A DNA stretch of 64,000 nt from the NCBI GenBank assembly GCA_003249955.1, contig QKHS01000015.1, forward strand, positions 1 through 64,000, in the 5' to 3' direction. The notes beneath the pieces are model-generated. The model saw only the letters and a program-made list of their open reading frames with translations. It was not told where the DNA came from and did not search any database. The translations under genes and the position numbers were made by a program. Positions within the stretch are counted from its first letter, which is position 1. Each line of letters starts with the position of its first letter. Positions 1 through 64,000 of this stretch are shown in pieces. Origin of the DNA: Bacteroidales bacterium (lineage in GTDB: Bacteria; Bacteroidota; Bacteroidia; Bacteroidales; ML635J-15).

Positions 1-1
1 A

Positions 2-151
2 TGCATATGCGGCGAGATTTTAAAAGGACTTAAAAAACCCAAAGACTGTAAATTATTTGCAAAAGCCTGCACTCCAAGCGATCCGGTCGGGGCCTGCATG
101 GTTTCTCATGAAGGGTCATGTGCTGCATATTATAGATATAACAGAGACTAA
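2..151 (+). CDS. hypD: HypD, C-terminal fragment (cut by window start)
   Basis: The reading frame is open from base 2 to a TAA at 149-151 and encodes the last 49 residues of a protein that starts outside the window. The tail contains ACTPSDPVGACMVSHEGSC, with the cysteine-rich pattern typical of the end of HypD, the Fe-S protein that with HypC assembles the Fe(CN)2CO group of [NiFe] hydrogenases. hypE follows after 85 bases, which supports the call. The truncation is due to the window edge, not to a mutation. Confidence 0.88.
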   Translation, partial: CICGEILKGLKKPKDCKLFAKACTPSDPVGACMVSHEGSCAAYYRYNRD

Positions 152-167
152 GAATAAGTTCGGCACT

Positions 168-220
168 TTGACAAGCTCAGTCACATGAGTATCCGTTAAC
201 TGAGCGGAGTCGAAGGCAAC
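168..220 (+). repeat. Dispersed repeat, copy A (inverted-repeat type)
   Basis: A 53-base element between hypD and hypE runs from TTGACAAGCTCAG to CTGAGCGGAGTCGAAGGCAAC, so its ends form an imperfect hairpin. The reverse complement of 10342-10394 is the same length and matches the last 31 bases at 28 positions. Elements of this look are common in intergenic DNA of Bacteroidota and can act as mRNA hairpins. Confidence 0.7.
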
Positions 221-236
221 AATAAATAAATATAAA

Positions 237-1253
237 ATGAAAAACGAAAAAATATTACTTGGACACGGCAGCGGCGGGAAATTATCACACACACTGATTC
301 AGGAAGTTTTTGTAAAATATTTCAGTAATACAATTCTGGACAACCAAACAGATGCGGCAGTTCTGGATATTGACAGCAAATCAATTTCGTTAACTACAGA
401 TTCGTTTGTTGTTGACCCTGTTTTCTTTCCCGGCGGAAACATCGGTAAACTTGCAGTATGCGGGACAGTAAATGACATTGCCGTTTCAGGAGCAAAACCA
501 CTTTATTTAAGTTCTGCGTTTATCATCGAAGAAGGCTTCCCTGTTGAAGACTTAACCGAAATAGTTAAAGCTATGGCGGAAGAAGCCAAAAAAGCAGGAG
601 TTAAAATTGTTACCGGAGACACAAAAGTTGTTGACAAAGGGAAATGCGATAAAATCTTTATAAACACTACAGGCGTAGGTACTATTGACGAAAGCCGCAA
701 ACACATAGGTAGCGGAAGTAAAATAGAACCGGGAGATAAAATAATTATTAATGGAAACATCGGCGATCACGGAATGGCAATTATGAGTGCCAGAAACGAT
801 CTTAAAATCTCTGCTCCCATTGTTTCCGACTGTGCATGTTTGCATAATTTAATTGCCTCTGCATTAAATGTATCCGATTCTGTTAAATTTATCCGCGATG
901 CTACAAGGGGTGGTTTGGCAACAGTTGTATCAGAACTTGTAAGTACAAAAAAATTCGGAATCAATATTGACGAAGACAAAGTTCCTGTTCTGGATAGCGT
1001 AAGAGGAATGTGTGAGTTGCTTGGGTTCGATCCGTTTTATGTTGCAAATGAAGGAAAATTTGTAATGGTTGTAGGCAAAGACGATGCTGAGAAAGTCCTT
1101 GCAGAACTTAAAAAGAATGAATTCGGAAAAAATGCCGCTATCATAGGCGAAGTTGTTGCGGAACATCCGGGTAAAAGTATTGTAAAAACAGGCATAGGCG
1201 GAACACGTATTCTCGACATGTTATCGGGAGAGCAGTTGCCCCGCATTTGTTAA
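237..1253 (+). CDS. hypE: HypE, carbamoyl dehydratase for hydrogenase maturation
   Basis: HypE receives a carbamoyl group from HypF on its C-terminal cysteine and dehydrates it with ATP to a thiocyanate, the source of the CN ligands of the NiFe site. The 338-residue protein has the expected length. It shows the PurM-like ATP-binding start (LGHGSGGKLSHTLI), the DxTDAAVLD segment, DATRGGLATVVSEL, and the family's terminal PRIC with the acceptor cysteine as the last residue. It follows hypD and precedes hypA. It acts in the cytoplasm with HypC, D and F; HypC and HypF are not in this window. Confidence 0.95.
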   Translation: MKNEKILLGHGSGGKLSHTLIQEVFVKYFSNTILDNQTDAAVLDIDSKSISLTTDSFVVDPVFFPGGNIGKLAVCGTVNDIAVSGAKPLYLSSAFIIEEGFPVEDLTEIVKAMAEEAKKAGVKIVTGDTKVVDKGKCDKIFINTTGVGTIDESRKHIGSGSKIEPGDKIIINGNIGDHGMAIMSARNDLKISAPIVSDCACLHNLIASALNVSDSVKFIRDATRGGLATVVSELVSTKKFGINIDEDKVPVLDSVRGMCELLGFDPFYVANEGKFVMVVGKDDAEKVLAELKKNEFGKNAAIIGEVVAEHPGKSIVKTGIGGTRILDMLSGEQLPRIC

Positions 1254-1320
1254 AAGTTTAACCGATAAGGCTATTTTGATTAATCTTAATCTTTTTAGCT
1301 TTGTCTAATATTTATTTGTA

Positions 1321-1662
1321 ATGCACGAATTGTCAATAGCTATGAGTATTGTTGAGATTGCCGAAGAAAATATAAGGCAGTCTGAAATAAGTTCGGTAAG
1401 TGAGATAAGCATTGAAGTCGGCGGCTTATCCGGAGTAGTTGAAGAAGCTCTTGAATTTGCAATGGATGAAGCAGTAAAAAATACTGTTTTAAAAGATGCT
1501 AAAAGAACAATTATCAGAATTCCCGGAAAACTAAAATGCCTTGCTTGTTTTCACGAATTCGAAGTTGAAGACATCTTTACGCCCTGTCCGGTATGCGGCA
1601 GTTTTGAAAATGATGTGATTGCAGGTAAAGAACTGAGAGTAAAGTCAATGATTGGAGAATAG
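1321..1662 (+). CDS. hypA: HypA, nickel-insertion metallochaperone
   Basis: A 113-residue protein of normal HypA size that delivers Ni to the large subunit of [NiFe] hydrogenase together with HypB. It begins MHELSIAMSIV, and His2 is the conserved Ni ligand. A zinc site of two CxxC pairs is present: CLAC at about residues 71-74 and CPVC about 16 residues further on. It sits 67 bases after hypE and before hypB, a normal maturation-gene order. The HybF paralogue is an alternative name for the same function. Confidence 0.94.
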   Translation: MHELSIAMSIVEIAEENIRQSEISSVSEISIEVGGLSGVVEEALEFAMDEAVKNTVLKDAKRTIIRIPGKLKCLACFHEFEVEDIFTPCPVCGSFENDVIAGKELRVKSMIGE

Positions 1663-1667
1663 GAGAA

Positions 1668-1690
1668 GTGCGGAGTGCGGAGTGCGGAGT
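1668..1690 (+). repeat. Short tandem repeat, 7-base unit
   Basis: The unit GTGCGGA occurs a little more than three times in a row just after hypA, in the 127-base gap before hypB. It is GC-rich compared with the flanking DNA and may vary in copy number. No function is evident. Confidence 0.75.
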
Positions 1691-1789
1691 TTGCAATAGT
1701 CTGATAATATCCATTTTCAACTTCAGAAACTTCAATAACTCTAAGTACTCTAGGCACTAATAAAAATATAACAAATAAAACTTAACTAT

Positions 1790-2728
1790 ATGTGTGGAAC
1801 ATGCGGATGCGGAGATGAAAACTCTGTAACAATAAGAAAACCGGGAGAAGAAAATAATTTGCATAATCATTCACATGTTCATGCCGACGGGACAATCCAT
1901 GAGCATGAACACGACCATAGCCACAGTCATGGCCACAGCGAAAGTCATGATCATATTCACGAACATAGTCATGAACACGACCACGGAGACGGAACAGTGC
2001 ATTCGCACAGCCATGACCACGAACATGGGCACACTCACGACCATTCGCATGATTATGCCCATGCCCATGCAATCGAAATAAAAATTGAACAGGATATTTT
2101 ACACAAAAATGACAAACTTGCTGAAAGAAACCGTGGTTATTTCGAAGCAAAGAATATTTTGTCGATAAATATGGTAAGTTCTCCAGGTTCAGGAAAAACC
2201 AGCCTGCTCGAAAGAACAATAAAAGAAATGAAAAACAACTTTGATTTCTTTATTATAGAAGGCGACCAGCAAACAATGAACGATGCCGAAAGAATTCAGG
2301 CAGCCGGAGCTCCGGCAATTCAGGTAAACACCGGACAAGGATGTCATCTTGACGCAGATATGGTAAACAGGGCTGTTAAAGCTTTAGAAGTAAAAGATAA
2401 CTCTGTATTATTTATAGAAAATGTAGGTAATCTGGTGTGTCCCGCCATGTTCGATCTGGGAGAATCAAAACGGGTTGTTGTGATCAGCGTAACCGAAGGC
2501 GAAGACAAACCGGTAAAATACCCTGCAATGTTCAGCACCTCTGATATTTGCATTATCAACAAAACAGATTTGCTGCCATACCTTAATTTTGATGTTGAAA
2601 AACTAAAAAATTATGCATTACGGGTAAATCACCATCTGAAATTTATCGAACTTTCTGTTAAAAGCGGAGAAGGAATGGAGATATGGTATGAATGGTTAAA
2701 AAACACTCTGGCTGCAAATCAGCTCTAA
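1790..2728 (+). CDS. hypB: HypB, His-rich GTPase for Ni insertion
   Basis: HypB is the GTPase that drives Ni transfer via HypA into hydrogenase. The 312-residue protein starts MCGTCGCG, the N-terminal high-affinity CxxCGC Ni site seen in E. coli-type HypB. A stretch at about residues 24-95 follows with roughly 29 histidines alternating with D, E and S, a nickel-storage type region. The G domain then has the P-loop SSPGSGKTSLL (about 131-141), the metal-site Cys-His in GQGCHLDADM, and NKTDLL as the base-recognition motif. It is 15 bases before a His-rich membrane protein, probably co-transcribed. The His tract also opens long antisense frames, which are artefacts. Confidence 0.95.
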   Translation: MCGTCGCGDENSVTIRKPGEENNLHNHSHVHADGTIHEHEHDHSHSHGHSESHDHIHEHSHEHDHGDGTVHSHSHDHEHGHTHDHSHDYAHAHAIEIKIEQDILHKNDKLAERNRGYFEAKNILSINMVSSPGSGKTSLLERTIKEMKNNFDFFIIEGDQQTMNDAERIQAAGAPAIQVNTGQGCHLDADMVNRAVKALEVKDNSVLFIENVGNLVCPAMFDLGESKRVVVISVTEGEDKPVKYPAMFSTSDICIINKTDLLPYLNFDVEKLKNYALRVNHHLKFIELSVKSGEGMEIWYEWLKNTLAANQL

Positions 2729-2743
2729 GCAAAGTTTAAAAAT

Positions 2744-3442
2744 ATGGATGGAATAAATATACTTGTTGTTACTGCAATAACATTGGGTTTTGTACATACC
2801 GTTGTCGGTCCCGATCATTATCTTCCTTTTATCGTGATGTCAAAAGCCAGAAACTGGACAATGAGACGAACTCTCATGATAACTGTATTATGCGGGCTTG
2901 GACATATTTTAAGCTCTGTTGTTATCGGATTTATCGGGATAGCCGCAGGTATAGCCATTTCAAAAATCGAGATGTTTGAAGGACATCGTGGGAATGTTGC
3001 TGCATGGGCATTTATAATATTTGGTTTTGTTTACATGATTTGGGGGATTTACCGTGCTGTAAAAAACAAAAAACACACTCACATTCATTTCCATAAAGGA
3101 GGAAAAGTTCACGAGCATGAACATACTCACGAACACGATCACAGCCATGTTCACAAGCAAAATATAACACCATGGGTACTGTTTACTATTTTTCTTTTGG
3201 GGCCGTGTGAACCTCTGGTTCCGTTATTAATGTACCCTGCTGCAAACAACTCTATAGGCGGAACAGTACTTGTTTCATCTGCTTTTGGTATTACCACAAT
3301 CGGAACTATGACATTAATTGTGTTTTTAGCATCTTACGGAATTAAAATTATCAAAACAGACAAACTTGAAAAATATATGCATGCAATTGCAGGATTCACA
3401 ATTTTTGCAAGCGGAATGGCAATTCAGTTTTTAGGTCTGTAG
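2744..3442 (+). CDS. NicO/UreH-like membrane nickel transporter with His-rich loop
   Basis: A 232-residue integral membrane protein with about six hydrophobic helices. The first helix carries GFVHTVVGPDHYLPF, an H-x5-DH variant of the metal-binding motif of NicO/UreH/RcnA-type transporters. A cytosolic or periplasmic loop at about residues 108-142 is packed with His and Glu/Asp (for example HEHEHTHEHDHSHVH). The second half has LGPCEPLVPLLMYPA. Position directly behind hypB points to nickel supply for hydrogenase maturation. Direction of transport cannot be read from the sequence; import is inferred from context. Cobalt or zinc are alternatives. Confidence 0.8.
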   Translation: MDGINILVVTAITLGFVHTVVGPDHYLPFIVMSKARNWTMRRTLMITVLCGLGHILSSVVIGFIGIAAGIAISKIEMFEGHRGNVAAWAFIIFGFVYMIWGIYRAVKNKKHTHIHFHKGGKVHEHEHTHEHDHSHVHKQNITPWVLFTIFLLGPCEPLVPLLMYPAANNSIGGTVLVSSAFGITTIGTMTLIVFLASYGIKIIKTDKLEKYMHAIAGFTIFASGMAIQFLGL

Positions 3443-3448
3443 TTTTTT

Positions 3449-3456
3449 TATATTTG
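3449..3456 (+). promoter_or_regulatory. -7 promoter element of the rex-like gene
   Basis: TATATTTG matches the Bacteroidota -7 consensus TAnnTTTG exactly and ends only four bases before the ATG at 3461. If used, the transcript would start at or within a base or two of the start codon, giving a leaderless mRNA. Confidence 0.55.
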
Positions 3457-3460
3457 CAAT

Positions 3461-4126
3461 ATGAGTTTATCGGAAAAAACAGTAGAAAGACTTATCCGTT
3501 GCAGAAGAGAATTACTGAAGTATCAGTATATGGAAAAGCCTCATGTTTTTTCCAACGATCTGGCAAGAGTTTTGAATATTAAACCCGAACAACTCCGGCA
3601 GGACTTAATGGCAACCGGGATAGTTGCCGGCAGTAACAGAAGCGGTTACGATGTCAACAAACTCATAGCTGCAATCGAAGAAAAAACAAATCTTGACAAT
3701 ATCAGCAAAGTTGCATTTATAGGTGACGTTTCTCTGGTTGATGTTTACAAAAATTTTATTGATTCCGGTTTTATTGAATTCAACATTTCGGCAATTTTCA
3801 GTTTTAGTGCAGAAAAAGAATCTCACCACGGAATTCCGTGTTACACGCTGGAAAAAATGCCTGATATAATCAATGATAAAAATATTGAAATAGCTGTTCT
3901 TGCCGTTTGCCCAGAGTTAACACAAGAAATGGCTGACGCCTTGCTGTTATGCGGCATAAAGGGAATTGTAAATTTATCTTCGGAGACAATCACTCCTACA
4001 CCGGGAATTCAGATAGAGAATTATGATCTGCTGTCGGCAATTGAAAAAGTAAATTTCCTGATAAAAAAAGACGAAGAAATTGAATTAATAAAGAACAAAA
4101 TATCAAGAAATGAGAGAGGAAATTGA
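3461..4126 (+). CDS. rex: Rex-family redox-sensing transcriptional regulator, atypical nucleotide loop
   Basis: A 221-residue protein of Rex length. An N-terminal winged helix (about residues 5-65; CRRELLKYQ, then LNIKPEQLRQDLMATG) is followed by a Rossmann-like domain and a C-terminal swap helix (ENYDLLSAIEKVNFLI). Rex proteins sense NADH/NAD+ and bind TTGTGAA/TTGTTAA-N4 palindromes to control fermentation and hydrogenase genes. Such palindromes lie upstream of hydC, the TonB receptor, hox and 17687 in this window. The dinucleotide loop is odd: VAFIGDVSLV instead of a GxGxxG loop, so NADH sensing may be altered. The gene overlaps the next one by 17 bases. Confidence 0.8.
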   Translation: MSLSEKTVERLIRCRRELLKYQYMEKPHVFSNDLARVLNIKPEQLRQDLMATGIVAGSNRSGYDVNKLIAAIEEKTNLDNISKVAFIGDVSLVDVYKNFIDSGFIEFNISAIFSFSAEKESHHGIPCYTLEKMPDIINDKNIEIAVLAVCPELTQEMADALLLCGIKGIVNLSSETITPTPGIQIENYDLLSAIEKVNFLIKKDEEIELIKNKISRNERGN

Positions 4127-4427
4127 AAATAAACTAAAAGCAGCTTTAACCAGATTATGCCATCACTTTAATTTTGAAAATGATCCTGAAAATCTTGACA
4201 GCAAATCTGAAATTTTGAATAAGCTTGAAGTCGCGGACCCGGAAATCTTTAATTCACTTAAAGAATATTTTGTTTTATTCGATTCCTACATTTTTATAAA
4301 ATCAGACCGCACATTGATGTTTAAAGGCCGGGACGTGTGGAAAATGGAACTGGATATGTTCGGCACTTCACTTAATGAGGCAAACGAAGAATTGGTTAAG
4401 CTGATGGATGTGAAGGGGATTGCTTAA
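4110..4427 (+). CDS. Unknown 105-residue protein overlapping rex
   Basis: I do not recognise this protein. It starts with ATG inside the end of rex (17-base overlap, different frame), so it is probably co-translated with rex. It is acidic and mostly helical in appearance, has no signal peptide or membrane segment, and contains HH at residues 18-19 and a C-terminal LNEANEELVKLMDVKG helix. No metal or catalytic motif is clear. Its place between rex and the hydCBA promoter suggests a role in the same redox system, as a guess only. Confidence 0.7.
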   Translation: MREEIENKLKAALTRLCHHFNFENDPENLDSKSEILNKLEVADPEIFNSLKEYFVLFDSYIFIKSDRTLMFKGRDVWKMELDMFGTSLNEANEELVKLMDVKGIA

Positions 4428-4562
4428 TTTTTTAAATCTATCCTGCTTCAGTATCAATAATTCAATCATCCTGATTTCACTAAAAAATCCCGACCCTATT
4501 CCACCGTCAAACATACACAATCAGCAAATTCATAACCTGTTGATACATAGCGTAATTTATAG

Positions 4563-4580
4563 TTGTTAACATTTTAACAA
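4563..4580 (+). promoter_or_regulatory. Rex-type operator upstream of hydC
   Basis: TTGTTAA-CATT-TTAACAA is a perfect palindrome matching the TTGTTAA-N4-TTAACAA form of Rex operators. Its end lies 44 bases before the -7 box, an activator-like upstream position. The same 44-base distance occurs at the TonB receptor promoter (8366-8383). A CRP/FNR-family site (TGTTA-N6-TAACA) is an alternative reading. Confidence 0.72.
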
Positions 4581-4623
4581 GCTGATTATCAGCATTTTCG
4601 CATTTTATTAAAACCGGATTATC

Positions 4624-4631
4624 TATTTTTG
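4624..4631 (+). promoter_or_regulatory. -7 promoter element of hydCBA
   Basis: TATTTTTG fits TAnnTTTG exactly, within the block TCTATTTTTGCC that is repeated at the TonB receptor promoter. A leader of about 155-160 bases would precede the hydC ATG at 4792. Confidence 0.62.
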
Positions 4632-4717
4632 CCTGAGCTTATTTATAAAATAAGTCAAGAATTGTAAACTGTCAAACTATATGTTATGATTATCAGCAAA
4701 TCATTTATATGCTCAGG
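4632..4717 (+). promoter_or_regulatory. Candidate structured 5' leader RNA before hydC
   Basis: The arms CCTGAGC (4632-4638) and GCTCAGG (4711-4717) are perfectly complementary. They enclose two further perfect hairpins: CTTATTT/AAATAAG (4638-4654) and ATGATT/AATCAT (4686-4704) with loop ATCAGCA. The result would be a three-way junction at the very 5' end of the mRNA. The function is unknown, and AT-rich hairpins can arise by chance. Confidence 0.35.
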
Positions 4718-4791
4718 TTTTACACTGTTTAATTACATTATAACAAACAATAAGTCCAAACATAATTTTAATAACTAAAAAACAGACTACT

Positions 4792-5256
4792 ATGACAGAA
4801 ACTCATGAATTGGTTAAGCAATTAGCCGACAAGTACGGCAGGGATCGGGCATCTTTGATGCCGGTTTTGCAGGCTGTGGTGGAAAAACAAAATTACCTGA
4901 CAGAAGAAGCCATGAACGAAATTGCAGATCAGTTCGGCATTTCTGCAGCTCAGGTATTCGGCACTGCTTCGTTTTACTCATTTCTTGACACAGAAGCACG
5001 GGGAAAATATGTAATCCGGGTTTGCAAGTCAATTATAGCAGAAATGAAAGGAAAGAAAGCTATTATAAAAGCTCTCGAAAATGTATTGAAAATATCTGTA
5101 GGGCAAACAACCCCGGACAAAAAGTTTACATTATTGGAAACAAACGATATCGGATGGAGCGATCAGGAGCCTTCGATGTTGATTAATGAAACTCCGTTTA
5201 CCAATCTTACACCGGAAAAAGTGATAAACATAATTAATGAATACAGTTCAAAATAA
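4792..5256 (+). CDS. hydC: HydC, NuoE-like subunit of [FeFe] hydrogenase with degenerate Fe-S site
   Basis: A 154-residue thioredoxin-like NuoE-family subunit, first gene of hydC-hydB-hydA. The helical N-terminus and the FGTASFYSFL segment fit the family. The family normally has four cysteines for a [2Fe-2S] cluster, in Cx4C and CLGxC contexts. Here only Cys78 remains; the other ligand positions read Ala83, Asp119 and Ser123 (DIGWSDQEP). The cluster is therefore probably absent and the subunit may be structural. The gene ends just before the HydB start at 5276, implying an operon. It would work in the cytoplasm in an NAD-linked hydrogenase. Confidence 0.85.
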   Translation: MTETHELVKQLADKYGRDRASLMPVLQAVVEKQNYLTEEAMNEIADQFGISAAQVFGTASFYSFLDTEARGKYVIRVCKSIIAEMKGKKAIIKALENVLKISVGQTTPDKKFTLLETNDIGWSDQEPSMLINETPFTNLTPEKVINIINEYSSK

Positions 5257-5275
5257 TCATAAAACAAACACATCT

Positions 5276-6451
5276 ATGAACTCAAATAATTTAAAGAAAA
5301 CCGATGTTATTTTCGGAATCTGGCCATGTATGGAGGACAATAAATATCCGATACTTGAAGCAGTTATTAACAGAAATCCTGATGACATTATTAAAGACAT
5401 TATAAATTCTGGCTTAAAAGGCCGTGGCGGAGCAGGTTTCCCAACAGGGTTAAAATGGAAATTTGCCGCATCTCAGACTGAATCCGAAAAATATATAATA
5501 TGCAATGCCGACGAAGGAGAACCCGGAACATTTAAAGACAGAGAAATCTTATTAAAAGTACCGGAAAAAATATTTGCAGGTATGGCAATCTGTAGTCACT
5601 GCATTAAAGCAAAAAAAGGTTTTGTTTACCTGCGTGGTGAATATAAATTCATGTTACCTCAATTAAATAAAGTACTGGAGAGTTTCCACGAATCCATAAG
5701 AAAAACCGGATACGACTTCGAGATTAAAATCCTACTCGGTAGCGGAGCCTATGTTTGTGGCGAAGAAACTTCTCTGATGGAATCGATGGAAGGTAAAAGA
5801 GGTGAGCCAAGAAACAAACCGCCGTTCCCTGTTGTTGAAGGTTTTAATAATAAACCTACTGTAATTAACAATGTAGAAACATTTGTTAATGTTGCAATGA
5901 TTCAAAAGTTGGGAGTTGCAGAATTTGTAAAACTGGGTACCGATGATTCTCGCGGGTCAAAAGTATTTTCGGTATCGGGAGACACTCCTAAACCAGGTGT
6001 TTTTGAACTCGAACTTGGAATGAAGTTATCTGATTTTGTAGCTGAGTACGGTGACGGAGATACAAAAGCAGTACAGGTTGGCGGAGCTTCAGGGTTTTGT
6101 GTCCCACGAAAAAGATTCGAAGATACAATAATAGGCTTTGAAGGTGTTCCTACCGGAGGCTCAATGATGCTTTTCAACAGTACCAGATCAATGTATAACG
6201 TACTTTCAAACTATCTTGACTTTTTTGCGGAAGAATCCTGTGGCCAGTGTACTCCATGCAGAGTTGGTTGTCAGCAATTAATTCAGGGAATAAAAGCTGT
6301 GAAAAAAGGAAGTAAAAACGAAGACTATCTTGATTCATTGCTAAAACTTACCGAATCAATGAAAATTACTGCGAAGTGTGGATTAGGGCAATCTGTTGCC
6401 AACTCTTTCTACTCTATCGTAACTAATTTTAAAGAAGAAATGATTTATTAA
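5276..6451 (+). CDS. hydB: HydB, NuoF-like NADH/FMN subunit of [FeFe] hydrogenase, short form
   Basis: The flavin subunit of the trimeric hydrogenase, exchanging electrons between NAD(H) and HydA. The open frame extends back to 5237 over the end of hydC; the ATG at 5276 is preferred, giving 391 residues. It shows the FMN/NADH sites GLKGRGGAGFPTGLKW, CNADEGEPGTFKDRE and GAYVCGEETSLMESMEG, and the [4Fe-4S] ligands ESCGQCTPCRVG and AKCGLGQ. It lacks both the N-terminal thioredoxin-like domain and the C-terminal 2[4Fe-4S] ferredoxin domain of bifurcating HydB proteins. It is therefore closer to a bare NuoF and may serve a non-bifurcating NADH-linked enzyme (inference). Confidence 0.9.
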   Translation: MNSNNLKKTDVIFGIWPCMEDNKYPILEAVINRNPDDIIKDIINSGLKGRGGAGFPTGLKWKFAASQTESEKYIICNADEGEPGTFKDREILLKVPEKIFAGMAICSHCIKAKKGFVYLRGEYKFMLPQLNKVLESFHESIRKTGYDFEIKILLGSGAYVCGEETSLMESMEGKRGEPRNKPPFPVVEGFNNKPTVINNVETFVNVAMIQKLGVAEFVKLGTDDSRGSKVFSVSGDTPKPGVFELELGMKLSDFVAEYGDGDTKAVQVGGASGFCVPRKRFEDTIIGFEGVPTGGSMMLFNSTRSMYNVLSNYLDFFAEESCGQCTPCRVGCQQLIQGIKAVKKGSKNEDYLDSLLKLTESMKITAKCGLGQSVANSFYSIVTNFKEEMIY

Positions 6452-6467
6452 AAACAAACGAAACAAC

Positions 6468-8258
6468 ATGGAAACAAAAATAAATTTAGAAATTGACGGT
6501 ATAAATATTTCCGTTGAAAAAGGAACAACGATTCTGGAAGCAGCACGCAGGCTAAACATAAAAATACCAACTCTCTGTCATCATCCCGATCTTTGCGTTG
6601 CCGGGAATTGCAGGGTTTGTGTAGTAGAACAGGAAGGTGCCAGAACATTACAGGCCTCCTGCGCCACCCCGGTCTCCGAAGGAATGGTTATTTTCACAAA
6701 CACTCTAAAAGTAAGAACAGCAAGAAAACACATTATCGAATTATTGCTGTCCGAACACAATTCAGAATGTACAAAATGTTACAAAAATGGTAATTGTGAA
6801 CTTCAATCATTAGCTGCTGATTACAAAATCACAAATGATTCTTTGATAGATCTGGTTCCGTTTAAAAATTACACCATTGATAATTTTTCGCCATCAATAA
6901 TAAAAGATGACAGTAAATGTATCAGATGCCAGCGTTGTGTAAGGACATGCGAACAATTACAGTCTGTAAGTGCGCTTTCTGTTGCATACAAAGGCGAACA
7001 CATGAAAATATCTACTTTCCTCGAAAAACCGATGTTTGAAGTCGTCTGTACCAATTGCGGACAATGTGTTAACCGCTGTCCTGTAGGTGCTCTTGTAGAA
7101 AGAAACTATATTGACGAAGTGTGGAATGCAATTTACGATAAAAATAAACATGTAGTAGTTCAGACAGCTCCTGCAGTACGTATTGCTCTCGGCGAAGATC
7201 TGGGAATAGAAAACGGAGAAATTGTAACCGGCAAAATGGTTGCTGCCCTGAGAAAACTGGGATTTGATTCTGTTTTGGACACCGATTTCACCGCAGATCT
7301 TACAATCATGGAAGAAGGTACAGAACTTTTAACCATGCTAAAAAAAGCTATTGTTGACAAAGATTCTTCAGTAGCACTGCCGATGGCTACTTCCTGTTCT
7401 CCGGGTTGGATAAAATTTATTGAACATCAGTATCCGCAACTACTCCCGAACCTGTCAACATGTAAATCTCCGCAGCAAATGTTCGGAGCTTTGGCCAAAA
7501 CATATTATGCCGAAAAACGCAATTTAAATCCTGCTGACATAATTTCAGTTTCCATAATGCCGTGTACTGCTAAAAAATACGAAGCAGACAGACCGGAAAT
7601 GCGTTCAAGCGGCTACAAAGATGTTGATTATGTTCTGACTACTCGCGAACTTGCTGTAATGATTAAACAGGCCGGACTTGATTTTAAATCTCTACCGGAA
7701 GAAAAATGTGACAGTATAATGGGACAATCAACCGGTGCTGCTGTTATCTTCGGTGCATCCGGCGGAGTAATGGAAGCCGCATTACGTACTGCTTACGAAA
7801 TAATTACAGGTAAAGAAATTCCGTTTGAAAATCTCAACATTACACCTGTAAGAGGTATGCAAGGTGTTAAAGAAGCTTCACTAAAAATTATGGACACTCT
7901 GCCGGAATGGAATTTCTTAGAGGGTGTTACTTTAAACACTGCCGTAGCACACGGACTGGCAAATGCAAAAACAGTTATGGATTCTGTTGCTGAAGGAAAA
8001 GCCAATTACCACTTTATCGAAATCATGGCTTGTCCTGACGGCTGCCTAGGTGGTGGCGGACAACCTATCCCGACATGCCGTGAAATAAGAGTCAAACGAA
8101 ACGAAGCAATCTATCGCGAAGATGCAGGAATGGCTTTACGAAAATCTCACGAAAATCCTGAAGTAATTCAAATATATCAGGAATTCCTCGAAAAACCTCT
8201 GGGACATAAATCACATGAGCTTTTGCATACAAAATATACTGACAGAAAATCTAAATAA
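6468..8258 (+). CDS. hydA: HydA, catalytic [FeFe] hydrogenase subunit
   Basis: A 596-residue enzyme that reduces protons or oxidises H2. An N-terminal [2Fe-2S] domain (Cys37, 48, 51, 65) is followed by a His-ligated [4Fe-4S] motif (HNSECTKCYKNGNC), two [4Fe-4S] motifs (CIRCQRCVRTC and CTNCGQCVNRCPVG) and the H-cluster domain. The H-cluster motifs are L1 TSCSPGW (Cys310, Ser311), L2 MPCTAKKYE (Cys366) and L3 MACPDGCLGGGGQP (Cys522, Cys526). L1 has Ser in place of the second Cys of the common TSCCP form. The domain order is that of the trimeric NAD-linked group A enzymes. The maturases HydE, F and G are not in this window. Confidence 0.95.
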   Translation: METKINLEIDGINISVEKGTTILEAARRLNIKIPTLCHHPDLCVAGNCRVCVVEQEGARTLQASCATPVSEGMVIFTNTLKVRTARKHIIELLLSEHNSECTKCYKNGNCELQSLAADYKITNDSLIDLVPFKNYTIDNFSPSIIKDDSKCIRCQRCVRTCEQLQSVSALSVAYKGEHMKISTFLEKPMFEVVCTNCGQCVNRCPVGALVERNYIDEVWNAIYDKNKHVVVQTAPAVRIALGEDLGIENGEIVTGKMVAALRKLGFDSVLDTDFTADLTIMEEGTELLTMLKKAIVDKDSSVALPMATSCSPGWIKFIEHQYPQLLPNLSTCKSPQQMFGALAKTYYAEKRNLNPADIISVSIMPCTAKKYEADRPEMRSSGYKDVDYVLTTRELAVMIKQAGLDFKSLPEEKCDSIMGQSTGAAVIFGASGGVMEAALRTAYEIITGKEIPFENLNITPVRGMQGVKEASLKIMDTLPEWNFLEGVTLNTAVAHGLANAKTVMDSVAEGKANYHFIEIMACPDGCLGGGGQPIPTCREIRVKRNEAIYREDAGMALRKSHENPEVIQIYQEFLEKPLGHKSHELLHTKYTDRKSK

Positions 8259-8282
8259 TGTTTGTGTAATTCCTTGTTTTTG

Positions 8283-8311
8283 AAAAGACTGCCCGAAAGG
8301 CGGTCTTTTTG
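8283..8311 (+). terminator. Rho-independent terminator after hydA
   Basis: A stem of AAAGACTGCC pairing with GGCGGTCTTT (one G-T pair) with a short CGAAA loop is followed by a T run. It lies 24 bases after the hydA stop and ends the operon. Confidence 0.8.
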
Positions 8312-8365
8312 TTTAGAACCTGCTTAACCGTTATGTAATTGCCTGACATAAAGCCACATTACCCG

Positions 8366-8383
8366 TCGTTAAACTTTTAACAA
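8366..8383 (+). promoter_or_regulatory. Rex-type operator upstream of the TonB receptor
   Basis: TCGTTAA-ACTT-TTAACAA differs from the perfect palindrome at one base. The right half continues as TTAACAAGCTGCTTATCAGC, which matches the hydC promoter (4574-4593) except for one base. It ends 44 bases before the -7 box at 8427, as at hydC. Confidence 0.68.
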
Positions 8384-8426
8384 GCTGCTTATCAGCCATT
8401 TAGCCTGTAATAAAGAATCATTTTTC

Positions 8427-8434
8427 TATTTTTG
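8427..8434 (+). promoter_or_regulatory. -7 promoter element of the TonB receptor gene
   Basis: TATTTTTG in TCTATTTTTGCC is identical to the hydC -7 block, 32 bases before the ATG at 8467. A weak -33 candidate (CCTG) lies 19 bases upstream. Confidence 0.62.
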
Positions 8435-8466
8435 CCGCAAATAATAACAAACTAAAAAACTTATTA

Positions 8467-10335
8467 ATGAAAAAGCATACTGTATTTTTGATTTGTGAGA
8501 TTATAATGAGTTTTTCATCTTTTGCCCAGAGCATTACAGACGATACTATTCAATTAAATGAAGTAGTAATCAGCGGAACAAAAACAGAAATTACCAGGAA
8601 TAATGTTCCGCTTACAATTTCTGTAATAAGTAAAACTGAAATTGAGACCAGTAACGAATCTGCAATACTTCCTGTCATCAGCGAGCAGGTTCCGGGTTTA
8701 TTCGTAACCGAAAGAGGAATGACAGGTTTCGGGGTATCAACCGGTGCGGCAGGCCAGATAAGCATCAGGGGCGTTGGCGGAAGTCCAAACACTCAGGTAC
8801 TTATGTTGCTTGACGGACATCCGCAATATATGGGAATTATGGGTCATCCCCTGCCCGATTCTTATGTCGCTTCAGATGTTGAAAGAGTTGAAATTATCCG
8901 CGGACCGGCATCTATACTTTACGGTTCCGGCGCGATGGGTGGCGTTATAAATATAATCACAAAAAAACAAAAAACTGACGGTTATTCGCTAAATGCCAGG
9001 GCATCTTATGGCTCATACAACACACAGAAATACATGGCTAGCGGCGGCTACCGGCATAAAAAATTCAGTGCATTTGCTTCATACAACCATGATCAGACCG
9101 ATGGACACCGGGTAAATTCTGACTTTAAAATTGATAATGGTTATATAAAAGCAGGATATGATATAACAGATAAAATAACTGCATCTGCAGACTTCAACAT
9201 AGCAAAATTCTACACTTCCGATCCGGGGCCTTCTTACGTCACAGATTCATCTTATATAAATCAGATTCACTGGATTGACATAATGCGTGGCAAAACATCT
9301 TTATCTGTTGAAAATAATTTTAAGAAATTTAACGGGGCTGTAAAAATATTTCACAATTTCGGAGAACATGTTATTTATGACGGATTCCACTCCAAAGACA
9401 TTAATTCCGGAGTAATGATTTATCAGACCGGAAGTTTATTCAAAGGAAATCTTACAACTATTGGTTTTGATTATAACACATTCGGAGGAATAGCCGAAAA
9501 CACAAAAGCGATGAACGGCGAAGGAATGGTATTTGGCGACACTACACTTTATGACATGGCCGGATATGCACTTATACAGCATAATTTCAAAGATAAAATA
9601 ATTGTTAATGCCGGAATAAGATCAGAATACCACAGTGTTTACGGGAACGAATGGATTCCTCAGGCCGGTATTTGTTACAACATGACAGAAAAATCAACAT
9701 TGAAAGCTGTGGTTTCCAAAGGATTCCGCAGTCCGACAATCCGTGAATTATATCTCTGGGCTCCGGCTAACGAAAATCTTTTGCCGGAAAAACTCATGAA
9801 CTATGAATTGAGTTATTTGCAGAGAATCAATGACAAAATCAATTTTGAATTAACAGTTTTCCATAACGAAGGAAGTAACATGATTAAAACAATTATGGAC
9901 GGCGGAATTCCAAAAAATATGAATACCGGAACTTTCAGCAATTACGGGGCTGAATTTCTGACTAATATGAGAGTAAATAAAAATTTATCTTTCAACCTCA
10001 ACTACAGTTATCTATACATGGGAAATCCGATTATTGCATCACCGGAACATCAGGCATTTTTCAGTGCAAGGTACAAAGTGAAAAAATTCACATTCAGTAC
10101 AAATCTTCAGGTAATTAACGGATTATATACATCTGTTGCACAAGATGACGTCAGAAAAGTAAACTATCTGGTTCTGAATGCCAAAGCAGCTTATAACATC
10201 AATAACTTTATAAGCATTTACATCTCCGGCAATAATCTGCTAAATTCAGAATATGAGATTAACTACGGTTATCCAATGCCGGGAATAAACGTTTTCGGAG
10301 GAGTAAATATACAGTTCAGGAAGAATAAAAGTTAA
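8467..10335 (+). CDS. TonB-dependent outer-membrane receptor, probably Rex-box controlled
   Basis: A 622-residue receptor with an N-terminal signal peptide ending near SSFAQ, a TonB-box-like stretch (TIQLNEVVISG), a plug domain (RGVGGSPNTQVLMLLDGHP, then VERVEIIRGPASILYGSGAMGGVINIITKK) and a C-terminal beta-barrel. It is of the short siderophore/metal/cofactor type, without the SusC extension and without a SusD partner. The plug loop DGHPQYMGIMGHPLPDSY is rich in His and Met, which would suit a metal or metal-chelate. Because it shares the hydCBA promoter module, a role in supplying iron, nickel or a cofactor for hydrogenases is likely. The substrate cannot be read from the sequence. Confidence 0.88.
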   Translation: MKKHTVFLICEIIMSFSSFAQSITDDTIQLNEVVISGTKTEITRNNVPLTISVISKTEIETSNESAILPVISEQVPGLFVTERGMTGFGVSTGAAGQISIRGVGGSPNTQVLMLLDGHPQYMGIMGHPLPDSYVASDVERVEIIRGPASILYGSGAMGGVINIITKKQKTDGYSLNARASYGSYNTQKYMASGGYRHKKFSAFASYNHDQTDGHRVNSDFKIDNGYIKAGYDITDKITASADFNIAKFYTSDPGPSYVTDSSYINQIHWIDIMRGKTSLSVENNFKKFNGAVKIFHNFGEHVIYDGFHSKDINSGVMIYQTGSLFKGNLTTIGFDYNTFGGIAENTKAMNGEGMVFGDTTLYDMAGYALIQHNFKDKIIVNAGIRSEYHSVYGNEWIPQAGICYNMTEKSTLKAVVSKGFRSPTIRELYLWAPANENLLPEKLMNYELSYLQRINDKINFELTVFHNEGSNMIKTIMDGGIPKNMNTGTFSNYGAEFLTNMRVNKNLSFNLNYSYLYMGNPIIASPEHQAFFSARYKVKKFTFSTNLQVINGLYTSVAQDDVRKVNYLVLNAKAAYNINNFISIYISGNNLLNSEYEINYGYPMPGINVFGGVNIQFRKNKS

Positions 10336-10638
10336 AGGGGTGTTGCCTTCGGCTACGCTCAGTCAACGGATAACAAGTGAGTGAACGTAGTCAAAAGCAA
10401 CGGTTAGAAATAAAATTAATAGCCACGAAAGCACAAAAGCACAAAAAAAGAAAAACTCATTTGGTGTTTTAGTGATTTGGTGGCGATAAAAATAAAACTG
10501 GTAATAGAAATAAAATTAATAGCCACGAAAGCAGGAAATCACACTAAAGGGAAACCCCTTTAGTGTCTTGGTGATTTAGTGGCAAATAAAAAATTTATCT
10601 TAGTGTCTTAGTGCCCTCGTGGCAAAAAATAGAAAAAA
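10336..10638 (+). repeat. Intergenic repeat cluster
   Basis: This 303-base gap contains no gene. It holds dispersed repeat copy B (10342-10394). A 29-base direct repeat starting TAGAAATAAAATTAATAGCC occurs at 10405-10433 and 10505-10533, exactly 100 bases apart. Three diverged copies of a TTAGTGTCTTAGTG...GTGGC element lie near 10461-10484, 10560-10583 and 10600-10623. The GCCACGAAAGCA parts are inverted relative to the GTGGC parts, so long hairpins are possible. No promoter motif is clear. Confidence 0.75.
10342..10394 (-). repeat. Dispersed repeat, copy B
   Basis: On the minus strand this 53-base element corresponds to 168-220. The final 31 bases, from TATCCGTT to GAAGGCAAC, match at 28 positions. 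It follows the TonB receptor stop directly. Confidence 0.68.
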
Positions 10639-12096
10639 ATGAAAAAAAACATTATTCTGACAATTCTGATGCTGACATTATCTTTAGCGATGATGGCTCA
10701 TTCCGGCAAAGCAAGGTTTCACGTTATAATTGATACGGATGGCGGGCCTGACGACCTCAGGGCAATTTCTTTGATCTTATCCTGTCCTGAGTTTGAAGTT
10801 ATTGCAGTTACAACTTCTGACGGACTGTTGCGGCCGGAAGAAAGCTATGTAAAAGTAAAATCTCTGCTCAAAGATTTCGGACATGAAGGAATTCCTGTAG
10901 CTTACGGAAAAACCGCAAACAAAAACGAATCTCAGTGTCACAATACCTGCATAGCTGTTAAGTGGGGAAATGAGGATAAAATTGATGTCCCCTCCGCTCC
11001 TGCTGCATTTGAATTGCTTAAGTACGAAATCAATAACGAAGATGAACCTGTTTTACTGATTTGTATGGGACCTTTGACAAATATCAGCGAAATAGTTGCA
11101 GATGAAAGTCTAAGTAGCCAAATCAGCAAAATAGTCTGGTATTGCAATGATGCTAAAGCCAAAAGCGGAATGAACTATGAAAAAGACGAAAAAGCCGCTG
11201 AAATATGTTTAAAATCCGGAATAGAAAAATTGATTATCAGTTCAGAAAATGCTCCCGGACTTGTAGTTGATGAAAGCTTTATGAGCAGCATTTCAAATAT
11301 TAAAAACATCTATGCCGGTAAAATTGTGACATCACATGACTGTGCCGAAGTAAAAGAAAAAATAAGCAACAAATTTTATAAATTATGGGACGATTTATTG
11401 CCGGTATTTTTAATTCATCCCGAATTTTTCGAATTAGTAAAATCTGAAAACAATATTACTTTTATTCAGCCTTTGCCTTTGGTTAATTCTGAAGAACAAA
11501 TCAAAAATGCATATTTTGAAATCATTAACAGTAAATATTCTAAAGAAAACAAAGTTTTCAAAAGCTTTCCGCTTTCCTCAGAATTGTATGCTGATGATAT
11601 CAGTGCCGATGTTGATGAAATTATTGCCCGCTATGGTATTTCTGAATTCAGGGCAGGAGTTTTAACCAATGAATTACATGGACATCTTGGTATTTATGCA
11701 ATTATTGGCGTTAAAATGGGAATAAGAGTCAGGCAATATTTTAATATCGGGGTTGATGAAATACACATTACATCTTTTGCCGGTTCAAATCCACCGGTAA
11801 GTTGCATGAATGACGGGTTGCAGGTTGGCACCGGTGCTACTGTCGGGCATGGTTTAATAAATATCTCGGACGAAACTGTAAAAAGGCCCGAAGCAATATT
11901 CGAATTCAAAAATAAGAAAGTCAGATTAAGACTAAAGGATGAGTACTGGGATTTAATAAAAGCAGATGTTCAGAAAACTATTAAAGACAATGGGAATCTC
12001 ACTCCTGAATATTGGTCAAGCCTTAGATTACTTGCAATAAAATACTGGAAAGATCTTGACAGAATGGAGATATTTGAGGTTACAAAAATTAGCTGA
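10639..12096 (+). CDS. Exported fusion: nucleoside-hydrolase-like domain plus FmdE-like domain
   Basis: A 485-residue protein with a signal peptide (about residues 1-20). The first two thirds resemble inosine/uridine-preferring nucleoside hydrolases: IIDTDGGPDDLRAI corresponds to the Ca-binding DTDxGxDDAxAI motif, and CMGPLTNIS resembles a family motif. The last 150 residues resemble FmdE, a zinc-binding domain first named from formylmethanofuran dehydrogenase operons: HGHLG (His347, His349), then SCMNDGLQVGTGATVG (Cys389). The usual HGHxCPG cysteine is replaced by Leu-Gly. I know of no standard function for this pairing. It is convergent with the hox operon and is followed by a shared terminator. 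Confidence 0.75.
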   Translation: MKKNIILTILMLTLSLAMMAHSGKARFHVIIDTDGGPDDLRAISLILSCPEFEVIAVTTSDGLLRPEESYVKVKSLLKDFGHEGIPVAYGKTANKNESQCHNTCIAVKWGNEDKIDVPSAPAAFELLKYEINNEDEPVLLICMGPLTNISEIVADESLSSQISKIVWYCNDAKAKSGMNYEKDEKAAEICLKSGIEKLIISSENAPGLVVDESFMSSISNIKNIYAGKIVTSHDCAEVKEKISNKFYKLWDDLLPVFLIHPEFFELVKSENNITFIQPLPLVNSEEQIKNAYFEIINSKYSKENKVFKSFPLSSELYADDISADVDEIIARYGISEFRAGVLTNELHGHLGIYAIIGVKMGIRVRQYFNIGVDEIHITSFAGSNPPVSCMNDGLQVGTGATVGHGLINISDETVKRPEAIFEFKNKKVRLRLKDEYWDLIKADVQKTIKDNGNLTPEYWSSLRLLAIKYWKDLDRMEIFEVTKIS

Positions 12097-12149
12097 TTTC
12101 TTAATTATATAACATTTCAAATGTAAACACATTTGGTGTGAAACAAAAA

Positions 12150-12177
12150 AACCTGACAATTACTTATCAGGTTTTTT
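12150..12177 (+). terminator. Bidirectional terminator between convergent genes
   Basis: AACCTGA and TCAGGTT form the stem, flanked by an A run before and a T run after, so it can end transcription from both the fusion gene (plus) and the hydrogenase protease operon (minus). Confidence 0.8.
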
Positions 12178-12197
12178 ATATTGTTTAGTCTTAAAGC

Positions 12198-12674
12198 TTA
12201 ATCCATAAAATTTCGTCCATCTAGAATTTTGCTTTTAGCATATTCTACTGCTTTGTTTAAATTCTCTTTTGCTTTTTCTGTCAACCCTTCTGCAAAATCC
12301 CATTCATAACCTTTTATATGAATCAGATATACTTCAGGAAACTTATTGTAAAGCTGATTACAAAGGTTCACGACAAAAGCAGGAGAAACCGCATGCATCG
12401 AAAATTCAACTTTTGCTTCGGAGGGCTCTACCCTGTCGATATAAAAATCATCAATCTCTTCTATTGTTGCATCGACGAAGACGACAATATCCTTATCGGA
12501 TATTGCGTCTGCATCTTCAATATTTAACTGATAATTGCTATCTATAGTAATTTCCGGAATACCTTCCTTAGTAATCCACTCCTCCATTATGCTGACAAAC
12601 TCGTTTCCCAGCCCGTCATCCTGTCTGCCCGGATTACCATACCCATAAAGCATCGTTTTCTTAATCTCTGCCAT
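12198..12674 (-). CDS. Hydrogenase maturation protease
   Basis: A 158-residue endopeptidase of the HyaD/HoxW/HycI family, which removes the C-terminal tail of the NiFe large subunit after Ni insertion. It starts with GYGNPGRQDDGLGNEFV, containing the conserved Asp (in QDDGLG) that reads Ni occupancy, and has DAT and HAVSPA segments in the expected places. Its ATG overlaps the stop of the large-subunit gene by one base (TAATG), so translation is coupled. It is the last gene of the hox operon. Confidence 0.9.
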   Translation of the reverse strand: MAEIKKTMLYGYGNPGRQDDGLGNEFVSIMEEWITKEGIPEITIDSNYQLNIEDADAISDKDIVVFVDATIEEIDDFYIDRVEPSEAKVEFSMHAVSPAFVVNLCNQLYNKFPEVYLIHIKGYEWDFAEGLTEKAKENLNKAVEYAKSKILDGRNFMD

Positions 12675-14125
12675 TACGACCTTTTTCTGTCAATTAAGTT
12701 ATCGTTTGCATCAAGTAAAGTAACTTCCAGAGGCATTTTTCCCAATGCATGTGTTGCACAGCTCAGACATGGGTCATAAGCACGGATTGCAACCTCAACA
12801 GCATTCATCATACCTTCGGTGATGGTATCTTTACCATTCATGTAACTCTTGGCAACGTTATTTACCGAACGATTCATAGGCTCATTATTGTTTGTTGTTG
12901 AAACAATAAGGTTAGCTTTTGTAATCTGGTCGTTTTCGTTAATTTCATAATGGTGGAATAAAGTTCCGCGCGGAGCTTCAATTAAACCTACACCTCTGTT
13001 GGTTTTTGTTCCTTTGGTTACTAACTCACCGCTTAATAAATCAGGATCGTTAAGTAAAACCTTAATCATTTCAGCAGCATGGAGACATTCGATCAAACGG
13101 GCCCAGTGATTATGCATACACATGTTGTTTGGTTTTCCGTTTGTATAAGCTTTGTAAATTTCGAATTCTTTCTGTGCCAGCGGTGTAGGAATAAAGTCAG
13201 CAGTATTTAAACGTGCCAGCGGACCTACTCTGTACCAGCCTTTTTCTTTACCCTGATCAATTATGTAAGGGAATTTCATATAACTCCAGCTACGTACTTC
13301 TTCGCTGATGTATTTGTCATATTCCTGATAATCAACATCGTTAAGAACTTTCTTACCGTTTGCATCAACAGCTCTGAGAACACCATGGTATAAATCCAAA
13401 GCACCGTCTTTACGTACAAGACTCAAATAATTTGAATCGTATTTTGAGAAATTGTCAATAAAATCAGTGTTTTTCTTTTGATAATCTTTCAGGAAGTCAA
13501 GAGCAGCCTGTGCCCATTCGATCATCTTATCAATATTCAGCGGATCTGCACCTAAAAGGAATGAATCTCTTTCGGCAATGCTGAGGTGTTTGTTAATACC
13601 GCCGGGGATTGCGCCTGTACCGTGAATTTTTTTACCGGCAGTTGCAGCAATAATTTCCTGACCGAATTTACGCATCATAACGCCCATAACTGCCAGATCT
13701 TTGTGTTTCATTGCAACACCGATAACGTTTCTGATAGCAGGATCGCCGTCAACACCGAATAATAAATCCGGAGAAACGAGGTGGAAGAAATGTAAAACGT
13801 GAGACTGGAAGAACTGACCATAATGCATCAATCTTCTCATTTTTTCACCTGTAGGGGTTAAACCGTTACCGGTTCCTGCACCAACAATTACGTCCAATGC
13901 TTTAGCTGCAGCTAAATGGTGACTTACAGGGCAAATTCCGCAAAGACGCTGAACCAATACCGGAGCTTCCCAGTAAGGTCTTCCTTGTACGAAACGTTCG
14001 AATCCGCGAAACTCAACAATATGTAATCTGGATTGTTCTACATTTCCTGCGTCGTCAAACTTAATTGTAACTTTTCCGTGACCTTCAACTCTGGTTACGG
14101 GTTCTATTGTTATTTTTTTTGACAT
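12674..14125 (-). CDS. hoxH: [NiFe] hydrogenase large subunit, HoxH-like
   Basis: The catalytic subunit, 483 residues from the ATG at 14125. The open frame continues to a TTG at 14152 inside the previous gene, which is less likely. The N-terminal motif RLCGICPVSH and the C-terminal DPCLSCATH supply the four Cys ligands of the NiFe site. Twenty-four residues follow the final His and would be cut off by the protease encoded next. The motifs and the accompanying NuoEF/NuoG-like genes place it in the cytoplasmic NAD(P)-linked group 3 enzymes (3d-like). Group 3b or 3c are less likely because the diaphorase module is present. Confidence 0.94.
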   Translation of the reverse strand: MSKKITIEPVTRVEGHGKVTIKFDDAGNVEQSRLHIVEFRGFERFVQGRPYWEAPVLVQRLCGICPVSHHLAAAKALDVIVGAGTGNGLTPTGEKMRRLMHYGQFFQSHVLHFFHLVSPDLLFGVDGDPAIRNVIGVAMKHKDLAVMGVMMRKFGQEIIAATAGKKIHGTGAIPGGINKHLSIAERDSFLLGADPLNIDKMIEWAQAALDFLKDYQKKNTDFIDNFSKYDSNYLSLVRKDGALDLYHGVLRAVDANGKKVLNDVDYQEYDKYISEEVRSWSYMKFPYIIDQGKEKGWYRVGPLARLNTADFIPTPLAQKEFEIYKAYTNGKPNNMCMHNHWARLIECLHAAEMIKVLLNDPDLLSGELVTKGTKTNRGVGLIEAPRGTLFHHYEINENDQITKANLIVSTTNNNEPMNRSVNNVAKSYMNGKDTITEGMMNAVEVAIRAYDPCLSCATHALGKMPLEVTLLDANDNLIDRKRS

Positions 14126-14144
14126 CGTATTTACTTTTTTAAAA

Positions 14145-14693
14145 TTAATCAAATTTAACTACTTCATATGGAAGATCCATTTCGTTGCCTGTAAGAAGAG
14201 CAACTAATGCATTCCAGATTAAATCGGCTCTTGGCGGGCAGCCAGGGAGGAAATAATCAATTTTAACTATCTCGTGACAAGGATAAACTTTATCCAGAAT
14301 CATCGGCAACTCGTCATCGTTAGGTAAGATACCTTCTTTGTTAAGAGTTACGGTTGGCCCTTCGAGATAAGCTTCTCTGATACATTCTTCAACAGGAATT
14401 CCGTTTCTTAATGCCGGTAAACCACCCATAATAGCACATTCGCCCAAAGAGATAAGAATTTTACAGTTCTTACGGAATTCTTTAAGTACGTGAACATTTT
14501 CGCTATTACAGCAACCACCTTCAATAATACCTATATCACATTGTTTTGTGAAGGTCTTAATATCATCAATCGGTGATTTATTAAATTCGACTAAGTCAAA
14601 TAAGTCAAGTATTCTTTCATCTATATCGAGAATCGACATGTGACATCCGAAGCATCCCGCTAATGATGTCGTAGCAACTATTGGTTTACTCAT
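14145..14693 (-). CDS. hoxY: [NiFe] hydrogenase small subunit, HoxY-like
   Basis: A 182-residue small subunit carrying the cluster near the NiFe site. It has no Tat signal, as expected for a cytoplasmic enzyme. Cysteines lie in SLAGCFGCHMSILD (Cys14, Cys17), EGGCCNSENV, LGECAIMGG and FLPGCPPRAD, the pattern for the proximal [4Fe-4S] cluster. It is shorter than periplasmic small subunits because distal and medial clusters are absent. It lies two bases after hoxU and just before hoxH in one operon. Confidence 0.92.
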   Translation of the reverse strand: MSKPIVATTSLAGCFGCHMSILDIDERILDLFDLVEFNKSPIDDIKTFTKQCDIGIIEGGCCNSENVHVLKEFRKNCKILISLGECAIMGGLPALRNGIPVEECIREAYLEGPTVTLNKEGILPNDDELPMILDKVYPCHEIVKIDYFLPGCPPRADLIWNALVALLTGNEMDLPYEVVKFD

Positions 14694-14695
14694 TA

Positions 14696-15412
14696 CTAAT
14701 TACCTCCCTGATTAAATTTATTTTCAATTTCATGTCCGATAGGTTGCTTATCGAATTTTCTGGTTCCGATAGCTTCATCAAAACCTTTTTCTTTTTTAAT
14801 AATTACACCAACCGGGCAAGTATTCATTGCTTTCTGAGCCATTTCGTCAGAAATATTTGCACAAACTTCGTGATCCATTACTATTTCGGCATGAACACCT
14901 CTGTGTTTGATTGCAAATAAACTCTTTCCGTTTTCATCTTTCAACCCTCTTACGCATCTTAAACAAAGAATACATCTGTTGGTATCAAGTAAAAGTTTCG
15001 GATTGGTTGCATCAATTGGTCTCTGCGGGAATGAATACGGGAATCTAGGAACCATCATCATAAAACGATATCCTAATGCCTGTAATTCACAGTTTCCGCT
15101 CTTTTCGCAAGACGGGCAAAAGTGATTACCTTCAACAAATATTGCTTCGATAATAGCTTTTCTTATTTCATTAATCCCTGCGGTATTGTTTTCTATTTCC
15201 ATTCCTTCTGTTGCAGGAGTTGTACAAGCTGTCATCGCTCTTCCGTTGACTTTAACTGTACACAATCTGCAGGATGCTTTAGGTTTTATTCCATCAAAAG
15301 CACATAGAGTCGGAATATAAATCCCATTATTAACGGCAGCCTGAAGAATGGTTTGACCCTTTGTGGCTTCTATTTCTTTGCCGTCGATTACTATTTTAAT
15401 TATTTCGCTCAT
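14696..15412 (-). CDS. hoxU: HoxU-like Fe-S subunit (NuoG N-terminal type)
   Basis: A 238-residue electron-transfer subunit linking the diaphorase to the NiFe module. It has an N-terminal [2Fe-2S] fold (TLCAFDGIKPKASCRLC, with a fourth Cys in MTACTTPA), a His/Cys [4Fe-4S] motif (HFCPSCEKSGNCELQ) and a C-terminal CILCLRCVRG plus NTCPVG. The length and domain order match HoxU of bidirectional hydrogenases. It is 33 bases downstream of hoxEF. Confidence 0.9.
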   Translation of the reverse strand: MSEIIKIVIDGKEIEATKGQTILQAAVNNGIYIPTLCAFDGIKPKASCRLCTVKVNGRAMTACTTPATEGMEIENNTAGINEIRKAIIEAIFVEGNHFCPSCEKSGNCELQALGYRFMMMVPRFPYSFPQRPIDATNPKLLLDTNRCILCLRCVRGLKDENGKSLFAIKHRGVHAEIVMDHEVCANISDEMAQKAMNTCPVGVIIKKEKGFDEAIGTRKFDKQPIGHEIENKFNQGGN

Positions 15413-15445
15413 ATTATTTTCTTTAATGTTCTAAATAAATGTTAA

Positions 15446-17248
15446 TTAGTGAGCATTCGGAACTCTGTCAACAAATGCACATGAAGCCTGAACTGCTTTA
15501 TTCATATCAAATCCGCAATCGTAGTCAACATCTTTTTGCACTTTAGCTTCGTATAATTCTCTAAAGTTTTTGATGCTGGTAGCAATCGGATTCGCAGCAG
15601 TCTGACCCAAACCACAACGGCTTACCGGCAATATTTTTGCCCAGTCTTCGAGATCTGCGATGTCTTTCATCACACCTTTTCCGTTGAGTATTTTAACCAA
15701 TCTGTCTTTCATTAATTTAGGAACGATACGGCATGTTGTACAAGAACCGCATGATTCTTCAATAAAGAATTCCATAAAGTTTAGAACGATATCTTTCAGC
15801 ATATCACGGGTTTTATCAACAACGATCATAGAACCGCCGGTTGCAAGATCTCCGTAACATATTTTTCTGTCAAAGTCTTTCGGCCCGATTATTTGTCCTG
15901 AAGGACCACTGACCTGAACAGCCTGAACATTTGAAGCACCTACCATTTCGAGCATCTGGGAAATAGTCATTCCCCACTCAATTTCGTAAACACCCGGTTG
16001 AGCGCAGTCACCTGAGATACTTAACAATTTTGTTCCTGAAGATTCTTCAGTTCCCATTTGTTTGTACCAGTTTCCGCCGTTTTCAATAATTTTTACAACT
16101 GCACAGAATGTTTCAACATTATTAATAACAGTCGGCATATTTAAATAGCCTTTTTCAACAGGGAACGGCGGTTTATCTCTCGGTTCACCTCTTTTTCCTT
16201 CACCTGATTCAATAAGAGCAGTTTCTTCGCCACATACGTAAGCACCTGCACCAAACTGAATTCTGATGTCGAAATCGAAACCGTTAACGCCACCGATATT
16301 TTTACCTAATCTGTTGTCTTTTCTTGCGTCTTCAAGAACTTTTTCCAAATATGTTTCAAGATATTTATATTCATATCTTAAATAAAGAATACCCTGGTCT
16401 GCTCCTACTGCATAACCACCAATGGCCATACCTTCGAATAACATTTCAGGACGTTCGGTAAGAAGAACTCTGTCTTTAAAAGTACCAGGTTCGCCTTCGT
16501 CTGCATTACAAAGAACATAACGTTTTTCGCCTGTTGATCTTGAGCAAAAATCCCATTTTAAACCTGTTGGAAAACCAGCTCCGCCACGACCGCGAATGTT
16601 GGATTTTTTCACTTCATCAATTACATCTTTAGGTTGCATTGATGACAATTTGGTTTTAAGAGCAACACCCGGAGTGAAGTCATTTAAAATAACCTGACCT
16701 CTTCTTCTGATGTTGTTACGTACCATTGATTTTACTTCAGCAGCAGCATTTTTACCATCACCTAATTCCTGATGATATAAGTCCTGAACATTTTTACCTG
16801 CTTTAAGACCGCTTACAATCTGCTGAGCAACTGCAGGAGTTAATTTAGTAAAAACTTTGCCGTTGATAATAGCAGCAGGTTCCTGATCGTTCATACCAAT
16901 ACATGCAGTATTATATAAACCGATCAAACCGTCAGCACTGTTTTCTCCGAATTTGCATCCGGCTGCTTCTTCAAACGCTTTTTTTATCTCTTCTCTGCCC
17001 ATCATACATGCAACGGCACTGTCATTCAAATAAACAGTGTTTTTACCTGTGGATTTCTGAGTAAAGAAATGGTAAAATGTCAAGGTTTGTTCAACATCAA
17101 CAACTGCCATGTTTAGCTCTTTAGCAACATCATGTGTCGCCTCCTTGGAAATAAACCCGAATTCAGCCTGAATATCAATAAGGATATCCATAAGCCTGAA
17201 TTTGTCAGAGTCGTACTTCTTAATAATCTTTTCTAACTGACTATTCAT
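15446..17248 (-). CDS. hoxF: HoxEF fusion: NuoE-like plus NuoF-like diaphorase subunit
   Basis: A 600-residue protein joining a NuoE-like domain (about 1-150) to a NuoF-like FMN/NADH domain (about 165-600). The NuoF part is complete: RGRGGAGFPTGLKWDF, CNADEGEPGTFKDRV, GAYVCGEETALIESGEG, SCGSCTTCR and SRCGLGQ. The NuoE part has lost most [2Fe-2S] ligands: the canonical positions read Asn75, Ala80 (Cys81 is adjacent), Cys116 and Asn120 (CIGMNDQEP). This parallels HydC in the same window. There is no C-terminal ferredoxin domain. It is the first gene of the hox operon and carries out NAD(P)+/NAD(P)H exchange. Confidence 0.92.
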   Translation of the reverse strand: MNSQLEKIIKKYDSDKFRLMDILIDIQAEFGFISKEATHDVAKELNMAVVDVEQTLTFYHFFTQKSTGKNTVYLNDSAVACMMGREEIKKAFEEAAGCKFGENSADGLIGLYNTACIGMNDQEPAAIINGKVFTKLTPAVAQQIVSGLKAGKNVQDLYHQELGDGKNAAAEVKSMVRNNIRRRGQVILNDFTPGVALKTKLSSMQPKDVIDEVKKSNIRGRGGAGFPTGLKWDFCSRSTGEKRYVLCNADEGEPGTFKDRVLLTERPEMLFEGMAIGGYAVGADQGILYLRYEYKYLETYLEKVLEDARKDNRLGKNIGGVNGFDFDIRIQFGAGAYVCGEETALIESGEGKRGEPRDKPPFPVEKGYLNMPTVINNVETFCAVVKIIENGGNWYKQMGTEESSGTKLLSISGDCAQPGVYEIEWGMTISQMLEMVGASNVQAVQVSGPSGQIIGPKDFDRKICYGDLATGGSMIVVDKTRDMLKDIVLNFMEFFIEESCGSCTTCRIVPKLMKDRLVKILNGKGVMKDIADLEDWAKILPVSRCGLGQTAANPIATSIKNFRELYEAKVQKDVDYDCGFDMNKAVQASCAFVDRVPNAH

Positions 17249-17299
17249 CCTGTTAAGCTTTAGTTATTATTTGTTTGTTAAAAATTATAATTAGTTTGT

Positions 17300-17317
17300 T
17301 TGTTAAAAAATTAACGA
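17300..17317 (-). promoter_or_regulatory. Rex-type operator in the hox promoter
   Basis: TTGTTAA-AAAA-TTAACGA (plus-strand reading) has one mismatch to the perfect palindrome. It lies downstream of the predicted hox -7 element, near +10 to +30, the position expected for a blocking repressor. Confidence 0.65.
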
Positions 17318-17332
17318 GTATAGTTTCACGAG

Positions 17333-17340
17333 CAAATATA
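17333..17340 (-). promoter_or_regulatory. hox promoter, -7 element
   Basis: The minus strand reads TATATTTG, an exact TAnnTTTG. TTTG for the -33 element lies 18 bases further upstream (plus 17359-17362). The leader before the ATG at 17248 would be about 80 bases. Confidence 0.6.
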
Positions 17341-17588
17341 TTACTATTGAACCATCATCAAAAGGTTTTAAAACATTTTTTTGTAATTTGTAAGGGGTCT
17401 AAATAATTACGGTCAGACATAACACAAATATGATATAAATCATCACAAAACCTTAATTAATTCATGTTTTACCACTTTTTCAGCCTGTTTACATATTAAA
17501 GCCAGCTTCATTTTTCAGTAAAAATGTTATGAATATTTGCAATCGTGTGTCATAAAAAATTCTTTTTTAATAAAATTACGGGAATAAG

Positions 17589-17606
17589 TTGTTAAAATTA
17601 TAACAA
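17589..17606 (+). promoter_or_regulatory. Rex-type operator upstream of the 17687 gene
   Basis: TTGTTAA-AATT-ATAACAA has 13 of 14 half-site bases. It ends 31 bases before the -7 element at 17637-17644. Confidence 0.55.
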
Positions 17607-17636
17607 TCAAACAAATAATCAATAATTACAAATCGC

Positions 17637-17644
17637 TACTTTTG
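17637..17644 (+). promoter_or_regulatory. -7 promoter element of the 17687 gene
   Basis: TACTTTTG fits TAnnTTTG exactly. It covers the apparent TTG start at 17642, which argues that the real start codon is the ATG at 17687. Confidence 0.6.
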
Positions 17645-17686
17645 CAATTAGGGAATATTATTGTGAACTATATTAACTTTAATTAC

Positions 17687-18550
17687 ATGAAAATCATAAG
17701 TATTTTAGCTTTTTTATTTGCATTTTCACTGATTATTTCGGCACACGAAGAACCTTCAAAAACCATGTATGAGAGAATGCAGAAAGAAAAGAACATGAAG
17801 CGTATAAGCAACTCGAAAATCAAAAAATCAACTACGTGGAAGTACGAGGTTATTGACGGAAAAATTACGGATACCAAATCAATAGCGATAGTTCAGGAAT
17901 ACAATAAAGCCGGAGCTCTTACAGCAATAGAAGCCTATAAAAACGATTCGCCTGAATTGCGTGTGGAATATAGCCTTGACGATATGTCTAACATATTAAC
18001 CGACACCGATTTTTCGCCGGAAGGAAAGATACTTGAAAAAAATGTTTACAAATACGACTACGAAGGCCGGTTACTTTCCGGAGTATGGTTCGACGAAAAC
18101 AACATGCAACAGGAAGGCTTTATTATTGAAAAAAGCAGCGATAAAAAAACTATCTTTTTCATAAAATACAAATCCGGGGACAGTATTGATTACAAACTGG
18201 AATATAAGTACAGTGAGGATTATGACAGGTCTGATTATATGGAAGCCAACAAATATGACAGTGATAAAAATATTTTAATGCATGTTGAGAAAAAATATAA
18301 TCAATACGGGATGGCTGTTGAAAAATCAATTTTCGGAAATGATATGGCATTGATGTATTCGTTTTTTTATGAGTATGATAATAACGGTAATATTGTTAGA
18401 ATGATAAAAAAACTCGCTGACGGGACTATTGAATGGCAGGATGAATACATAAATGACAAATCCGGGAATTGCCTTGAAATAAACAGCTTTGATGCTGCAG
18501 GATTATTGCAGACCAAAATTAAATATACCTTCGAGTATTTTGAAAACTAA
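17687..18550 (+). CDS. Secreted YD-repeat-like protein of unknown function
   Basis: The ATG at 17687 is chosen because the next residues form a signal peptide (MKIISILAFLFAFSLIISA) and because a promoter element covers the upstream TTG. The 287-residue product contains several imperfect repeats with the pattern Y-x-Y-D-x-x-G-x-L (for example YKYDYEGRLLSG, YEYDNNGNIVRM and EYNKAGALTA), like the YD/RHS or MORN-like strands of surface proteins in this phylum. It has no catalytic motif. Its Rex-type operator and position facing the hox operon suggest redox control, but its role is unknown. Confidence 0.75.
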   Translation: MKIISILAFLFAFSLIISAHEEPSKTMYERMQKEKNMKRISNSKIKKSTTWKYEVIDGKITDTKSIAIVQEYNKAGALTAIEAYKNDSPELRVEYSLDDMSNILTDTDFSPEGKILEKNVYKYDYEGRLLSGVWFDENNMQQEGFIIEKSSDKKTIFFIKYKSGDSIDYKLEYKYSEDYDRSDYMEANKYDSDKNILMHVEKKYNQYGMAVEKSIFGNDMALMYSFFYEYDNNGNIVRMIKKLADGTIEWQDEYINDKSGNCLEINSFDAAGLLQTKIKYTFEYFEN

Positions 18551-18604
18551 AAGTCTGTTTTTTTCACATTTTCAGGAATTTGGATTTTTATTTTAATAAT
18601 TTCA

Positions 18605-18612
18605 TATCTTTG
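18605..18612 (+). promoter_or_regulatory. -7 promoter element of lemA
   Basis: TATCTTTG fits TAnnTTTG and TTTG occurs 22 bases upstream (18579-18582). The ATG is at 18630. Confidence 0.5.
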
Positions 18613-18629
18613 TCAAAAAAGAAAAGATT

Positions 18630-19274
18630 ATGACAACGATCAACAATGAACCAAAAGTTAAAGGCAAAGGATGTTTGGCATTTACAGTATTCGGATTACC
18701 GTTGATAATAATACTTACTTTGTTCGTACTGTGGGTAGGATACTATGCTTACTCCACATACAACAAGTGTATTGATGCCAGTCAAACGGTTAAGAACTCA
18801 TGGGCAAATGTAGAAAATGCATACCAGAAGCGTCTGGACTTAATTCCGAATATTGTTGCTACGGTTAAGGGATACGCTGAACACGAACAGGAAACATTTA
18901 CCGCCATTACCGAAGCCAGGGCAAAAGCATCTTCAATAAATTTTGACTCAAAAAATCTTACAGAAGAAAATATTGCGGCTTTTGATGCTGCTCAGGAAGA
19001 AGTTAGCGGAGCTTTAAGCCGCTTGCTTGTTAGCGTGGAAGCCTATCCTGAACTTAAAGCAAATCAGAATTTTATGGATTTACAAAACGAACTTAAAGTT
19101 ATTGAAAATGATATAATTGTTCGTCGCGATGAATTTAACAAAACCGTAAAGGCATATAATATTCTTGTACTGAAATTCCCGAGAAATATATTTGCAAAAA
19201 TGTTCGGGTTTAAAGAAAGTGCTTATTTCAAAGCTAAAGAAGGTGCTGATGAAGCTCCAAAAGTTGAGTTTTAA
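18630..19274 (+). CDS. lemA: LemA family membrane protein
   Basis: A 214-residue protein with one N-terminal membrane helix (about residues 15-40) and a long helical domain. The segment NSWANVENAYQKRLDLIPNI is the LemA hallmark. The biochemical role of LemA is unsettled; the helical domain would lie outside the membrane. Its stop abuts the stop of the convergent HAD gene with no base between them. There is no YgcG-type partner next to it. Confidence 0.92.
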   Translation: MTTINNEPKVKGKGCLAFTVFGLPLIIILTLFVLWVGYYAYSTYNKCIDASQTVKNSWANVENAYQKRLDLIPNIVATVKGYAEHEQETFTAITEARAKASSINFDSKNLTEENIAAFDAAQEEVSGALSRLLVSVEAYPELKANQNFMDLQNELKVIENDIIVRRDEFNKTVKAYNILVLKFPRNIFAKMFGFKESAYFKAKEGADEAPKVEF

Positions 19275-20096
19275 TCAGTAAAGCTTTTCCATAAGCTTTG
19301 CAACGCCATTATTAAGGTTCGATTCAATTGTATTGAATACGGACCTTATTTCTTCAGGGGCATTTTCTACAATGAAAGAATTCTCAGGATTAGTGTATGT
19401 CAACATGTCAAGATCATAAAAATCATTACCTACAGAGACAATATTTCCCAGTTTAATATCGTAGCGGTTTTGCAGGAATCTTATACCTGATGCTTTGGAA
19501 ACACCAAAAGGCAAAATTTCTATCCATACCGATTTCCTGTCCAGAGGACTGGTTGCCCTTATTACTTTAACACAGGTAAATTTTTCACTTATTTTCTTAA
19601 GATGATCAGATTCTTCGGCACAAATAACAACGAACTGAGAAGCTGTTTCGGGGCATTCAACAATTGTGCTTACCCCTCGGGATTCATAGTATTTTATTCT
19701 TGTCAGGAAATCGCTTCCGGGATTACCGGAACTGAAATGATGGAAAAAATGATTGTCAGGAACAGGCAATTGTACCATAAAATCATAATTATTCTGAACC
19801 AGATAATCGTAAATTTCAGAGGTTTTCTCCTTTTCAATTACATTTTCCTGCAAAAGAACACCGTTTCTCCAATCGTAAACGCCGATACCTGAAGAAAAAA
19901 CCAGGTAATCAATGGGGAAATCAGATTTCACAACTGTTTTCAATGAAAACAAGCTTCTGCCGGTGGCAAGAACTCTGAGAATCCCCTTCTCCCCCAGCCT
20001 CTTCAACTGAATCAATGTTTGGGGAGAAACCACACTGTTATCATCAGCCAGAGTGCCGTCATAATCTGTTACAAACATTTTGTCGGGCCGGAACAT
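19275..20096 (-). CDS. HAD-superfamily phosphatase (Cof type)
   Basis: A 273-residue cytoplasmic hydrolase. Motif I is VTDYDGTLADDN with the nucleophile and acid Asp pair. A C2-type cap follows, then VSVGNDFYDLDMLTY with the Mg-binding Asp pair near the C-terminus. Family members dephosphorylate sugar phosphates or flavin/PLP-type cofactors; the substrate cannot be told here. It starts three bases after the M28 peptidase stop, so the two share a transcript. Confidence 0.88.
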   Translation of the reverse strand: MFRPDKMFVTDYDGTLADDNSVVSPQTLIQLKRLGEKGILRVLATGRSLFSLKTVVKSDFPIDYLVFSSGIGVYDWRNGVLLQENVIEKEKTSEIYDYLVQNNYDFMVQLPVPDNHFFHHFSSGNPGSDFLTRIKYYESRGVSTIVECPETASQFVVICAEESDHLKKISEKFTCVKVIRATSPLDRKSVWIEILPFGVSKASGIRFLQNRYDIKLGNIVSVGNDFYDLDMLTYTNPENSFIVENAPEEIRSVFNTIESNLNNGVAKLMEKLY

Positions 20097-20099
20097 AAA

Positions 20100-21356
20100 T
20101 CAGAATTTTTGTACAAAATCAATAACAAACCTGTAAATATCTTTGTATCCGGCAAAATTTAAATCAGCAGGAATATCTTCCGGCTGATGATAATTACTGT
20201 TATCTCCGTCAGTATAAACAAACACCGCATTTACGCCTTTGTCAAAAAACGAGGCATGATCACTGGACCATGTTGCGCCGGTTGTAGTCATTACTTCAAA
20301 ATACTCTTTATCTTTATTCATTTCCTTCATCAGAGTATCTACAGCAGGATATTCCTTTGCATTGAACATATAAACACCTTCATCACCAGTCCCTACCATA
20401 TCAAAATTAAACATTACCTTAACTTTTGTTAAGTCGAAAGGAGGATTTCCTGCCATATACTTTGAACCGAGCAATCCGGCTTCTTCGCCGCTGAACAAAG
20501 CAAAAACCATGGTATATTTCAGCTTCTTTTCTTTTTTGTAATGCTTTGCAAGGTTAAGAACCATTGAAACCCCGCTGGCATTATCGTTAGCTCCGGGAAA
20601 CATAATATCTCCCATCATTCCCAAATGATCGTAATGTGCTGCAATTAACACTACAGAATCGGATTTTCCGGGCAGGTAACCAACAATATTCTGAGTTTTA
20701 TAATCTTTCACAAAATCGTTTTTGATTTTCAGATAAACAGAATCTGTTTCCGGAAGAATCTTGCCGGGTTTTACCTGAATACTTATATAATCATTGATTT
20801 TTGTACGGGCTGTATATTTTAAATGTTCTGAGCCTTCTATAACTCCTTTTGCATTTATATAATTCTTTGCAAATATAGTGTTGGCAAATGCATAAAGCTC
20901 AGGATTATTCAGGCCGGTTGAGTCAATACAAATAATTGAACCTGAATGATCAGCACTTAAGAAATGACGCAGTACCCATTGGTTTGTCAGAGTTTCTTTC
21001 GTGATCCATTCTATTTTATATTTACCGTCTGCTTCGGGCGAAGATGGTATTACAATAAAATCTTTTGCTGCAACCAGATCTGTACCACCAAAACTAAAAA
21101 CCGGGGTTTCTGCAAATCTGTTGATATCGGTTGTATATGGCTGAAAATACGTATTCCCGTACATTTCAAGTCCTATAGCCGAGAACTCTTTCCCGAGAAA
21201 AGATGCAGCTATGCTGTCGCCTTTATTAACATATCCTCTGCCGTAATATTTTGCCGAACAGATTTCATTAATAATTTTACGGGTATATTCCATATCCTGA
21301 GCTAATACGGAGAACCCTGAAATAAGGAAAGCAATTATAAGTAAAGAATTTTTCAT
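20100..21356 (-). CDS. Secreted M28-family aminopeptidase
   Basis: A 418-residue exported zinc peptidase. A signal peptide (to about residue 19, ending VLAQ) is followed by a catalytic domain. Metal ligands and catalytic residues appear in AAHYDHLG, GANDNASG, FSGEEAGLLGS, NFDMVG and YHQPEDIP, the standard M28 order. It is probably periplasmic or surface-bound and trims peptides. It lies upstream of the HAD gene in one transcript and 98 bases after mgtE. Confidence 0.92.
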   Translation of the reverse strand: MKNSLLIIAFLISGFSVLAQDMEYTRKIINEICSAKYYGRGYVNKGDSIAASFLGKEFSAIGLEMYGNTYFQPYTTDINRFAETPVFSFGGTDLVAAKDFIVIPSSPEADGKYKIEWITKETLTNQWVLRHFLSADHSGSIICIDSTGLNNPELYAFANTIFAKNYINAKGVIEGSEHLKYTARTKINDYISIQVKPGKILPETDSVYLKIKNDFVKDYKTQNIVGYLPGKSDSVVLIAAHYDHLGMMGDIMFPGANDNASGVSMVLNLAKHYKKEKKLKYTMVFALFSGEEAGLLGSKYMAGNPPFDLTKVKVMFNFDMVGTGDEGVYMFNAKEYPAVDTLMKEMNKDKEYFEVMTTTGATWSSDHASFFDKGVNAVFVYTDGDNSNYHQPEDIPADLNFAGYKDIYRFVIDFVQKF

Positions 21357-21454
21357 AAACCGAAATTTTGTATTAACATATGGAAATTTACAATCATTTT
21401 TTCATATCCTTCCCGCCACGCAACTGTTATTAATTTTACCATTTCAAAATTGAA

Positions 21455-22816
21455 TTAAAAGAAATATCCGAAAACCAATCGTGCTATCATAAGGTAAATA
21501 AACAAGCCTATAATATCGTTTGAAGTTGTAATAAAAGGACCTGTTGCAATAGCCGGGTCAATTTTTAATTTATTAAGCAGCAAAGGTATAAAAGTTCCGA
21601 AAACCGTTGCAAAAACAATTACAGCAAAAAGAGCAGTACTAACTGTTATTGTCAGAGCATAATTATCGGCAAATATAAGATTATACAAAAAAATTATCAT
21701 TGAACACACCAGTCCGTTCAGCAGTCCTACTTTAAACTCTTTAAAAAGTTTGCCTGACACGGAGTGCAGATCCACGTCACCACTGGCAAGCCCCTGTACA
21801 ACAATAGCCGAGGACTGAACTCCGGCGTTACCTCCCATAGCGGCAATCAACGGAAGGAATAATGCGAGTACTGCATATTTTGCAATATCTCCTTCGTAAT
21901 ATCCTAAAATAAGAGAACCGCAAATACCTCCGAACATTCCTATAAGCAACCACGGGATTCTCGATCTTGACTGTTTTATAACGCTGTCGGAAGAGTCAAC
22001 ATCTTGTGTAATACCAGACATTAACTGGTAATCTTCTTCAGCTTCTTCACGAATTACGTCCACAACATCATCAATTGTAATTCTTCCCACCAAACGTCCT
22101 ATCCCATCAACAACCGGAACAGCTACAAGGTCATACTTTCCCATTAATCTGGCAACTTCTTCTTCGTCAGTATCTGTTCTAACAGAAATAACATCAGGAT
22201 CAACAATGTTGCTTATTTTTTTATTTGTAGAACTGAATAAAAGATCTTTTAGTTTTATGGTGCCTTTTAATTTGTTGTTATCATCAATTACATATAAATA
22301 ATAAATTTCGTCTATCTCATCGGCCTGATCTCTAAGTTCTCCCAAAGCCTGTTTCACGGTAAGATTTTCGTTAATTGCAACAAGCTCCTTGGCCATGAGA
22401 CCACCGGCAGTATCTTCGTCATAATTCAACAAATCAACAATATCTCCGGCCTGATCAAGATCGGTAAGGTGCGATAGGATTTCATCACTTTTTTCGTCAT
22501 CAAGATCGCCGAGAATGTCTGCTGCATCATCGGAATCCATTTGTCCGATCAGGTGCCTGGCAATAAACTCACTAGGAATTACTTCGAGTAATTTTTCCCT
22601 TTCTTCATCTTCAAGTTCAACAATTACATCAGCAGCAGTTTCAGAGTCGAGCAACATAAAAAGAAACTTTGCATCATCGACTTCTATTTCTTCAAAAATT
22701 TCTGCAATATCTGCCGGATGTAAATCTTTGATAAGCTCAAGGGCACGATTGCTGTCCTGAGAAGCAATGCATGATATCAAGCTGTCAAATAATTCTTTAT
22801 TTAATTCTACTGCCAT
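21455..22816 (-). CDS. mgtE: MgtE magnesium transporter
   Basis: A 453-residue Mg2+ channel/transporter. It has an N-terminal superhelical domain (about 1-125; LHPADIAEIFEE, DSDDAADILGDL), two CBS domains (about 130-255; VPVVDGIGRLVGRITIDDVVDV) that sense Mg2+, and a C-terminal five-helix membrane domain with GGNAGVQSSAIVVQGLA and TTSNDIIGLF. Length and order are typical. It follows rsmA by 68 bases, with its own promoter motif in the gap. Confidence 0.95.
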   Translation of the reverse strand: MAVELNKELFDSLISCIASQDSNRALELIKDLHPADIAEIFEEIEVDDAKFLFMLLDSETAADVIVELEDEEREKLLEVIPSEFIARHLIGQMDSDDAADILGDLDDEKSDEILSHLTDLDQAGDIVDLLNYDEDTAGGLMAKELVAINENLTVKQALGELRDQADEIDEIYYLYVIDDNNKLKGTIKLKDLLFSSTNKKISNIVDPDVISVRTDTDEEEVARLMGKYDLVAVPVVDGIGRLVGRITIDDVVDVIREEAEEDYQLMSGITQDVDSSDSVIKQSRSRIPWLLIGMFGGICGSLILGYYEGDIAKYAVLALFLPLIAAMGGNAGVQSSAIVVQGLASGDVDLHSVSGKLFKEFKVGLLNGLVCSMIIFLYNLIFADNYALTITVSTALFAVIVFATVFGTFIPLLLNKLKIDPAIATGPFITTSNDIIGLFIYLMIARLVFGYFF

Positions 22817-22829
22817 AATTATTCACCTG

Positions 22830-22837
22830 CAAAATTA
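22830..22837 (-). promoter_or_regulatory. mgtE promoter, -7 element
   Basis: The minus strand reads TAATTTTG (TAnnTTTG), with TTTTG 18 bases upstream (plus 22856-22860). It lies 13 bases before the mgtE ATG. Confidence 0.5.
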
Positions 22838-22884
22838 AAATTATCTTTAAGTAATCAAAAGTCTGAACCTTATTTATTACTTTT

Positions 22885-23640
22885 TTATGACAATAAATCA
22901 GTAAGCACGACAAAATCCTCCGGGCTCAACTGTTCAGGCCGTAACGCAAAAAACGGATGATTCAAATCTGTATTTTCTGTTATCATTCCTTTAACCGAAT
23001 TGCGTATTGTCTTTCTTCTCTGGTTAAAAGCCATCTTAATAACCTGAAATAATTTACGTTCATCAACGCCATCCAGAGCCTCCCGGTATCTGGTTAACCT
23101 GATTACCCCTGACTTCACTTTTGGCGGCGGAATAAAAACATTTTCGTTAACTGTAAACAGATATTCAATTCTGTAATACAACTGAACAAAGACACTCATA
23201 ATACCATAGGTTTTATTCCCGTGAACAGATGCCATACGTTCTGCAACTTCCTTCTGAATCATGCATACAAGTTCAGGAATTTTTTCTTTATTTTCCATCA
23301 TTTTGAAAAATATCTGTGAAGAAATATTGTATGGAAAATTCCCGATTACACAAAATTCTTTATCAAAGATTTCGTCAAGTTTTATTTTCAAAAAATCACC
23401 GTGTATAAGCCGGAATTGATCATCATAATTCGATTGCAGATACTCAACTGATTCTGTATCAATCTCGATAAGGCTAAGATCAAAATTCCTTTTTATCAGT
23501 TCATTTGTCAGCACACCCGTTCCGGGACCTATCTCAAGAACCGGCAGATGCGATTCATTAAGCAAAGAATCAGATATTCTTCCTGCAATATTTTTATCTG
23601 CAAGAAAATGTTGACCAAGATGTTTTTTTGCTTTTACCAT
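22885..23640 (-). CDS. rsmA: RsmA/KsgA 16S rRNA dimethyladenosine transferase
   Basis: The methyltransferase that dimethylates two adjacent adenines near the 3' end of 16S rRNA. The start is placed at the ATG at 23640 (MVKAKKHLGQHFLAD, the family's usual beginning), although the frame is open to 23679; this gives 251 residues. The SAM site is VLEIGPGTGVLTNEL and the catalytic motif is GNFPYNIS. A C-terminal helical domain carries QRRKTIRNSVKG. It is divergent from the flippase-like gene. Confidence 0.95.
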   Translation of the reverse strand: MVKAKKHLGQHFLADKNIAGRISDSLLNESHLPVLEIGPGTGVLTNELIKRNFDLSLIEIDTESVEYLQSNYDDQFRLIHGDFLKIKLDEIFDKEFCVIGNFPYNISSQIFFKMMENKEKIPELVCMIQKEVAERMASVHGNKTYGIMSVFVQLYYRIEYLFTVNENVFIPPPKVKSGVIRLTRYREALDGVDERKLFQVIKMAFNQRRKTIRNSVKGMITENTDLNHPFFALRPEQLSPEDFVVLTDLLS

Positions 23641-23683
23641 GCTGCAAAGTTCAGAATAAAAATCAACTATACCAAACAAATAC

Positions 23684-23691
23684 TATATTTG
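23684..23691 (+). promoter_or_regulatory. -7 promoter element of the first flippase-like gene
   Basis: TATATTTG fits TAnnTTTG and lies 18 bases before the TTG start chosen at 23710. Confidence 0.55.
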
Positions 23692-23709
23692 CAATCTAAA
23701 ATATATGTT

Positions 23710-24702
23710 TTGAACAAAACAGTTAAAAATATTCTCAAGATTACAGGGTTTGCTTTGATTGGGGCATTCTTGTTTTTTTTAGTTTACCGAGATTTTGATT
23801 TCGCAGAATTATTGGAAAAGCTTAAAACATTAAATTATTGGTGGTTTTTGCCAATGATACTGATGGGAATTGTGAGCCACATAAGCAGAACTTTGAGATG
23901 GCAGATGCTTCTGGAATCAAACGGGGAAAAGACCCGTTTTCTCAACACTTTCTTTGCCGTCATGAACGGCTATTTTGCAAATCTTGCTGTTCCCAGGCTT
24001 GGAGAAGTCACACGTTGCGCTGTGGTATCAAAATATGATAAAATTAATTTTTCAAAAGTACTCGGCACTATGGTGAGCGAAAGACTGGTGGATGTTGTTA
24101 TGCTTTTACTTATTACTGTTGCTGCGGTTATTTTCCAATCGGGAGAAATAAACAGGTTTTTATCTGAAAATCCTGATTTTGGCAAAAAGCTCGAATTTTT
24201 ACTTTCTGTTCCGTTTATTGTAGTTGCAATTATCGCTGGCATTACTGCTTTGTTTTTCATAATAAGAATTGCTAAAGGAAAATACAATCACATTAAGTTG
24301 TTTGCAAAACTATCTGCATTTATAAATAACTTCTGGCAGGGAATCATTAGTCTTAAAAAGCTGAAAAAGCCCTGGTTGTTTATTCTCCATTCGGTAATTA
24401 TCTGGGCAATGTATTTTTTAATGATGTACGTTTGCTTTTTTGCCTTCGACGGGTTTGAGAATCTTGACATTTTTGCAGCACTTGCACTTTTTGTCGCCGG
24501 CAGTTTTGGCATGATTGCTCCATCTCCCAACGGAATAGGTGCTTATCATTTTATGATTATTCAGACACTATTAATATATGGCATTGCTCAAAGCGACGCT
24601 GCCGGCTTTGCACTTATTGTACATGGGTTACAAACCTCCCTTCTTATAATTTTAGGATTAATTTCATTTTTACTGATTCCCGTAATTAATAAAAATAATT
24701 AG
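23710..24702 (+). CDS. Flippase-like membrane protein (YbhN/UPF0104 type)
   Basis: A 330-residue polytopic membrane protein of the lysylphosphatidylglycerol-synthase transmembrane/flippase-like family. A TTG at 23710 (then NKTVKNILKITGF) is taken as the start. The frame is open to 23548, but that part is antisense to rsmA and upstream of the promoter motif. Family features are SRTLRWQMLL, an NLAVPRLGEVTRCAVVSKY segment, and SPNGIGAYHF near the C-terminus. A second member follows after two bases, so they form a pair. The lipid or glycan substrate is unknown. Confidence 0.83.
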   Translation: MNKTVKNILKITGFALIGAFLFFLVYRDFDFAELLEKLKTLNYWWFLPMILMGIVSHISRTLRWQMLLESNGEKTRFLNTFFAVMNGYFANLAVPRLGEVTRCAVVSKYDKINFSKVLGTMVSERLVDVVMLLLITVAAVIFQSGEINRFLSENPDFGKKLEFLLSVPFIVVAIIAGITALFFIIRIAKGKYNHIKLFAKLSAFINNFWQGIISLKKLKKPWLFILHSVIIWAMYFLMMYVCFFAFDGFENLDIFAALALFVAGSFGMIAPSPNGIGAYHFMIIQTLLIYGIAQSDAAGFALIVHGLQTSLLIILGLISFLLIPVINKNN

Positions 24703-24704
24703 TT

Positions 24705-25688
24705 GTGTCCGGAACATCAAAAGACAAATCAAAAAAAATTATTATAAGGATATTAAAGTTTTTGCTTGTAGCTGCTTCATGGACATTTGTATCGTATAAA
24801 ATTTATACAGCTCCTGACATCATGTCTCTAGGGCAATATTTTGCAGATATTTCATTTAACAAGTCGGTAATTCTTATAATTATATTTTTACTGATGTTTT
24901 TGAACTGGGGACTTGAAACAATAAAATGGAGGTATTTAATTTCCGGACTGGAAGATCTTTCGTTCTTTAAATCATTTAAAGCTGTCTGGAGTGGAGTTAC
25001 AGCAGGGCTCATAACACCTAACAGAATCGGGGAATTCGGAGGCAGAATTCTGTTTCTTAAAGGAGAAAACAGAAAAAAAGCATCGGTACTTACTTTGTAC
25101 GGCGATCTTGCACAAATGATTGCGACACTCGTTGCAGGAATAGCAGGATTTTATTACATTTATGTCTTGTTTTCCAAAACAAATACGTCCATAAGCGAAA
25201 TAAAATCAATTGTATTTTCATTATCACTTATTCTCATAACTTTCTGTATTACAGCATTCTTATGCGTTAATCGCATATTTTCGAAACTTTCCCGAAACAA
25301 GACTTTTGCAAAACACCTTACCTCATGGTTACCTGATGCTAAAATAAATCTGCTTTCAAAAACGGTAGTACTGTTTTTCAGTTTTTTGAGATATCTGGTT
25401 TTCTGCATTCAGTTCTATCTTTCACTAAGGTTTTTCGACATTAACGTTGGCTTTGTTGAGTCTTTTGCTGCAATTGCCGCAATGTATCTGGCAACACATA
25501 TTATTCCCAGTATTGCAATGGCCGAAATCGGCATCAGATTATCTTTCTCTGTGCTGTTTATAGGACTATTCAGCGAAAAAACAATGGCCATAAGCTTAGC
25601 ATCATTAATGATTTATCTGGTAAACATTGCAATACCTGCATTAATTGGAGGACTTTTCATTTTCAAAGGAAACCGGAAAGCGAAATAG
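24705..25688 (+). CDS. Second flippase-like membrane protein (YbhN/UPF0104 type)
   Basis: A 327-residue polytopic membrane protein starting at a GTG two bases after the previous stop. It shows the same family pattern as its neighbour (LETIKWRYLISGLE, AGLITPNRIGEFGGRILFL, then a C-terminal HIIPSIAMAEIGIRLSF) but is clearly diverged, so the pair is an old duplication. It is likely to act in envelope lipid or polysaccharide export; this is inference. Confidence 0.78.
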   Translation: MSGTSKDKSKKIIIRILKFLLVAASWTFVSYKIYTAPDIMSLGQYFADISFNKSVILIIIFLLMFLNWGLETIKWRYLISGLEDLSFFKSFKAVWSGVTAGLITPNRIGEFGGRILFLKGENRKKASVLTLYGDLAQMIATLVAGIAGFYYIYVLFSKTNTSISEIKSIVFSLSLILITFCITAFLCVNRIFSKLSRNKTFAKHLTSWLPDAKINLLSKTVVLFFSFLRYLVFCIQFYLSLRFFDINVGFVESFAAIAAMYLATHIIPSIAMAEIGIRLSFSVLFIGLFSEKTMAISLASLMIYLVNIAIPALIGGLFIFKGNRKAK

Positions 25689-25723
25689 CTTGTGATTTTA
25701 GGTATCTGTTTCTCTTAAATTTA

Positions 25724-25758
25724 TTTAAAATTCACAATTTACAATTTTGAATTTTAAA
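25724..25758 (+). terminator. AT-rich inverted repeat after the flippase pair
   Basis: TTTAAAATTCA (25724-25734) and TGAATTTTAAA (25748-25758) are perfectly complementary around a 13-base loop. It is a weak terminator candidate for the flippase pair. The rest of the 25689-25930 gap is AT-rich with no other feature seen. Confidence 0.4.
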
Positions 25759-25930
25759 TAATAAAATCAAAATTAACATTATTTTAACATAAACTACCCA
25801 AATTCATGATTATGATCATCAGATAAAAGAATTTTGAATTAAGAAAGCTGTAATTGATATTATTTAAAGTATTCAAATACCCCAATATGTATTTCACATC
25901 AAAAAATTACGTATTTTTACCAATTATTAT

Positions 25931-25970
25931 CGTTTGTTTAGGAACTATTTATTAACTAAATTTTTGTAAT
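25931..25970 (+). promoter_or_regulatory. Conserved upstream block of the first giant T9SS gene
   Basis: The 40 bases before the ATG match the 40 bases before the second giant gene (35397-35436) at 36 positions, including the shared core ATTTATTAACTAAATTT. Both blocks begin with CGTTTG preceded by TA and one base (TA-n-CGTTTG), a near match to the -7 element. They imply shared control of the two genes. Confidence 0.6.
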
Positions 25971-28900
25971 ATGAAAAGAGTAATGTACTTGAGACATTTA
26001 TTCAGGAAAAGTTTGCATGCCATGCTATTCCTGACAGCATTCATTTTTGGCAGTTTTCTGAGTCATGGGCAGACAACTGTAACAATTGGTTCCGGAACCA
26101 GTACGTCCTATTCTTTACCTGTAGTTTCAAATTATGGGTACAACTATTCACAGCAAATTGTTTTGCAAAGTGAAATAGGATTTGCCGGGGACATAACCAA
26201 AATCAGATTTTACATGGTTGGAGGTATTTCTTTATCCAGTTCCAATGACTGGACAATTTACCTCGGACATTCTACAAAATCTACATTTACAAGTACCACA
26301 GATTGGGAACTTTTTGCAAACCTGACTCAGGTTTACACAGGAACCATTGATGCGACACCTGTTGCAGGTTGGTACGAAATCACCTTTGACACTCCTTTTG
26401 CGTACAACAACATTGACAATCTTGTTGTTGCTATTGATGAAAACACTGACAGTTTTAATGGAAGTACAAATTACATCAGGACATGGACAACACCTGTAAG
26501 TAACAGATCTATTTATTACAGAAGTGATGTAACAAATCCTGATCCTACATCTCCGCCAACTGCAAGCGGAAGATATTCTTACATTAATCAGATGCAACTT
26601 GAGATATTACAACCTCCTTGCACAGGAACCCCTGATCCTGGAAATACAGTAGCTTCTGTTACTTCGGTATGTGTGGGTAGCAGTTTTAATCTCTCTTTAC
26701 AAAATCAGATTATAGGCGACGGGATTACATATCAGTGGCAAAGTTCACCTGATATGGTTACCTGGTCTAATATCGGAACAGGACTAAACACTTTATCTAC
26801 AACTACAACAGCTAGCACTTACTATCAGTGTATTGTTACATGTACAAATTCATCTGAGACAGCTACGTCAACACCTGTTCTTGTAGATGCTACAATATCT
26901 GCACTGCCGTATAGCGAAGAATTTGCTACTACAACGACACCTTCATGCTGGACAATAACCGGTTGGACAATAGGCTCCACACGTGGGGTTACCGGCAACC
27001 CGGGAAACAACATCTACAAAAATCTTTACAGTTCTTCAGCAACAGGAACATTTACCAGTGGTGGTATCGGTTTGGTCGAAGCCGGAACAAATCTGATTTT
27101 TGACTATAAAATAGCTAACTATTCATCTCCTTATGCTCCTCCGGTTGCAGGATCAGGGAACTTTATAGTTTCTGTTTCCACCGACGGCGGTAACACATAT
27201 ACAGACCTGGAAACCGTTACTAATGACGGAGTTGCCGGATGGCGTACAAAGCATTATGACTTGTCTGCATATGCAGGAGAAAATGTAAAAATACGTTTTA
27301 TCGGGAACTGGGTTTCCGGCGATTATGACATTGCTTTCGATAATATTGGACTAAGACAATTATCATCCGAAAACGACATTTTAACTTTCTCTATACCTGA
27401 GCAAACTGCGACTCCTGTAGTAATAGATAATATTAACCATACCGTTGCAATTGAAGTAGCTTACGGGACAGACTTAAGTACTCTGACTCCTGCTATTACA
27501 GTATCTGCTGACGCAACTATCAACCCGTTATCCGGTGAAGTTCAGGACTTTACAAATCCTTTTGACTACACTGTTACTGCTGAGAATTCATCTGCCCAGA
27601 TATGGACAGTTACTGTTACAACAGCCATGACACAAAGTAGTGAAAAAGACATTTTAACTTTTTCTCTACCTCAGCAAACTGGCCCGGCAACAATTGGAAC
27701 AAACACCATTGATGTTGAAGTTTTATGGAATACCGATTTAAGTAGTCTTACGCCTACTATTACCACTTCTCCATTATCTTCTGTCAATCCTCTTTCAGGT
27801 GTTGTTCAGGACTTCACTTCTCCTGTAACATACACAGTAACTGCTGAGGATGCAAGTACCAAAGATTATACAGTTACCGTAACTCTGCAGGCAACTCCGG
27901 CAGGAGCAACATGTGCAACTGCAATGCCATACACAAATATTAATGATCCTGAAGTTGTTACTGCTATAAATTCTATTTCAAGAGAATTATGGTTTACTGT
28001 TACTTTAGATCAGACTTATGCTGGCGTAGCTTTCAGCACCTGCGCTTCAGTGTATGACACAAAATTATACATATATGATGCATGTGGAGGAACAGAGTTA
28101 GCATACAATGATGATTCTCCTAATTCATATTGCTCTGTTGACCATAATCAATCTTTAATTGAATTTACCGATTTAGATGCAGGGACTTACTATGTTCGCG
28201 TTACTCCTTATAACGGAAGTACCGATATAAGTGATCCAACTACAGGATTAATTGTGACAGGGTCAAACTGCGCAACTCCAAATTCAGTTAATGCATCTAA
28301 TATTACAGCAACAACAGCAGATATTTCATGGACACCTGTAACAGATGAAACAACATGGAATCTGAAAGTTTCTTCAACATCTATTGACCCGATCACAGAT
28401 GTTGCTGATATTTTTGATGGTGCTGTTCTTACAAATCCGCTAAATACAATACCTGGTTTAACAGCAGAAACTGATTACTATGTTTATGTTATGGCTTCCT
28501 GCGGATCAGAATGGACTGCTGAATATACTTTTACTACTATAGCATCATGTCCGGCTCCTATAGCTTTATCTGCCACTGCTTATGCTGACAATGCAGATTT
28601 AAGCTGGAATCCTTTAACAGGTACTGCATGGAATTTAAAAGTTTCTACAGTTGTAATCGACCCGGCTACTGAAGCAGGTGATATTTATGATGCTGCAGCA
28701 ACAAATCCGATTAACATTCCCGGATTGACCCCTGTAACTACTTATTATTATTATGTTCAGACAGATTGCGGTGCAGGCGAAACATCTTTGTGGTCTGCTC
28801 AGGGATCTTTCACTACAACTTGCGGTATTTACACAGTTCCGTTTAATGAAGGCTTTACTTCTTACCTTCCTCAATGTTGGTCAGAATTTACAGGAACTCT

Positions 28901-31900
28901 TGCTGATCCTACTGTTACCAGTGGAACAACTTCAGCATGGGGGGCTGACGGGTTTGCAAATGTTGGATCTACAGGATCTGCAAGAGTAAACATATATGGT
29001 ACCAGCAGAAAAGAATGGGTATCTAGCCCGAGTATAGACCTTGGAGACGGTTCTGTACCATATATATTAACATTTGATCTTGCTTTGACTGCATATGCTA
29101 GCACAGGTTCAGCGGGTACTACCGGAACAGATGACAAATTTGCTGTTGTTATTTCTACCGATAACGGTGCTACATGGAGTTCTGCCAACACATTGCGCCT
29201 TTGGGACAATGCCAGTTCTACTTATGTTTATAATAACATTGCTACTGCCGGTGAAAATGTAATGATCGATTTAAGTGCATATACAGGTGTTGTAAAAATA
29301 GGTTTCTATGGAGAATCAACATCCAGTAATGCAGACAACGACTTGTTTATTGACAATGTTGTAATTCGTCAGTTATCATCAGAAAATGATATTTTGACAT
29401 TCTCATTTACAGAACAAACCGGCCCGGCTACAATTGATGCTGTTAACCATACAGTAGATATTGAAGTTGCAAACGGAACTGACTTAAGCAGCTTAACCCC
29501 GGCTATTACTGTTTCTGCATATGCAACTATTAATCCTTTATCAGGTGTTGCTCAGGATTTCACAAATCCGTTCAACTACACTGTTACTGCAGAAGATTTG
29601 ACAGATCAGATATGGACTGTTAATGTAACTGCTGCTATTACTCAAAGCAGCGAAAAAGACATTCTGACTTTCTCTATTCCTGAAGAAACAGGTGCTGCAA
29701 TAATCGGAACTAATACAATAGATATAGAAGTTGCATGGACTGCTGATTTAAACAATCTTACTCCTGCAATCACTACTTCTGCATTATCTTCCATTAGCCC
29801 TCTATCTGGTGTTGCTCAGGACTTTTCTTCTCCTGTAACCTATACTGTAACTGCTGAAGATGCAAGTACTAAAGATTATACTGTAACTGTTACACAGGAA
29901 GCTACCCCTGCAGGATACACATGCGCCGCTGCTATTGACTATGGTACAGTTAATGATCCTGAAGTGACCGGCACAATGTCTGTTTACCAACCAATGTGGT
30001 ATAGATTAACAACTACACAAGCATTCGCAAATGTTGATATTCATAGCTGCGGCTCTGACTTCGACACAAAAATTGCCATATTTGAAGATTGCGGAGATGT
30101 TACAACTTTACCGGAAAATAACGTAATGCCTCAGGGGGCTATAGCTTTTAATGACGATTCTGACAATAGCTATTGTAGTGTTGATAACAATCAGTCTTTG
30201 GTTGAATTCACTGTTTTACCTGCAGGAACATATTATATTGTTATTTATCCTTATTCTACAACATCAGGTCTTGGAAATTATGCTTTAGAGGTTATTGGAG
30301 ATGCTGACGCATGTCTTGTTCCTACAAATCTCTCTTTAACAGATCTACAACAGGAAGAAGTAACTATGACCTGGGAAACCGGTTTTACCGAAACTGAATG
30401 GAATCTGATTTATGGTGCTGCCGGATTTGATCCTGCAACAGAAGGAACATTATTAACCAATGTAACTTATCCTTATAATCTTACCGGCTTAACAGAAGCT
30501 ACAGAATATGATGTTTATGTTCAGGCTATTTGTGCAGGTCCTTCAACCAGTGAATGGAGCAGTGCACTGAATTTCACCACTCTTGCTGCTTGTCCTGCTC
30601 CGACAGATTTGGTTATCAACAATACTGATGTTGACGCAGAACTGTCATGGAATGCATGGGGAACTACAGCATGGAATCTTAAAGTTTCTACTACAGTTAT
30701 TGACCCTGCTACCGGAGCAGGTGACGTGTTTGACGGACCAATCGGGACCAATCCTTATACCATAGGATCTCTGACTCCGAATACAACATACTATTATTAT
30801 TTACAGGCTGATTGTGGTGCAGGTGAAACCTCTTTATGGTCAGCACAAGGGTCATTTACAACAGAATGTGCAGCATTAAGTGCTTTTAACCAGAATTTTG
30901 ACGGTGTTACAACTCCGGCTCTTCCTTCTTGCTGGTCAAAATATCTTTCTCCTTCATATTCTTATGAAACCGTAAATACATACACTACTACTCCTTACAG
31001 TTCTCCTAACTGTGTTCAGCTATACAGTTCAGGTGCAACCGCTGCTACAGATGCTCCTATGTTAATTTCTCCTCAGATATTGAATCTTAACTCCGGAACA
31101 AATCAGCTAAGATTCTATGCAAAAGGAGCAAGTACAAACACATCAGTAATTGTGGGTACTATGAGTGATCCTTTAAACAGTGCATCTTTCACTCCTTTGC
31201 AAACAGTAACAGGTTTGAGTACAAGTGTATGGAATGAATACACTATAAGTTTGGCAACTTATGCCGGAACTGATGAATATATTGCTTTCCGTCATCCTTT
31301 AACTACTACTTACAGTTATATATACATAGATAATGTAGTTCTTGAGCCAATTCCTTCATGTCAGGTTCCAACAGATCTTACATACTCAAATCTAACCACC
31401 AGCTCAGCAACCATTTCATGGACTGCTTCGCCTTCAGATCCTGCAAATGGATATGATTACTATGTTTCTACTTCTTCAACTGCACCGGATGGAACTACTG
31501 TTCCTACAGGTTCTGTTGCAGCCGGTATAACCACAGCTGATCTTTCATTATTATCTGAAAATACTACTTATTACTTCTGGGTAAGAGCAAATTGCGACGG
31601 TACAGATTATTCGACATGGGCTGGTTATACCAGTTTATTTACAGGATATTGTACTCCAACTGCTACCAATACGGGAACTTATATAAGCAATTTTGTAACT
31701 ACCGGAGGTGAAAGCAATATTAGTAATAATTCAGGTGCATTTGCTACCGGTGGTTATATAGACTACTATCCAAGCATGTTTGTAAGTCATTATGCTACAG
31801 GAGTAATAAATTTTTCTGCCACGATAGTAGGAGGAACAGCCGGTATAGCAATTTATATTGACTGGAATAATGATATGGATTTTTCAGATGCAGGCGAAAG

Positions 31901-34900
31901 AGTTTACACGTCAAACGCATATCAGAGTACAGGAACAACATCTTCAAGTTTCACAGTACCTTTAGACGCAACTGTAGGAGATTACAGGATGAGAATAGTG
32001 ACTGACTATAACTCCACAAACCCTGTAGCATGTTCATTTGCTTATGGAAGAGGAGAAGCAGAAGACTATAAATTTACAGTTGTTCCACTTCCGGCATGTC
32101 CTACTCCAACAAGTTTATTCGCAGATAATATTTCCACTAATACCGCTAATCTGAACTGGACTCAGTTAGGTTCTGCTACGGCATGGAATCTTAAAGCTTC
32201 TACAACTCCTATTGATCCGGCTGTGGAAAATGGCGATTTCGGAATTATTCCTACTTCAACAAATCCATTTACAACACCGGCAGTATTATCAGAAAACACT
32301 ACTTATTACTGGTATGTTCAGGCTGACTGTGGTGGAGGTTCTACTTCTGAATGGTCTGCTCAGGGTGAATTCACTACTTTGTGCGAAGCTATAACAACTA
32401 TACCATTTAACGAAACATTTAATTCTGACTCTCCAACTGAATCTTGCTGGACTGTATTAAATGAAAACGGAGATGGTGATGCATGGAATATGAACTATAC
32501 TTCTAATCCTTATGAAGGAGATCAGGTTGCTATGATTTACACAGACTTTAATGCAGGTGCTAATAATGACTATCTGGTATCTCCGGGTATAACTTTAACA
32601 GGTAGCGAAATTCTTACATATCAATATAGAGTTCAGTCTTCAGGGGAACCAAATGATTTCGAAGTACTGTTATCTACTACAGGTATTGCACCTGCTGATT
32701 TTACAACAGTTTTACTTCCAAACACTTCATACTCTAACACCACATACACAATGCAGACAATCGACCTGTCATCTTATACAGGAACTGTTTACATTGCTTG
32801 GCATGTAAACGGGATATTGGATGGATGGAGAATTTATATTGATGACGTAACCGTAAGAGAAACCTCTGACGAAAACGACATTTTAACATTCTCTTTTGCA
32901 GAACAAACCGGTGCTGCCGTTATTGATGCTATTAATCATACTGTTGACGTTGAAGTTGCAATGGGAACAGATCCTAACGGATTAGTACCGACATTTACAA
33001 TTTCTGATTATGCAACTGTTGATTTTGCTTCAGGTGTTGCTCAGGACTTTACAACTCCGTTTGTTTATACAGTAACTTCCGAGTCATTAATTGACCAGGC
33101 ATGGACAGTAAACGTATCTGTTGCTACAACCCAAAGCAGTGAGAATGATATCTTAACATTTACTTTACCTCAGCAAACAGGTCCTGCAACTATTGATGCA
33201 GTTAACCATACTGTTGATGTTGAAGTTACATGGACTACTGCTCTTACATCTTTGACTCCTTCAATTACTGTATCTACATTAGCAACTATCAATCCGTTAA
33301 GCGGAACAGCTCAGGATTTCTCTGCTCCGTTTACATACACTGTTACTGCAGAAGATGCAACTACTCAGGATTGGATTGTAACAGTAACCAATGCTCCTGC
33401 TCCACAAGGTGCTTATTGTTCAGATCCGTTGACTTACGGTATGATTAACGACCCTGCAATAAACACTGTTTTATTGGCAAACGAACCACAATGGTATGTT
33501 TTCACACTTGATGCAACATACAACAATGTTGTTGTTAGTACATGCGGAACAAACTTTGATGACAGAATTGCCGTTTATACAGACTGTGCAGATTTTGATG
33601 GCAACTTTGGTTATTCAAACACCAGCTATGATCCTGCCGGAGATATCGGTTACGATGACGACGGATGTGCAGGCGGGGAATACGGAACAGGTAATACTCT
33701 TGCTGCAACTTATACCTTAGGAACAATGGATGCAGGTACATATTATGTAGTAATTTTCGGATACACTACAGCTTCAACCGGAAATGTCCGTCTTGAAATC
33801 ACAGGAGATCCTCTTCCGACAATCGACGTTATTGATGTAAACTCTGACGTTGCAGATATAGAAGTTTGTCAGGGCGTTACTGAAGGTACAGCTATTGGTC
33901 TTCTTGCTCAGCAAATTACAATCTCCGACTCTGATTTAACAGAATACAACGTTTTCCTTGCATGGGATATCAATGCTTATGATGAAAACACCCCTGGTGA
34001 TTACAATGCTATAGGTACTTTCACATTACCTTCAGGAGTTGAACAAACTGACCCGGTTACTCCTCTCGAAGTTTATGCAACTGTTACAGTTCTTGCTCCT
34101 CCGGCTGTTACATGCCCGGGCAACTTTGAAGTTACCGATATCAACACTGTTACACTTACAGGCGAATCTCCTGCAGGTGGAATTTACAGCGGTACAGGCG
34201 TTACAGCAGGAGAATTCTCCGCTGACGGACTTGAAAACGGAGACTATATGTTAACATATACTTACACAGATCCGACAACAATGTGCAGTAACTCTTGTGA
34301 CTTTACAGTAACTGTAAATATCCCATTCCCTGCTATTGACGTAATAGATGTTAACAATGATGTTCAGAACGTTGCTATTTGTTTAGGAGCTGTTGAAGCT
34401 GATGCTTTAGCTCTTCTTGCACAGGAAATAACTATTTCTGATGCTGATGCTAACGAATATGTAGTTTCTGTAACATGGGCTATTGATGCATTTGACGGAA
34501 ATACCGTAGCCGATTATAATGCTACCGGTACTTTCGAATTACCTGCAACTGTTGCTCAAACAGATCCTGAAACAACTCTCGAAGTTTATGCTGTTGTTAC
34601 AGTTAATGATCTCCCGGTTGTTACTTGTCCTGATAACTTCTCAGTAACTGCAGATGATATTGTAACTATTACAGGCGCAACTCCTGCAGGCGGAACATTC
34701 AGCGGAACAGGTATTACAGGCAATGATTTTGACCCGGCAACTTTAGCTAACGGTGATTACATTATCACTTACACTTACACTGATGATGTTACAGGTTGTA
34801 CCAATTCATGTGACTTTACAATTACTGTTGATATTGATAACAGTATCAATGTTTCTGAAAGCGCAGCTATTTCAATTTATCCAAACCCGAACAACGGTAT

Positions 34901-35102
34901 GTTTAAATTAGACTTCAGCAATGTTAACGGGAATGTAAATTATCAGATTTATGACACTAAAGGAAGCATTATTGTTGATGAAAACATTTTAACTAACGGC
35001 AACACCGTTAAAGAAGTTTCTCTCAACCTTGTTCCCGGTGTTTACTATGTAAAACTCATTACTGCCGGTCAAACCGTTGTTGAAAAACTCGTTATTGAAT
35101 AG
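25971..35102 (+). CDS. Giant T9SS-secreted multidomain surface protein (3043 aa)
   Basis: Not a recognised named protein, but its modules are clear. It has a signal peptide (about 1-34, ending SHGQ) and then a mosaic: four cleaved-adhesin/MAM-like jelly-roll domains (about 312-462, 950-1132, 1634-1800, 2140-2298), six DUF5018-like repeats in three pairs (each starting S-x-E-x-DILTF; about 463-640, 1133-1310, 2299-2480), three prepeptidase-C-like domains (about 640-767, 1310-1447, 2480-2617), at least six fibronectin-III-like domains, a GEVED-like domain (about 1894-2040; IYIDWNNDMDFSDAGE) and two Ig-like repeats (about 2617-2960). The end (about 2965-3043) is a type A T9SS sorting domain with SIYPNPNNGMFKLDF. 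It has no catalytic motif and is probably a cell-surface adhesin. Confidence 0.88.
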   Translation: MKRVMYLRHLFRKSLHAMLFLTAFIFGSFLSHGQTTVTIGSGTSTSYSLPVVSNYGYNYSQQIVLQSEIGFAGDITKIRFYMVGGISLSSSNDWTIYLGHSTKSTFTSTTDWELFANLTQVYTGTIDATPVAGWYEITFDTPFAYNNIDNLVVAIDENTDSFNGSTNYIRTWTTPVSNRSIYYRSDVTNPDPTSPPTASGRYSYINQMQLEILQPPCTGTPDPGNTVASVTSVCVGSSFNLSLQNQIIGDGITYQWQSSPDMVTWSNIGTGLNTLSTTTTASTYYQCIVTCTNSSETATSTPVLVDATISALPYSEEFATTTTPSCWTITGWTIGSTRGVTGNPGNNIYKNLYSSSATGTFTSGGIGLVEAGTNLIFDYKIANYSSPYAPPVAGSGNFIVSVSTDGGNTYTDLETVTNDGVAGWRTKHYDLSAYAGENVKIRFIGNWVSGDYDIAFDNIGLRQLSSENDILTFSIPEQTATPVVIDNINHTVAIEVAYGTDLSTLTPAITVSADATINPLSGEVQDFTNPFDYTVTAENSSAQIWTVTVTTAMTQSSEKDILTFSLPQQTGPATIGTNTIDVEVLWNTDLSSLTPTITTSPLSSVNPLSGVVQDFTSPVTYTVTAEDASTKDYTVTVTLQATPAGATCATAMPYTNINDPEVVTAINSISRELWFTVTLDQTYAGVAFSTCASVYDTKLYIYDACGGTELAYNDDSPNSYCSVDHNQSLIEFTDLDAGTYYVRVTPYNGSTDISDPTTGLIVTGSNCATPNSVNASNITATTADISWTPVTDETTWNLKVSSTSIDPITDVADIFDGAVLTNPLNTIPGLTAETDYYVYVMASCGSEWTAEYTFTTIASCPAPIALSATAYADNADLSWNPLTGTAWNLKVSTVVIDPATEAGDIYDAAATNPINIPGLTPVTTYYYYVQTDCGAGETSLWSAQGSFTTTCGIYTVPFNEGFTSYLPQCWSEFTGTLADPTVTSGTTSAWGADGFANVGSTGSARVNIYGTSRKEWVSSPSIDLGDGSVPYILTFDLALTAYASTGSAGTTGTDDKFAVVISTDNGATWSSANTLRLWDNASSTYVYNNIATAGENVMIDLSAYTGVVKIGFYGESTSSNADNDLFIDNVVIRQLSSENDILTFSFTEQTGPATIDAVNHTVDIEVANGTDLSSLTPAITVSAYATINPLSGVAQDFTNPFNYTVTAEDLTDQIWTVNVTAAITQSSEKDILTFSIPEETGAAIIGTNTIDIEVAWTADLNNLTPAITTSALSSISPLSGVAQDFSSPVTYTVTAEDASTKDYTVTVTQEATPAGYTCAAAIDYGTVNDPEVTGTMSVYQPMWYRLTTTQAFANVDIHSCGSDFDTKIAIFEDCGDVTTLPENNVMPQGAIAFNDDSDNSYCSVDNNQSLVEFTVLPAGTYYIVIYPYSTTSGLGNYALEVIGDADACLVPTNLSLTDLQQEEVTMTWETGFTETEWNLIYGAAGFDPATEGTLLTNVTYPYNLTGLTEATEYDVYVQAICAGPSTSEWSSALNFTTLAACPAPTDLVINNTDVDAELSWNAWGTTAWNLKVSTTVIDPATGAGDVFDGPIGTNPYTIGSLTPNTTYYYYLQADCGAGETSLWSAQGSFTTECAALSAFNQNFDGVTTPALPSCWSKYLSPSYSYETVNTYTTTPYSSPNCVQLYSSGATAATDAPMLISPQILNLNSGTNQLRFYAKGASTNTSVIVGTMSDPLNSASFTPLQTVTGLSTSVWNEYTISLATYAGTDEYIAFRHPLTTTYSYIYIDNVVLEPIPSCQVPTDLTYSNLTTSSATISWTASPSDPANGYDYYVSTSSTAPDGTTVPTGSVAAGITTADLSLLSENTTYYFWVRANCDGTDYSTWAGYTSLFTGYCTPTATNTGTYISNFVTTGGESNISNNSGAFATGGYIDYYPSMFVSHYATGVINFSATIVGGTAGIAIYIDWNNDMDFSDAGERVYTSNAYQSTGTTSSSFTVPLDATVGDYRMRIVTDYNSTNPVACSFAYGRGEAEDYKFTVVPLPACPTPTSLFADNISTNTANLNWTQLGSATAWNLKASTTPIDPAVENGDFGIIPTSTNPFTTPAVLSENTTYYWYVQADCGGGSTSEWSAQGEFTTLCEAITTIPFNETFNSDSPTESCWTVLNENGDGDAWNMNYTSNPYEGDQVAMIYTDFNAGANNDYLVSPGITLTGSEILTYQYRVQSSGEPNDFEVLLSTTGIAPADFTTVLLPNTSYSNTTYTMQTIDLSSYTGTVYIAWHVNGILDGWRIYIDDVTVRETSDENDILTFSFAEQTGAAVIDAINHTVDVEVAMGTDPNGLVPTFTISDYATVDFASGVAQDFTTPFVYTVTSESLIDQAWTVNVSVATTQSSENDILTFTLPQQTGPATIDAVNHTVDVEVTWTTALTSLTPSITVSTLATINPLSGTAQDFSAPFTYTVTAEDATTQDWIVTVTNAPAPQGAYCSDPLTYGMINDPAINTVLLANEPQWYVFTLDATYNNVVVSTCGTNFDDRIAVYTDCADFDGNFGYSNTSYDPAGDIGYDDDGCAGGEYGTGNTLAATYTLGTMDAGTYYVVIFGYTTASTGNVRLEITGDPLPTIDVIDVNSDVADIEVCQGVTEGTAIGLLAQQITISDSDLTEYNVFLAWDINAYDENTPGDYNAIGTFTLPSGVEQTDPVTPLEVYATVTVLAPPAVTCPGNFEVTDINTVTLTGESPAGGIYSGTGVTAGEFSADGLENGDYMLTYTYTDPTTMCSNSCDFTVTVNIPFPAIDVIDVNNDVQNVAICLGAVEADALALLAQEITISDADANEYVVSVTWAIDAFDGNTVADYNATGTFELPATVAQTDPETTLEVYAVVTVNDLPVVTCPDNFSVTADDIVTITGATPAGGTFSGTGITGNDFDPATLANGDYIITYTYTDDVTGCTNSCDFTITVDIDNSINVSESAAISIYPNPNNGMFKLDFSNVNGNVNYQIYDTKGSIIVDENILTNGNTVKEVSLNLVPGVYYVKLITAGQTVVEKLVIE

Positions 35103-35120
35103 TCAGTAAAGATTATATTA

Positions 35121-35159
35121 AAAAAAACTGCCCGGCAATATTGCCGGGCAGTTTTTTTT
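35121..35159 (+). terminator. Strong terminator after the first giant gene
   Basis: CTGCCCGGCAAT and ATTGCCGGGCAG form a perfect GC-rich stem with an A run before and a T run after. Confidence 0.92.
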
Positions 35160-35436
35160 ATTGCATATGTCATAATCCTACATTTATTACTAATATATTC
35201 TAGTTCACGAAAAAAAACTATATGCTTGGGAAAAAGTAATTTAAGTTTTTTTTAACAAATCATTAAAACCTGATCCCCCAATAGTTTCATAAAATCCCAA
35301 GCCCAAAATAGATATTTAATTTAATAGCTTTTCTCTATTTTTTAGGTAATTTTTCAATTTGAGTGTTTTTTTTCCCTAATTTTGGCCTTTTAATAACGTT
35401 TGATTTGGAATTATTTATTAACTAAATTTATGTAAT
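35160..35436 (+). promoter_or_regulatory. Upstream region of the second giant gene
   Basis: The 334-base gap after the first giant gene contains its terminator and then an AT-rich stretch. Nothing is identifiable before 35397, where the 40-base block shared with 25931-25970 starts. Confidence 0.5.
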
Positions 35437-38400
35437 ATGAAAAAAGTGTACAAACTATTGAGCATGCTTATGTTCTTAGTGTTCAGTTTTTCAGGATATT
35501 TAGGTTACTCTCAAAACCTGATTATTACTGGAGTTTTCGATGGATCGCTATCGGGTGGTAGTCCAAAAGTGTTGGAATTGTATGTAGTAAATGACATTAG
35601 CGATTTATCTTCTTACACAATAAAAAATCAGACAAACGCTAATACTACTTGGGGTTCAGCTTTCGTACTAAGTGGCTCAGCGACTGCCGGAGATTTTATT
35701 TATGTTGTTAACACCGGACAAACTGCCGATTTTAACTCATATTTTGCAAACACAATTACGCCTCTTGAATCAGGCGTTATAAATTTAAATGGTGATGACA
35801 GATTAGCAATTTTTTATTCAGGTGGAATAGTTGATATCTTCGGGGAAGAAAATGTTGACGGTACCGGATTAGCTTGGGAATGGTTAGATGGTTGGGCATA
35901 TCGTACAATCTTAGGAACATTACCTGCAACTGCATTCACAATCAGCAACTGGAATTATTCCGGGACTGGTGTAACTGTGGGAGAAACATCAAATGCTACT
36001 GCAGCAACTCCTTTTCCAATCGGAACATTTACTATGGGTGGCCCTGTTTCTGAAGTTGACTGGTGCAACCTCCAATGGCCTGATGCAACAACTGTAAATA
36101 CAGACGAAGCTTTTACTGTTTATGCACGTGTTTATGAATCTGGAGTAACTGAAGCTGCCGGACAAGGTGCCGGCATTGAATGTTGGATTGGCTATAGTAC
36201 ATCTGATACAGATCCTTCTACCTGGACAGACTGGGTTGCAGCCACTTACAATGTTGATAATGGTAATAATGACGAATATTCTGCTTCATTATCTTTCCCA
36301 ACTGCAGGAACATATTACTATGCAAGTAGATTTAGCTTAAACAGTGATCCATATTCTTATGGCGGATATAATGCTGGTGGTGGTGATTTCTGGGACGGAA
36401 CAGATAACGTTTCAGGTGTTGCAACTGTTAACGTTGCCGGAGATACTTTTGTAAACCTGCCTGTTTCCGAAGATTTTGAAAGTGGCTTAGGTAACGTTAC
36501 TTTTATTAATGGCACTCAGACTAATTATTGGGTGAACGGGCCTTTAGCTTCTCAAACAGGAAACTGTATTTATATAACTAATGACGGAACTGCTAACGAT
36601 TATACTATTACTACTTCTGCTGTTTCTCATGCTTATATTCCGGTTGACTTTGCCGGAATCAGAAATGCAACATTAAGTTTTGACTGGATTTGCAATGGCG
36701 AATACAGTTATTCTACTAACTATGACTATCTAAGAGTATTTTTAGTCCCTGAAGATATAACAATTGAAGATGGCACACAAATATCTTCAACATATCAACT
36801 TGGATCAACTTATAACCTGGAAACAAGTTTACAAAATGAGAACTTTATCCTTTCCAATACTGAAATAACACAAGATAGAATGAGGCTTGTATTTTCATGG
36901 AGAAATGATGGAAGTGGCGGAACTACACCTCCGGCATCAGTTGACAATATTCTGTTAGAAGAAATTACTTGTCCTGATCCTTCAACATTAACTGCAACAA
37001 ACATAACTGCATTTTCTGCTGATCTGGCCTGGACAGAAAACGGAAGTGCTGTAAGTTGGAATATTGAATGGGGAGCTGACGGATTCTCACAAGGTTCGGG
37101 AACAGTAATTACAGAAACTTCTGATAATCCTTATAATCTTACAGGGTTATCTGCCGTAACAGCTTATGATTTTTATATACAGTCTCACTGCGGAGTTGGT
37201 GACGAAAGTGCATGGATTGGGCCTTTCTCTTTTACAACTACAGTATCGTGTCCTGCCCCTACTTCTCTTTTTGCTGATAACATTACTATCAGTTCTGCAA
37301 ACCTTAACTGGACTGAAAACGGGACAACCGATACCTGGAATTTAAAAGTATCTTCATCTGCAATTGACCCGACAACTCAGGATGGTGACATAATTGCAAA
37401 TGAATCTACAATAAATAATCCTTACACTTCACTTTCCGGATTAACTTCAGCCACCACTTATTATTTCTATGTACAATCAGACTGTGGCAGTGGTGATTTA
37501 TCTGAATGGTCTGTTGAAGGAACATTTACAACAGACTGTGAAGTTGAAAATATTCCTACCGCATCTCAAAGTTTTGAATTATCACCAATTCCTGTTTGCT
37601 GGACTACTGAATTAATTTCAGGATCGACTAATTGGGCCAGTGACGATTCTAACGATGGTGTTAGCGGTGCACATACCGGCACATATTTCATGGGTAAAAA
37701 CTGGAATAATTCAGATGCATTAATTTATTCTCAGCCAATAAATATGACATCTTCTTCAACCGGGGCAAGAGTAAATGTTTGGATTTACAGAAGCGCTGAT
37801 AGTGATGATACTGACAGAATAAGGTTTCATGTAAATACATCTGCAAGTTTGACCGGAGCTACTCAGTTATTGGAGATATTCCCTCTAATTTCAGAAACGC
37901 CTGTTGTTGCATCTGCAGGATGGTATAATTATATTGTAAATATTCCTGCAACATTCGACTCCAGCCCGGCAATTTACATTATAGCTCAGGGAACAACATC
38001 TGCAAGCTATAGTTCTTATGGTCTTGGTTTTGACGACTTCCTTGTAGAAGCAAAACCTTCATGTCCTGATCCTTCAACATTAACTGCAACAAATATAACT
38101 GCAATTTCTGCTGATTTAGCCTGGACAGAAAACGGCAGTGCTACCAGTTGGAATATTGAATGGGGGGCTACAGGGTTCTCACAAGGCTCCGGAACATTAA
38201 TTACTGAAACTACCGACAATCCTTATAACCTGACAGGTTTGACTGCTGTTACAGATTATGATTTTTATGTACAGTCTTACTGCGGAGTTGGTGACGAAAG
38301 TGCATGGATTGGGCCTTTCTCTTTTAGCACAACTGTATCATGTCCTGCTCCTACTTCTCTTTTTGCTGACAATATTACTGTTAGTTCTGCAAACCTTAAC

Positions 38401-41400
38401 TGGACAGAAAACGGGACAACAGATACCTGGAATTTAAAAGTATCTTCATCTGCAATTGATCCTGAAACACAGGATGGAGATATAGTTGTAAATGAATCTA
38501 CAATAGATAATCCTTACACTTCTCTCTCTGGCTTAGATGCAAATACTACATATTATTTTTATGTTCAATCTGATTGTGGTAGTGGTAATTTATCTGACTG
38601 GTCTGCTGAAGAAACATTTACTACATCGTGTGCTGCAATTACAACATTGCCTTGGACAGAAGATTTTGAAACATCTGTTGTTGGAGGAATGGCAAATTGC
38701 TGGTATAAAGAAAACGGTGATTGGATAACTACAGACAACTCTTCTTCTTCGTACGATACCGATGCCAGAAGTGGCTCAAATTTCTTAAGAGACGCATGGT
38801 CTGCAACTAATGAGTATGTGTGGACCGTAGGCTTTGAATTAACAGCGGGAACCTCTTATAACTTTGAATTCTGGTGGGCTGGAGACGGGTATTCCAGTTG
38901 GACCGGAGATATCTTCTATAATACGGACCAAAGTTCAACAGGAGCAACTCAACTCGGCACATCATTCATAAGTAGCGGAACTACTGCCGGCACAAGCTAT
39001 ACTAGGGCTATCAGAACATTTGTTCCTGCAACTGACGGAACATATTATTTCGGCATAAGTGTTAGTGAACCGACAGGCTCACCATGGTATTTAAGTTTTG
39101 ATGATTTTAAACTTGATTTAACACCGGCTTGTCAGGTTCCTACGACATTGTTTGCCAACAATATTACAACAACTTTTGCCGACTTAAACTGGACAGAAGC
39201 AGGTTCTGCAACAGCATGGAATATTAAAGCTTCTACAGTTCCTATTAATCCTTCAGTTGAAGACGGTGATTTCGGAATTATTAATACTACAGAAAATCCG
39301 TTTACAACTCCTGATGTTTTAACTCCAAATACTACCTATTACTGGTATGTACAGGCTGACTGCGGTGGTGATGTTTCCGAATGGTCAGATGCCGGAGTAT
39401 TTTCAACCGAATGTGACGCAGTAACAGTTTTCCCTTATACCGAAAACTTTGACGGTGACTGGGGAACATGGTGTTGGAACGTAATAAACAATGATGCAGA
39501 CAGTTACACTTGGAGTCAAAGCAGTTCCTACATTACTGCTCACTCAGGATCATGGACTGCTCATGGTATGGGTAACAATGATGACTACCTGATTACACCT
39601 CAGTTTATAATTAATTCAGCATCATTTACTATGGACTGGTGGGATGTTGTTGAAGGATCCGGATACAACAATACTTATGACGTATTAGTTTCGACAACTG
39701 ATAAATCTATTGCAAGTTTTACCGATAATTTAGGAACTTTCGATTGTTCAAATACAACCTGGACATTACACAATCTTGATTTATCTGCATACGACGGACA
39801 AAGTATTTATATTGCTTTCCATCAGACTTATTCTGCAGCAACTAACTGGGGCTTTGGGATAGATGATTTCACAGTTCGTGAAATGTCTGAAGAAAATGAT
39901 ATTTTAACTTTCTCTTTTGCAGAACAAACTGGTCCTGCTGTAATTGATTACGGAGCTCATACCATTACTGTAGAAGTTGCAATGGGAACAGATCCTAACG
40001 GAATAATCCCTACATTTACAATTTCTGATAATGCAACAGTTGACTTTGCTTCAGGTGTTGCTCAGGATTTCACTAATCCGTTTGTTTACACGGTAACTTC
40101 TGAATCATCAATAGCTCAGACATGGACTGTAAACACTACCGTTGCTTCAACTCTAAGCAGCAATAAAGACATCCTTACATTTACATTCCCTGAACAAACA
40201 GGCGCAGCAACCATTGGTGCAAACACAGTGGATATTGAAGTTTCATTTATAGCTGATTTGTCAAACTTAACACCGACAATCACAACTTCTGCATTATCTT
40301 CTGTAAATCCGTTAAGCGGCGTTGCTCAGAACTTTTCTTCTCCTGTAACATATACTGTTACTGCTGAAGATGCAAGCACAAAAGATTATACCGTTACTGT
40401 TACTCAGGAGGCTGCTCCTGCCGGGACTACTTGTGCTACTGCAATTCCTTACACAAACATTAACGATCCCGAAGTTGTTACTGCTATCAATTCTATGTCA
40501 AGAGAATTATGGTTTACTGTTACTTTGGATCAGACTTATGTTGATGTTGAATTTAGTACTTGTGCTTCTGTATATGACACTTGGTTATACGTTTATGATG
40601 CTTGCGGCGGAAACTTATTAGCAAATAATGACGATGATAATATTGGTTTCTGTTCAGTTGACAACAATCAATCACTTATCCAAATGGAAAGTCTGGCAGC
40701 AGGGACATATTACGTACGCATAACTCCTTATGACAATGATGAAGATATTTCAGATCCGACAACAGGACTATATGTAAGTGGTTCAAACTGCGGTACTCCG
40801 AATTCTGTTATGGCTTCAAACATGACTGCAGTAAGCGCAGATATTATATGGACTCCGCTTACTGAAGAAACAACATGGAATCTTAAAGTTTCTTCTGCAT
40901 CTATTGATCCTACTACAGATGCTGCTGACATTTTTGATGGTGTTGTTAATACAACCCCGCTACAATCAATAGCATCCTTAACTGCAGAAACTGACTACTA
41001 TGTTTATGTTCAGGCTGCTTGTGGTTCAGACTGGACTGCTGAGTATATGTTTACTACTCCTGCTACCTGTCCTTTACCTACAGGTCTTGATGCCTTAGTT
41101 CTGGGACCGAATAGTGCAACTTTAACCTGGGATGAATTAGGAACTTCTGACTGGGTTATCGAAGTATCTACAACTCAATTGACAGATCCTTCAACTGAAA
41201 CAGGAGACATACTTGACAATGAATTTGTTGCAGGCTCAACAGGTCAGTATGACATAAGCGGTTTAACAGAAAACACTACTTATTACTGGTATGTAATGTC
41301 TGATTGTGGATCTGCATGGTCTGCTGAAGGAACTTTCACAACATTCTGTGAAGTTATTTCTACATTACCTTTCCACGAAACATTTAATTCAGACTCTCCG

Positions 41401-43080
41401 ACTGAAGCATGTTGGACAGTGTTAAATGAAAATGGCGATGGTGATACATGGGATTTGAACTATACTTCCAATCCTTATGAAGGAGATCAGGTTGCTATGA
41501 TTTACACAGACTATAATGCCGGTGCTAATAATGACTATCTTATAACTCCGGCTATAGTTTTAACAGGAAATGAAATTCTTACATATCAATACAGAGTTCA
41601 ATCTTCAGGAGAACCAAATGATTTCGAAGTACTGTTATCTACTACAGGTTTTGCTCCTGCTGATTTTACATCAGTTTTACTTCCAAATACTTCATACGCA
41701 AACACTACATACGCAATGCAGTCTGTAGACTTATCATCTTATACAGGAACTGTTTACATTGCTTGGCATGTAAACGGGATATTGGATGGATGGAGAATTT
41801 ATATTGATGATGTAACCGTAAGAGAAATCTCTGATGAAAATGACATTCTTACATGGTCATTCGCAGAACAAACAGGAGCTGCTGTTATTGATCCTGTTGC
41901 TCATGAAGTAACTGTTGAAGTTGCAAATGGTACAGCATTAACAGCTCTTGTTCCTACATTTACTGTTTCCGATTATGCAACTGTAAATATTGCATCAGAA
42001 ACAGCAAATGATTTCTCTGTTAATCCTACAGCTTATACTGTAACATCAGAATCAGGAACAGATCAGATCTGGAATATTTATGTAACTGAAGAAGTTATTT
42101 ATCCTCAGATTGCCAACATTGATATCAACAACGATGTAACTAACGTCTCAGTTTGTCAGGGTACTGACGAAGCTACTGCTATTGCAGCTCTCGCTACACA
42201 AATTACAATTACTGATACCGATGCTGCAGAACATGTTGTTGATTTAACCTGGACGATAGACACTTATGATGGAAATACCGCGGCAGATTACAACGCAACA
42301 GGAACATTTGTACTTCCTGATGGAGTTGTTCAAACCGACCCGGTTACTCCTCTCGAAGTTTCCGCTGTTGTTACTGTTTCTGCTCCTGTAACTGCAACAT
42401 TCAGTTTCGGAACAGAATACTGCCTGAATGCTACTGCTGATGCCCTTCCGGCAACTTCAGACAATGCTATTACAGGAACATGGTCTCCTGCAACTATCGC
42501 TACCGATGCAGCAGGAACAACCGACTATATATTTACTCCGGACGCAGGACAATGTGCTTTAGAAACAACTATTCAGGTAACTGTTAACGACCTGCCTGTT
42601 GTAACTTGTCCTGAAACTATGGCTATGACATCTGCTGACGGCGTTACTGCTCTTACCGGAGCAACTCCTGCCGGTGGTGTATATTCAGGAACAAATGTTA
42701 CTGATAACAACTTTGATCCTGCCGGATTAGCAATTGGTTCATATGTTATTACTTACACATACACAGATCCTGCTACAGGTTGTACTAACTCTTGTGATTT
42801 CAATATTGATATTGTTACAGGTATTGAAACTATTTCACTGGAAGGTGTTAAAGTATATCCTAATCCAAACTCAGGTGAGTTTACAATCAACTTCAGCAAC
42901 ATAGAAGGTAATGTTACTTATCAGGTTTATGACACAAAAGGAAGCATAATCATCAATGATAATATCTTCGCTAACGGTAATACTGTTAAGGAAGTCTCTC
43001 TTGATCTTGTTCCCGGCATTTACTATGTAAAAGTTGTTACTGCAAAACAATCTTATGTTGAAAAACTGATTGTTGAATAA
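35437..43080 (+). CDS. Giant T9SS-secreted multidomain surface protein (2547 aa), paralogue of the preceding one
   Basis: It has a signal peptide (about 1-26, ending GYSQ), a lamin-tail-like domain (about 27-185; SPKVLELYVVNDISDLSSYTI) unique to this copy, and a further beta-rich domain. Then follow five adhesin/jelly-roll domains, about seven fibronectin-III-like domains, three DUF5018-like repeats (about 1483-1665, 2131-2225), one prepeptidase-C-like domain (about 1665-1785), Ig-like modules and a C-terminal T9SS sorting domain (about 2468-2547; KVYPNPNSGEFTINF). Long stretches are almost identical at the DNA level to the first giant gene, and an internal segment is duplicated. It is probably a surface adhesin in the same system; the ligand is unknown. 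Confidence 0.88.
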   Translation: MKKVYKLLSMLMFLVFSFSGYLGYSQNLIITGVFDGSLSGGSPKVLELYVVNDISDLSSYTIKNQTNANTTWGSAFVLSGSATAGDFIYVVNTGQTADFNSYFANTITPLESGVINLNGDDRLAIFYSGGIVDIFGEENVDGTGLAWEWLDGWAYRTILGTLPATAFTISNWNYSGTGVTVGETSNATAATPFPIGTFTMGGPVSEVDWCNLQWPDATTVNTDEAFTVYARVYESGVTEAAGQGAGIECWIGYSTSDTDPSTWTDWVAATYNVDNGNNDEYSASLSFPTAGTYYYASRFSLNSDPYSYGGYNAGGGDFWDGTDNVSGVATVNVAGDTFVNLPVSEDFESGLGNVTFINGTQTNYWVNGPLASQTGNCIYITNDGTANDYTITTSAVSHAYIPVDFAGIRNATLSFDWICNGEYSYSTNYDYLRVFLVPEDITIEDGTQISSTYQLGSTYNLETSLQNENFILSNTEITQDRMRLVFSWRNDGSGGTTPPASVDNILLEEITCPDPSTLTATNITAFSADLAWTENGSAVSWNIEWGADGFSQGSGTVITETSDNPYNLTGLSAVTAYDFYIQSHCGVGDESAWIGPFSFTTTVSCPAPTSLFADNITISSANLNWTENGTTDTWNLKVSSSAIDPTTQDGDIIANESTINNPYTSLSGLTSATTYYFYVQSDCGSGDLSEWSVEGTFTTDCEVENIPTASQSFELSPIPVCWTTELISGSTNWASDDSNDGVSGAHTGTYFMGKNWNNSDALIYSQPINMTSSSTGARVNVWIYRSADSDDTDRIRFHVNTSASLTGATQLLEIFPLISETPVVASAGWYNYIVNIPATFDSSPAIYIIAQGTTSASYSSYGLGFDDFLVEAKPSCPDPSTLTATNITAISADLAWTENGSATSWNIEWGATGFSQGSGTLITETTDNPYNLTGLTAVTDYDFYVQSYCGVGDESAWIGPFSFSTTVSCPAPTSLFADNITVSSANLNWTENGTTDTWNLKVSSSAIDPETQDGDIVVNESTIDNPYTSLSGLDANTTYYFYVQSDCGSGNLSDWSAEETFTTSCAAITTLPWTEDFETSVVGGMANCWYKENGDWITTDNSSSSYDTDARSGSNFLRDAWSATNEYVWTVGFELTAGTSYNFEFWWAGDGYSSWTGDIFYNTDQSSTGATQLGTSFISSGTTAGTSYTRAIRTFVPATDGTYYFGISVSEPTGSPWYLSFDDFKLDLTPACQVPTTLFANNITTTFADLNWTEAGSATAWNIKASTVPINPSVEDGDFGIINTTENPFTTPDVLTPNTTYYWYVQADCGGDVSEWSDAGVFSTECDAVTVFPYTENFDGDWGTWCWNVINNDADSYTWSQSSSYITAHSGSWTAHGMGNNDDYLITPQFIINSASFTMDWWDVVEGSGYNNTYDVLVSTTDKSIASFTDNLGTFDCSNTTWTLHNLDLSAYDGQSIYIAFHQTYSAATNWGFGIDDFTVREMSEENDILTFSFAEQTGPAVIDYGAHTITVEVAMGTDPNGIIPTFTISDNATVDFASGVAQDFTNPFVYTVTSESSIAQTWTVNTTVASTLSSNKDILTFTFPEQTGAATIGANTVDIEVSFIADLSNLTPTITTSALSSVNPLSGVAQNFSSPVTYTVTAEDASTKDYTVTVTQEAAPAGTTCATAIPYTNINDPEVVTAINSMSRELWFTVTLDQTYVDVEFSTCASVYDTWLYVYDACGGNLLANNDDDNIGFCSVDNNQSLIQMESLAAGTYYVRITPYDNDEDISDPTTGLYVSGSNCGTPNSVMASNMTAVSADIIWTPLTEETTWNLKVSSASIDPTTDAADIFDGVVNTTPLQSIASLTAETDYYVYVQAACGSDWTAEYMFTTPATCPLPTGLDALVLGPNSATLTWDELGTSDWVIEVSTTQLTDPSTETGDILDNEFVAGSTGQYDISGLTENTTYYWYVMSDCGSAWSAEGTFTTFCEVISTLPFHETFNSDSPTEACWTVLNENGDGDTWDLNYTSNPYEGDQVAMIYTDYNAGANNDYLITPAIVLTGNEILTYQYRVQSSGEPNDFEVLLSTTGFAPADFTSVLLPNTSYANTTYAMQSVDLSSYTGTVYIAWHVNGILDGWRIYIDDVTVREISDENDILTWSFAEQTGAAVIDPVAHEVTVEVANGTALTALVPTFTVSDYATVNIASETANDFSVNPTAYTVTSESGTDQIWNIYVTEEVIYPQIANIDINNDVTNVSVCQGTDEATAIAALATQITITDTDAAEHVVDLTWTIDTYDGNTAADYNATGTFVLPDGVVQTDPVTPLEVSAVVTVSAPVTATFSFGTEYCLNATADALPATSDNAITGTWSPATIATDAAGTTDYIFTPDAGQCALETTIQVTVNDLPVVTCPETMAMTSADGVTALTGATPAGGVYSGTNVTDNNFDPAGLAIGSYVITYTYTDPATGCTNSCDFNIDIVTGIETISLEGVKVYPNPNSGEFTINFSNIEGNVTYQVYDTKGSIIINDNIFANGNTVKEVSLDLVPGIYYVKVVTAKQSYVEKLIVE
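36965..38640 (+). repeat. Internal long direct repeat in the second giant gene
   Basis: The segments at about 36969-37540 and 38061-38630 encode the same pair of fibronectin-III-like domains with high nucleotide identity (shared start TGTCCTGATCCTTCAACATT), separated by an adhesin domain. The spacing is about 1.1 kb. Confidence 0.75.
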
Positions 43081-43098
43081 ACCGTAAAATCATATTTG

Positions 43099-43132
43099 TA
43101 AAAAAGCCCGGCGATTTTGCCGGGCTTTTTTT
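43099..43132 (+). terminator. Terminator after the second giant gene
   Basis: AGCCCGGC and GCCGGGCT pair around a short GATTTT loop, with an A run before and a T run after. Confidence 0.9.
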
Positions 43133-43192
43133 ATGCTATATTAAGTAATTGTTAAATTAACATTACACAGACTTTGATTTATTGTTAAATCT

Positions 43193-43200
43193 TATTTTTG
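43193..43200 (+). promoter_or_regulatory. -7 promoter element of the outer-membrane barrel gene
   Basis: TATTTTTG fits TAnnTTTG, 16 bases before the ATG at 43217, with TTTG 16 bases upstream (43173-43176). A TGTTAA-A-TTAACA palindrome lies just before (43150-43162). Confidence 0.5.
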
Positions 43201-43216
43201 GCTAAAATTTAAAAGC

Positions 43217-44236
43217 ATGAAAAAACTGTATTTAAGCATTATTATGACATTAGTGTTTTCGGCAATTACATTTGCGAACACTGCTGACTCCACCAAAATT
43301 TCGGGCAAGCCCCTATTCCTGATTTTCGGAAATTTCCATCAGGGAATTACAGAGGCTGCCCATGAATCAAATTTTGACATCAAACGTGCATATTTGGGTT
43401 ATGACTTCAATCTCAACAACAATTTCAATGCTTTTATTAAAATTGATATCGGATCACCCGACGACAACTCACAGTACTCTTTAATAAGAAGAAGTGCTTA
43501 TTTTAAAAATGTCGGTATCGGATACACCAAAGATAAATTAAGTCTGAATTTCGGAATAATTGATAATCAGCAACACAAAGTTCAGGAAAAATTCTGGGGA
43601 AGAAGATATATTTTTAAAACATTTATTGATGAATACAAGTTCCTGCCTTCTGCTGATCTGGGAATCAATGCATGTTACAGGGTCAGCAAAAAATTAAGTC
43701 TGGAAGCCGGAATGATGAACGGAGAGTATCTTAGTTTGCAGGATGGTTTCGGGAAATACATTTACAATATCGGGATTAATGTAAACCCGGTAAAGCAGCT
43801 TAGTCTTAAACTTTATTCCTCATACACGGCAAAATCAAATGATATTTTTTACGGAGGTTTTTTTATCGGCTATAAAGCTTACGACAAATTTAAAATCGGA
43901 TTGGAATACAACATTAAATACGATCTGGAAGAATCAGACGCCTTTATCCTTTCCGGATACTCAGGTTATGCCGCATTCGATATAAACAAAAAATTAAATG
44001 TGTTTGCCAGATATGATGTATTAAACTCAAACATACTTACCAATATGACAAATCCATGGAACCTGTCAAACGACGGGTCTGCAATTATCGGAGGCATTGA
44101 ATACAAGGCAAACGAAAATGTCAGGCTATCACTGAATTATCAGGACTGGTACCCGATGGCTGCAAATATGAGTAATACTGCATACATTTATTTTAATCTT
44201 GAATTCGGAATTTTCGAATCGTACAAAAGAATATAA
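43217..44236 (+). CDS. Outer-membrane beta-barrel (porin-like) protein
   Basis: A 339-residue exported protein with a signal peptide ending at about residue 20 (ITFAN) and alternating strands rich in Tyr, Phe and Gly throughout. Strand-like pieces such as FDIKRAYLGYDFNLNNNFNAF and the short C-terminal strand (YIYFNLEFGIF) resemble phosphate-selective porin O/P-type or other 16-18-stranded barrels of Bacteroidota. The substrate is unknown. A beta-helix lipoprotein gene follows after 63 bases and they probably form one unit. Confidence 0.75.
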   Translation: MKKLYLSIIMTLVFSAITFANTADSTKISGKPLFLIFGNFHQGITEAAHESNFDIKRAYLGYDFNLNNNFNAFIKIDIGSPDDNSQYSLIRRSAYFKNVGIGYTKDKLSLNFGIIDNQQHKVQEKFWGRRYIFKTFIDEYKFLPSADLGINACYRVSKKLSLEAGMMNGEYLSLQDGFGKYIYNIGINVNPVKQLSLKLYSSYTAKSNDIFYGGFFIGYKAYDKFKIGLEYNIKYDLEESDAFILSGYSGYAAFDINKKLNVFARYDVLNSNILTNMTNPWNLSNDGSAIIGGIEYKANENVRLSLNYQDWYPMAANMSNTAYIYFNLEFGIFESYKRI

Positions 44237-44299
44237 CGATATTTAATTTACCACAGACATTACACAAACTGTACATAAGTTATTAGTAAGACAAAAATT

Positions 44300-45634
44300 A
44301 TGAAAACAAAATCAGCTTTATTTTTTATTCTGGGACTTGTAATCCTGAGCTCTTGCCGTAAGAGTCCGTACAATATAGACGAAGTTATTGTTATCAGCGA
44401 CAGCGGAAACGGCACAGGCAATATCACACTTACTGCCGACAAAGAATATCTTATTGACGGACTTGTATTTGTCAATGACGGACAAGTTCTGACAATAGAA
44501 CCCGGAACTGTTATCAGATTTAAACCCGGACAGGCAGAAAATGCATCAGCACTTATAGTATGCCGCGGAGGTAAAATAATGGCAGAAGGAACTGCTGCAA
44601 AGCCTATTATATTTACCGCTGAAAGCGATGATCTTGAAGGTTCCATCCCGTTACAAACCGGAGGACTTTGGGGAGGAATCATTATTCTGGGAAACGCACC
44701 TATAAATGCAGAAAACGGCGAATCTAAAGTTGAAGGTATTCCGGTTTATGACGAAAGAGCTGACTTTGGAGGTACCGATATAAATGATAACAGCGGAATA
44801 CTTTGCTATGTTTCAATTATGCACGGAGGTACAAGTCTTGGCGAAGGAAATGAAATAAACGGGCTTACACTCGGAGGAGTTGGTTCAGGCACCGAAATAC
44901 ACCATATTGAGGTAATTGCGAATAATGATGACGGAGTCGAATTTTTTGGCGGAACGGTAAATTGCAGATATATGATTTCTGCATTCTGCGGAGACGATGC
45001 TTTCGACTTTGATGATGGCTACACAGGATTTGGCCAGTACTGGCTTGCAATACAAACAAACACTGCCGGAGATTTACTGGCCGAACACGATGGCGGCTTT
45101 GATAAATATTCAGGTTGTACCAAACCCGTAATTTACAATTCAACATTTATCGGTCGAGGACTTACCGGCAATAAAGGCCTCATTTCATTCCGTAACGGAA
45201 GTGGCGGGATTTACAGAAATTCTGTATTTATTAATCAGGCATGGGGTGTAAAAATTCAATATGACGGAACAGATATGGATTCATACACAAAATTTAAAAA
45301 CGGAGGACTTGAATTCGAAAACAATATCTTCTACTATCTTGGAATAAGCGATTATACAAACGTAATGAACCTTTACAGCGAAACTGTTAATATTCCGGCA
45401 GAAAAACAAGACGAGATAAATAATTATTTTCTAACTTCGGGCAATGTTTTATCCGATCCGGGAATTGATATTGAGGCAGATCATATTGTTGTTTTGCCGA
45501 CAGGAGAAGTAAGCGAAAACACTGCTGTTTATGACGATCTCTGGTTTGACAATGTTGATTATAAAGGAGCTTTTAAAAATATTAACTGGACAAGCGGATG
45601 GGCATATTTAAGTAAAACCGGATATTTAAGATAA
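44300..45634 (+). CDS. Right-handed beta-helix lipoprotein
   Basis: A 444-residue lipoprotein with signal and lipobox LVILSSCRK (acylated Cys near residue 19). It contains repeated short beta-turn units (YLIDGLVFVNDGQVLTIEPG, GGKIMAEGTAAKPIIFTAES, GGLWGGIIILGNAPIN, IHHIEVIANNDDGVEFFGG) typical of a parallel beta-helix. Family members in this phylum often accompany outer-membrane receptors or porins; their function is not established. There is no pectate-lyase-type catalytic motif that I can identify. It lies behind the barrel gene, and its stop overlaps the ttcA-like start by one base. Confidence 0.78.
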   Translation: MKTKSALFFILGLVILSSCRKSPYNIDEVIVISDSGNGTGNITLTADKEYLIDGLVFVNDGQVLTIEPGTVIRFKPGQAENASALIVCRGGKIMAEGTAAKPIIFTAESDDLEGSIPLQTGGLWGGIIILGNAPINAENGESKVEGIPVYDERADFGGTDINDNSGILCYVSIMHGGTSLGEGNEINGLTLGGVGSGTEIHHIEVIANNDDGVEFFGGTVNCRYMISAFCGDDAFDFDDGYTGFGQYWLAIQTNTAGDLLAEHDGGFDKYSGCTKPVIYNSTFIGRGLTGNKGLISFRNGSGGIYRNSVFINQAWGVKIQYDGTDMDSYTKFKNGGLEFENNIFYYLGISDYTNVMNLYSETVNIPAEKQDEINNYFLTSGNVLSDPGIDIEADHIVVLPTGEVSENTAVYDDLWFDNVDYKGAFKNINWTSGWAYLSKTGYLR

Positions 45635-46434
45635 TGACAAAAAAAGAAGAAACCCCTGATAAGCGAAAATCACAAAAATTTTACTCAAAAATTGCTCAGG
45701 CAATAAAAAAGTACAACCTGATTCAGGACGGTGACAGAATAATGGTTGGCGTTTCCGGGGGAAAAGATTCTATGAGCCTGCTTGCAAGTCTGGCCGGCAG
45801 ACAACGTTTCAGCAAAGAAAAATACGAAATTGTTGCAGTACATATAGATGTGGAGAATGTCCCCTACTCCATTGATCAGGAATATATTGCAGATTTTTGC
45901 AAACAAAATAACATTCCGTTTATCGTCGAAAGAATAACCGTGGATTTTGAAAAAGATCCCGGTAAATCGCACTGTTTTGTTTGTTCATGGCACCGCAGAA
46001 AAAGATTATTCGAATTAACCGGCGAACACAATTGTAATAAATTAGCTTTAGGACATCATCTGGATGATGCTGTTGAAACACTGCTCATAAATATGTGCTA
46101 CCACGGCAGCATCAGCTCAATGCCGGCAAGCCTTAAAATGTTCGGCGGACGGCTGGAACTGATAAGACCTCTGATTTTACTTACAAACAGTGAAATACGC
46201 AGTTTTGCAACAATGATGAAGTTCCCCTCCGAAAAAGAAGTCTGCCCTTACGACGATAAAACCAAACGCAATCAGGCTGCTGAAATAATACGCGAAATGG
46301 AAAAACGATTCAAACCTGCACGAAAAGGTTTGTTCAATTCCATGTCAAAAATATACACAGAATACTTACCGGTTGAACATGGTAAAAATCCCGTTATAGA
46401 CGGGCTCAACGTTTATCGTGAGACAGAGTCTTAA
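45634..46434 (+). CDS. TtcA-like PP-loop ATPase (tRNA 2-thiolation)
   Basis: A 266-residue cytoplasmic enzyme with the PP-loop VGVSGGKDSMSLL, the Cys pair CFVCSWHRRKRLFE and LALGHHLDDAVETLLINM. This matches the TtcA/TtuA group, which activates a tRNA base with ATP and thiolates it using an Fe-S cluster bound by the CxxC pair plus one further Cys (probably the one in EVCPYDD). The natural assignment is 2-thiocytidine at tRNA position 32; a related thiolation is possible. Its ATG overlaps the previous stop (TAATG). Confidence 0.85.
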   Translation: MTKKEETPDKRKSQKFYSKIAQAIKKYNLIQDGDRIMVGVSGGKDSMSLLASLAGRQRFSKEKYEIVAVHIDVENVPYSIDQEYIADFCKQNNIPFIVERITVDFEKDPGKSHCFVCSWHRRKRLFELTGEHNCNKLALGHHLDDAVETLLINMCYHGSISSMPASLKMFGGRLELIRPLILLTNSEIRSFATMMKFPSEKEVCPYDDKTKRNQAAEIIREMEKRFKPARKGLFNSMSKIYTEYLPVEHGKNPVIDGLNVYRETES

Positions 46435-46435
46435 A

Positions 46436-46479
46436 AAACACAAAGTTCTTAAGCGAATATGCTTAAAAGCTTTGTGTTT
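46436..46479 (+). terminator. Terminator after the ttcA-like gene
   Basis: AAACACAAAG pairs with CTTTGTGTTT, and an inner stem TTAAGC/GCTTAA continues the hairpin. Confidence 0.75.
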
Positions 46480-46552
46480 CTTATTGTTATTATGGTTATA
46501 ATCAATAATTTTTGTATTTAAACAATGATTTTGCAGTATTACCGTTTTTTAA

Positions 46553-46560
46553 TAACTTTG
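46553..46560 (+). promoter_or_regulatory. -7 promoter element of the lipoprotein/helicase operon
   Basis: TAACTTTG fits TAnnTTTG and TTTTG lies 19 bases upstream (46529-46533), one of the best-spaced promoters in the window. The ATG is at 46604. Confidence 0.65.
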
Positions 46561-46603
46561 AAACTTATTTTTAATTAATAAAATTACCATCAGATTTAAA
46601 CTT

Positions 46604-46900
46604 ATGAAAGTAGTTCTTTATTCACTTTTAGTTGCGTCGGTCTTTCTGTTCTCTTGCCGTGTAAAAGACAGTTGCGAGCTGAACCATACAGGTACAATAT
46701 CGGTAACAAATAATACAACAGGCAGTATAGAAGTCTATGTAGATAATGCAAAAATCTTTGATCTGGAAGCAGGCGAGACCAAAAGTACAGATAAAGCCGT
46801 GGGAAATTACACGGTAAAATGTCTTGCTTTCCCGGATGAATGGACTTATAACACCAGCGTTATTGAATGTGAACCTGCCGAAATCAGTGTGCCCGAATAA
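46604..46900 (+). CDS. Small lipoprotein of unknown function
   Basis: A 98-residue protein with lipobox SVFLFSCRV (acylated Cys18) and a single beta-sandwich-like domain (TGTISVTNNTTGSIEVYVDN, then KSTDKAVGNYTVKCLA) similar in feel to PEGA-like domains. It has three further cysteines (in DSCEL, VKCLA and VIECE). I do not recognise a named family. Its stop overlaps the start of the helicase gene by one base. Confidence 0.7.
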   Translation: MKVVLYSLLVASVFLFSCRVKDSCELNHTGTISVTNNTTGSIEVYVDNAKIFDLEAGETKSTDKAVGNYTVKCLAFPDEWTYNTSVIECEPAEISVPE

Positions 46901-49900
46901 TGGGACAACTTCTGGTATATTCGGCTTCGGCTGGTTCGGGAAAAACGCACAGTATCGCCGGACAGTACATTCTCATGTTGTTTTCGAAGCCGAAAGCATA
47001 CCGGAACATACTCGCTGTTACATTTACCAACAAGGCATGCGAGGAAATGAAAAGCAGAATTATTGACGAGCTTGCCGCGATTATAAAAGAAAGCCCCGGA
47101 AACAGGATAGCCGAAATTACAGAACATACCAGATTAAGCAGCGACATGGTAAAAATCAGAGCCAGACAGATTTTTACCGAAATGTTACATGATTATTCTT
47201 TCTTTTCGGTATCAACTATTGACAGTTTTTTTCAAAAAATCCTCCGCAATTTTACCCGGGAAACAGGAATACAATACAATTACGAAATAGAACTGGATAC
47301 CGAAAATGTTATTAATCTGGCTGTTGACAATCTTCTGGAAAACAGCAACACAAATCCTGAGCTGAAAAAGAACATTATAAGTCTGGTTGAGCAAAAAATG
47401 GAAAACCTTTCGAAATGGGATTTCCGTAAAGATTTGAAAAGCTTCCTTAAAAAAGTTATTGAATCAGATTACCGGAGTTATGAAGCTGAATACAACAGCT
47501 TCTTTGCTGACAAAAGTAAAGTTGCTGATTTCAGGAAAGAAATAAGCAAAATTGAAAAAGATTTTCAGAATTCAATAAAAAACTACTGCAAAGATTTGTC
47601 TGACATTTTGTTAAAATACAATCTGGGAATAGAAGACTTCAGCGGAGGAAATGCAAGATCGGTAATCAAACGTTTGCTCAAAACCTATAACATCATATCC
47701 GGCAACGAAACATTTGACACAGAAAAGCACTTTAACAATATTGAGATTCCTGAGAAATGGCTTACAAAAGCTGTAATAAACAAGGAACCTCACAAAACAG
47801 CCACTAATGAACTGATTAAAATCAGTACTTCTATGGCAGAACATTTTAAAAACGACTATTCCCGTTACATTACGGCAGTAATAATAAAAAAACATCTTAA
47901 TTACGCAGCCCTTATAAATGAAGGATTGCAAACAATTCATAAATATCTTAATGACGAAGGGAAATTCCTGATTTCCGAAGTTCCCGTTTTTTTATCAGAA
48001 ATTGCCCGTCAGAACAGTTCGTCTTTTATTTATGAAAAGACAGGCAGTTTTTATGAAAATTACTTGATTGACGAATTTCAGGATACAAGCAGCATTCAAT
48101 GGAACTCATTCTACCCTCTTATGCTCGAAAGCCTGTCATCAGGAAGCGAAAATGACATAAACATAATTGTAGGAGATTTAAAACAGTCTATTTATGCGTG
48201 GCGTGGCGGTGATTGGAGATTACTGGCATATCAGGTAAAACAAAAATTTGAAAACTATTTTAAACACATATCACTTGACGACAACTGGCGAAGCGGTAAA
48301 ACAATAGTGGACTTTAACAACTATTTTTTTGAATCTGCTGCCGGAGTATTGAGCGATGTTATAAACAACAGTTATCCCGAAGAACTTGCTCCATATACCG
48401 GAGAATTAATAAAAAGTTCTATTTACAGTAACATAAAACAAAATGTAAAACAGAATTTTGACTCTGTCGTCCGGCTTGGTATTTTCGAAAAAGAAGAAGA
48501 CAAGTCCCCGGAGTCTTCTTTTCAATTCCGTACAATCCAAAGAATGATTAAACAGATTGAAGAGTTGCAGGAACACAATCATAAGCCGGGAGAAATAATG
48601 ATTCTGGTCAGGACAAACGATCAGGGATCAAAAATAGCACAACACATCATTAAGTATTCACAATCTCCTGAAGCAAAGCCGGGAATTGTTTATGATGTAA
48701 TCTCATCCGATGCATTATTTATTTCATCAAATAAAGCAGTTCAGCTTATAATATCATGCTTCAGATACTTACTTAACGAAAACGACAAATTATCACTTAC
48801 CGAGGCAGGATATATTTATTATGTAAATTCGGAATTAAACACTTCCGGAGATTTTGTTTTTAATCACACCGATTTTATGGTTCATTTAACAAAGACAATT
48901 GAACCACTTAAAGAAAACTTCAGACAAAAACTTCTTCACGATTTAACCGATATTATTATCAAGGAACTGGGCTTAAACAAAAAAGAAGAAAATGTCCCGT
49001 TTCTTAACTCGTTCCGGGATGTTGTTCATGATTTTAGCCTGAAACATCCTGCAGAAGTCGAAAGTTTTCTCGAATACTGGGACGAAAAAGGCTCAAAACA
49101 AAATCTTAAAATACCCGAAAAACAGAATGCGATAAATATTATAAGCATACACAAGTCAAAAGGACTTGCTGCCGATTTTGTTTTTGTTCCTTTCTGCGAT
49201 TGGGATTTGTACAAAAGCGGAGACATAATATGGGCAGAGACAGACAGTCCTCCTTTTAATATATTACCTGTATGGCCTGTAAATTTCGACAGCAAAACAC
49301 AAAAAAGCAATTTCAGTGAGACTTACTATTTTCACAAATTCAGACAAACAGTAGAGTCATTTAACATGATGTATGTTGCTTTTACCAGGGCACGCAAAGG
49401 ACTGTTTATTTCGGTTTCTGATGCTGCTGACAACAGTTTTTCAAAAGTCTCTTCTGTTCTTAGAACAGTTATCGAAAATCAGGATTTTGAAAATAACTCA
49501 AAACCTCATATTTCAGTTTCAGATGAATTTAAATGCAAAGAATACTCTATCGGAGAAATAACAATTGTAAAAAAGACTCAGGATCATGACGGATATTTTA
49601 ACTCATATCCGGTTTTTGTCCCCGAAAAGCAAATAAAAATCAAATCTTTTTTCGATCGCGACAAAGTTGACGTAACATCACAATCTCTGGTTCACAAGGG
49701 AATTGTTTATCATAAAATATTCGAGAATATTGAATCATCCGAAGATATAGATAAAGCCGTAAATGATTTATATGCAAAAGGAATTATAATCATGGAAGAT
49801 GTTCCTGTTTACACAGATGAAATAAAGGCAATAATTTCATCACCACTGATTAAATCATGGTTTGACGGTACGTACACAGTTAATAATGAAGCCGAAATTG

Positions 49901-50151
49901 TAACAAAAGACGGAAAACTCAGACGTCCAGACCGTATTATGGAGTCAGAAAATAAAATTATAATTGTTGATTATAAATTCGGATACGCGGAAAATAAAAA
50001 ATATATCAGCCAGACAAAGGAATATGCTCAGCTTCTGGTTGAGATGGGATACAAAAATATTGAAATTTACATCTGGTATGTTCTCTCCGATTATATGGTA
50101 AAGGTGAATGCAAACTCAGACGAAACAGAAAAAATATTGATTAAAAAATGA
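46900..50151 (+). CDS. UvrD/RecB-like helicase-nuclease (AddA type)
   Basis: A 1083-residue protein for double-strand break processing. Motif I is YSASAGSGKTHSIAG, motif Ia region AVTFTNKACEEMKSRI, motif II DEFQDTSSIQW, further motifs NIIVGDLKQSIYAWRGGDW, SIHKSKGLAADFVFVPF and MYVAFTRARKGL. The C-terminal PD-(D/E)xK nuclease is visible as HKGIVYHKIFE, RRPDRIM and IIVDYKFGYAENK. Length and architecture fit AddA. The second subunit (AddB), usually adjacent, is not in the window; the next gene is an unrelated methyltransferase overlapping by four bases. Confidence 0.88.
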   Translation: MGQLLVYSASAGSGKTHSIAGQYILMLFSKPKAYRNILAVTFTNKACEEMKSRIIDELAAIIKESPGNRIAEITEHTRLSSDMVKIRARQIFTEMLHDYSFFSVSTIDSFFQKILRNFTRETGIQYNYEIELDTENVINLAVDNLLENSNTNPELKKNIISLVEQKMENLSKWDFRKDLKSFLKKVIESDYRSYEAEYNSFFADKSKVADFRKEISKIEKDFQNSIKNYCKDLSDILLKYNLGIEDFSGGNARSVIKRLLKTYNIISGNETFDTEKHFNNIEIPEKWLTKAVINKEPHKTATNELIKISTSMAEHFKNDYSRYITAVIIKKHLNYAALINEGLQTIHKYLNDEGKFLISEVPVFLSEIARQNSSSFIYEKTGSFYENYLIDEFQDTSSIQWNSFYPLMLESLSSGSENDINIIVGDLKQSIYAWRGGDWRLLAYQVKQKFENYFKHISLDDNWRSGKTIVDFNNYFFESAAGVLSDVINNSYPEELAPYTGELIKSSIYSNIKQNVKQNFDSVVRLGIFEKEEDKSPESSFQFRTIQRMIKQIEELQEHNHKPGEIMILVRTNDQGSKIAQHIIKYSQSPEAKPGIVYDVISSDALFISSNKAVQLIISCFRYLLNENDKLSLTEAGYIYYVNSELNTSGDFVFNHTDFMVHLTKTIEPLKENFRQKLLHDLTDIIIKELGLNKKEENVPFLNSFRDVVHDFSLKHPAEVESFLEYWDEKGSKQNLKIPEKQNAINIISIHKSKGLAADFVFVPFCDWDLYKSGDIIWAETDSPPFNILPVWPVNFDSKTQKSNFSETYYFHKFRQTVESFNMMYVAFTRARKGLFISVSDAADNSFSKVSSVLRTVIENQDFENNSKPHISVSDEFKCKEYSIGEITIVKKTQDHDGYFNSYPVFVPEKQIKIKSFFDRDKVDVTSQSLVHKGIVYHKIFENIESSEDIDKAVNDLYAKGIIIMEDVPVYTDEIKAIISSPLIKSWFDGTYTVNNEAEIVTKDGKLRRPDRIMESENKIIIVDYKFGYAENKKYISQTKEYAQLLVEMGYKNIEIYIWYVLSDYMVKVNANSDETEKILIKK

Positions 50152-50912
50152 GAAAATTAATAAGATTTATTGTAAGAAATATACCCAGACCAATTTTGAT
50201 AAGGTTTTCAAAATTATTTTCATTTCTCATACGGCCTTTTTACATGGGAAACAAAGTAGAATGTCCTGTTTGCGGGCACAAATTCCGCAAAATGCTGCCT
50301 TATGGCAACAAAGCCGGAGAAAACCGTCTGTGCCCTGTTTGTCTGTCACTTGAAAGACACAGACTTATGTGGATTTATCTTACACAGCACAGTGATTTTT
50401 TCAATACCCGGTATAAAGTTCTTCATATAGCCCCGGAACAGCCATTCTTAAAAAAATTCAAAGCTGCAGAAAATCTGGATTACACTACGGCAGATATGGT
50501 CTCACCTATTGCCGACCTGCACTTTGATATAATGCAAATACCATTGCCGGATAATAGTTACGACTGGGTAATCTGCAACCATGTACTTGAGCATGTTGAA
50601 AATGATATTGATGCAATGAAAGAAGTTTTCAGAATTCTGAAACCGGGAGGCCGTGCCATAATGCAGGTGCCTATAAATTACAGTTACACGGAAACTCACG
50701 AAGATAAAAGCATTACAGACCCGAAAGAACGTGAAAAAATATATGGTCAGTACGATCATGTAAGATGGCATGGACTTGATTACCCGAAAAGATTGAAAGC
50801 TGCCGGATTTTCCGTTGAAAATTTTGATATAAAAGCACATTTATCTGCAGAAGTAGTTGAAAAATATCGTCTGGATAAACAGGAAATCCTCTATGTAAGC
50901 AGAAAACTTTAA
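50148..50912 (+). CDS. SAM-dependent methyltransferase with zinc-ribbon-like insert
   Basis: A 254-residue protein with a class I methyltransferase core (VLHIAPEQPFLKKF, LPDNSYDWVICNHVLEHVEND, ILKPGGRAIMQVP) preceded by a basic N-terminus and two CPxC pairs (VECPVCGHKF and NRLCPVCLSLERHRL) that look like a zinc ribbon. It resembles family-11-like methyltransferases often linked to envelope glycan or lipid synthesis. The substrate is unknown. It starts with a four-base overlap (ATGA) with the helicase gene. Confidence 0.82.
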   Translation: MRKLIRFIVRNIPRPILIRFSKLFSFLIRPFYMGNKVECPVCGHKFRKMLPYGNKAGENRLCPVCLSLERHRLMWIYLTQHSDFFNTRYKVLHIAPEQPFLKKFKAAENLDYTTADMVSPIADLHFDIMQIPLPDNSYDWVICNHVLEHVENDIDAMKEVFRILKPGGRAIMQVPINYSYTETHEDKSITDPKEREKIYGQYDHVRWHGLDYPKRLKAAGFSVENFDIKAHLSAEVVEKYRLDKQEILYVSRKL

Positions 50913-50950
50913 TTTACTCTGGTCTTTCTCAATATATTTCACTTGCCGGA

Positions 50951-50971
50951 TGTCAAAAAATATTTTTGACA
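50951..50971 (+). promoter_or_regulatory. Palindrome overlapping a -7 element, upstream of the lipoprotein/radical-SAM pair
   Basis: TGTCAAAAA-ATA-TTTTTGACA is a perfect inverted repeat of 9-base arms. Bases 50961-50968 (TATTTTTG) fit the -7 consensus. The gene start at 51035 is 66 bases downstream. It may be an operator; an intrinsic terminator of the upstream operon is less likely because there is no GC stem. Confidence 0.5.
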
Positions 50972-51034
50972 ATAAAAAAAACGTTGTAAATTGCACACAT
51001 AAAACCATGAAAACAATAACTAAAACAAGACATT

Positions 51035-51709
51035 ATGTTATACGCTGCAATTTTGGTAATAATCTTAAGTTCAGGATTTCTAATCGCCTGCAAAGTCAAA
51101 ATTGATAAAGACAAACTACCCGAAAACACTAACAATATTCAGGTGAACGGGAACAATGACATTCCAGGCGACTCAATAAAACCCTTATTTTCAAAAAAAC
51201 AAATTGAACTGAAATTAAAGAAATTAGCCAACACTCCGCCCCCGTCAGATCTGGCAGTTGGAGCTATGTGCTATTCTCCGAGGATGAATGATACTACCAA
51301 TTTTGAGTACATTTGTCCGGTATGCGGCGAAAAAACCATATATTCAGATACCGGCAACAATTGGGAATGGTCAGTTGAAAGTATTGAGCAAAACCTTTCG
51401 GCATCAAGACGTGAAGTGGCAAAAATAAAAGGAGTAAATATAAAACTTGACGAAACTCAGTTCTGCAAACATTGCGGGGAAAATCATGACAAAATGCCGG
51501 AACTCTGTTTACTTGTTAATATAGGAGGCGAATCAGACACTACAAAATCCTGCGGCGTTTCATCTGACGATATTCAGATTCTGCGTGAATTTCTCGAAGG
51601 AAACTTTAAACATACTGACAGCTATGATTATGAATATCCGCTGGTCGATGATATCTCAACCATCGAAAAGTTAACAGGTTTGAAATCCGGAAAAGGCAAA
51701 AATGAATAA
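51035..51709 (+). CDS. Cysteine-rich lipoprotein coupled to a radical SAM enzyme
   Basis: I do not recognise a named family. The 224-residue product has a lipoprotein signal with lipobox SGFLIAC (Cys19), a linker, then TPPPSDLAVGAMCY (Cys79), a CPVC pair (94, 97), a CKHC pair (144, 147), Cys158 and Cys173. The two CxxC pairs suggest a zinc ribbon. The C-terminal helix DDIQILREFLEG and an acidic tail follow. The last eight bases overlap the radical SAM gene, so the two are translationally coupled. It may be the enzyme's substrate or partner (inference). Confidence 0.72.
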   Translation: MLYAAILVIILSSGFLIACKVKIDKDKLPENTNNIQVNGNNDIPGDSIKPLFSKKQIELKLKKLANTPPPSDLAVGAMCYSPRMNDTTNFEYICPVCGEKTIYSDTGNNWEWSVESIEQNLSASRREVAKIKGVNIKLDETQFCKHCGENHDKMPELCLLVNIGGESDTTKSCGVSSDDIQILREFLEGNFKHTDSYDYEYPLVDDISTIEKLTGLKSGKGKNE

Positions 51710-52760
51710 TTACATCCGGGCAGCATCTTTTCTTCCGTCCACAGCAGTTCTTGAGCTGACATATCTTTGTAATCACAAATGTTTGTTTTGTTCATGTCCG
51801 TGGGAGTATGAAGACTGCGGATACAAAAAAGAACCGGAGTTAAATATTGACGAATGGAAATCATGCATTGACAAACTTGTTGAATGCGGAGTAAGCAGCT
51901 TTTCATACACCGGAGGAGAGCCTCTTCTGAAAAAAGACTTCAGGGAAATTATAAAGCACGTAAGTAAACAAAAAGCAATATATATAAACGAAAAACTTGA
52001 AACAGTTGAAGTTACCCCGCAACAATTTCTCATATCCAACGGACAAATGATAAATGACGAAATTCTGGATTTTATCAAAAAATACGATGTAAATTTAAGC
52101 ATGAGTTTGCCGGGACTTAAAACTTACAACGAGCATACAGGTTCGGGAGAATGCGAAAAAGTTTTGAATTTGTTTAAAAAGGCTAAAGAAAGACAGATTA
52201 ATACAACCGTAAATATAACCGTCACAAAGAAAAACCTGCACGAGTTGCACGAGACCATTTCAAACGCTTTAATAGCCGGAGCCGACACTTTACTTCTTAA
52301 CAGATTTCTTCCGGGCGGACGAGGAATGTTTCATACAAAAGAATTACTTCTTAATAAAGAAGAAACTGTTCAGATGCTTATTATTGCCGAGAATGTTTTA
52401 AGAAAATCAAACCGTTATGGCAATGTAGGAACAGAGTTACCGTTTTGCCTTATAAAGGATCTAAAATTTACAAACCTCACTGTTGGAACAAGATGCGCTG
52501 CCGCAACCGGTTTTTTTGTTGTCGGCCCCGAAGGAAAAATCAGAACATGTAATCATTCGCCCGTACAATTATTCTCATTCACAAATATTGAAAATCTAAA
52601 AAAAGACAAATACTGGCAAAGTTTTACCCAAAAGAACTATCTGCCGGAAAATTGCAATAATTGTAAACTGACCAACATGTGTGACGGAGGATGTCGTGAG
52701 GCGGCACATCTGCATAACGGAAGCATTTTTGGAGACGATCCTGTACTTTCAGACAGATAA
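51702..52760 (+). CDS. Radical SAM/SPASM protein
   Basis: A 352-residue enzyme. The [4Fe-4S]-SAM motif is LTYLCNHKCLFC (Cys23, Cys27, Cys30), followed by FSYTGGEPLLKKDF. The C-terminus is a SPASM-type domain with cysteines in RCAAATGFF, IRTCNHSP and NCNNCKLTNMCDGGCREA, binding auxiliary clusters. Such enzymes modify peptides or proteins (thioether, epimer or C-C bond formation) or act on small molecules; the substrate is not given by the sequence. It is coupled to the upstream Cys-rich lipoprotein. No short RiPP precursor was found nearby. Confidence 0.88.
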   Translation: MNNYIRAASFLPSTAVLELTYLCNHKCLFCSCPWEYEDCGYKKEPELNIDEWKSCIDKLVECGVSSFSYTGGEPLLKKDFREIIKHVSKQKAIYINEKLETVEVTPQQFLISNGQMINDEILDFIKKYDVNLSMSLPGLKTYNEHTGSGECEKVLNLFKKAKERQINTTVNITVTKKNLHELHETISNALIAGADTLLLNRFLPGGRGMFHTKELLLNKEETVQMLIIAENVLRKSNRYGNVGTELPFCLIKDLKFTNLTVGTRCAAATGFFVVGPEGKIRTCNHSPVQLFSFTNIENLKKDKYWQSFTQKNYLPENCNNCKLTNMCDGGCREAAHLHNGSIFGDDPVLSDR

Positions 52761-52959
52761 GCTCCGTTAAATTTATAACAATCTAAATATTTATCAAAAA
52801 GCAACATACATTAGCATTTACAAAAATGGTATTTTATAAATATTAAAAGACCCGGATAAAGAAAAAACAAACAAAATACCCTATCATCATTCTTTTTTAT
52901 TTCTTTTTTTATTATATTTATAAAAATTTATTTTTCGACCATAGTTTCGCCAAAGGTTA

Positions 52960-53805
52960 ATGTATAGTTTTACAGAAAAAAAGGAAATTAATTGCAATAA
53001 TATTTCCGGAATATTAAATAAGAATAACTTATTTGATATTTCGCAATATGATATTGCTTTTATCTCAAAGTGTATTCTCAGCAGAATGCAGTACAATAAT
53101 TTTAACGAACTGTCTGATTATGAAACATTTCTGAATAACAGTAAAGAAGAACAAATATTATTAATAAACTCTTTTCAGAATTCTTACTCCGAATTTTTTC
53201 GCAATTCATTAAGCTTTGGATTCATCGAAAATTACATAATTCCAGGGCTGTTTGCCAGACAAAAACGTACAACACCGCAGTTAAGATTTTGGTCTGCCGG
53301 TTGTGCTGAAGGACAGGAACCATACTCATTGGCAATGCTGCTGACAGAGCATTCAGATTCTTTAAAGCGTAGGAATTCTTACAGAATTTTTGCAACGGAT
53401 TACTCTGTTAATGCAGTTGAAAAAGCAAAAGACGGAGTTTTTGATATAAGTGCTTTACAAAACTTAAAACTGTCGCATTTATCTGCATTTTTTGATAAAC
53501 AAGGGAAAACATACAAAATAAAAGATTCTTTAAAATCAAATATTGACTTTTCAGTACACAACCTTCTTGACGAAAGATTTAAATCACCGCCTTCAAGCAT
53601 TTACGGAGATTTCGATTTTATAATTTGTTGCAACTTGCTTATGTATTATAATGAACATTCCAGAAATATAATATTGTCAGTACTTACCGATGCTCTTAAA
53701 CCCGGAGGTTTTTTAGTTGTCAGCGAAGCCGAAAAGAATATACCCGAATCGTCAGAAAAACTGTTAAAGATACTTAGCCCTATGTCTGTATTTAAAAAAT
53801 TATAA
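52960..53805 (+). CDS. cheR: CheR-type protein-glutamate methyltransferase
   Basis: A 281-residue methyltransferase of the CheR family, which methylates receptor glutamates with SAM. The N-terminal helical domain is followed by NSYSEFFRNSLSFGF (TEFFR-like motif), LRFWSAGCAEGQEPYSLAMLL (SAM site), FATDYSVNAVEKA and FDFIICCNLLMYYN. No CheB, CheA or receptor gene is in the window; instead two hybrid kinases follow at once. It may therefore act outside classical chemotaxis. The promoter candidate is TAGTTTCG (52942-52949), one mismatch from TAnnTTTG. Confidence 0.88.
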   Translation: MYSFTEKKEINCNNISGILNKNNLFDISQYDIAFISKCILSRMQYNNFNELSDYETFLNNSKEEQILLINSFQNSYSEFFRNSLSFGFIENYIIPGLFARQKRTTPQLRFWSAGCAEGQEPYSLAMLLTEHSDSLKRRNSYRIFATDYSVNAVEKAKDGVFDISALQNLKLSHLSAFFDKQGKTYKIKDSLKSNIDFSVHNLLDERFKSPPSSIYGDFDFIICCNLLMYYNEHSRNIILSVLTDALKPGGFLVVSEAEKNIPESSEKLLKILSPMSVFKKL

Positions 53806-53807
53806 TT

Positions 53808-56783
53808 ATGAAACTCAGAGATATAAAACTTTCCACAAGACTAACAGCCGGATTTATGACAATCCTGTTATTTGTCGGAATAATAAGCTATATTTCCTAT
53901 ATCCAGTCGAGGGCCCTGTGGATACAAACCGAAGAAATGTACACTCACCCTATGCAGATAACTTCGGCTATAGGAGAATTAAAATACAATATTATTCTGA
54001 TTAACCGTGAAATGAAAAGTTATGCTCTGACTGAATCTGAAGTTAAAGAAGAACAACTGCTCAGATATATTGCAGAATATGAAGCAGAAGTTGAAAATGA
54101 TTTTAAAATACTATATGAAAACTATCTGGGAGACAAATCAGATATAGACTTTTGCTTTGATGCATTCAAAGAATGGAGTGCCATCAGAGTCCAGACCATA
54201 CAAATAAAAAATGAAGGAAGAACTGATGAAGCTCTTCTAAGGACAGAACTTAACGGTATTGATGGTATGCAGACATCAAAAATTGTTAAAGGACTCGAAA
54301 AGATGCGTAGTTTCGCGAAAAACAAATCAAAAGAATTTTACAAAAATGCAAAAAGTCAAAAAGAGACATTGAATACACGACTTTCAATTTTGTTGACCGT
54401 AATAATTGTAATAACCTCATTAATAGGAATATTATTAATCCGTTCTTTTAACAAACCTATTTCTGTTTTAATCTCAGGTACCGAAAAATATAAAAACGGA
54501 GAATATTCGGCACGTTGTGGCTACAATTATAAAAACGAATTCGGAGAACTTTCATCTGCTTTCAACAAAATGGCCGATTCTGTCGAACAGAAAATAAGAA
54601 TTGAGTCCGATGTTTCAAAAATTTCTTCAGAGTTGATTATTCATGATAATTTTAAAACCTTCGCAGAAAACATGCTGCAGCTTTTATTAAATTATACCGG
54701 ATCACAGATTGCAGCACTATACATACTTAACAAAGCCGGACAAAAGTTTGAACATTACTCCTCTATCGGTCTGTCAAATCAAAATAAAAAAACATTTGAA
54801 TCTGTTTCATTAGAGGGAGAATTCGGTCCGGCACTTGTCAATAAAACTATAATGCTGTTAAAAGACATCCCTGCTGATACTACATTCTTTTTATCAGGAG
54901 TTAGCGGAAACTTTATTCCGAAAGAAATCATTACCATTCCGATTGCAGAACAAGATAATGTCGTTGCGGTGATATCACTTGCATCTGTAAATAAATATTC
55001 CGGATACAGTGTAAAACTGGTAAACTCTTTATGGGTTAATTTGTCTGCCCAATTAGTTTCTGCCATGTCTTTCGAAACTATAAGACAATATTCACAGGAA
55101 TTGAATAATAAAAACTCAGAGCTTGAAACTCTTACAAGAGAATTATCACAACATTCGGAAGAGCTTAAAGAATACAATATAGAACTGGAGATACAAAAAA
55201 AGGAATTAAACAATGCAAACCAGTTAAAATCATCGTTTCTGGCAAATATGAGCCATGAACTGAGAACACCGTTAAATTCTATTATTGCTCTTTCGGGGAT
55301 TCTTGAAAAAAAACTTACCGAAATTCCTGAGGAACAACAGGATTATATTAAAATAATTGAACGCAACGGAAAACACTTACTGTCACTCATTAACGACATT
55401 CTGGATTTATCAAGAATTGAAGCCGGGAAAGAAGAATTAGTAATCTCAGAAATTTCAGTTTACGGGCTTATTGTTAATGTAATTTCAGGAATAGAACCAA
55501 TAGCTCTAACCAAAGGTATTTCTGTTATCAACAAAATAAATAACGACGGGCTTAAAATTGAATCGGACGAAACCAAATGCTATCATATTTTTCAGAATAT
55601 AATCGCCAATGCTGTTAAATTTACAGAGTTTGGCTCAGTTGAAATTTCAGCATCGGTGTCGGAAGAGAAATTAATAGTAAAAATAAAAGATACCGGCATA
55701 GGAATAGCCAATGAACACCTTAACCATATTTTCGATGAATTCCGTCAGGCAGACGAGAAAGTCTCAAGAAAACATGGAGGAACCGGCCTGGGATTAACAA
55801 TCTCTCAAAAATATGCAAAAATGATGGGTGGATTGATCGAAGTCGACTCTGAACCTGATAAGGGATCTGTTTTTTCAATTATTCTTCCTTTAAAAAACAA
55901 GAATTTCAGCTCCGGGCAAACTGATTTTTTAATCAGCACAAAAGAACAGAGCACTTATACCGGACAATTTAACGACGACTCATTTATCGGCAAAACTATA
56001 CTTATTGTTGAAGACTCTGAACCTGCAATTATTCAGATAAAAGAAATTCTTGATGAAATAAATATTAATGCAAAAATAGCAAAGAACGGAGAAGAAGCAC
56101 TGAACTTTGTAAAGACTTATGTGCCTGATGCCATGATTTTAGATCTTATGATGCCGGATATAGACGGATTTATGGTTTTAAAACAAATACGGGAATATGA
56201 AAAAACCAAGCACCTGCCGGTTTTAATTCTTACTGCAAAACACATTACAAAAGACGAACTCAGCTTTCTTGAATCCAACAGTATATACCAATTGATTTTC
56301 AAAGGAGATGTCAATAAAAACGATCTTGTAAATAATATTGCAGGGATGTTGATCAAGCCGGAGAATCACATAAAAAAAGTTATTCCCCGAAAATCAGTTA
56401 TAGCCGGGAAAGGTAAAAAAACTAAAATTCTGGTCATTGAAGACAACAGTGATAATATAATAACAATCAAAGCGATTCTTGAAGATAAATACATCCTTTC
56501 ATTTGCTACAGACGGAGAAAGCGGACTCGAAAAAGCAAAATCGGATAAACCTGACATGATTTTACTGGATATCTCTTTACCCAAAATGGACGGATTTAAA
56601 GTTTTGTCAAACATTACCGACGATGTAAATACAAAACATATTCCTGTAATAGCCTTAACTTCCAAAGCAATGAAAGGAGATCGCGAAGAACTTTTAAATT
56701 TCGGATTCGATGCATATGTCTCAAAACCTATTGACATAACATATCTTTTGAATACAATTGAAAGCTTTATAAAAACTTTGTAA
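53808..56783 (+). CDS. Membrane hybrid histidine kinase with two C-terminal receiver domains
   Basis: A 991-residue sensor kinase. It has a first membrane helix (about 12-34), an extracytoplasmic four-helix-bundle-like domain (about 35-190), a second helix (about 192-215), HAMP (about 216-270), a GAF-like domain (about 280-420) and a coiled coil (about 425-470). These are followed by HisKA (SHELRTPLNS, His483), HATPase (NIIANAVKF, DTGIGI, GGTGLGL), receiver 1 (Asp779; the usual KP after the last strand reads KG) and receiver 2 (Asp921; KPID). It starts two bases after cheR and is one base before the next kinase, so all three are one operon. The signal is unknown. Confidence 0.9.
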   Translation: MKLRDIKLSTRLTAGFMTILLFVGIISYISYIQSRALWIQTEEMYTHPMQITSAIGELKYNIILINREMKSYALTESEVKEEQLLRYIAEYEAEVENDFKILYENYLGDKSDIDFCFDAFKEWSAIRVQTIQIKNEGRTDEALLRTELNGIDGMQTSKIVKGLEKMRSFAKNKSKEFYKNAKSQKETLNTRLSILLTVIIVITSLIGILLIRSFNKPISVLISGTEKYKNGEYSARCGYNYKNEFGELSSAFNKMADSVEQKIRIESDVSKISSELIIHDNFKTFAENMLQLLLNYTGSQIAALYILNKAGQKFEHYSSIGLSNQNKKTFESVSLEGEFGPALVNKTIMLLKDIPADTTFFLSGVSGNFIPKEIITIPIAEQDNVVAVISLASVNKYSGYSVKLVNSLWVNLSAQLVSAMSFETIRQYSQELNNKNSELETLTRELSQHSEELKEYNIELEIQKKELNNANQLKSSFLANMSHELRTPLNSIIALSGILEKKLTEIPEEQQDYIKIIERNGKHLLSLINDILDLSRIEAGKEELVISEISVYGLIVNVISGIEPIALTKGISVINKINNDGLKIESDETKCYHIFQNIIANAVKFTEFGSVEISASVSEEKLIVKIKDTGIGIANEHLNHIFDEFRQADEKVSRKHGGTGLGLTISQKYAKMMGGLIEVDSEPDKGSVFSIILPLKNKNFSSGQTDFLISTKEQSTYTGQFNDDSFIGKTILIVEDSEPAIIQIKEILDEININAKIAKNGEEALNFVKTYVPDAMILDLMMPDIDGFMVLKQIREYEKTKHLPVLILTAKHITKDELSFLESNSIYQLIFKGDVNKNDLVNNIAGMLIKPENHIKKVIPRKSVIAGKGKKTKILVIEDNSDNIITIKAILEDKYILSFATDGESGLEKAKSDKPDMILLDISLPKMDGFKVLSNITDDVNTKHIPVIALTSKAMKGDREELLNFGFDAYVSKPIDITYLLNTIESFIKTL

Positions 56784-56784
56784 A

Positions 56785-59700
56785 ATGGCAAAAATTTTAA
56801 TCATCGACGACACTAACGACAATCTGGTTGTATTGAAAGCTTTGTTAAAAGATTCTTTCCCCGATGCCGTACTTTTGTTCGCCACAAGCGGAGAACAAGG
56901 TCACAGGCTTTTTATAGCGGAAAGGCCGGACATCGTTTTGCTGGACATCGTAATGCCGGGAATGGACGGGTATCAGGTATGCCGTGAAATAAAAAAAGAT
57001 CCGGATTTCGGGCATACCCCTGTGATAATGATTACTGCTACCAAAATTGACAAAGAAAGCCGGATAAGATCTCTGGAAGCCGGAGCCGACGGTTTTTTAA
57101 CAAAACCAATTGATGAGTCGGAACTTACTGCACAAATCAGAGCAATGCTAAAAGTAAAAAAAGCAGAAGAACAAAAAAAACTGGATCTCCTGCAACTTGA
57201 AGAATTGGTGAAAATAAGAAATAAGGAACTCACAAACGAATTAAATAAAAGAAAAAAAGCACAGAAAAAACTAAAACTAAGTGAATTAAAATATATAGAA
57301 ATATTTAACTCTACCAACGAAGCTATCTTTATTGACGATGCTGTTACCGGCGAAATAATAGATATAAATGCCGCAATGCTAAAAATATACGGGTATAACT
57401 CCAAAGAAGAAGTTTTAAAACTTAAAATAGATGATCTGTTTTCGGGAAGAGACAAATATAACATAGAAACAGCAAAAGAAATAATAAAAAAATGTATAAA
57501 TGAAGGTCCTCAGGTATTTGAATGGGAAGCAAAAAGAAAAGACGGGACATTCTTTTGGGTTGAAATTTCTCTGAAAAAAGTAGATATTCTCGGACAAAAC
57601 CGCACAATTGCCGTAATACGGGACATTACTGAACGAAGAAAAGCCAACGAAACGATGATAATGCGTGACCGTATCTTCACACATTCTCTGGATATGCTTT
57701 GCATTACAGGATCTGACGGATATTTTAAAATACTTAACCCTGCATGGGAACGAACGTTGGGATGGTCAACCGAAGAACTGATGTCAAAACCATGGGTAGA
57801 ATTTGTACATCCTGATGACAGAAACACCGCGGCAGGGATAAAAAAAGACCAGAATAACGGTTATTTTGAAAACAGATACATATGCAAAGACGGATCTGTA
57901 AAATGGTTATCGTGGAATTCATTCCCTTACCTGTCCGAGGGTATAGTTTACGGAGTCGCCAGAGACATTACAGAAAAAAAACAGGTAGAACTTAATTTAC
58001 TGGAAAGCGAAAACAGATTTAAAGCAGTTTCCGAATATTCGCATAATGCAATTTGCATTGTAAATACAGATGCAAAAATAATCTGGGCAAACACTGCTTT
58101 GGAAAGACTCGGAGGTTTTCCAAAAGAAGATGTTTATAATGCTGATTCATTTCTACAGTTTATTGCACCCGAATCAAAAGAATTTGTGATAAATAATTTC
58201 ATGGACTTTGTCTCCGGAAAAGAATATCTGAAACACTATGAATTCTATTTTGTAAATTCAGATGGGGAAAAAAGACTTTGTGAAAAATATATGACTGATT
58301 TTGTTGATAAAGCAGGGAAGAAAAGTCTGGTAATAAGCATGCTGGATATTACAGAATCAAGACGATCACAAACAATTCAGAAAATTCAGCACAATATTGC
58401 AAATGCGACTATTGTCACATCAGGAATTGAAGATATTTTTAAGTTGGTTCGGAGTGAACTAAATGCTATTGTTGACACAACAAATTTCTTTATCGCTACC
58501 TACAATAAAAAGAATGACTTGCTGACAAAAGTCTATTCTGCAGACGAAAAAGATAAGTTTTCAGAATGGATTGCCGAAAAATCGCTGACCGGAATAGTAA
58601 TAAAAAAATCTGAATCCCTGGTTTTAACGAAAAACGATATAGATGCTCTTTTTCAAAAAAAGGAAATTGAACTCGTTGGATCACCTGCGGCATCATGGTT
58701 GGGAGTTCCTATTAAAGCAGGAAAAAACGCTATCGGGGCTATTGTAATTCAAAGCTACACAGATGTTAATGCATATGATGAAAACAGCAAAGAAGTTCTA
58801 GAGATAATTGCGACACAACTAAGCCTTTACCTTGAACGCAAAAAAGCTCAGGAGACGGCAATAAAACTTTTGAAAGGAGTTGAGCAAAGTCCGGTATGTA
58901 CATTTATAACCGACATACACGGACATATTGAGTATATAAATCCTGAATTTACAAAAGTTACCGGTTACAGCGAAAACGATGTATCAGGCAAAACACCTGG
59001 AATTTTAAAATCCGGCCATCAGGATAATGATGTGTACAAAGAAATGTGGTTTACAATTAAATCAAAGAAAGAATGGACCGGCGAGTTAAAAAACAAAAAG
59101 AAAAACGGAGAATATTATTGGGCTCAGGTAAGCATTTCGCCTATACTTGATGACAATGGAGACATATGTCACTTTATTGCATTGGAAACTGACATTACGG
59201 ACAAAAAGAAAATTCTTAACGATTTGGTAGTTGCAAAAGAAAAGGCCGAAGAAGGAGACAGACTAAAAACCGCTTTTTTAAACAATATGTCTCATGAAAT
59301 AAGAACTCCTCTTAACGGGATAGTAGGTTTTACAAGTTTATTGCAAAATAACGGAATTACAGATTATGATAAGGAAAATTACTTCAGAATAATTAATAAA
59401 TGCAGTACCCAGCTCACATCTATTATTGATGATATAATAAGCATTTCAACAATTGAAGCAGGACAGGAAAAAGCCAGAGAAAGTGTAGTCGATATCAAAA
59501 GCCTTATGACCGATTTATATAATCTGTTCTCGGCTAAGATAAACCGTGAAAATGTATCTCTTGATTACCACAATTTACTAGCAGAAGCGGAAACTCTTGT
59601 AAAAACAGATGAAATAAAGCTGACTCAGGTTTTAAACAATCTTTTGGTTAACGCGATAAAATTTACTCATAAAGGCAATATCGATTTTGCATGTAAAAGA

Positions 59701-60366
59701 GAAGGAGATTTCCTGCATTTCTACGTTTCTGATACAGGAATAGGAATAGATCCGAAACATCACGAAATAATATTCCAGCGGTTCAGGCAGGAAACCCCCA
59801 ATACCAGCAATAAATATGGAGGTAATGGACTGGGGCTTGCAATTTCCAGAGCATATGTAAATCTGATGGGAGGCAAAATATGGGTAGATTCCGAACCCGG
59901 CACAGGCTCATCATTTCATTTTACAATAAGTTACAAACCAGTAACACTTAAGCCTATAGAAACTTCAAAAAATAATGAAGTAAATTTTTTGGAAATAAAC
60001 ACAAAAAAACGCTATACCATTTTGGTTGCAGAAGATGAATGGAGCAATTACACATTAATTGAAGCCATCCTCAGTAACTACAAGTTTAACCTTATTCATG
60101 TAACCAACGGTTCTCTGGCTGTTGAGGAGATTCGTAAAAACAAAAATATAGATCTGATACTGATGGATATAAAAATGCCTGTGATGAACGGCATAGAAGC
60201 TACCACGATAATAAAATCGGAAAAGCCTCACATCCCGATAATAGCCAATACTGCGTATGCAACCAATAATGACCGGCGTTTAGCCCTTGAAGCAGGTTGC
60301 AACGATTATATTTCCAAACCTTTTAACATCAGTGATTTATTACTTAAAATCAGTGATTTACTGTAA
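56785..60366 (+). CDS. Multi-PAS hybrid histidine kinase
   Basis: A 1193-residue cytoplasmic kinase without a membrane helix. It has an N-terminal receiver (Asp54; LLDIVMPGMDGYQ), a coiled coil, three PAS domains (about 168-290, 295-410, 412-530), a GAF domain (about 545-700) and a fourth PAS (about 710-830; EWTGELKNKKKNGEYYW). HisKA (SHEIRTPLNG, His837), HATPase (NLLVNAIKF, DTGIGI, GGNGLGLAIS) and a C-terminal receiver (Asp1128; MDIKMPVMNG, KPFNIS) follow. The N-terminal receiver may take phosphate from the preceding kinase, making a relay. No output DNA-binding protein is encoded next to it. Confidence 0.9.
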   Translation: MAKILIIDDTNDNLVVLKALLKDSFPDAVLLFATSGEQGHRLFIAERPDIVLLDIVMPGMDGYQVCREIKKDPDFGHTPVIMITATKIDKESRIRSLEAGADGFLTKPIDESELTAQIRAMLKVKKAEEQKKLDLLQLEELVKIRNKELTNELNKRKKAQKKLKLSELKYIEIFNSTNEAIFIDDAVTGEIIDINAAMLKIYGYNSKEEVLKLKIDDLFSGRDKYNIETAKEIIKKCINEGPQVFEWEAKRKDGTFFWVEISLKKVDILGQNRTIAVIRDITERRKANETMIMRDRIFTHSLDMLCITGSDGYFKILNPAWERTLGWSTEELMSKPWVEFVHPDDRNTAAGIKKDQNNGYFENRYICKDGSVKWLSWNSFPYLSEGIVYGVARDITEKKQVELNLLESENRFKAVSEYSHNAICIVNTDAKIIWANTALERLGGFPKEDVYNADSFLQFIAPESKEFVINNFMDFVSGKEYLKHYEFYFVNSDGEKRLCEKYMTDFVDKAGKKSLVISMLDITESRRSQTIQKIQHNIANATIVTSGIEDIFKLVRSELNAIVDTTNFFIATYNKKNDLLTKVYSADEKDKFSEWIAEKSLTGIVIKKSESLVLTKNDIDALFQKKEIELVGSPAASWLGVPIKAGKNAIGAIVIQSYTDVNAYDENSKEVLEIIATQLSLYLERKKAQETAIKLLKGVEQSPVCTFITDIHGHIEYINPEFTKVTGYSENDVSGKTPGILKSGHQDNDVYKEMWFTIKSKKEWTGELKNKKKNGEYYWAQVSISPILDDNGDICHFIALETDITDKKKILNDLVVAKEKAEEGDRLKTAFLNNMSHEIRTPLNGIVGFTSLLQNNGITDYDKENYFRIINKCSTQLTSIIDDIISISTIEAGQEKARESVVDIKSLMTDLYNLFSAKINRENVSLDYHNLLAEAETLVKTDEIKLTQVLNNLLVNAIKFTHKGNIDFACKREGDFLHFYVSDTGIGIDPKHHEIIFQRFRQETPNTSNKYGGNGLGLAISRAYVNLMGGKIWVDSEPGTGSSFHFTISYKPVTLKPIETSKNNEVNFLEINTKKRYTILVAEDEWSNYTLIEAILSNYKFNLIHVTNGSLAVEEIRKNKNIDLILMDIKMPVMNGIEATTIIKSEKPHIPIIANTAYATNNDRRLALEAGCNDYISKPFNISDLLLKISDLL

Positions 60367-60415
60367 TTCCGGCAATCTTTTAGATTCTGCAGGATTATTA
60401 CTTTTCGTTAAAGAA

Positions 60416-61822
60416 TTAATTCTTTCTTATTAAAAGGGTAACATTTTCCACGTGATGAGTATGTGGAAACATATCAACCGGCTGTGACTCCACATGCACA
60501 TACATATCCGCCAACATTGCAATGTCTCTTGCCTGAGTAGCAGGATTACAGCTTACATATACAATTTTGCCGGGAGCCGCTTCCCTCATAACATTTATCA
60601 CATTTTCATGCACTCCTGCCCGTGGAGGATCAAGAATAATTGTATCCGGTTTGCCGTTTTTCCTTATAAATTCAGCGCTGAGCAAATCTTTCATATCGCC
60701 GGCAAAAAATGCAGTATTCGAAATATTATTTATTTCAGAATTTACCTTTGCATCTTCAATAGCTTCGGGGACAGATTCAATCCCAACAACTTTTTTGCAA
60801 TGCCTGGCCACAAAATTAGCAATGGTTCCGGTTCCGGTATATAAGTCATAAATAATCTCATCCGGCATAACGGCAGCAAACTCAAGAGTTTTTCTGTATA
60901 AAGTAAGAGCCTGTTCCGTATTTGTCTGAAAAAATGACTTCGGTCCTATTTTAAACTTAAGCCCGTCCATTTCTTCATAAATAAAATCACGGCCTTTAAA
61001 GCATATCACTTCCTGATCATAAATTGAATCGTTAAATTTCGGATTTATTACATATTGTAAAGACGTTATCTGTGGGAATTCAGAATCAATATATTTCATA
61101 AGATCCTGAATTAATTCCTGATTATCCTTATTAAAAATGACCACAACCATTAACTCTCCAGTTGATGCTGTCCTGATTATAACATTCCTCATCATCCCCT
61201 CGTGAGATCGGCTGTTGTAATAATCATATCCTTCTCTCTTTGTAAATTCCCCGATTTTATTTCTTATTTCATTCGACGGATCTGCCTGAAGATAACACGT
61301 TTCCAGATCTATTATGCGGTCAAACATTCCCTGAACATGAAAGCCAAGCCCCTCAAGACCTCTGTCATCTTTATTCATTTCAGGCTCGTGAGTTTCCAGC
61401 CAACGGCGGTTTGCAAAAGTGAATTCCAGTTTATTCCGGTAAAATTTATCTTTCCCTGATGGAATAATCGGTTTAAGATTAAAATCTTTCAATCCGCCTA
61501 TTCGGCTAAGCTGATCAAAAACCTGCTTTTGTTTGTAATACAATTGTTTTTCATATGGCAACATCTGCCATTTACAACCACCGCATTTACCAAAATGAGA
61601 GCAAAACGGGTCTGTTCTGTCTGCAGAATATTCCTTTATTCTCAAAAGTTTGGATTCTGCATATGCCTTACGGGTTCTGGTTAACTGAACATCAACAATA
61701 TCTCCTGGAATCACACCACGAACAAATATTACATAATTATCATGTCTGCCTATCGACACACCTTCTGCTGCTATGTCGGTAATTACAAGATTTTCGATTA
61801 CCGGGTATTTTTTTCTGGCCAC
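60416..61822 (-). CDS. rlmD: 23S rRNA (uracil-5-)-methyltransferase, RlmD/RumA type
   Basis: A 468-residue RNA m5U methyltransferase. An N-terminal TRAM domain (about 8-65) is followed by an Fe-S motif CSHFGKCGGCKWQ (with a further Cys in LETCYLQ), the SAM motif YDLYTGTGTIANFVAR, ILDPPRAGVH, and the catalytic Cys in IVYVSCNPATQARD. The family methylates 23S rRNA uracils (RlmD site) or tRNA U54 (TrmA); the paralogue cannot be fixed from the sequence alone. It is convergent with the kinase operon. Confidence 0.88.
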   Translation of the reverse strand: MARKKYPVIENLVITDIAAEGVSIGRHDNYVIFVRGVIPGDIVDVQLTRTRKAYAESKLLRIKEYSADRTDPFCSHFGKCGGCKWQMLPYEKQLYYKQKQVFDQLSRIGGLKDFNLKPIIPSGKDKFYRNKLEFTFANRRWLETHEPEMNKDDRGLEGLGFHVQGMFDRIIDLETCYLQADPSNEIRNKIGEFTKREGYDYYNSRSHEGMMRNVIIRTASTGELMVVVIFNKDNQELIQDLMKYIDSEFPQITSLQYVINPKFNDSIYDQEVICFKGRDFIYEEMDGLKFKIGPKSFFQTNTEQALTLYRKTLEFAAVMPDEIIYDLYTGTGTIANFVARHCKKVVGIESVPEAIEDAKVNSEINNISNTAFFAGDMKDLLSAEFIRKNGKPDTIILDPPRAGVHENVINVMREAAPGKIVYVSCNPATQARDIAMLADMYVHVESQPVDMFPHTHHVENVTLLIRKN

Positions 61823-61839
61823 TTTCTTTTAATTTTTTG

Positions 61840-61847
61840 CAAATTTA
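61840..61847 (-). promoter_or_regulatory. rlmD promoter, -7 element
   Basis: The minus strand reads TAAATTTG (TAnnTTTG), 17 bases before the ATG at 61822. Confidence 0.5.
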
Positions 61848-61901
61848 GGAAAACCAATGAATCCTGAATGGTTTAATGCGAGAAAAGTTGTAGGAAGACG
61901 G

Positions 61902-62027
61902 AAGACCGAAGACGGAAGACCGAAAAAAAAATGATTCTGCTATACAGATTCTGATTTCATGCTTCGGTATCCGATATCAATAAAAAATATTAACACAACT
62001 GTTCCCCGGTCTTCCGTCTTCGGTCTT
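61902..62027. repeat. Long inverted repeat with 21-base perfect arms
   Basis: The left arm is at 61902-61922 (starting AAGACCGAAGACGG) and the right arm at 62007-62027 is its exact reverse complement, 84 bases apart. The left arm sits in a short tandem series (GAAGACGGAAGACC type, 61893-61922). The gap 61823-62107 contains no gene besides this and two promoter motifs. Confidence 0.8.
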
Positions 62028-62077
62028 ATTTAACAAAACATAAATAAAATATTCTGCTTCCTTTTCAAAAAAATTTC

Positions 62078-62085
62078 TACATTTG
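62078..62085 (+). promoter_or_regulatory. -7 promoter element of the OmpH-like gene
   Basis: TACATTTG fits TAnnTTTG, 22 bases before the ATG at 62108. Confidence 0.55.
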
Positions 62086-62107
62086 TAAAAACTAAATACA
62101 AAAACAT

Positions 62108-62743
62108 ATGGAAAATTCAAAATTCTCAAAAATCTCTCTCGTTATTAGTGGTATTGCATTGGCTACAAGTATTGTTGTATTGATTATTTCGTTTACAGGA
62201 AATAAAGGCGGAACAACAAACAGTAACCCGAATCCGGGTGCAATTACAAAAGATTCTTCGGGACTTGTAAATATCGCATATGTAAATCTTGACACTCTTT
62301 TACTGGAATATAAATATTCAATTAAATTAAACGAAGATTTTCTGACCGAACAGGCCAAAGCAAAAGGAAATCTGGAAGCCAGAATGAAAGCTTTTGAAAC
62401 AAAATACAATGCTTTCCAGGAAAAAGCACGCCTCGGCAGCTTTATTTCTCAGGCAAGTATGGAATCGCAACAAAACGAACTCGTTCAGGAACAAAACAAT
62501 ATACAGAAACTGCAGGAAGATCTCAGTCAGCAACTTATGGATCAGCAAACTGCTCTTAACGCTGAATTATATGATACTGTTATGAATTTCGTTAAAGAAT
62601 ACAATAAAGACGGCCGCTACATGTTAATTCTGGGGAATGCAGCAGGCAGCAGCATTTTATATGCGGAATCAGGAATGGATATTACCCGCGACGTTTTGGA
62701 ACAATTGAACGAAAGATATGCAAAAACACAGGCTGGACAATAG
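62108..62743 (+). CDS. OmpH/Skp-like periplasmic chaperone, membrane-anchored
   Basis: A 211-residue protein with an N-terminal hydrophobic helix (about 10-32) lacking a clear signal-peptidase site, then NIAYVNLDTLLLEYKYS, the usual first strand of OmpH/Skp, and a long coiled-coil arm rich in Gln, Glu and Lys (about 80-150). It ends with a second strand region (GRYMLILGNAAGSSILYAE). Skp-like proteins hold unfolded outer-membrane proteins in the periplasm; here it may remain membrane-tethered. It is six bases upstream of the glycosyltransferase gene. Confidence 0.85.
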   Translation: MENSKFSKISLVISGIALATSIVVLIISFTGNKGGTTNSNPNPGAITKDSSGLVNIAYVNLDTLLLEYKYSIKLNEDFLTEQAKAKGNLEARMKAFETKYNAFQEKARLGSFISQASMESQQNELVQEQNNIQKLQEDLSQQLMDQQTALNAELYDTVMNFVKEYNKDGRYMLILGNAAGSSILYAESGMDITRDVLEQLNERYAKTQAGQ

Positions 62744-62749
62744 TCTGAT

Positions 62750-64000
62750 ATGAGCTTTACCGGAAATTACTTCGGACGGTTTAACGCCGGAGAAAAAATA
62801 TTTAACAATAATCCCTGTCATGACACAGGGATTATTGTTGTTATACCATGCTATAACGATCATTTTATCTTTAACACCCTAAAATCACTTGATAACGCTA
62901 AACCGGCATCTGTAAAAACAGAAGTTATTGTGATTGTAAATTCAGGCGAAAACACCTCCTCCGAAATTGTAAATGCAAACCGTGATATTTTCCGTAAACT
63001 GCTTTCAAATCAAGCCTCAGAAACATATAATAACTTCAAATTGCTTGTTCATAATGTTGAAAACACTCCTAAGAAAAAAGCAGGTGTAGGTCACGCCAGA
63101 AAAACGGGAATGGACGAGGCTATACACCGTTTCAACTCAATAAACAATCCCGGTGGAATAATTGCATCTCTGGATGCCGATTGTCTTGTAAGTGAAAACT
63201 ACTTTCAGGAAATAGAAAATTATTTTATCAATAACCCCGGGTCAGGAGCCTGCACATTGCAGTTCAGGCATAATTTTGATTATACGGTTTATAGTAATGA
63301 GATTATTTCTGCATGTATGCTATACGAGATTTATCTCCGGTATTTCAGATTATCCCTGCAATATTGCGGATTTCCATATCCGTTGCATACAATAGGTTCG
63401 TGCTTTTGTGTAAATGCCGGAACTTATGTAAAAGCAGGCGGAATGTCTCAGCGTCAGGGCGGAGAAGATTTTTACTTTCTGCATAAGCTGGCCCCTATGA
63501 CTAAAGTAGGTAAAATTAATAAAGCTGTTGTATTCCCGTCTCCGCGAATTTCCGACAGAGTTCCTTTCGGTACAGGCCCTGCTGTAAATAAAATTATCAG
63601 CGAAAAAACTTATAATGTCTATAACTTTGAGCTTTTTACAATTCTTAAGAAATACTATTCAGTGTTCGTAATTCTTTACAGCACAGAAAACATATCTTCA
63701 GTTATACCGGAAGAGATAATTGATTTTTATGGTAAAACAGAAATTGAAGTTATAATAAAAGAGTGTAAAGACAATACCGGCAATTTGCAGGCATTCAACA
63801 AACGTATGTTTTCAAAATTTGATGCTTTTTTTGCCGTCAGGTTTTTAAACTCATTTGATACAAACAGTAAGTTCCCTCCTGTCGATATTATAACAGCCGC
63901 AAAACAACTTTTCGAAACAACACTAACAAAATCTGATTACAACAGTATTGAAGAATTGTATAGTTTAATGGTGAAAGCAGATGAATGTGATCCTGCATAG
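62750..64000 (+). CDS. Family 2-like glycosyltransferase
   Basis: A 416-residue protein whose TAG is the last codon of the window, so it is complete. The GT-A fold is seen as GIIVVIPCYNDHFIFNTL (nucleotide-sugar site), a basic GVGHARKTGMDEAI segment, ASLDADCLVSENYF with the metal-binding DxD, and MSQRQGGEDFYFLHKLA containing a catalytic-type acidic ED. There is no membrane helix. The donor and acceptor are unknown; an envelope glycan role is inferred. It probably shares a transcript with the OmpH-like gene. Confidence 0.82.
   Translation: MSFTGNYFGRFNAGEKIFNNNPCHDTGIIVVIPCYNDHFIFNTLKSLDNAKPASVKTEVIVIVNSGENTSSEIVNANRDIFRKLLSNQASETYNNFKLLVHNVENTPKKKAGVGHARKTGMDEAIHRFNSINNPGGIIASLDADCLVSENYFQEIENYFINNPGSGACTLQFRHNFDYTVYSNEIISACMLYEIYLRYFRLSLQYCGFPYPLHTIGSCFCVNAGTYVKAGGMSQRQGGEDFYFLHKLAPMTKVGKINKAVVFPSPRISDRVPFGTGPAVNKIISEKTYNVYNFELFTILKKYYSVFVILYSTENISSVIPEEIIDFYGKTEIEVIIKECKDNTGNLQAFNKRMFSKFDAFFAVRFLNSFDTNSKFPPVDIITAAKQLFETTLTKSDYNSIEELYSLMVKADECDPA

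Follow-up and report, generated by a model that had tools for sequence, protein, structure and literature searches.

The 64-kb window examined here (the whole stretch of DNA that was analysed, 64,000 nucleotides of a Bacteroidales genome) raises the question of why an [FeFe] hydrogenase operon and a TonB-dependent receptor gene have alike promoters, and of which protein acts on them. The original prediction was that both promoters carry a Rex-form palindrome ahead of an identical −7 block, and this is borne out by direct reading. Positions 4563 to 4580 (TTGTTAACATTTTAACAA) have no mismatch to TTGTTAA-N4-TTAACAA, positions 8366 to 8383 (TCGTTAAACTTTTAACAA) have one, and TCTATTTTTGCC is found exactly at 4622 to 4633 and 8425 to 8436 and nowhere else in the window. 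The predicted distance of 44 bases holds when counted from the last palindrome base to the TA of TAnnTTTG; the bases lying between number 43 at both promoters. From the palindrome through the −7 block, 53 of 71 bases are identical (15/18, 12/15, 14/26, and 12/12), versus only 24 of 63 directly upstream of both palindromes.

A chance match in AT-rich DNA was considered and rejected on genome counts with controls. With up to three mismatches allowed, the number of palindromes in the window does not stand out (20 versus 15.1 expected, with 17 of 100 shuffles reaching 20), and at up to one mismatch there are 16 genome sites versus 9 for the backward control, 4 of the 16 being inside the window. 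The longer core TTAACAAGCTGNTTATCAGC, however, has exact matches genome-wide at the hydC and TonB sites only, with 0 for the control at up to three mismatches. Moreover, the consensus GTTAA-NN-TTTTAACAA has exactly four exact matches in the 4.70-Mb genome, versus 0.46 expected. All are within the hydrogenase island, before hypA, hydC, the TonB receptor gene, and hoxEF; those before hypA and hox were absent from the original prediction. With up to one mismatch allowed, the consensus does not outnumber its backward control (21 versus 23 in this genome, 10 versus 12 in the relative G028).

Predicted features of the hydrogenase island (positions in the window)
Feature	Position	Strand	Basis
hypE, hydrogenase maturation	237..1253	+	TIGR02124, 469.7 bits, above cut-off
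Predicted operator before hypA, overlaps hypE end	1247..1264	consensus on minus strand	exact GTTAA-NN-TTTTAACAA; position and 31-bp spacing kept in G028
Predicted −7 box of hypA promoter, TAGCTTTG	1296..1303	+	TAnnTTTG scan
hypA, nickel insertion	1321..1662	+	Pfam HypA
hypB, nickel insertion	1790..2728	+	TIGR00073 above cut-off
DsbD_2-type membrane protein, possibly nickel permease	2744..3442	+	Pfam DsbD_2
rex2, Rex-derived regulator without GxGxxG	3461..4126	+	Pfam, Foldseek, alignment
orf105, small protein overlapping rex2	4110..4427	+	no family; 35% identical orthologue, same place in G028
Predicted operator of hydC promoter	4563..4580	+	exact consensus
Second inverted repeat GCTGATTATCAGC, hydC promoter	4581..4593	+	directly follows operator
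Predicted −7 box of hydC, TATTTTTG	4624..4631	+	43 bp past operator
hydC	4792..5256	+	Pfam 2Fe-2S_thioredx
hydB	5237..6451	+	Pfam Complex1_51K
hydA, [FeFe] hydrogenase group A6	6468..8258	+	NF040763, 882 bits, cut-off 765
Predicted operator of TonB-receptor promoter	8366..8383	+	exact consensus; kept in G028
Second inverted repeat GCTGCTTATCAGC, TonB promoter	8384..8396	+	directly follows operator
Predicted −7 box of receptor gene, TATTTTTG	8427..8434	+	43 bp past operator, as in G028
TonB-dependent receptor, probably for nickel	8467..10335	+	Pfam; nikR beside orthologues
IU_nuc_hydro-FmdE protein	10639..12096	+	Pfam; found beside receptor orthologues
Hydrogenase maturation protease	12198..12674	−	TIGR00072 above cut-off
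[NiFe] hydrogenase large subunit, hoxH-like	12674..14152	−	Pfam NiFeSe_Hases
[NiFe] hydrogenase small subunit, hoxY-like	14145..14693	−	Pfam Oxidored_q6
hoxU-like subunit	14696..15412	−	Pfam; best NCBIfam match HoxU, below cut-off
hoxE/F-like fused diaphorase subunit	15446..17248	−	Pfam
Predicted operator of hox promoter, downstream of its −7 box	17300..17317	−	exact consensus; same spacing in G028
Predicted −7 box of hox, TATATTTG	17333..17340	−	ends 15 bp before operator in both genomes

The island is present in two genomes only, this one and G028, where three of four exact consensus matches lie in the island and one outside. The hypA site, which played no part in drawing the consensus, occupies the same place in G028. 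Operator-to-box spacings are equal in the two genomes (43/43 for TonB, 31/31 for hypA, −41/−41 for hox), while the bases between operator and box are identical at only 16 of 43, 13 of 31, and 1 of 15 positions, and the synonymous sites of seven island genes are at or near saturation. The hox genes are less diverged (pS of 0.52 and 0.62), which weakens the footprint there, yet the 15-bp hox spacer is alike at a single base. Conservation of the promoter pair in relatives is thus seen for one half: the TonB palindrome and its spacing are kept in G028, but the hydC half is absent, because the G028 island has no hydCBA, and the pair is known from one genome. From these comparisons, the island promoters very probably share a functional operator.

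The upstream position proposed for the operators is real and, at the TonB promoter, kept in G028. If transcription is taken to begin 10 bp past the first base of the −7 box predicted by the TAnnTTTG scan, the operator centres lie about 50 or 62 bp before the start at hypA, TonB, and hydC, which are activator-like positions, and at about +22 at hox, which is a repressor position. Activation at the three upstream sites is a tentative reading of this arrangement, with odds slightly below even.

Rex is a sensor of NADH/NAD+ that acts mainly as a repressor. The island contains a rex-type gene, rex2, which was missing from the original prediction; 436 bp separate its end from the hydC palindrome. 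Its product has a winged-helix N terminus and a Rossmann-type C-terminal domain (Pfam PF06971 and PF02629, above cut-off), and its first 39 Foldseek matches in the PDB are Rex or the Thermus thermophilus AT-rich DNA-binding protein entry. Its matches to nine NCBIfam Rex models (best E value, 3e-33) all fall below the cut-offs. The gene is under purifying selection. In a 22-row Rex alignment the GxGxxG loop reads GDVSLV in Rex2 and its G028 orthologue and is intact in all 20 other rows. Among the NAD contacts taken from Thermotoga maritima Rex (PMC8836258), Tyr100 is replaced by Phe and Asp115 by Ser, Lys120 is absent, and Asp191 is kept. Tyr100 is also changed in two further rows, and Asn92 is Ser in Rex2, but this position varies in intact rows too. 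The DNA contacts Lys49, Ser52, Arg60, and Gly61 are changed as well. The signature for NAD binding thus seems to be gone from Rex2, so NADH control should not be assumed, although NAD may be bound without GxGxxG. H122, H123, and C150, confined to Rex2 and its G028 orthologue among the 22 rows, are candidate metal ligands if Rex2 senses metal.

A search of 31 genomes of the family found a Rex close to Rex2 in G028 only, and among 395 genomes of the class no Rex closer than 33% was found apart from the window's own. A single clade of hydrogenase-linked Rex proteins was rejected: the tree places the window's Rex (WIN_REX) and that of G028 apart from five others, and no such clade is claimed because inner support is weak and branches are long. 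The genome also encodes a second, canonical Rex (C36) that could bind the island sites. The idea that TonB uptake belongs to the same redox regulon as the hydrogenase is therefore supported in part: a Rex-type gene in the island and a canonical Rex agree with it, but its redox character is doubtful given a Rex2 devoid of the NAD signature.

The nature of the binder was assessed from the distribution of the palindrome before hydC. At up to one mismatch, 24 of 29 genomes that encode Rex have it, against none of the 12 that do not (42 HydC promoters, less G046 with only 81 bp upstream). With each family counted once, the figures are 15 of 19 and 0 of 11, leaving out G018 and G046 and scoring the window's family as positive although its Rex-bearing member G029 lacks the site. 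This agrees with the predicted Rex type, and suggests for Bacteroidales an operator rule that can be checked in many genomes, namely, that rex goes with TTGTKA-N6-TMACAA before hydC. The alternative binder proposed originally, a CRP/FNR-type activator, would fit the centre near −62, which we take to be that of class I promoters, and HTH matches number 12 in this genome (G000) and 5 in G028. However, such matches, scored with subfamilies together, are found in all 12 Rex-less genomes (11 above cut-off), so that the palindrome tracks rex and not CRP/FNR; the hox site also lies downstream of the start. HcpR was rejected as the binder, since the HcpR2 consensus given by the source, GTAACnnnnGTTAC (PMC1274295), differs from the island palindrome. 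A CRP/FNR-type binder is accordingly quite improbable and disfavoured for hydC, and a Rex-class protein likely binds the island operators.

That protein could be an ordinary NADH-sensing Rex, either C36 or a Rex2 still binding NAD(H), repressing all units, with the nickel receptor in a normal redox regulon. Besides the link between palindrome and rex, this is favoured by the other exact 18-mer of the genome (C10), which heads a same-strand run of open reading frames leading to a second [FeFe] hydrogenase and is centred at about −28, the place of a repressor. Caldicellulosiruptor bescii, moreover, offers a published case in which Rex controls [FeFe] and [NiFe] hydrogenases (PMC6391272). Yet G028 keeps the island sites with only the island Rex detected (a second may be overlooked, because the genome is about 95% complete), the nearby Rex2 lacks the NAD signature, and the sites at hypA, TonB, and hydC lie farther upstream than those of most relatives with a detected box (−28 and +14 to +16). 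We consider this reading somewhat unlikely, and lean slightly towards island regulation that is not NADH controlled. A promoter duplication devoid of regulatory meaning, where the shared letters reflect recent common ancestry, would explain the extent of identity and its upstream edge, and orf105 and the receptor gene are neighbors in G028, with no hydCBA between them. It leaves unexplained the palindrome and spacing kept in G028 and the like sites before hypA and hox, and is very improbable as the sole account. Duplication and regulatory function are compatible, and we think both true: the hydC promoter would be a copy of the TonB promoter that arose when hydCBA landed between orf105 and the receptor gene.

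The reading that we prefer, at a probability of about 0.5, is that an island-specific, NAD-blind Rex2 controls a small local regulon, perhaps as a toggle between a hydrogenase that does without nickel and one that needs it. It would comprise four transcription units, each with the predicted operator: hypA onwards (rex2 included), hydCBA, the TonB receptor gene, and hox. Rex2, an island-encoded Rex derivative, is by a small measure the favoured binder of these operators; it could activate at hypA, TonB, and hydC and would block at hox, in answer to a signal other than NADH. Gene content suggests nickel status, although nickel as the signal is unlikely. Cells short of nickel would then switch on the nickel-uptake and maturation genes along with the [FeFe] enzyme, which needs no nickel, and switch off the nickel enzyme hox. 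It is equally doubtful that Rex2 is a redox regulator turned sensor of nickel or another metal in place of NikR, activating TonB, hypAB, and the [FeFe] enzyme and repressing hox. If the preferred reading is true, a global redox regulator has here been reduced to local duty, toggling two types of hydrogenase together with the supply of nickel on which one of them depends.

The proposal that the uptake system supplies a metal or cofactor gains from its gene neighborhood, and a metal is probable: nikR adjoins the receptor orthologues at 8 of 28 loci, which indicates nickel. Homologues of the DsbD_2-type protein, which has a weak, sub-cut-off match to a nickel/cobalt efflux model, adjoin the receptor at L107 and L109. 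NikR is absent from this genome and G028, and the best matches to its operator GTGTTAC-N13/14-GTAACAC before the receptor gene have five and six mismatches, respectively. NikR boxes before receptor orthologues were left as weak: of 48 upstream stretches, 2 have one at up to two mismatches (0 for the backward control), and at up to three the figures are 6 and 2. These 48 include some genomes twice; L053 and L134 (both G028) were dropped and G028 entered from L082, and the scan also omitted the distant matches L075 to L081 and, as contig starts, L143 and L154. It is therefore gene linkage that supports the nickel reading.

Published Rex targets include hydrogenase, hyp, and rex genes (PMC6391272), and sites such as TTGTTAATAAATTAACTA are predicted before hfsABCD of Thermoanaerobacterium saccharolyticum (PMC5886521). 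The island shares with the Rex regulons of Firmicutes and Thermotogales the palindrome type, these targets, and the Rex fold. It differs in a Rex devoid of GxGxxG and several NAD contacts, in a TonB receptor among the predicted targets, and in three of four operators being upstream of the promoter; a Rex-derived protein matched to three activator-like positions and one repressor position would be unlike the usual repressor. A published prediction for Desulfovibrio desulfuricans has NikR repressing a nickel-independent hydrogenase when nickel is in excess (PMC545781). As in the NikR regulon, a probable nickel-uptake gene adjoins its proposed regulator here, but the protein family and the operator are different. 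The enzymes are ordinary members of the HydABC group A6, with HydA above the NF040763 cut-off and the HydB and HydC domains present, and of the hox-type NAD-linked hydrogenases; only their proposed common regulation, with its regulator, is out of the ordinary.

The second inverted repeat of the hydC promoter, GCTGATTATCAGC, is not present in the G028 TonB promoter. At up to one mismatch it has 25 places in the genome versus 0 for the backward control, an unfair comparison given the CG steps in that control; as a genome-wide regulon it was rejected as weak, 11 of 15 examined loci (of the 25) being inside long open reading frames. A candidate palindrome also stands at Rnf (C7). When searched against plasmids, the region upstream of hydC gave no match.

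The window opens contig C17 of a genome of 4.70 Mb, and its first 18 kb form a hydrogenase island. Its plus strand carries hypE, hypA, hypB, a DsbD_2 membrane protein gene, a rex-type gene (rex2), orf105, hydCBA, a TonB-dependent receptor gene and that of an IU_nuc_hydro-FmdE protein; the minus strand encodes a hox-type [NiFe] hydrogenase and its protease. The rex-type gene, absent from the original prediction, ends 436 bp ahead of the hydC palindrome. The island is known from two genomes, the present one and G028, a relative of the same family.

To derive the consensus GTTAA-NN-TTTTAACAA, the hydC, TonB and hox sites found here were combined with those at TonB and hox in G028. Four places in the genome match it exactly, every one inside the island; the genome-wide expectation is 0.46 under a first-order model fitted to the window. 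The hypA site is independent of the drawing of the consensus, though an earlier scan had listed it at two mismatches to the pattern first proposed. G028 likewise has four exact matches, three in the island, hypA included again, and one elsewhere. At up to one mismatch there was no excess over the backward control (21 versus 23 here, 10 versus 12 in G028), so the case for an operator set is built on the exact matches and on where they lie.

Features of the window discussed in the text
Feature	Position	Strand	Remark
hypA operator	1247-1262		exact match
rex2	3461-4126	plus	Rex-derived protein
orf105	4110-4427	plus	overlaps rex2
hydC operator	4565-4580		exact match
Second inverted repeat, hydC	4581-4593
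TonB operator	8368-8383		exact match
Second inverted repeat, TonB	8384-8396
Direct repeats	10405-10629		57 and 30 nt; between receptor and FmdE genes
hox operator	17300-17315		exact match
Further palindrome	17589-17606		one mismatch; ahead of 302-aa ORF
302-aa ORF	17642-18550		no Pfam or NCBIfam match
Very large ORF	25971-35102		3043 aa
Very large ORF	35437-43080		2547 aa

Between the two genomes, pS is at or near saturation (0.65 to 0.78) for hypE, hypA, hypB, dsbD, rex, orf105 and FmdE, and is 0.62 for hoxEF and 0.52 for hoxH. Both genomes keep the same spacing between operator and −7 box, at 43 bp for TonB, 31 bp for hypA and −41 bp for hox, where the box comes first and the operator follows after 15 bp. 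The intervening spacers have drifted, with 16 of 43, 13 of 31 and 1 of 15 positions identical, respectively.

The two palindromes, the identical block TCTATTTTTGCC and the equal spacing claimed for the hydC and TonB promoters were all borne out by reading the sequence. Within this block, TATTTTTG matches the Bacteroidetes −7 consensus TAnnTTTG, as given in an excerpt of PMC7366714. The likeness is more extensive than had been claimed, with 53 of 71 bases identical from palindrome to −7 block, versus 24 of 63 just upstream of the module, and TTAACAAGCTGNTTATCAGC occurs exactly at these two promoters only in the whole genome. A second inverted repeat, GCTG[AC]TTATCAGC, is common to these two only in this genome and was not found in the TonB promoter of G028; it could mark a further binding site or be left over from promoter copying. 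The expected conservation of the pair in relatives held for the TonB half, which is kept in G028, but the hydC/TonB pair exists in one genome only, because the G028 receptor directly follows orf105 with no hydCBA between them. The most plausible view is that the hydC module arose as a copy of the receptor promoter and was retained by selection. Identity of HydC is 61 to 64% to other families versus 49 to 51% to its own genus, which suits a putative acquisition of hydCBA. A stretch of N in the assembly interrupts the G028 receptor gene (L053 and L082, contig C117).

The class of protein that binds was explored in 42 genomes that encode a closely related HydC (at least 138 bits), of which G046 was dropped for too little upstream DNA, with Rex presence scored by a PF06971 match. 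TTGTKA-N6-TMACAA, with up to one mismatch within 400 bp upstream of hydC, was found in 24 of 29 Rex genomes (this one included) versus 0 of 12 Rex-less ones (Fisher 7.8e-7), and with up to two mismatches in 25/29 versus 3/12. Among the Rex genomes the backward motif gave 2 and 7 hits, respectively, and shuffled motifs a mean of 6.0 (most 12) at two mismatches. With each family counted once, the palindrome precedes hydC in 15 of 19 with Rex versus 0 of 11 without (p 2.5e-5). The motif was fixed after many of these promoters had been seen, which weakens the test; nothing in its definition presupposed a link to rex. The palindrome is of Rex type, as proposed. A CRP/FNR-type binder, offered as the alternative, has its HTH domain in 41 of 42 genomes searched, including all 12 Rex-less ones (one below cut-off), yet none of these 12 has the palindrome at up to one mismatch; CRP/FNR presence therefore fails to explain the pattern.

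A TAnnTTTG box lies near the palindromes in 9 of 23 other palindrome-bearing hydC promoters compared. With start sites assumed 10 bp after the box start, their operators are mostly centred at −28/−29 and/or +14 to +16, which are repressor positions; the exceptions are an additional one at +4 (G079), one at +32 (G069) and, in G050, two upstream operators at −59 and −42 relative to one of its two boxes. No such box was found near the palindromes of the other 14; in many of these, seven from the genus among them, two palindromes occur 17 bp from each other. The present hydC operator, at about −62, is unusual among the promoters compared. With a Rex released from DNA by high NADH as its activator, hydC would be switched off just when NADH is high, an odd sign for an enzyme disposing of NADH electrons.

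Rex2 itself keeps the Rex fold in its AlphaFold model (mean pLDDT 82, pTM 0.65), for which the first 39 Foldseek matches in the PDB are Rex or T. thermophilus AT-rich DNA-binding protein entries. GxGxxG reads GDVSLV in Rex2 and its G028 orthologue and is intact in all 20 other Rex rows. Of the residues that contact NAD in T. maritima Rex according to an excerpt of PMC8836258 (Asn92, Tyr100, Asp115, Lys120, Asp191), Asp191 is kept, Lys120 is absent, Asp115 is replaced by Ser (by Asn in G028; the 20 other rows have D or E), Tyr100 is Phe (also changed in L128 and L131) and Asn92 is Ser, at a position that varies among intact rows. DNA contacts Ser33, Lys43, Gln46, Arg48, Gly58 and Tyr64 are kept; Glu34, Lys49, Ser52, Arg60 and Gly61 are changed. 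The two orthologues share a long branch (2.65), and a pN/pS of 0.23 indicates purifying selection. This genome also encodes a canonical Rex, on contig C36; in G028 (assembly about 95% complete) no Rex other than that of the island was detected, and the operators are still kept. Because of this and the lost NAD signature, Rex2 is classed from its sequence as a Rex-derived regulator, not as a redox-sensing Rex, and it probably acts through the predicted Rex-type operators. Of the proposed redox regulon, the shared operators stand, but the island Rex lacks GxGxxG and several NAD contacts. Open-licence literature yielded nothing on a Rex hydrogenase regulon in Bacteroidetes or a Rex paralogue without NAD binding, nor, by titles and abstract openings of the papers listed, on such a regulator in Bacteroidales, which is no proof of absence.

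The overlapping orf105, in the same place in G028, evolves faster (pN/pS 0.53) and is a possible partner of Rex2. In other families (L126, L127, L128, L130, L131), genes of Rex type that retain GxGxxG adjoin hox or hyp genes, so linkage of Rex to hydrogenases may be widespread in the order. On contig C10 of this genome (L123, 4352-4386), tandem Rex-type palindromes, the second exact, lie directly ahead of a TATCTTTG box and head a same-strand ORF run leading to a second [FeFe] hydrogenase; this is probably a target of canonical Rex.

In the search of relatives the receptor orthologues form a group apart, with a gap in E-value between E-109 and E-35. nikR lies directly upstream in 8 of 28 loci (L135, L136, L137, L138, L140, L152, L156, L161) and in the cluster in 4 of 20 fetched regions (L103, L105, L107, L110; L105 and L137 are apparently the same contig). 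The NikR consensus GTGTTAC-N14-GTAACAC (excerpt of PMC545781) is matched exactly in L064, but few loci show a clear box of this kind. By this gene context the receptor likely serves nickel uptake, in line with the proposal that it supplies metal or cofactor. NikR, present in 10 of 26 genomes searched, is absent from this genome and G028, the only two with a Rex-type palindrome (up to two mismatches) among 48 stretches upstream of the receptor; in this lineage a Rex-type site seems to have taken over control from NikR.

At hypA, TonB and hydC the operator precedes the promoter, whereas at hox it follows the assumed start, an arrangement suggesting that a single bound protein would act in opposite directions. 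A nickel switch would fit all four, setting nickel uptake, nickel insertion and the nickel-free hydrogenase against the nickel hydrogenase; a related switch was predicted for NikR of Desulfovibrio desulfuricans (excerpt of PMC545781).

Beyond the island, the two very large ORFs carry fn3, DUF5018 and C-terminal Por_Secre_tail sorting domains, the longer also a Cleaved_Adhesin domain.
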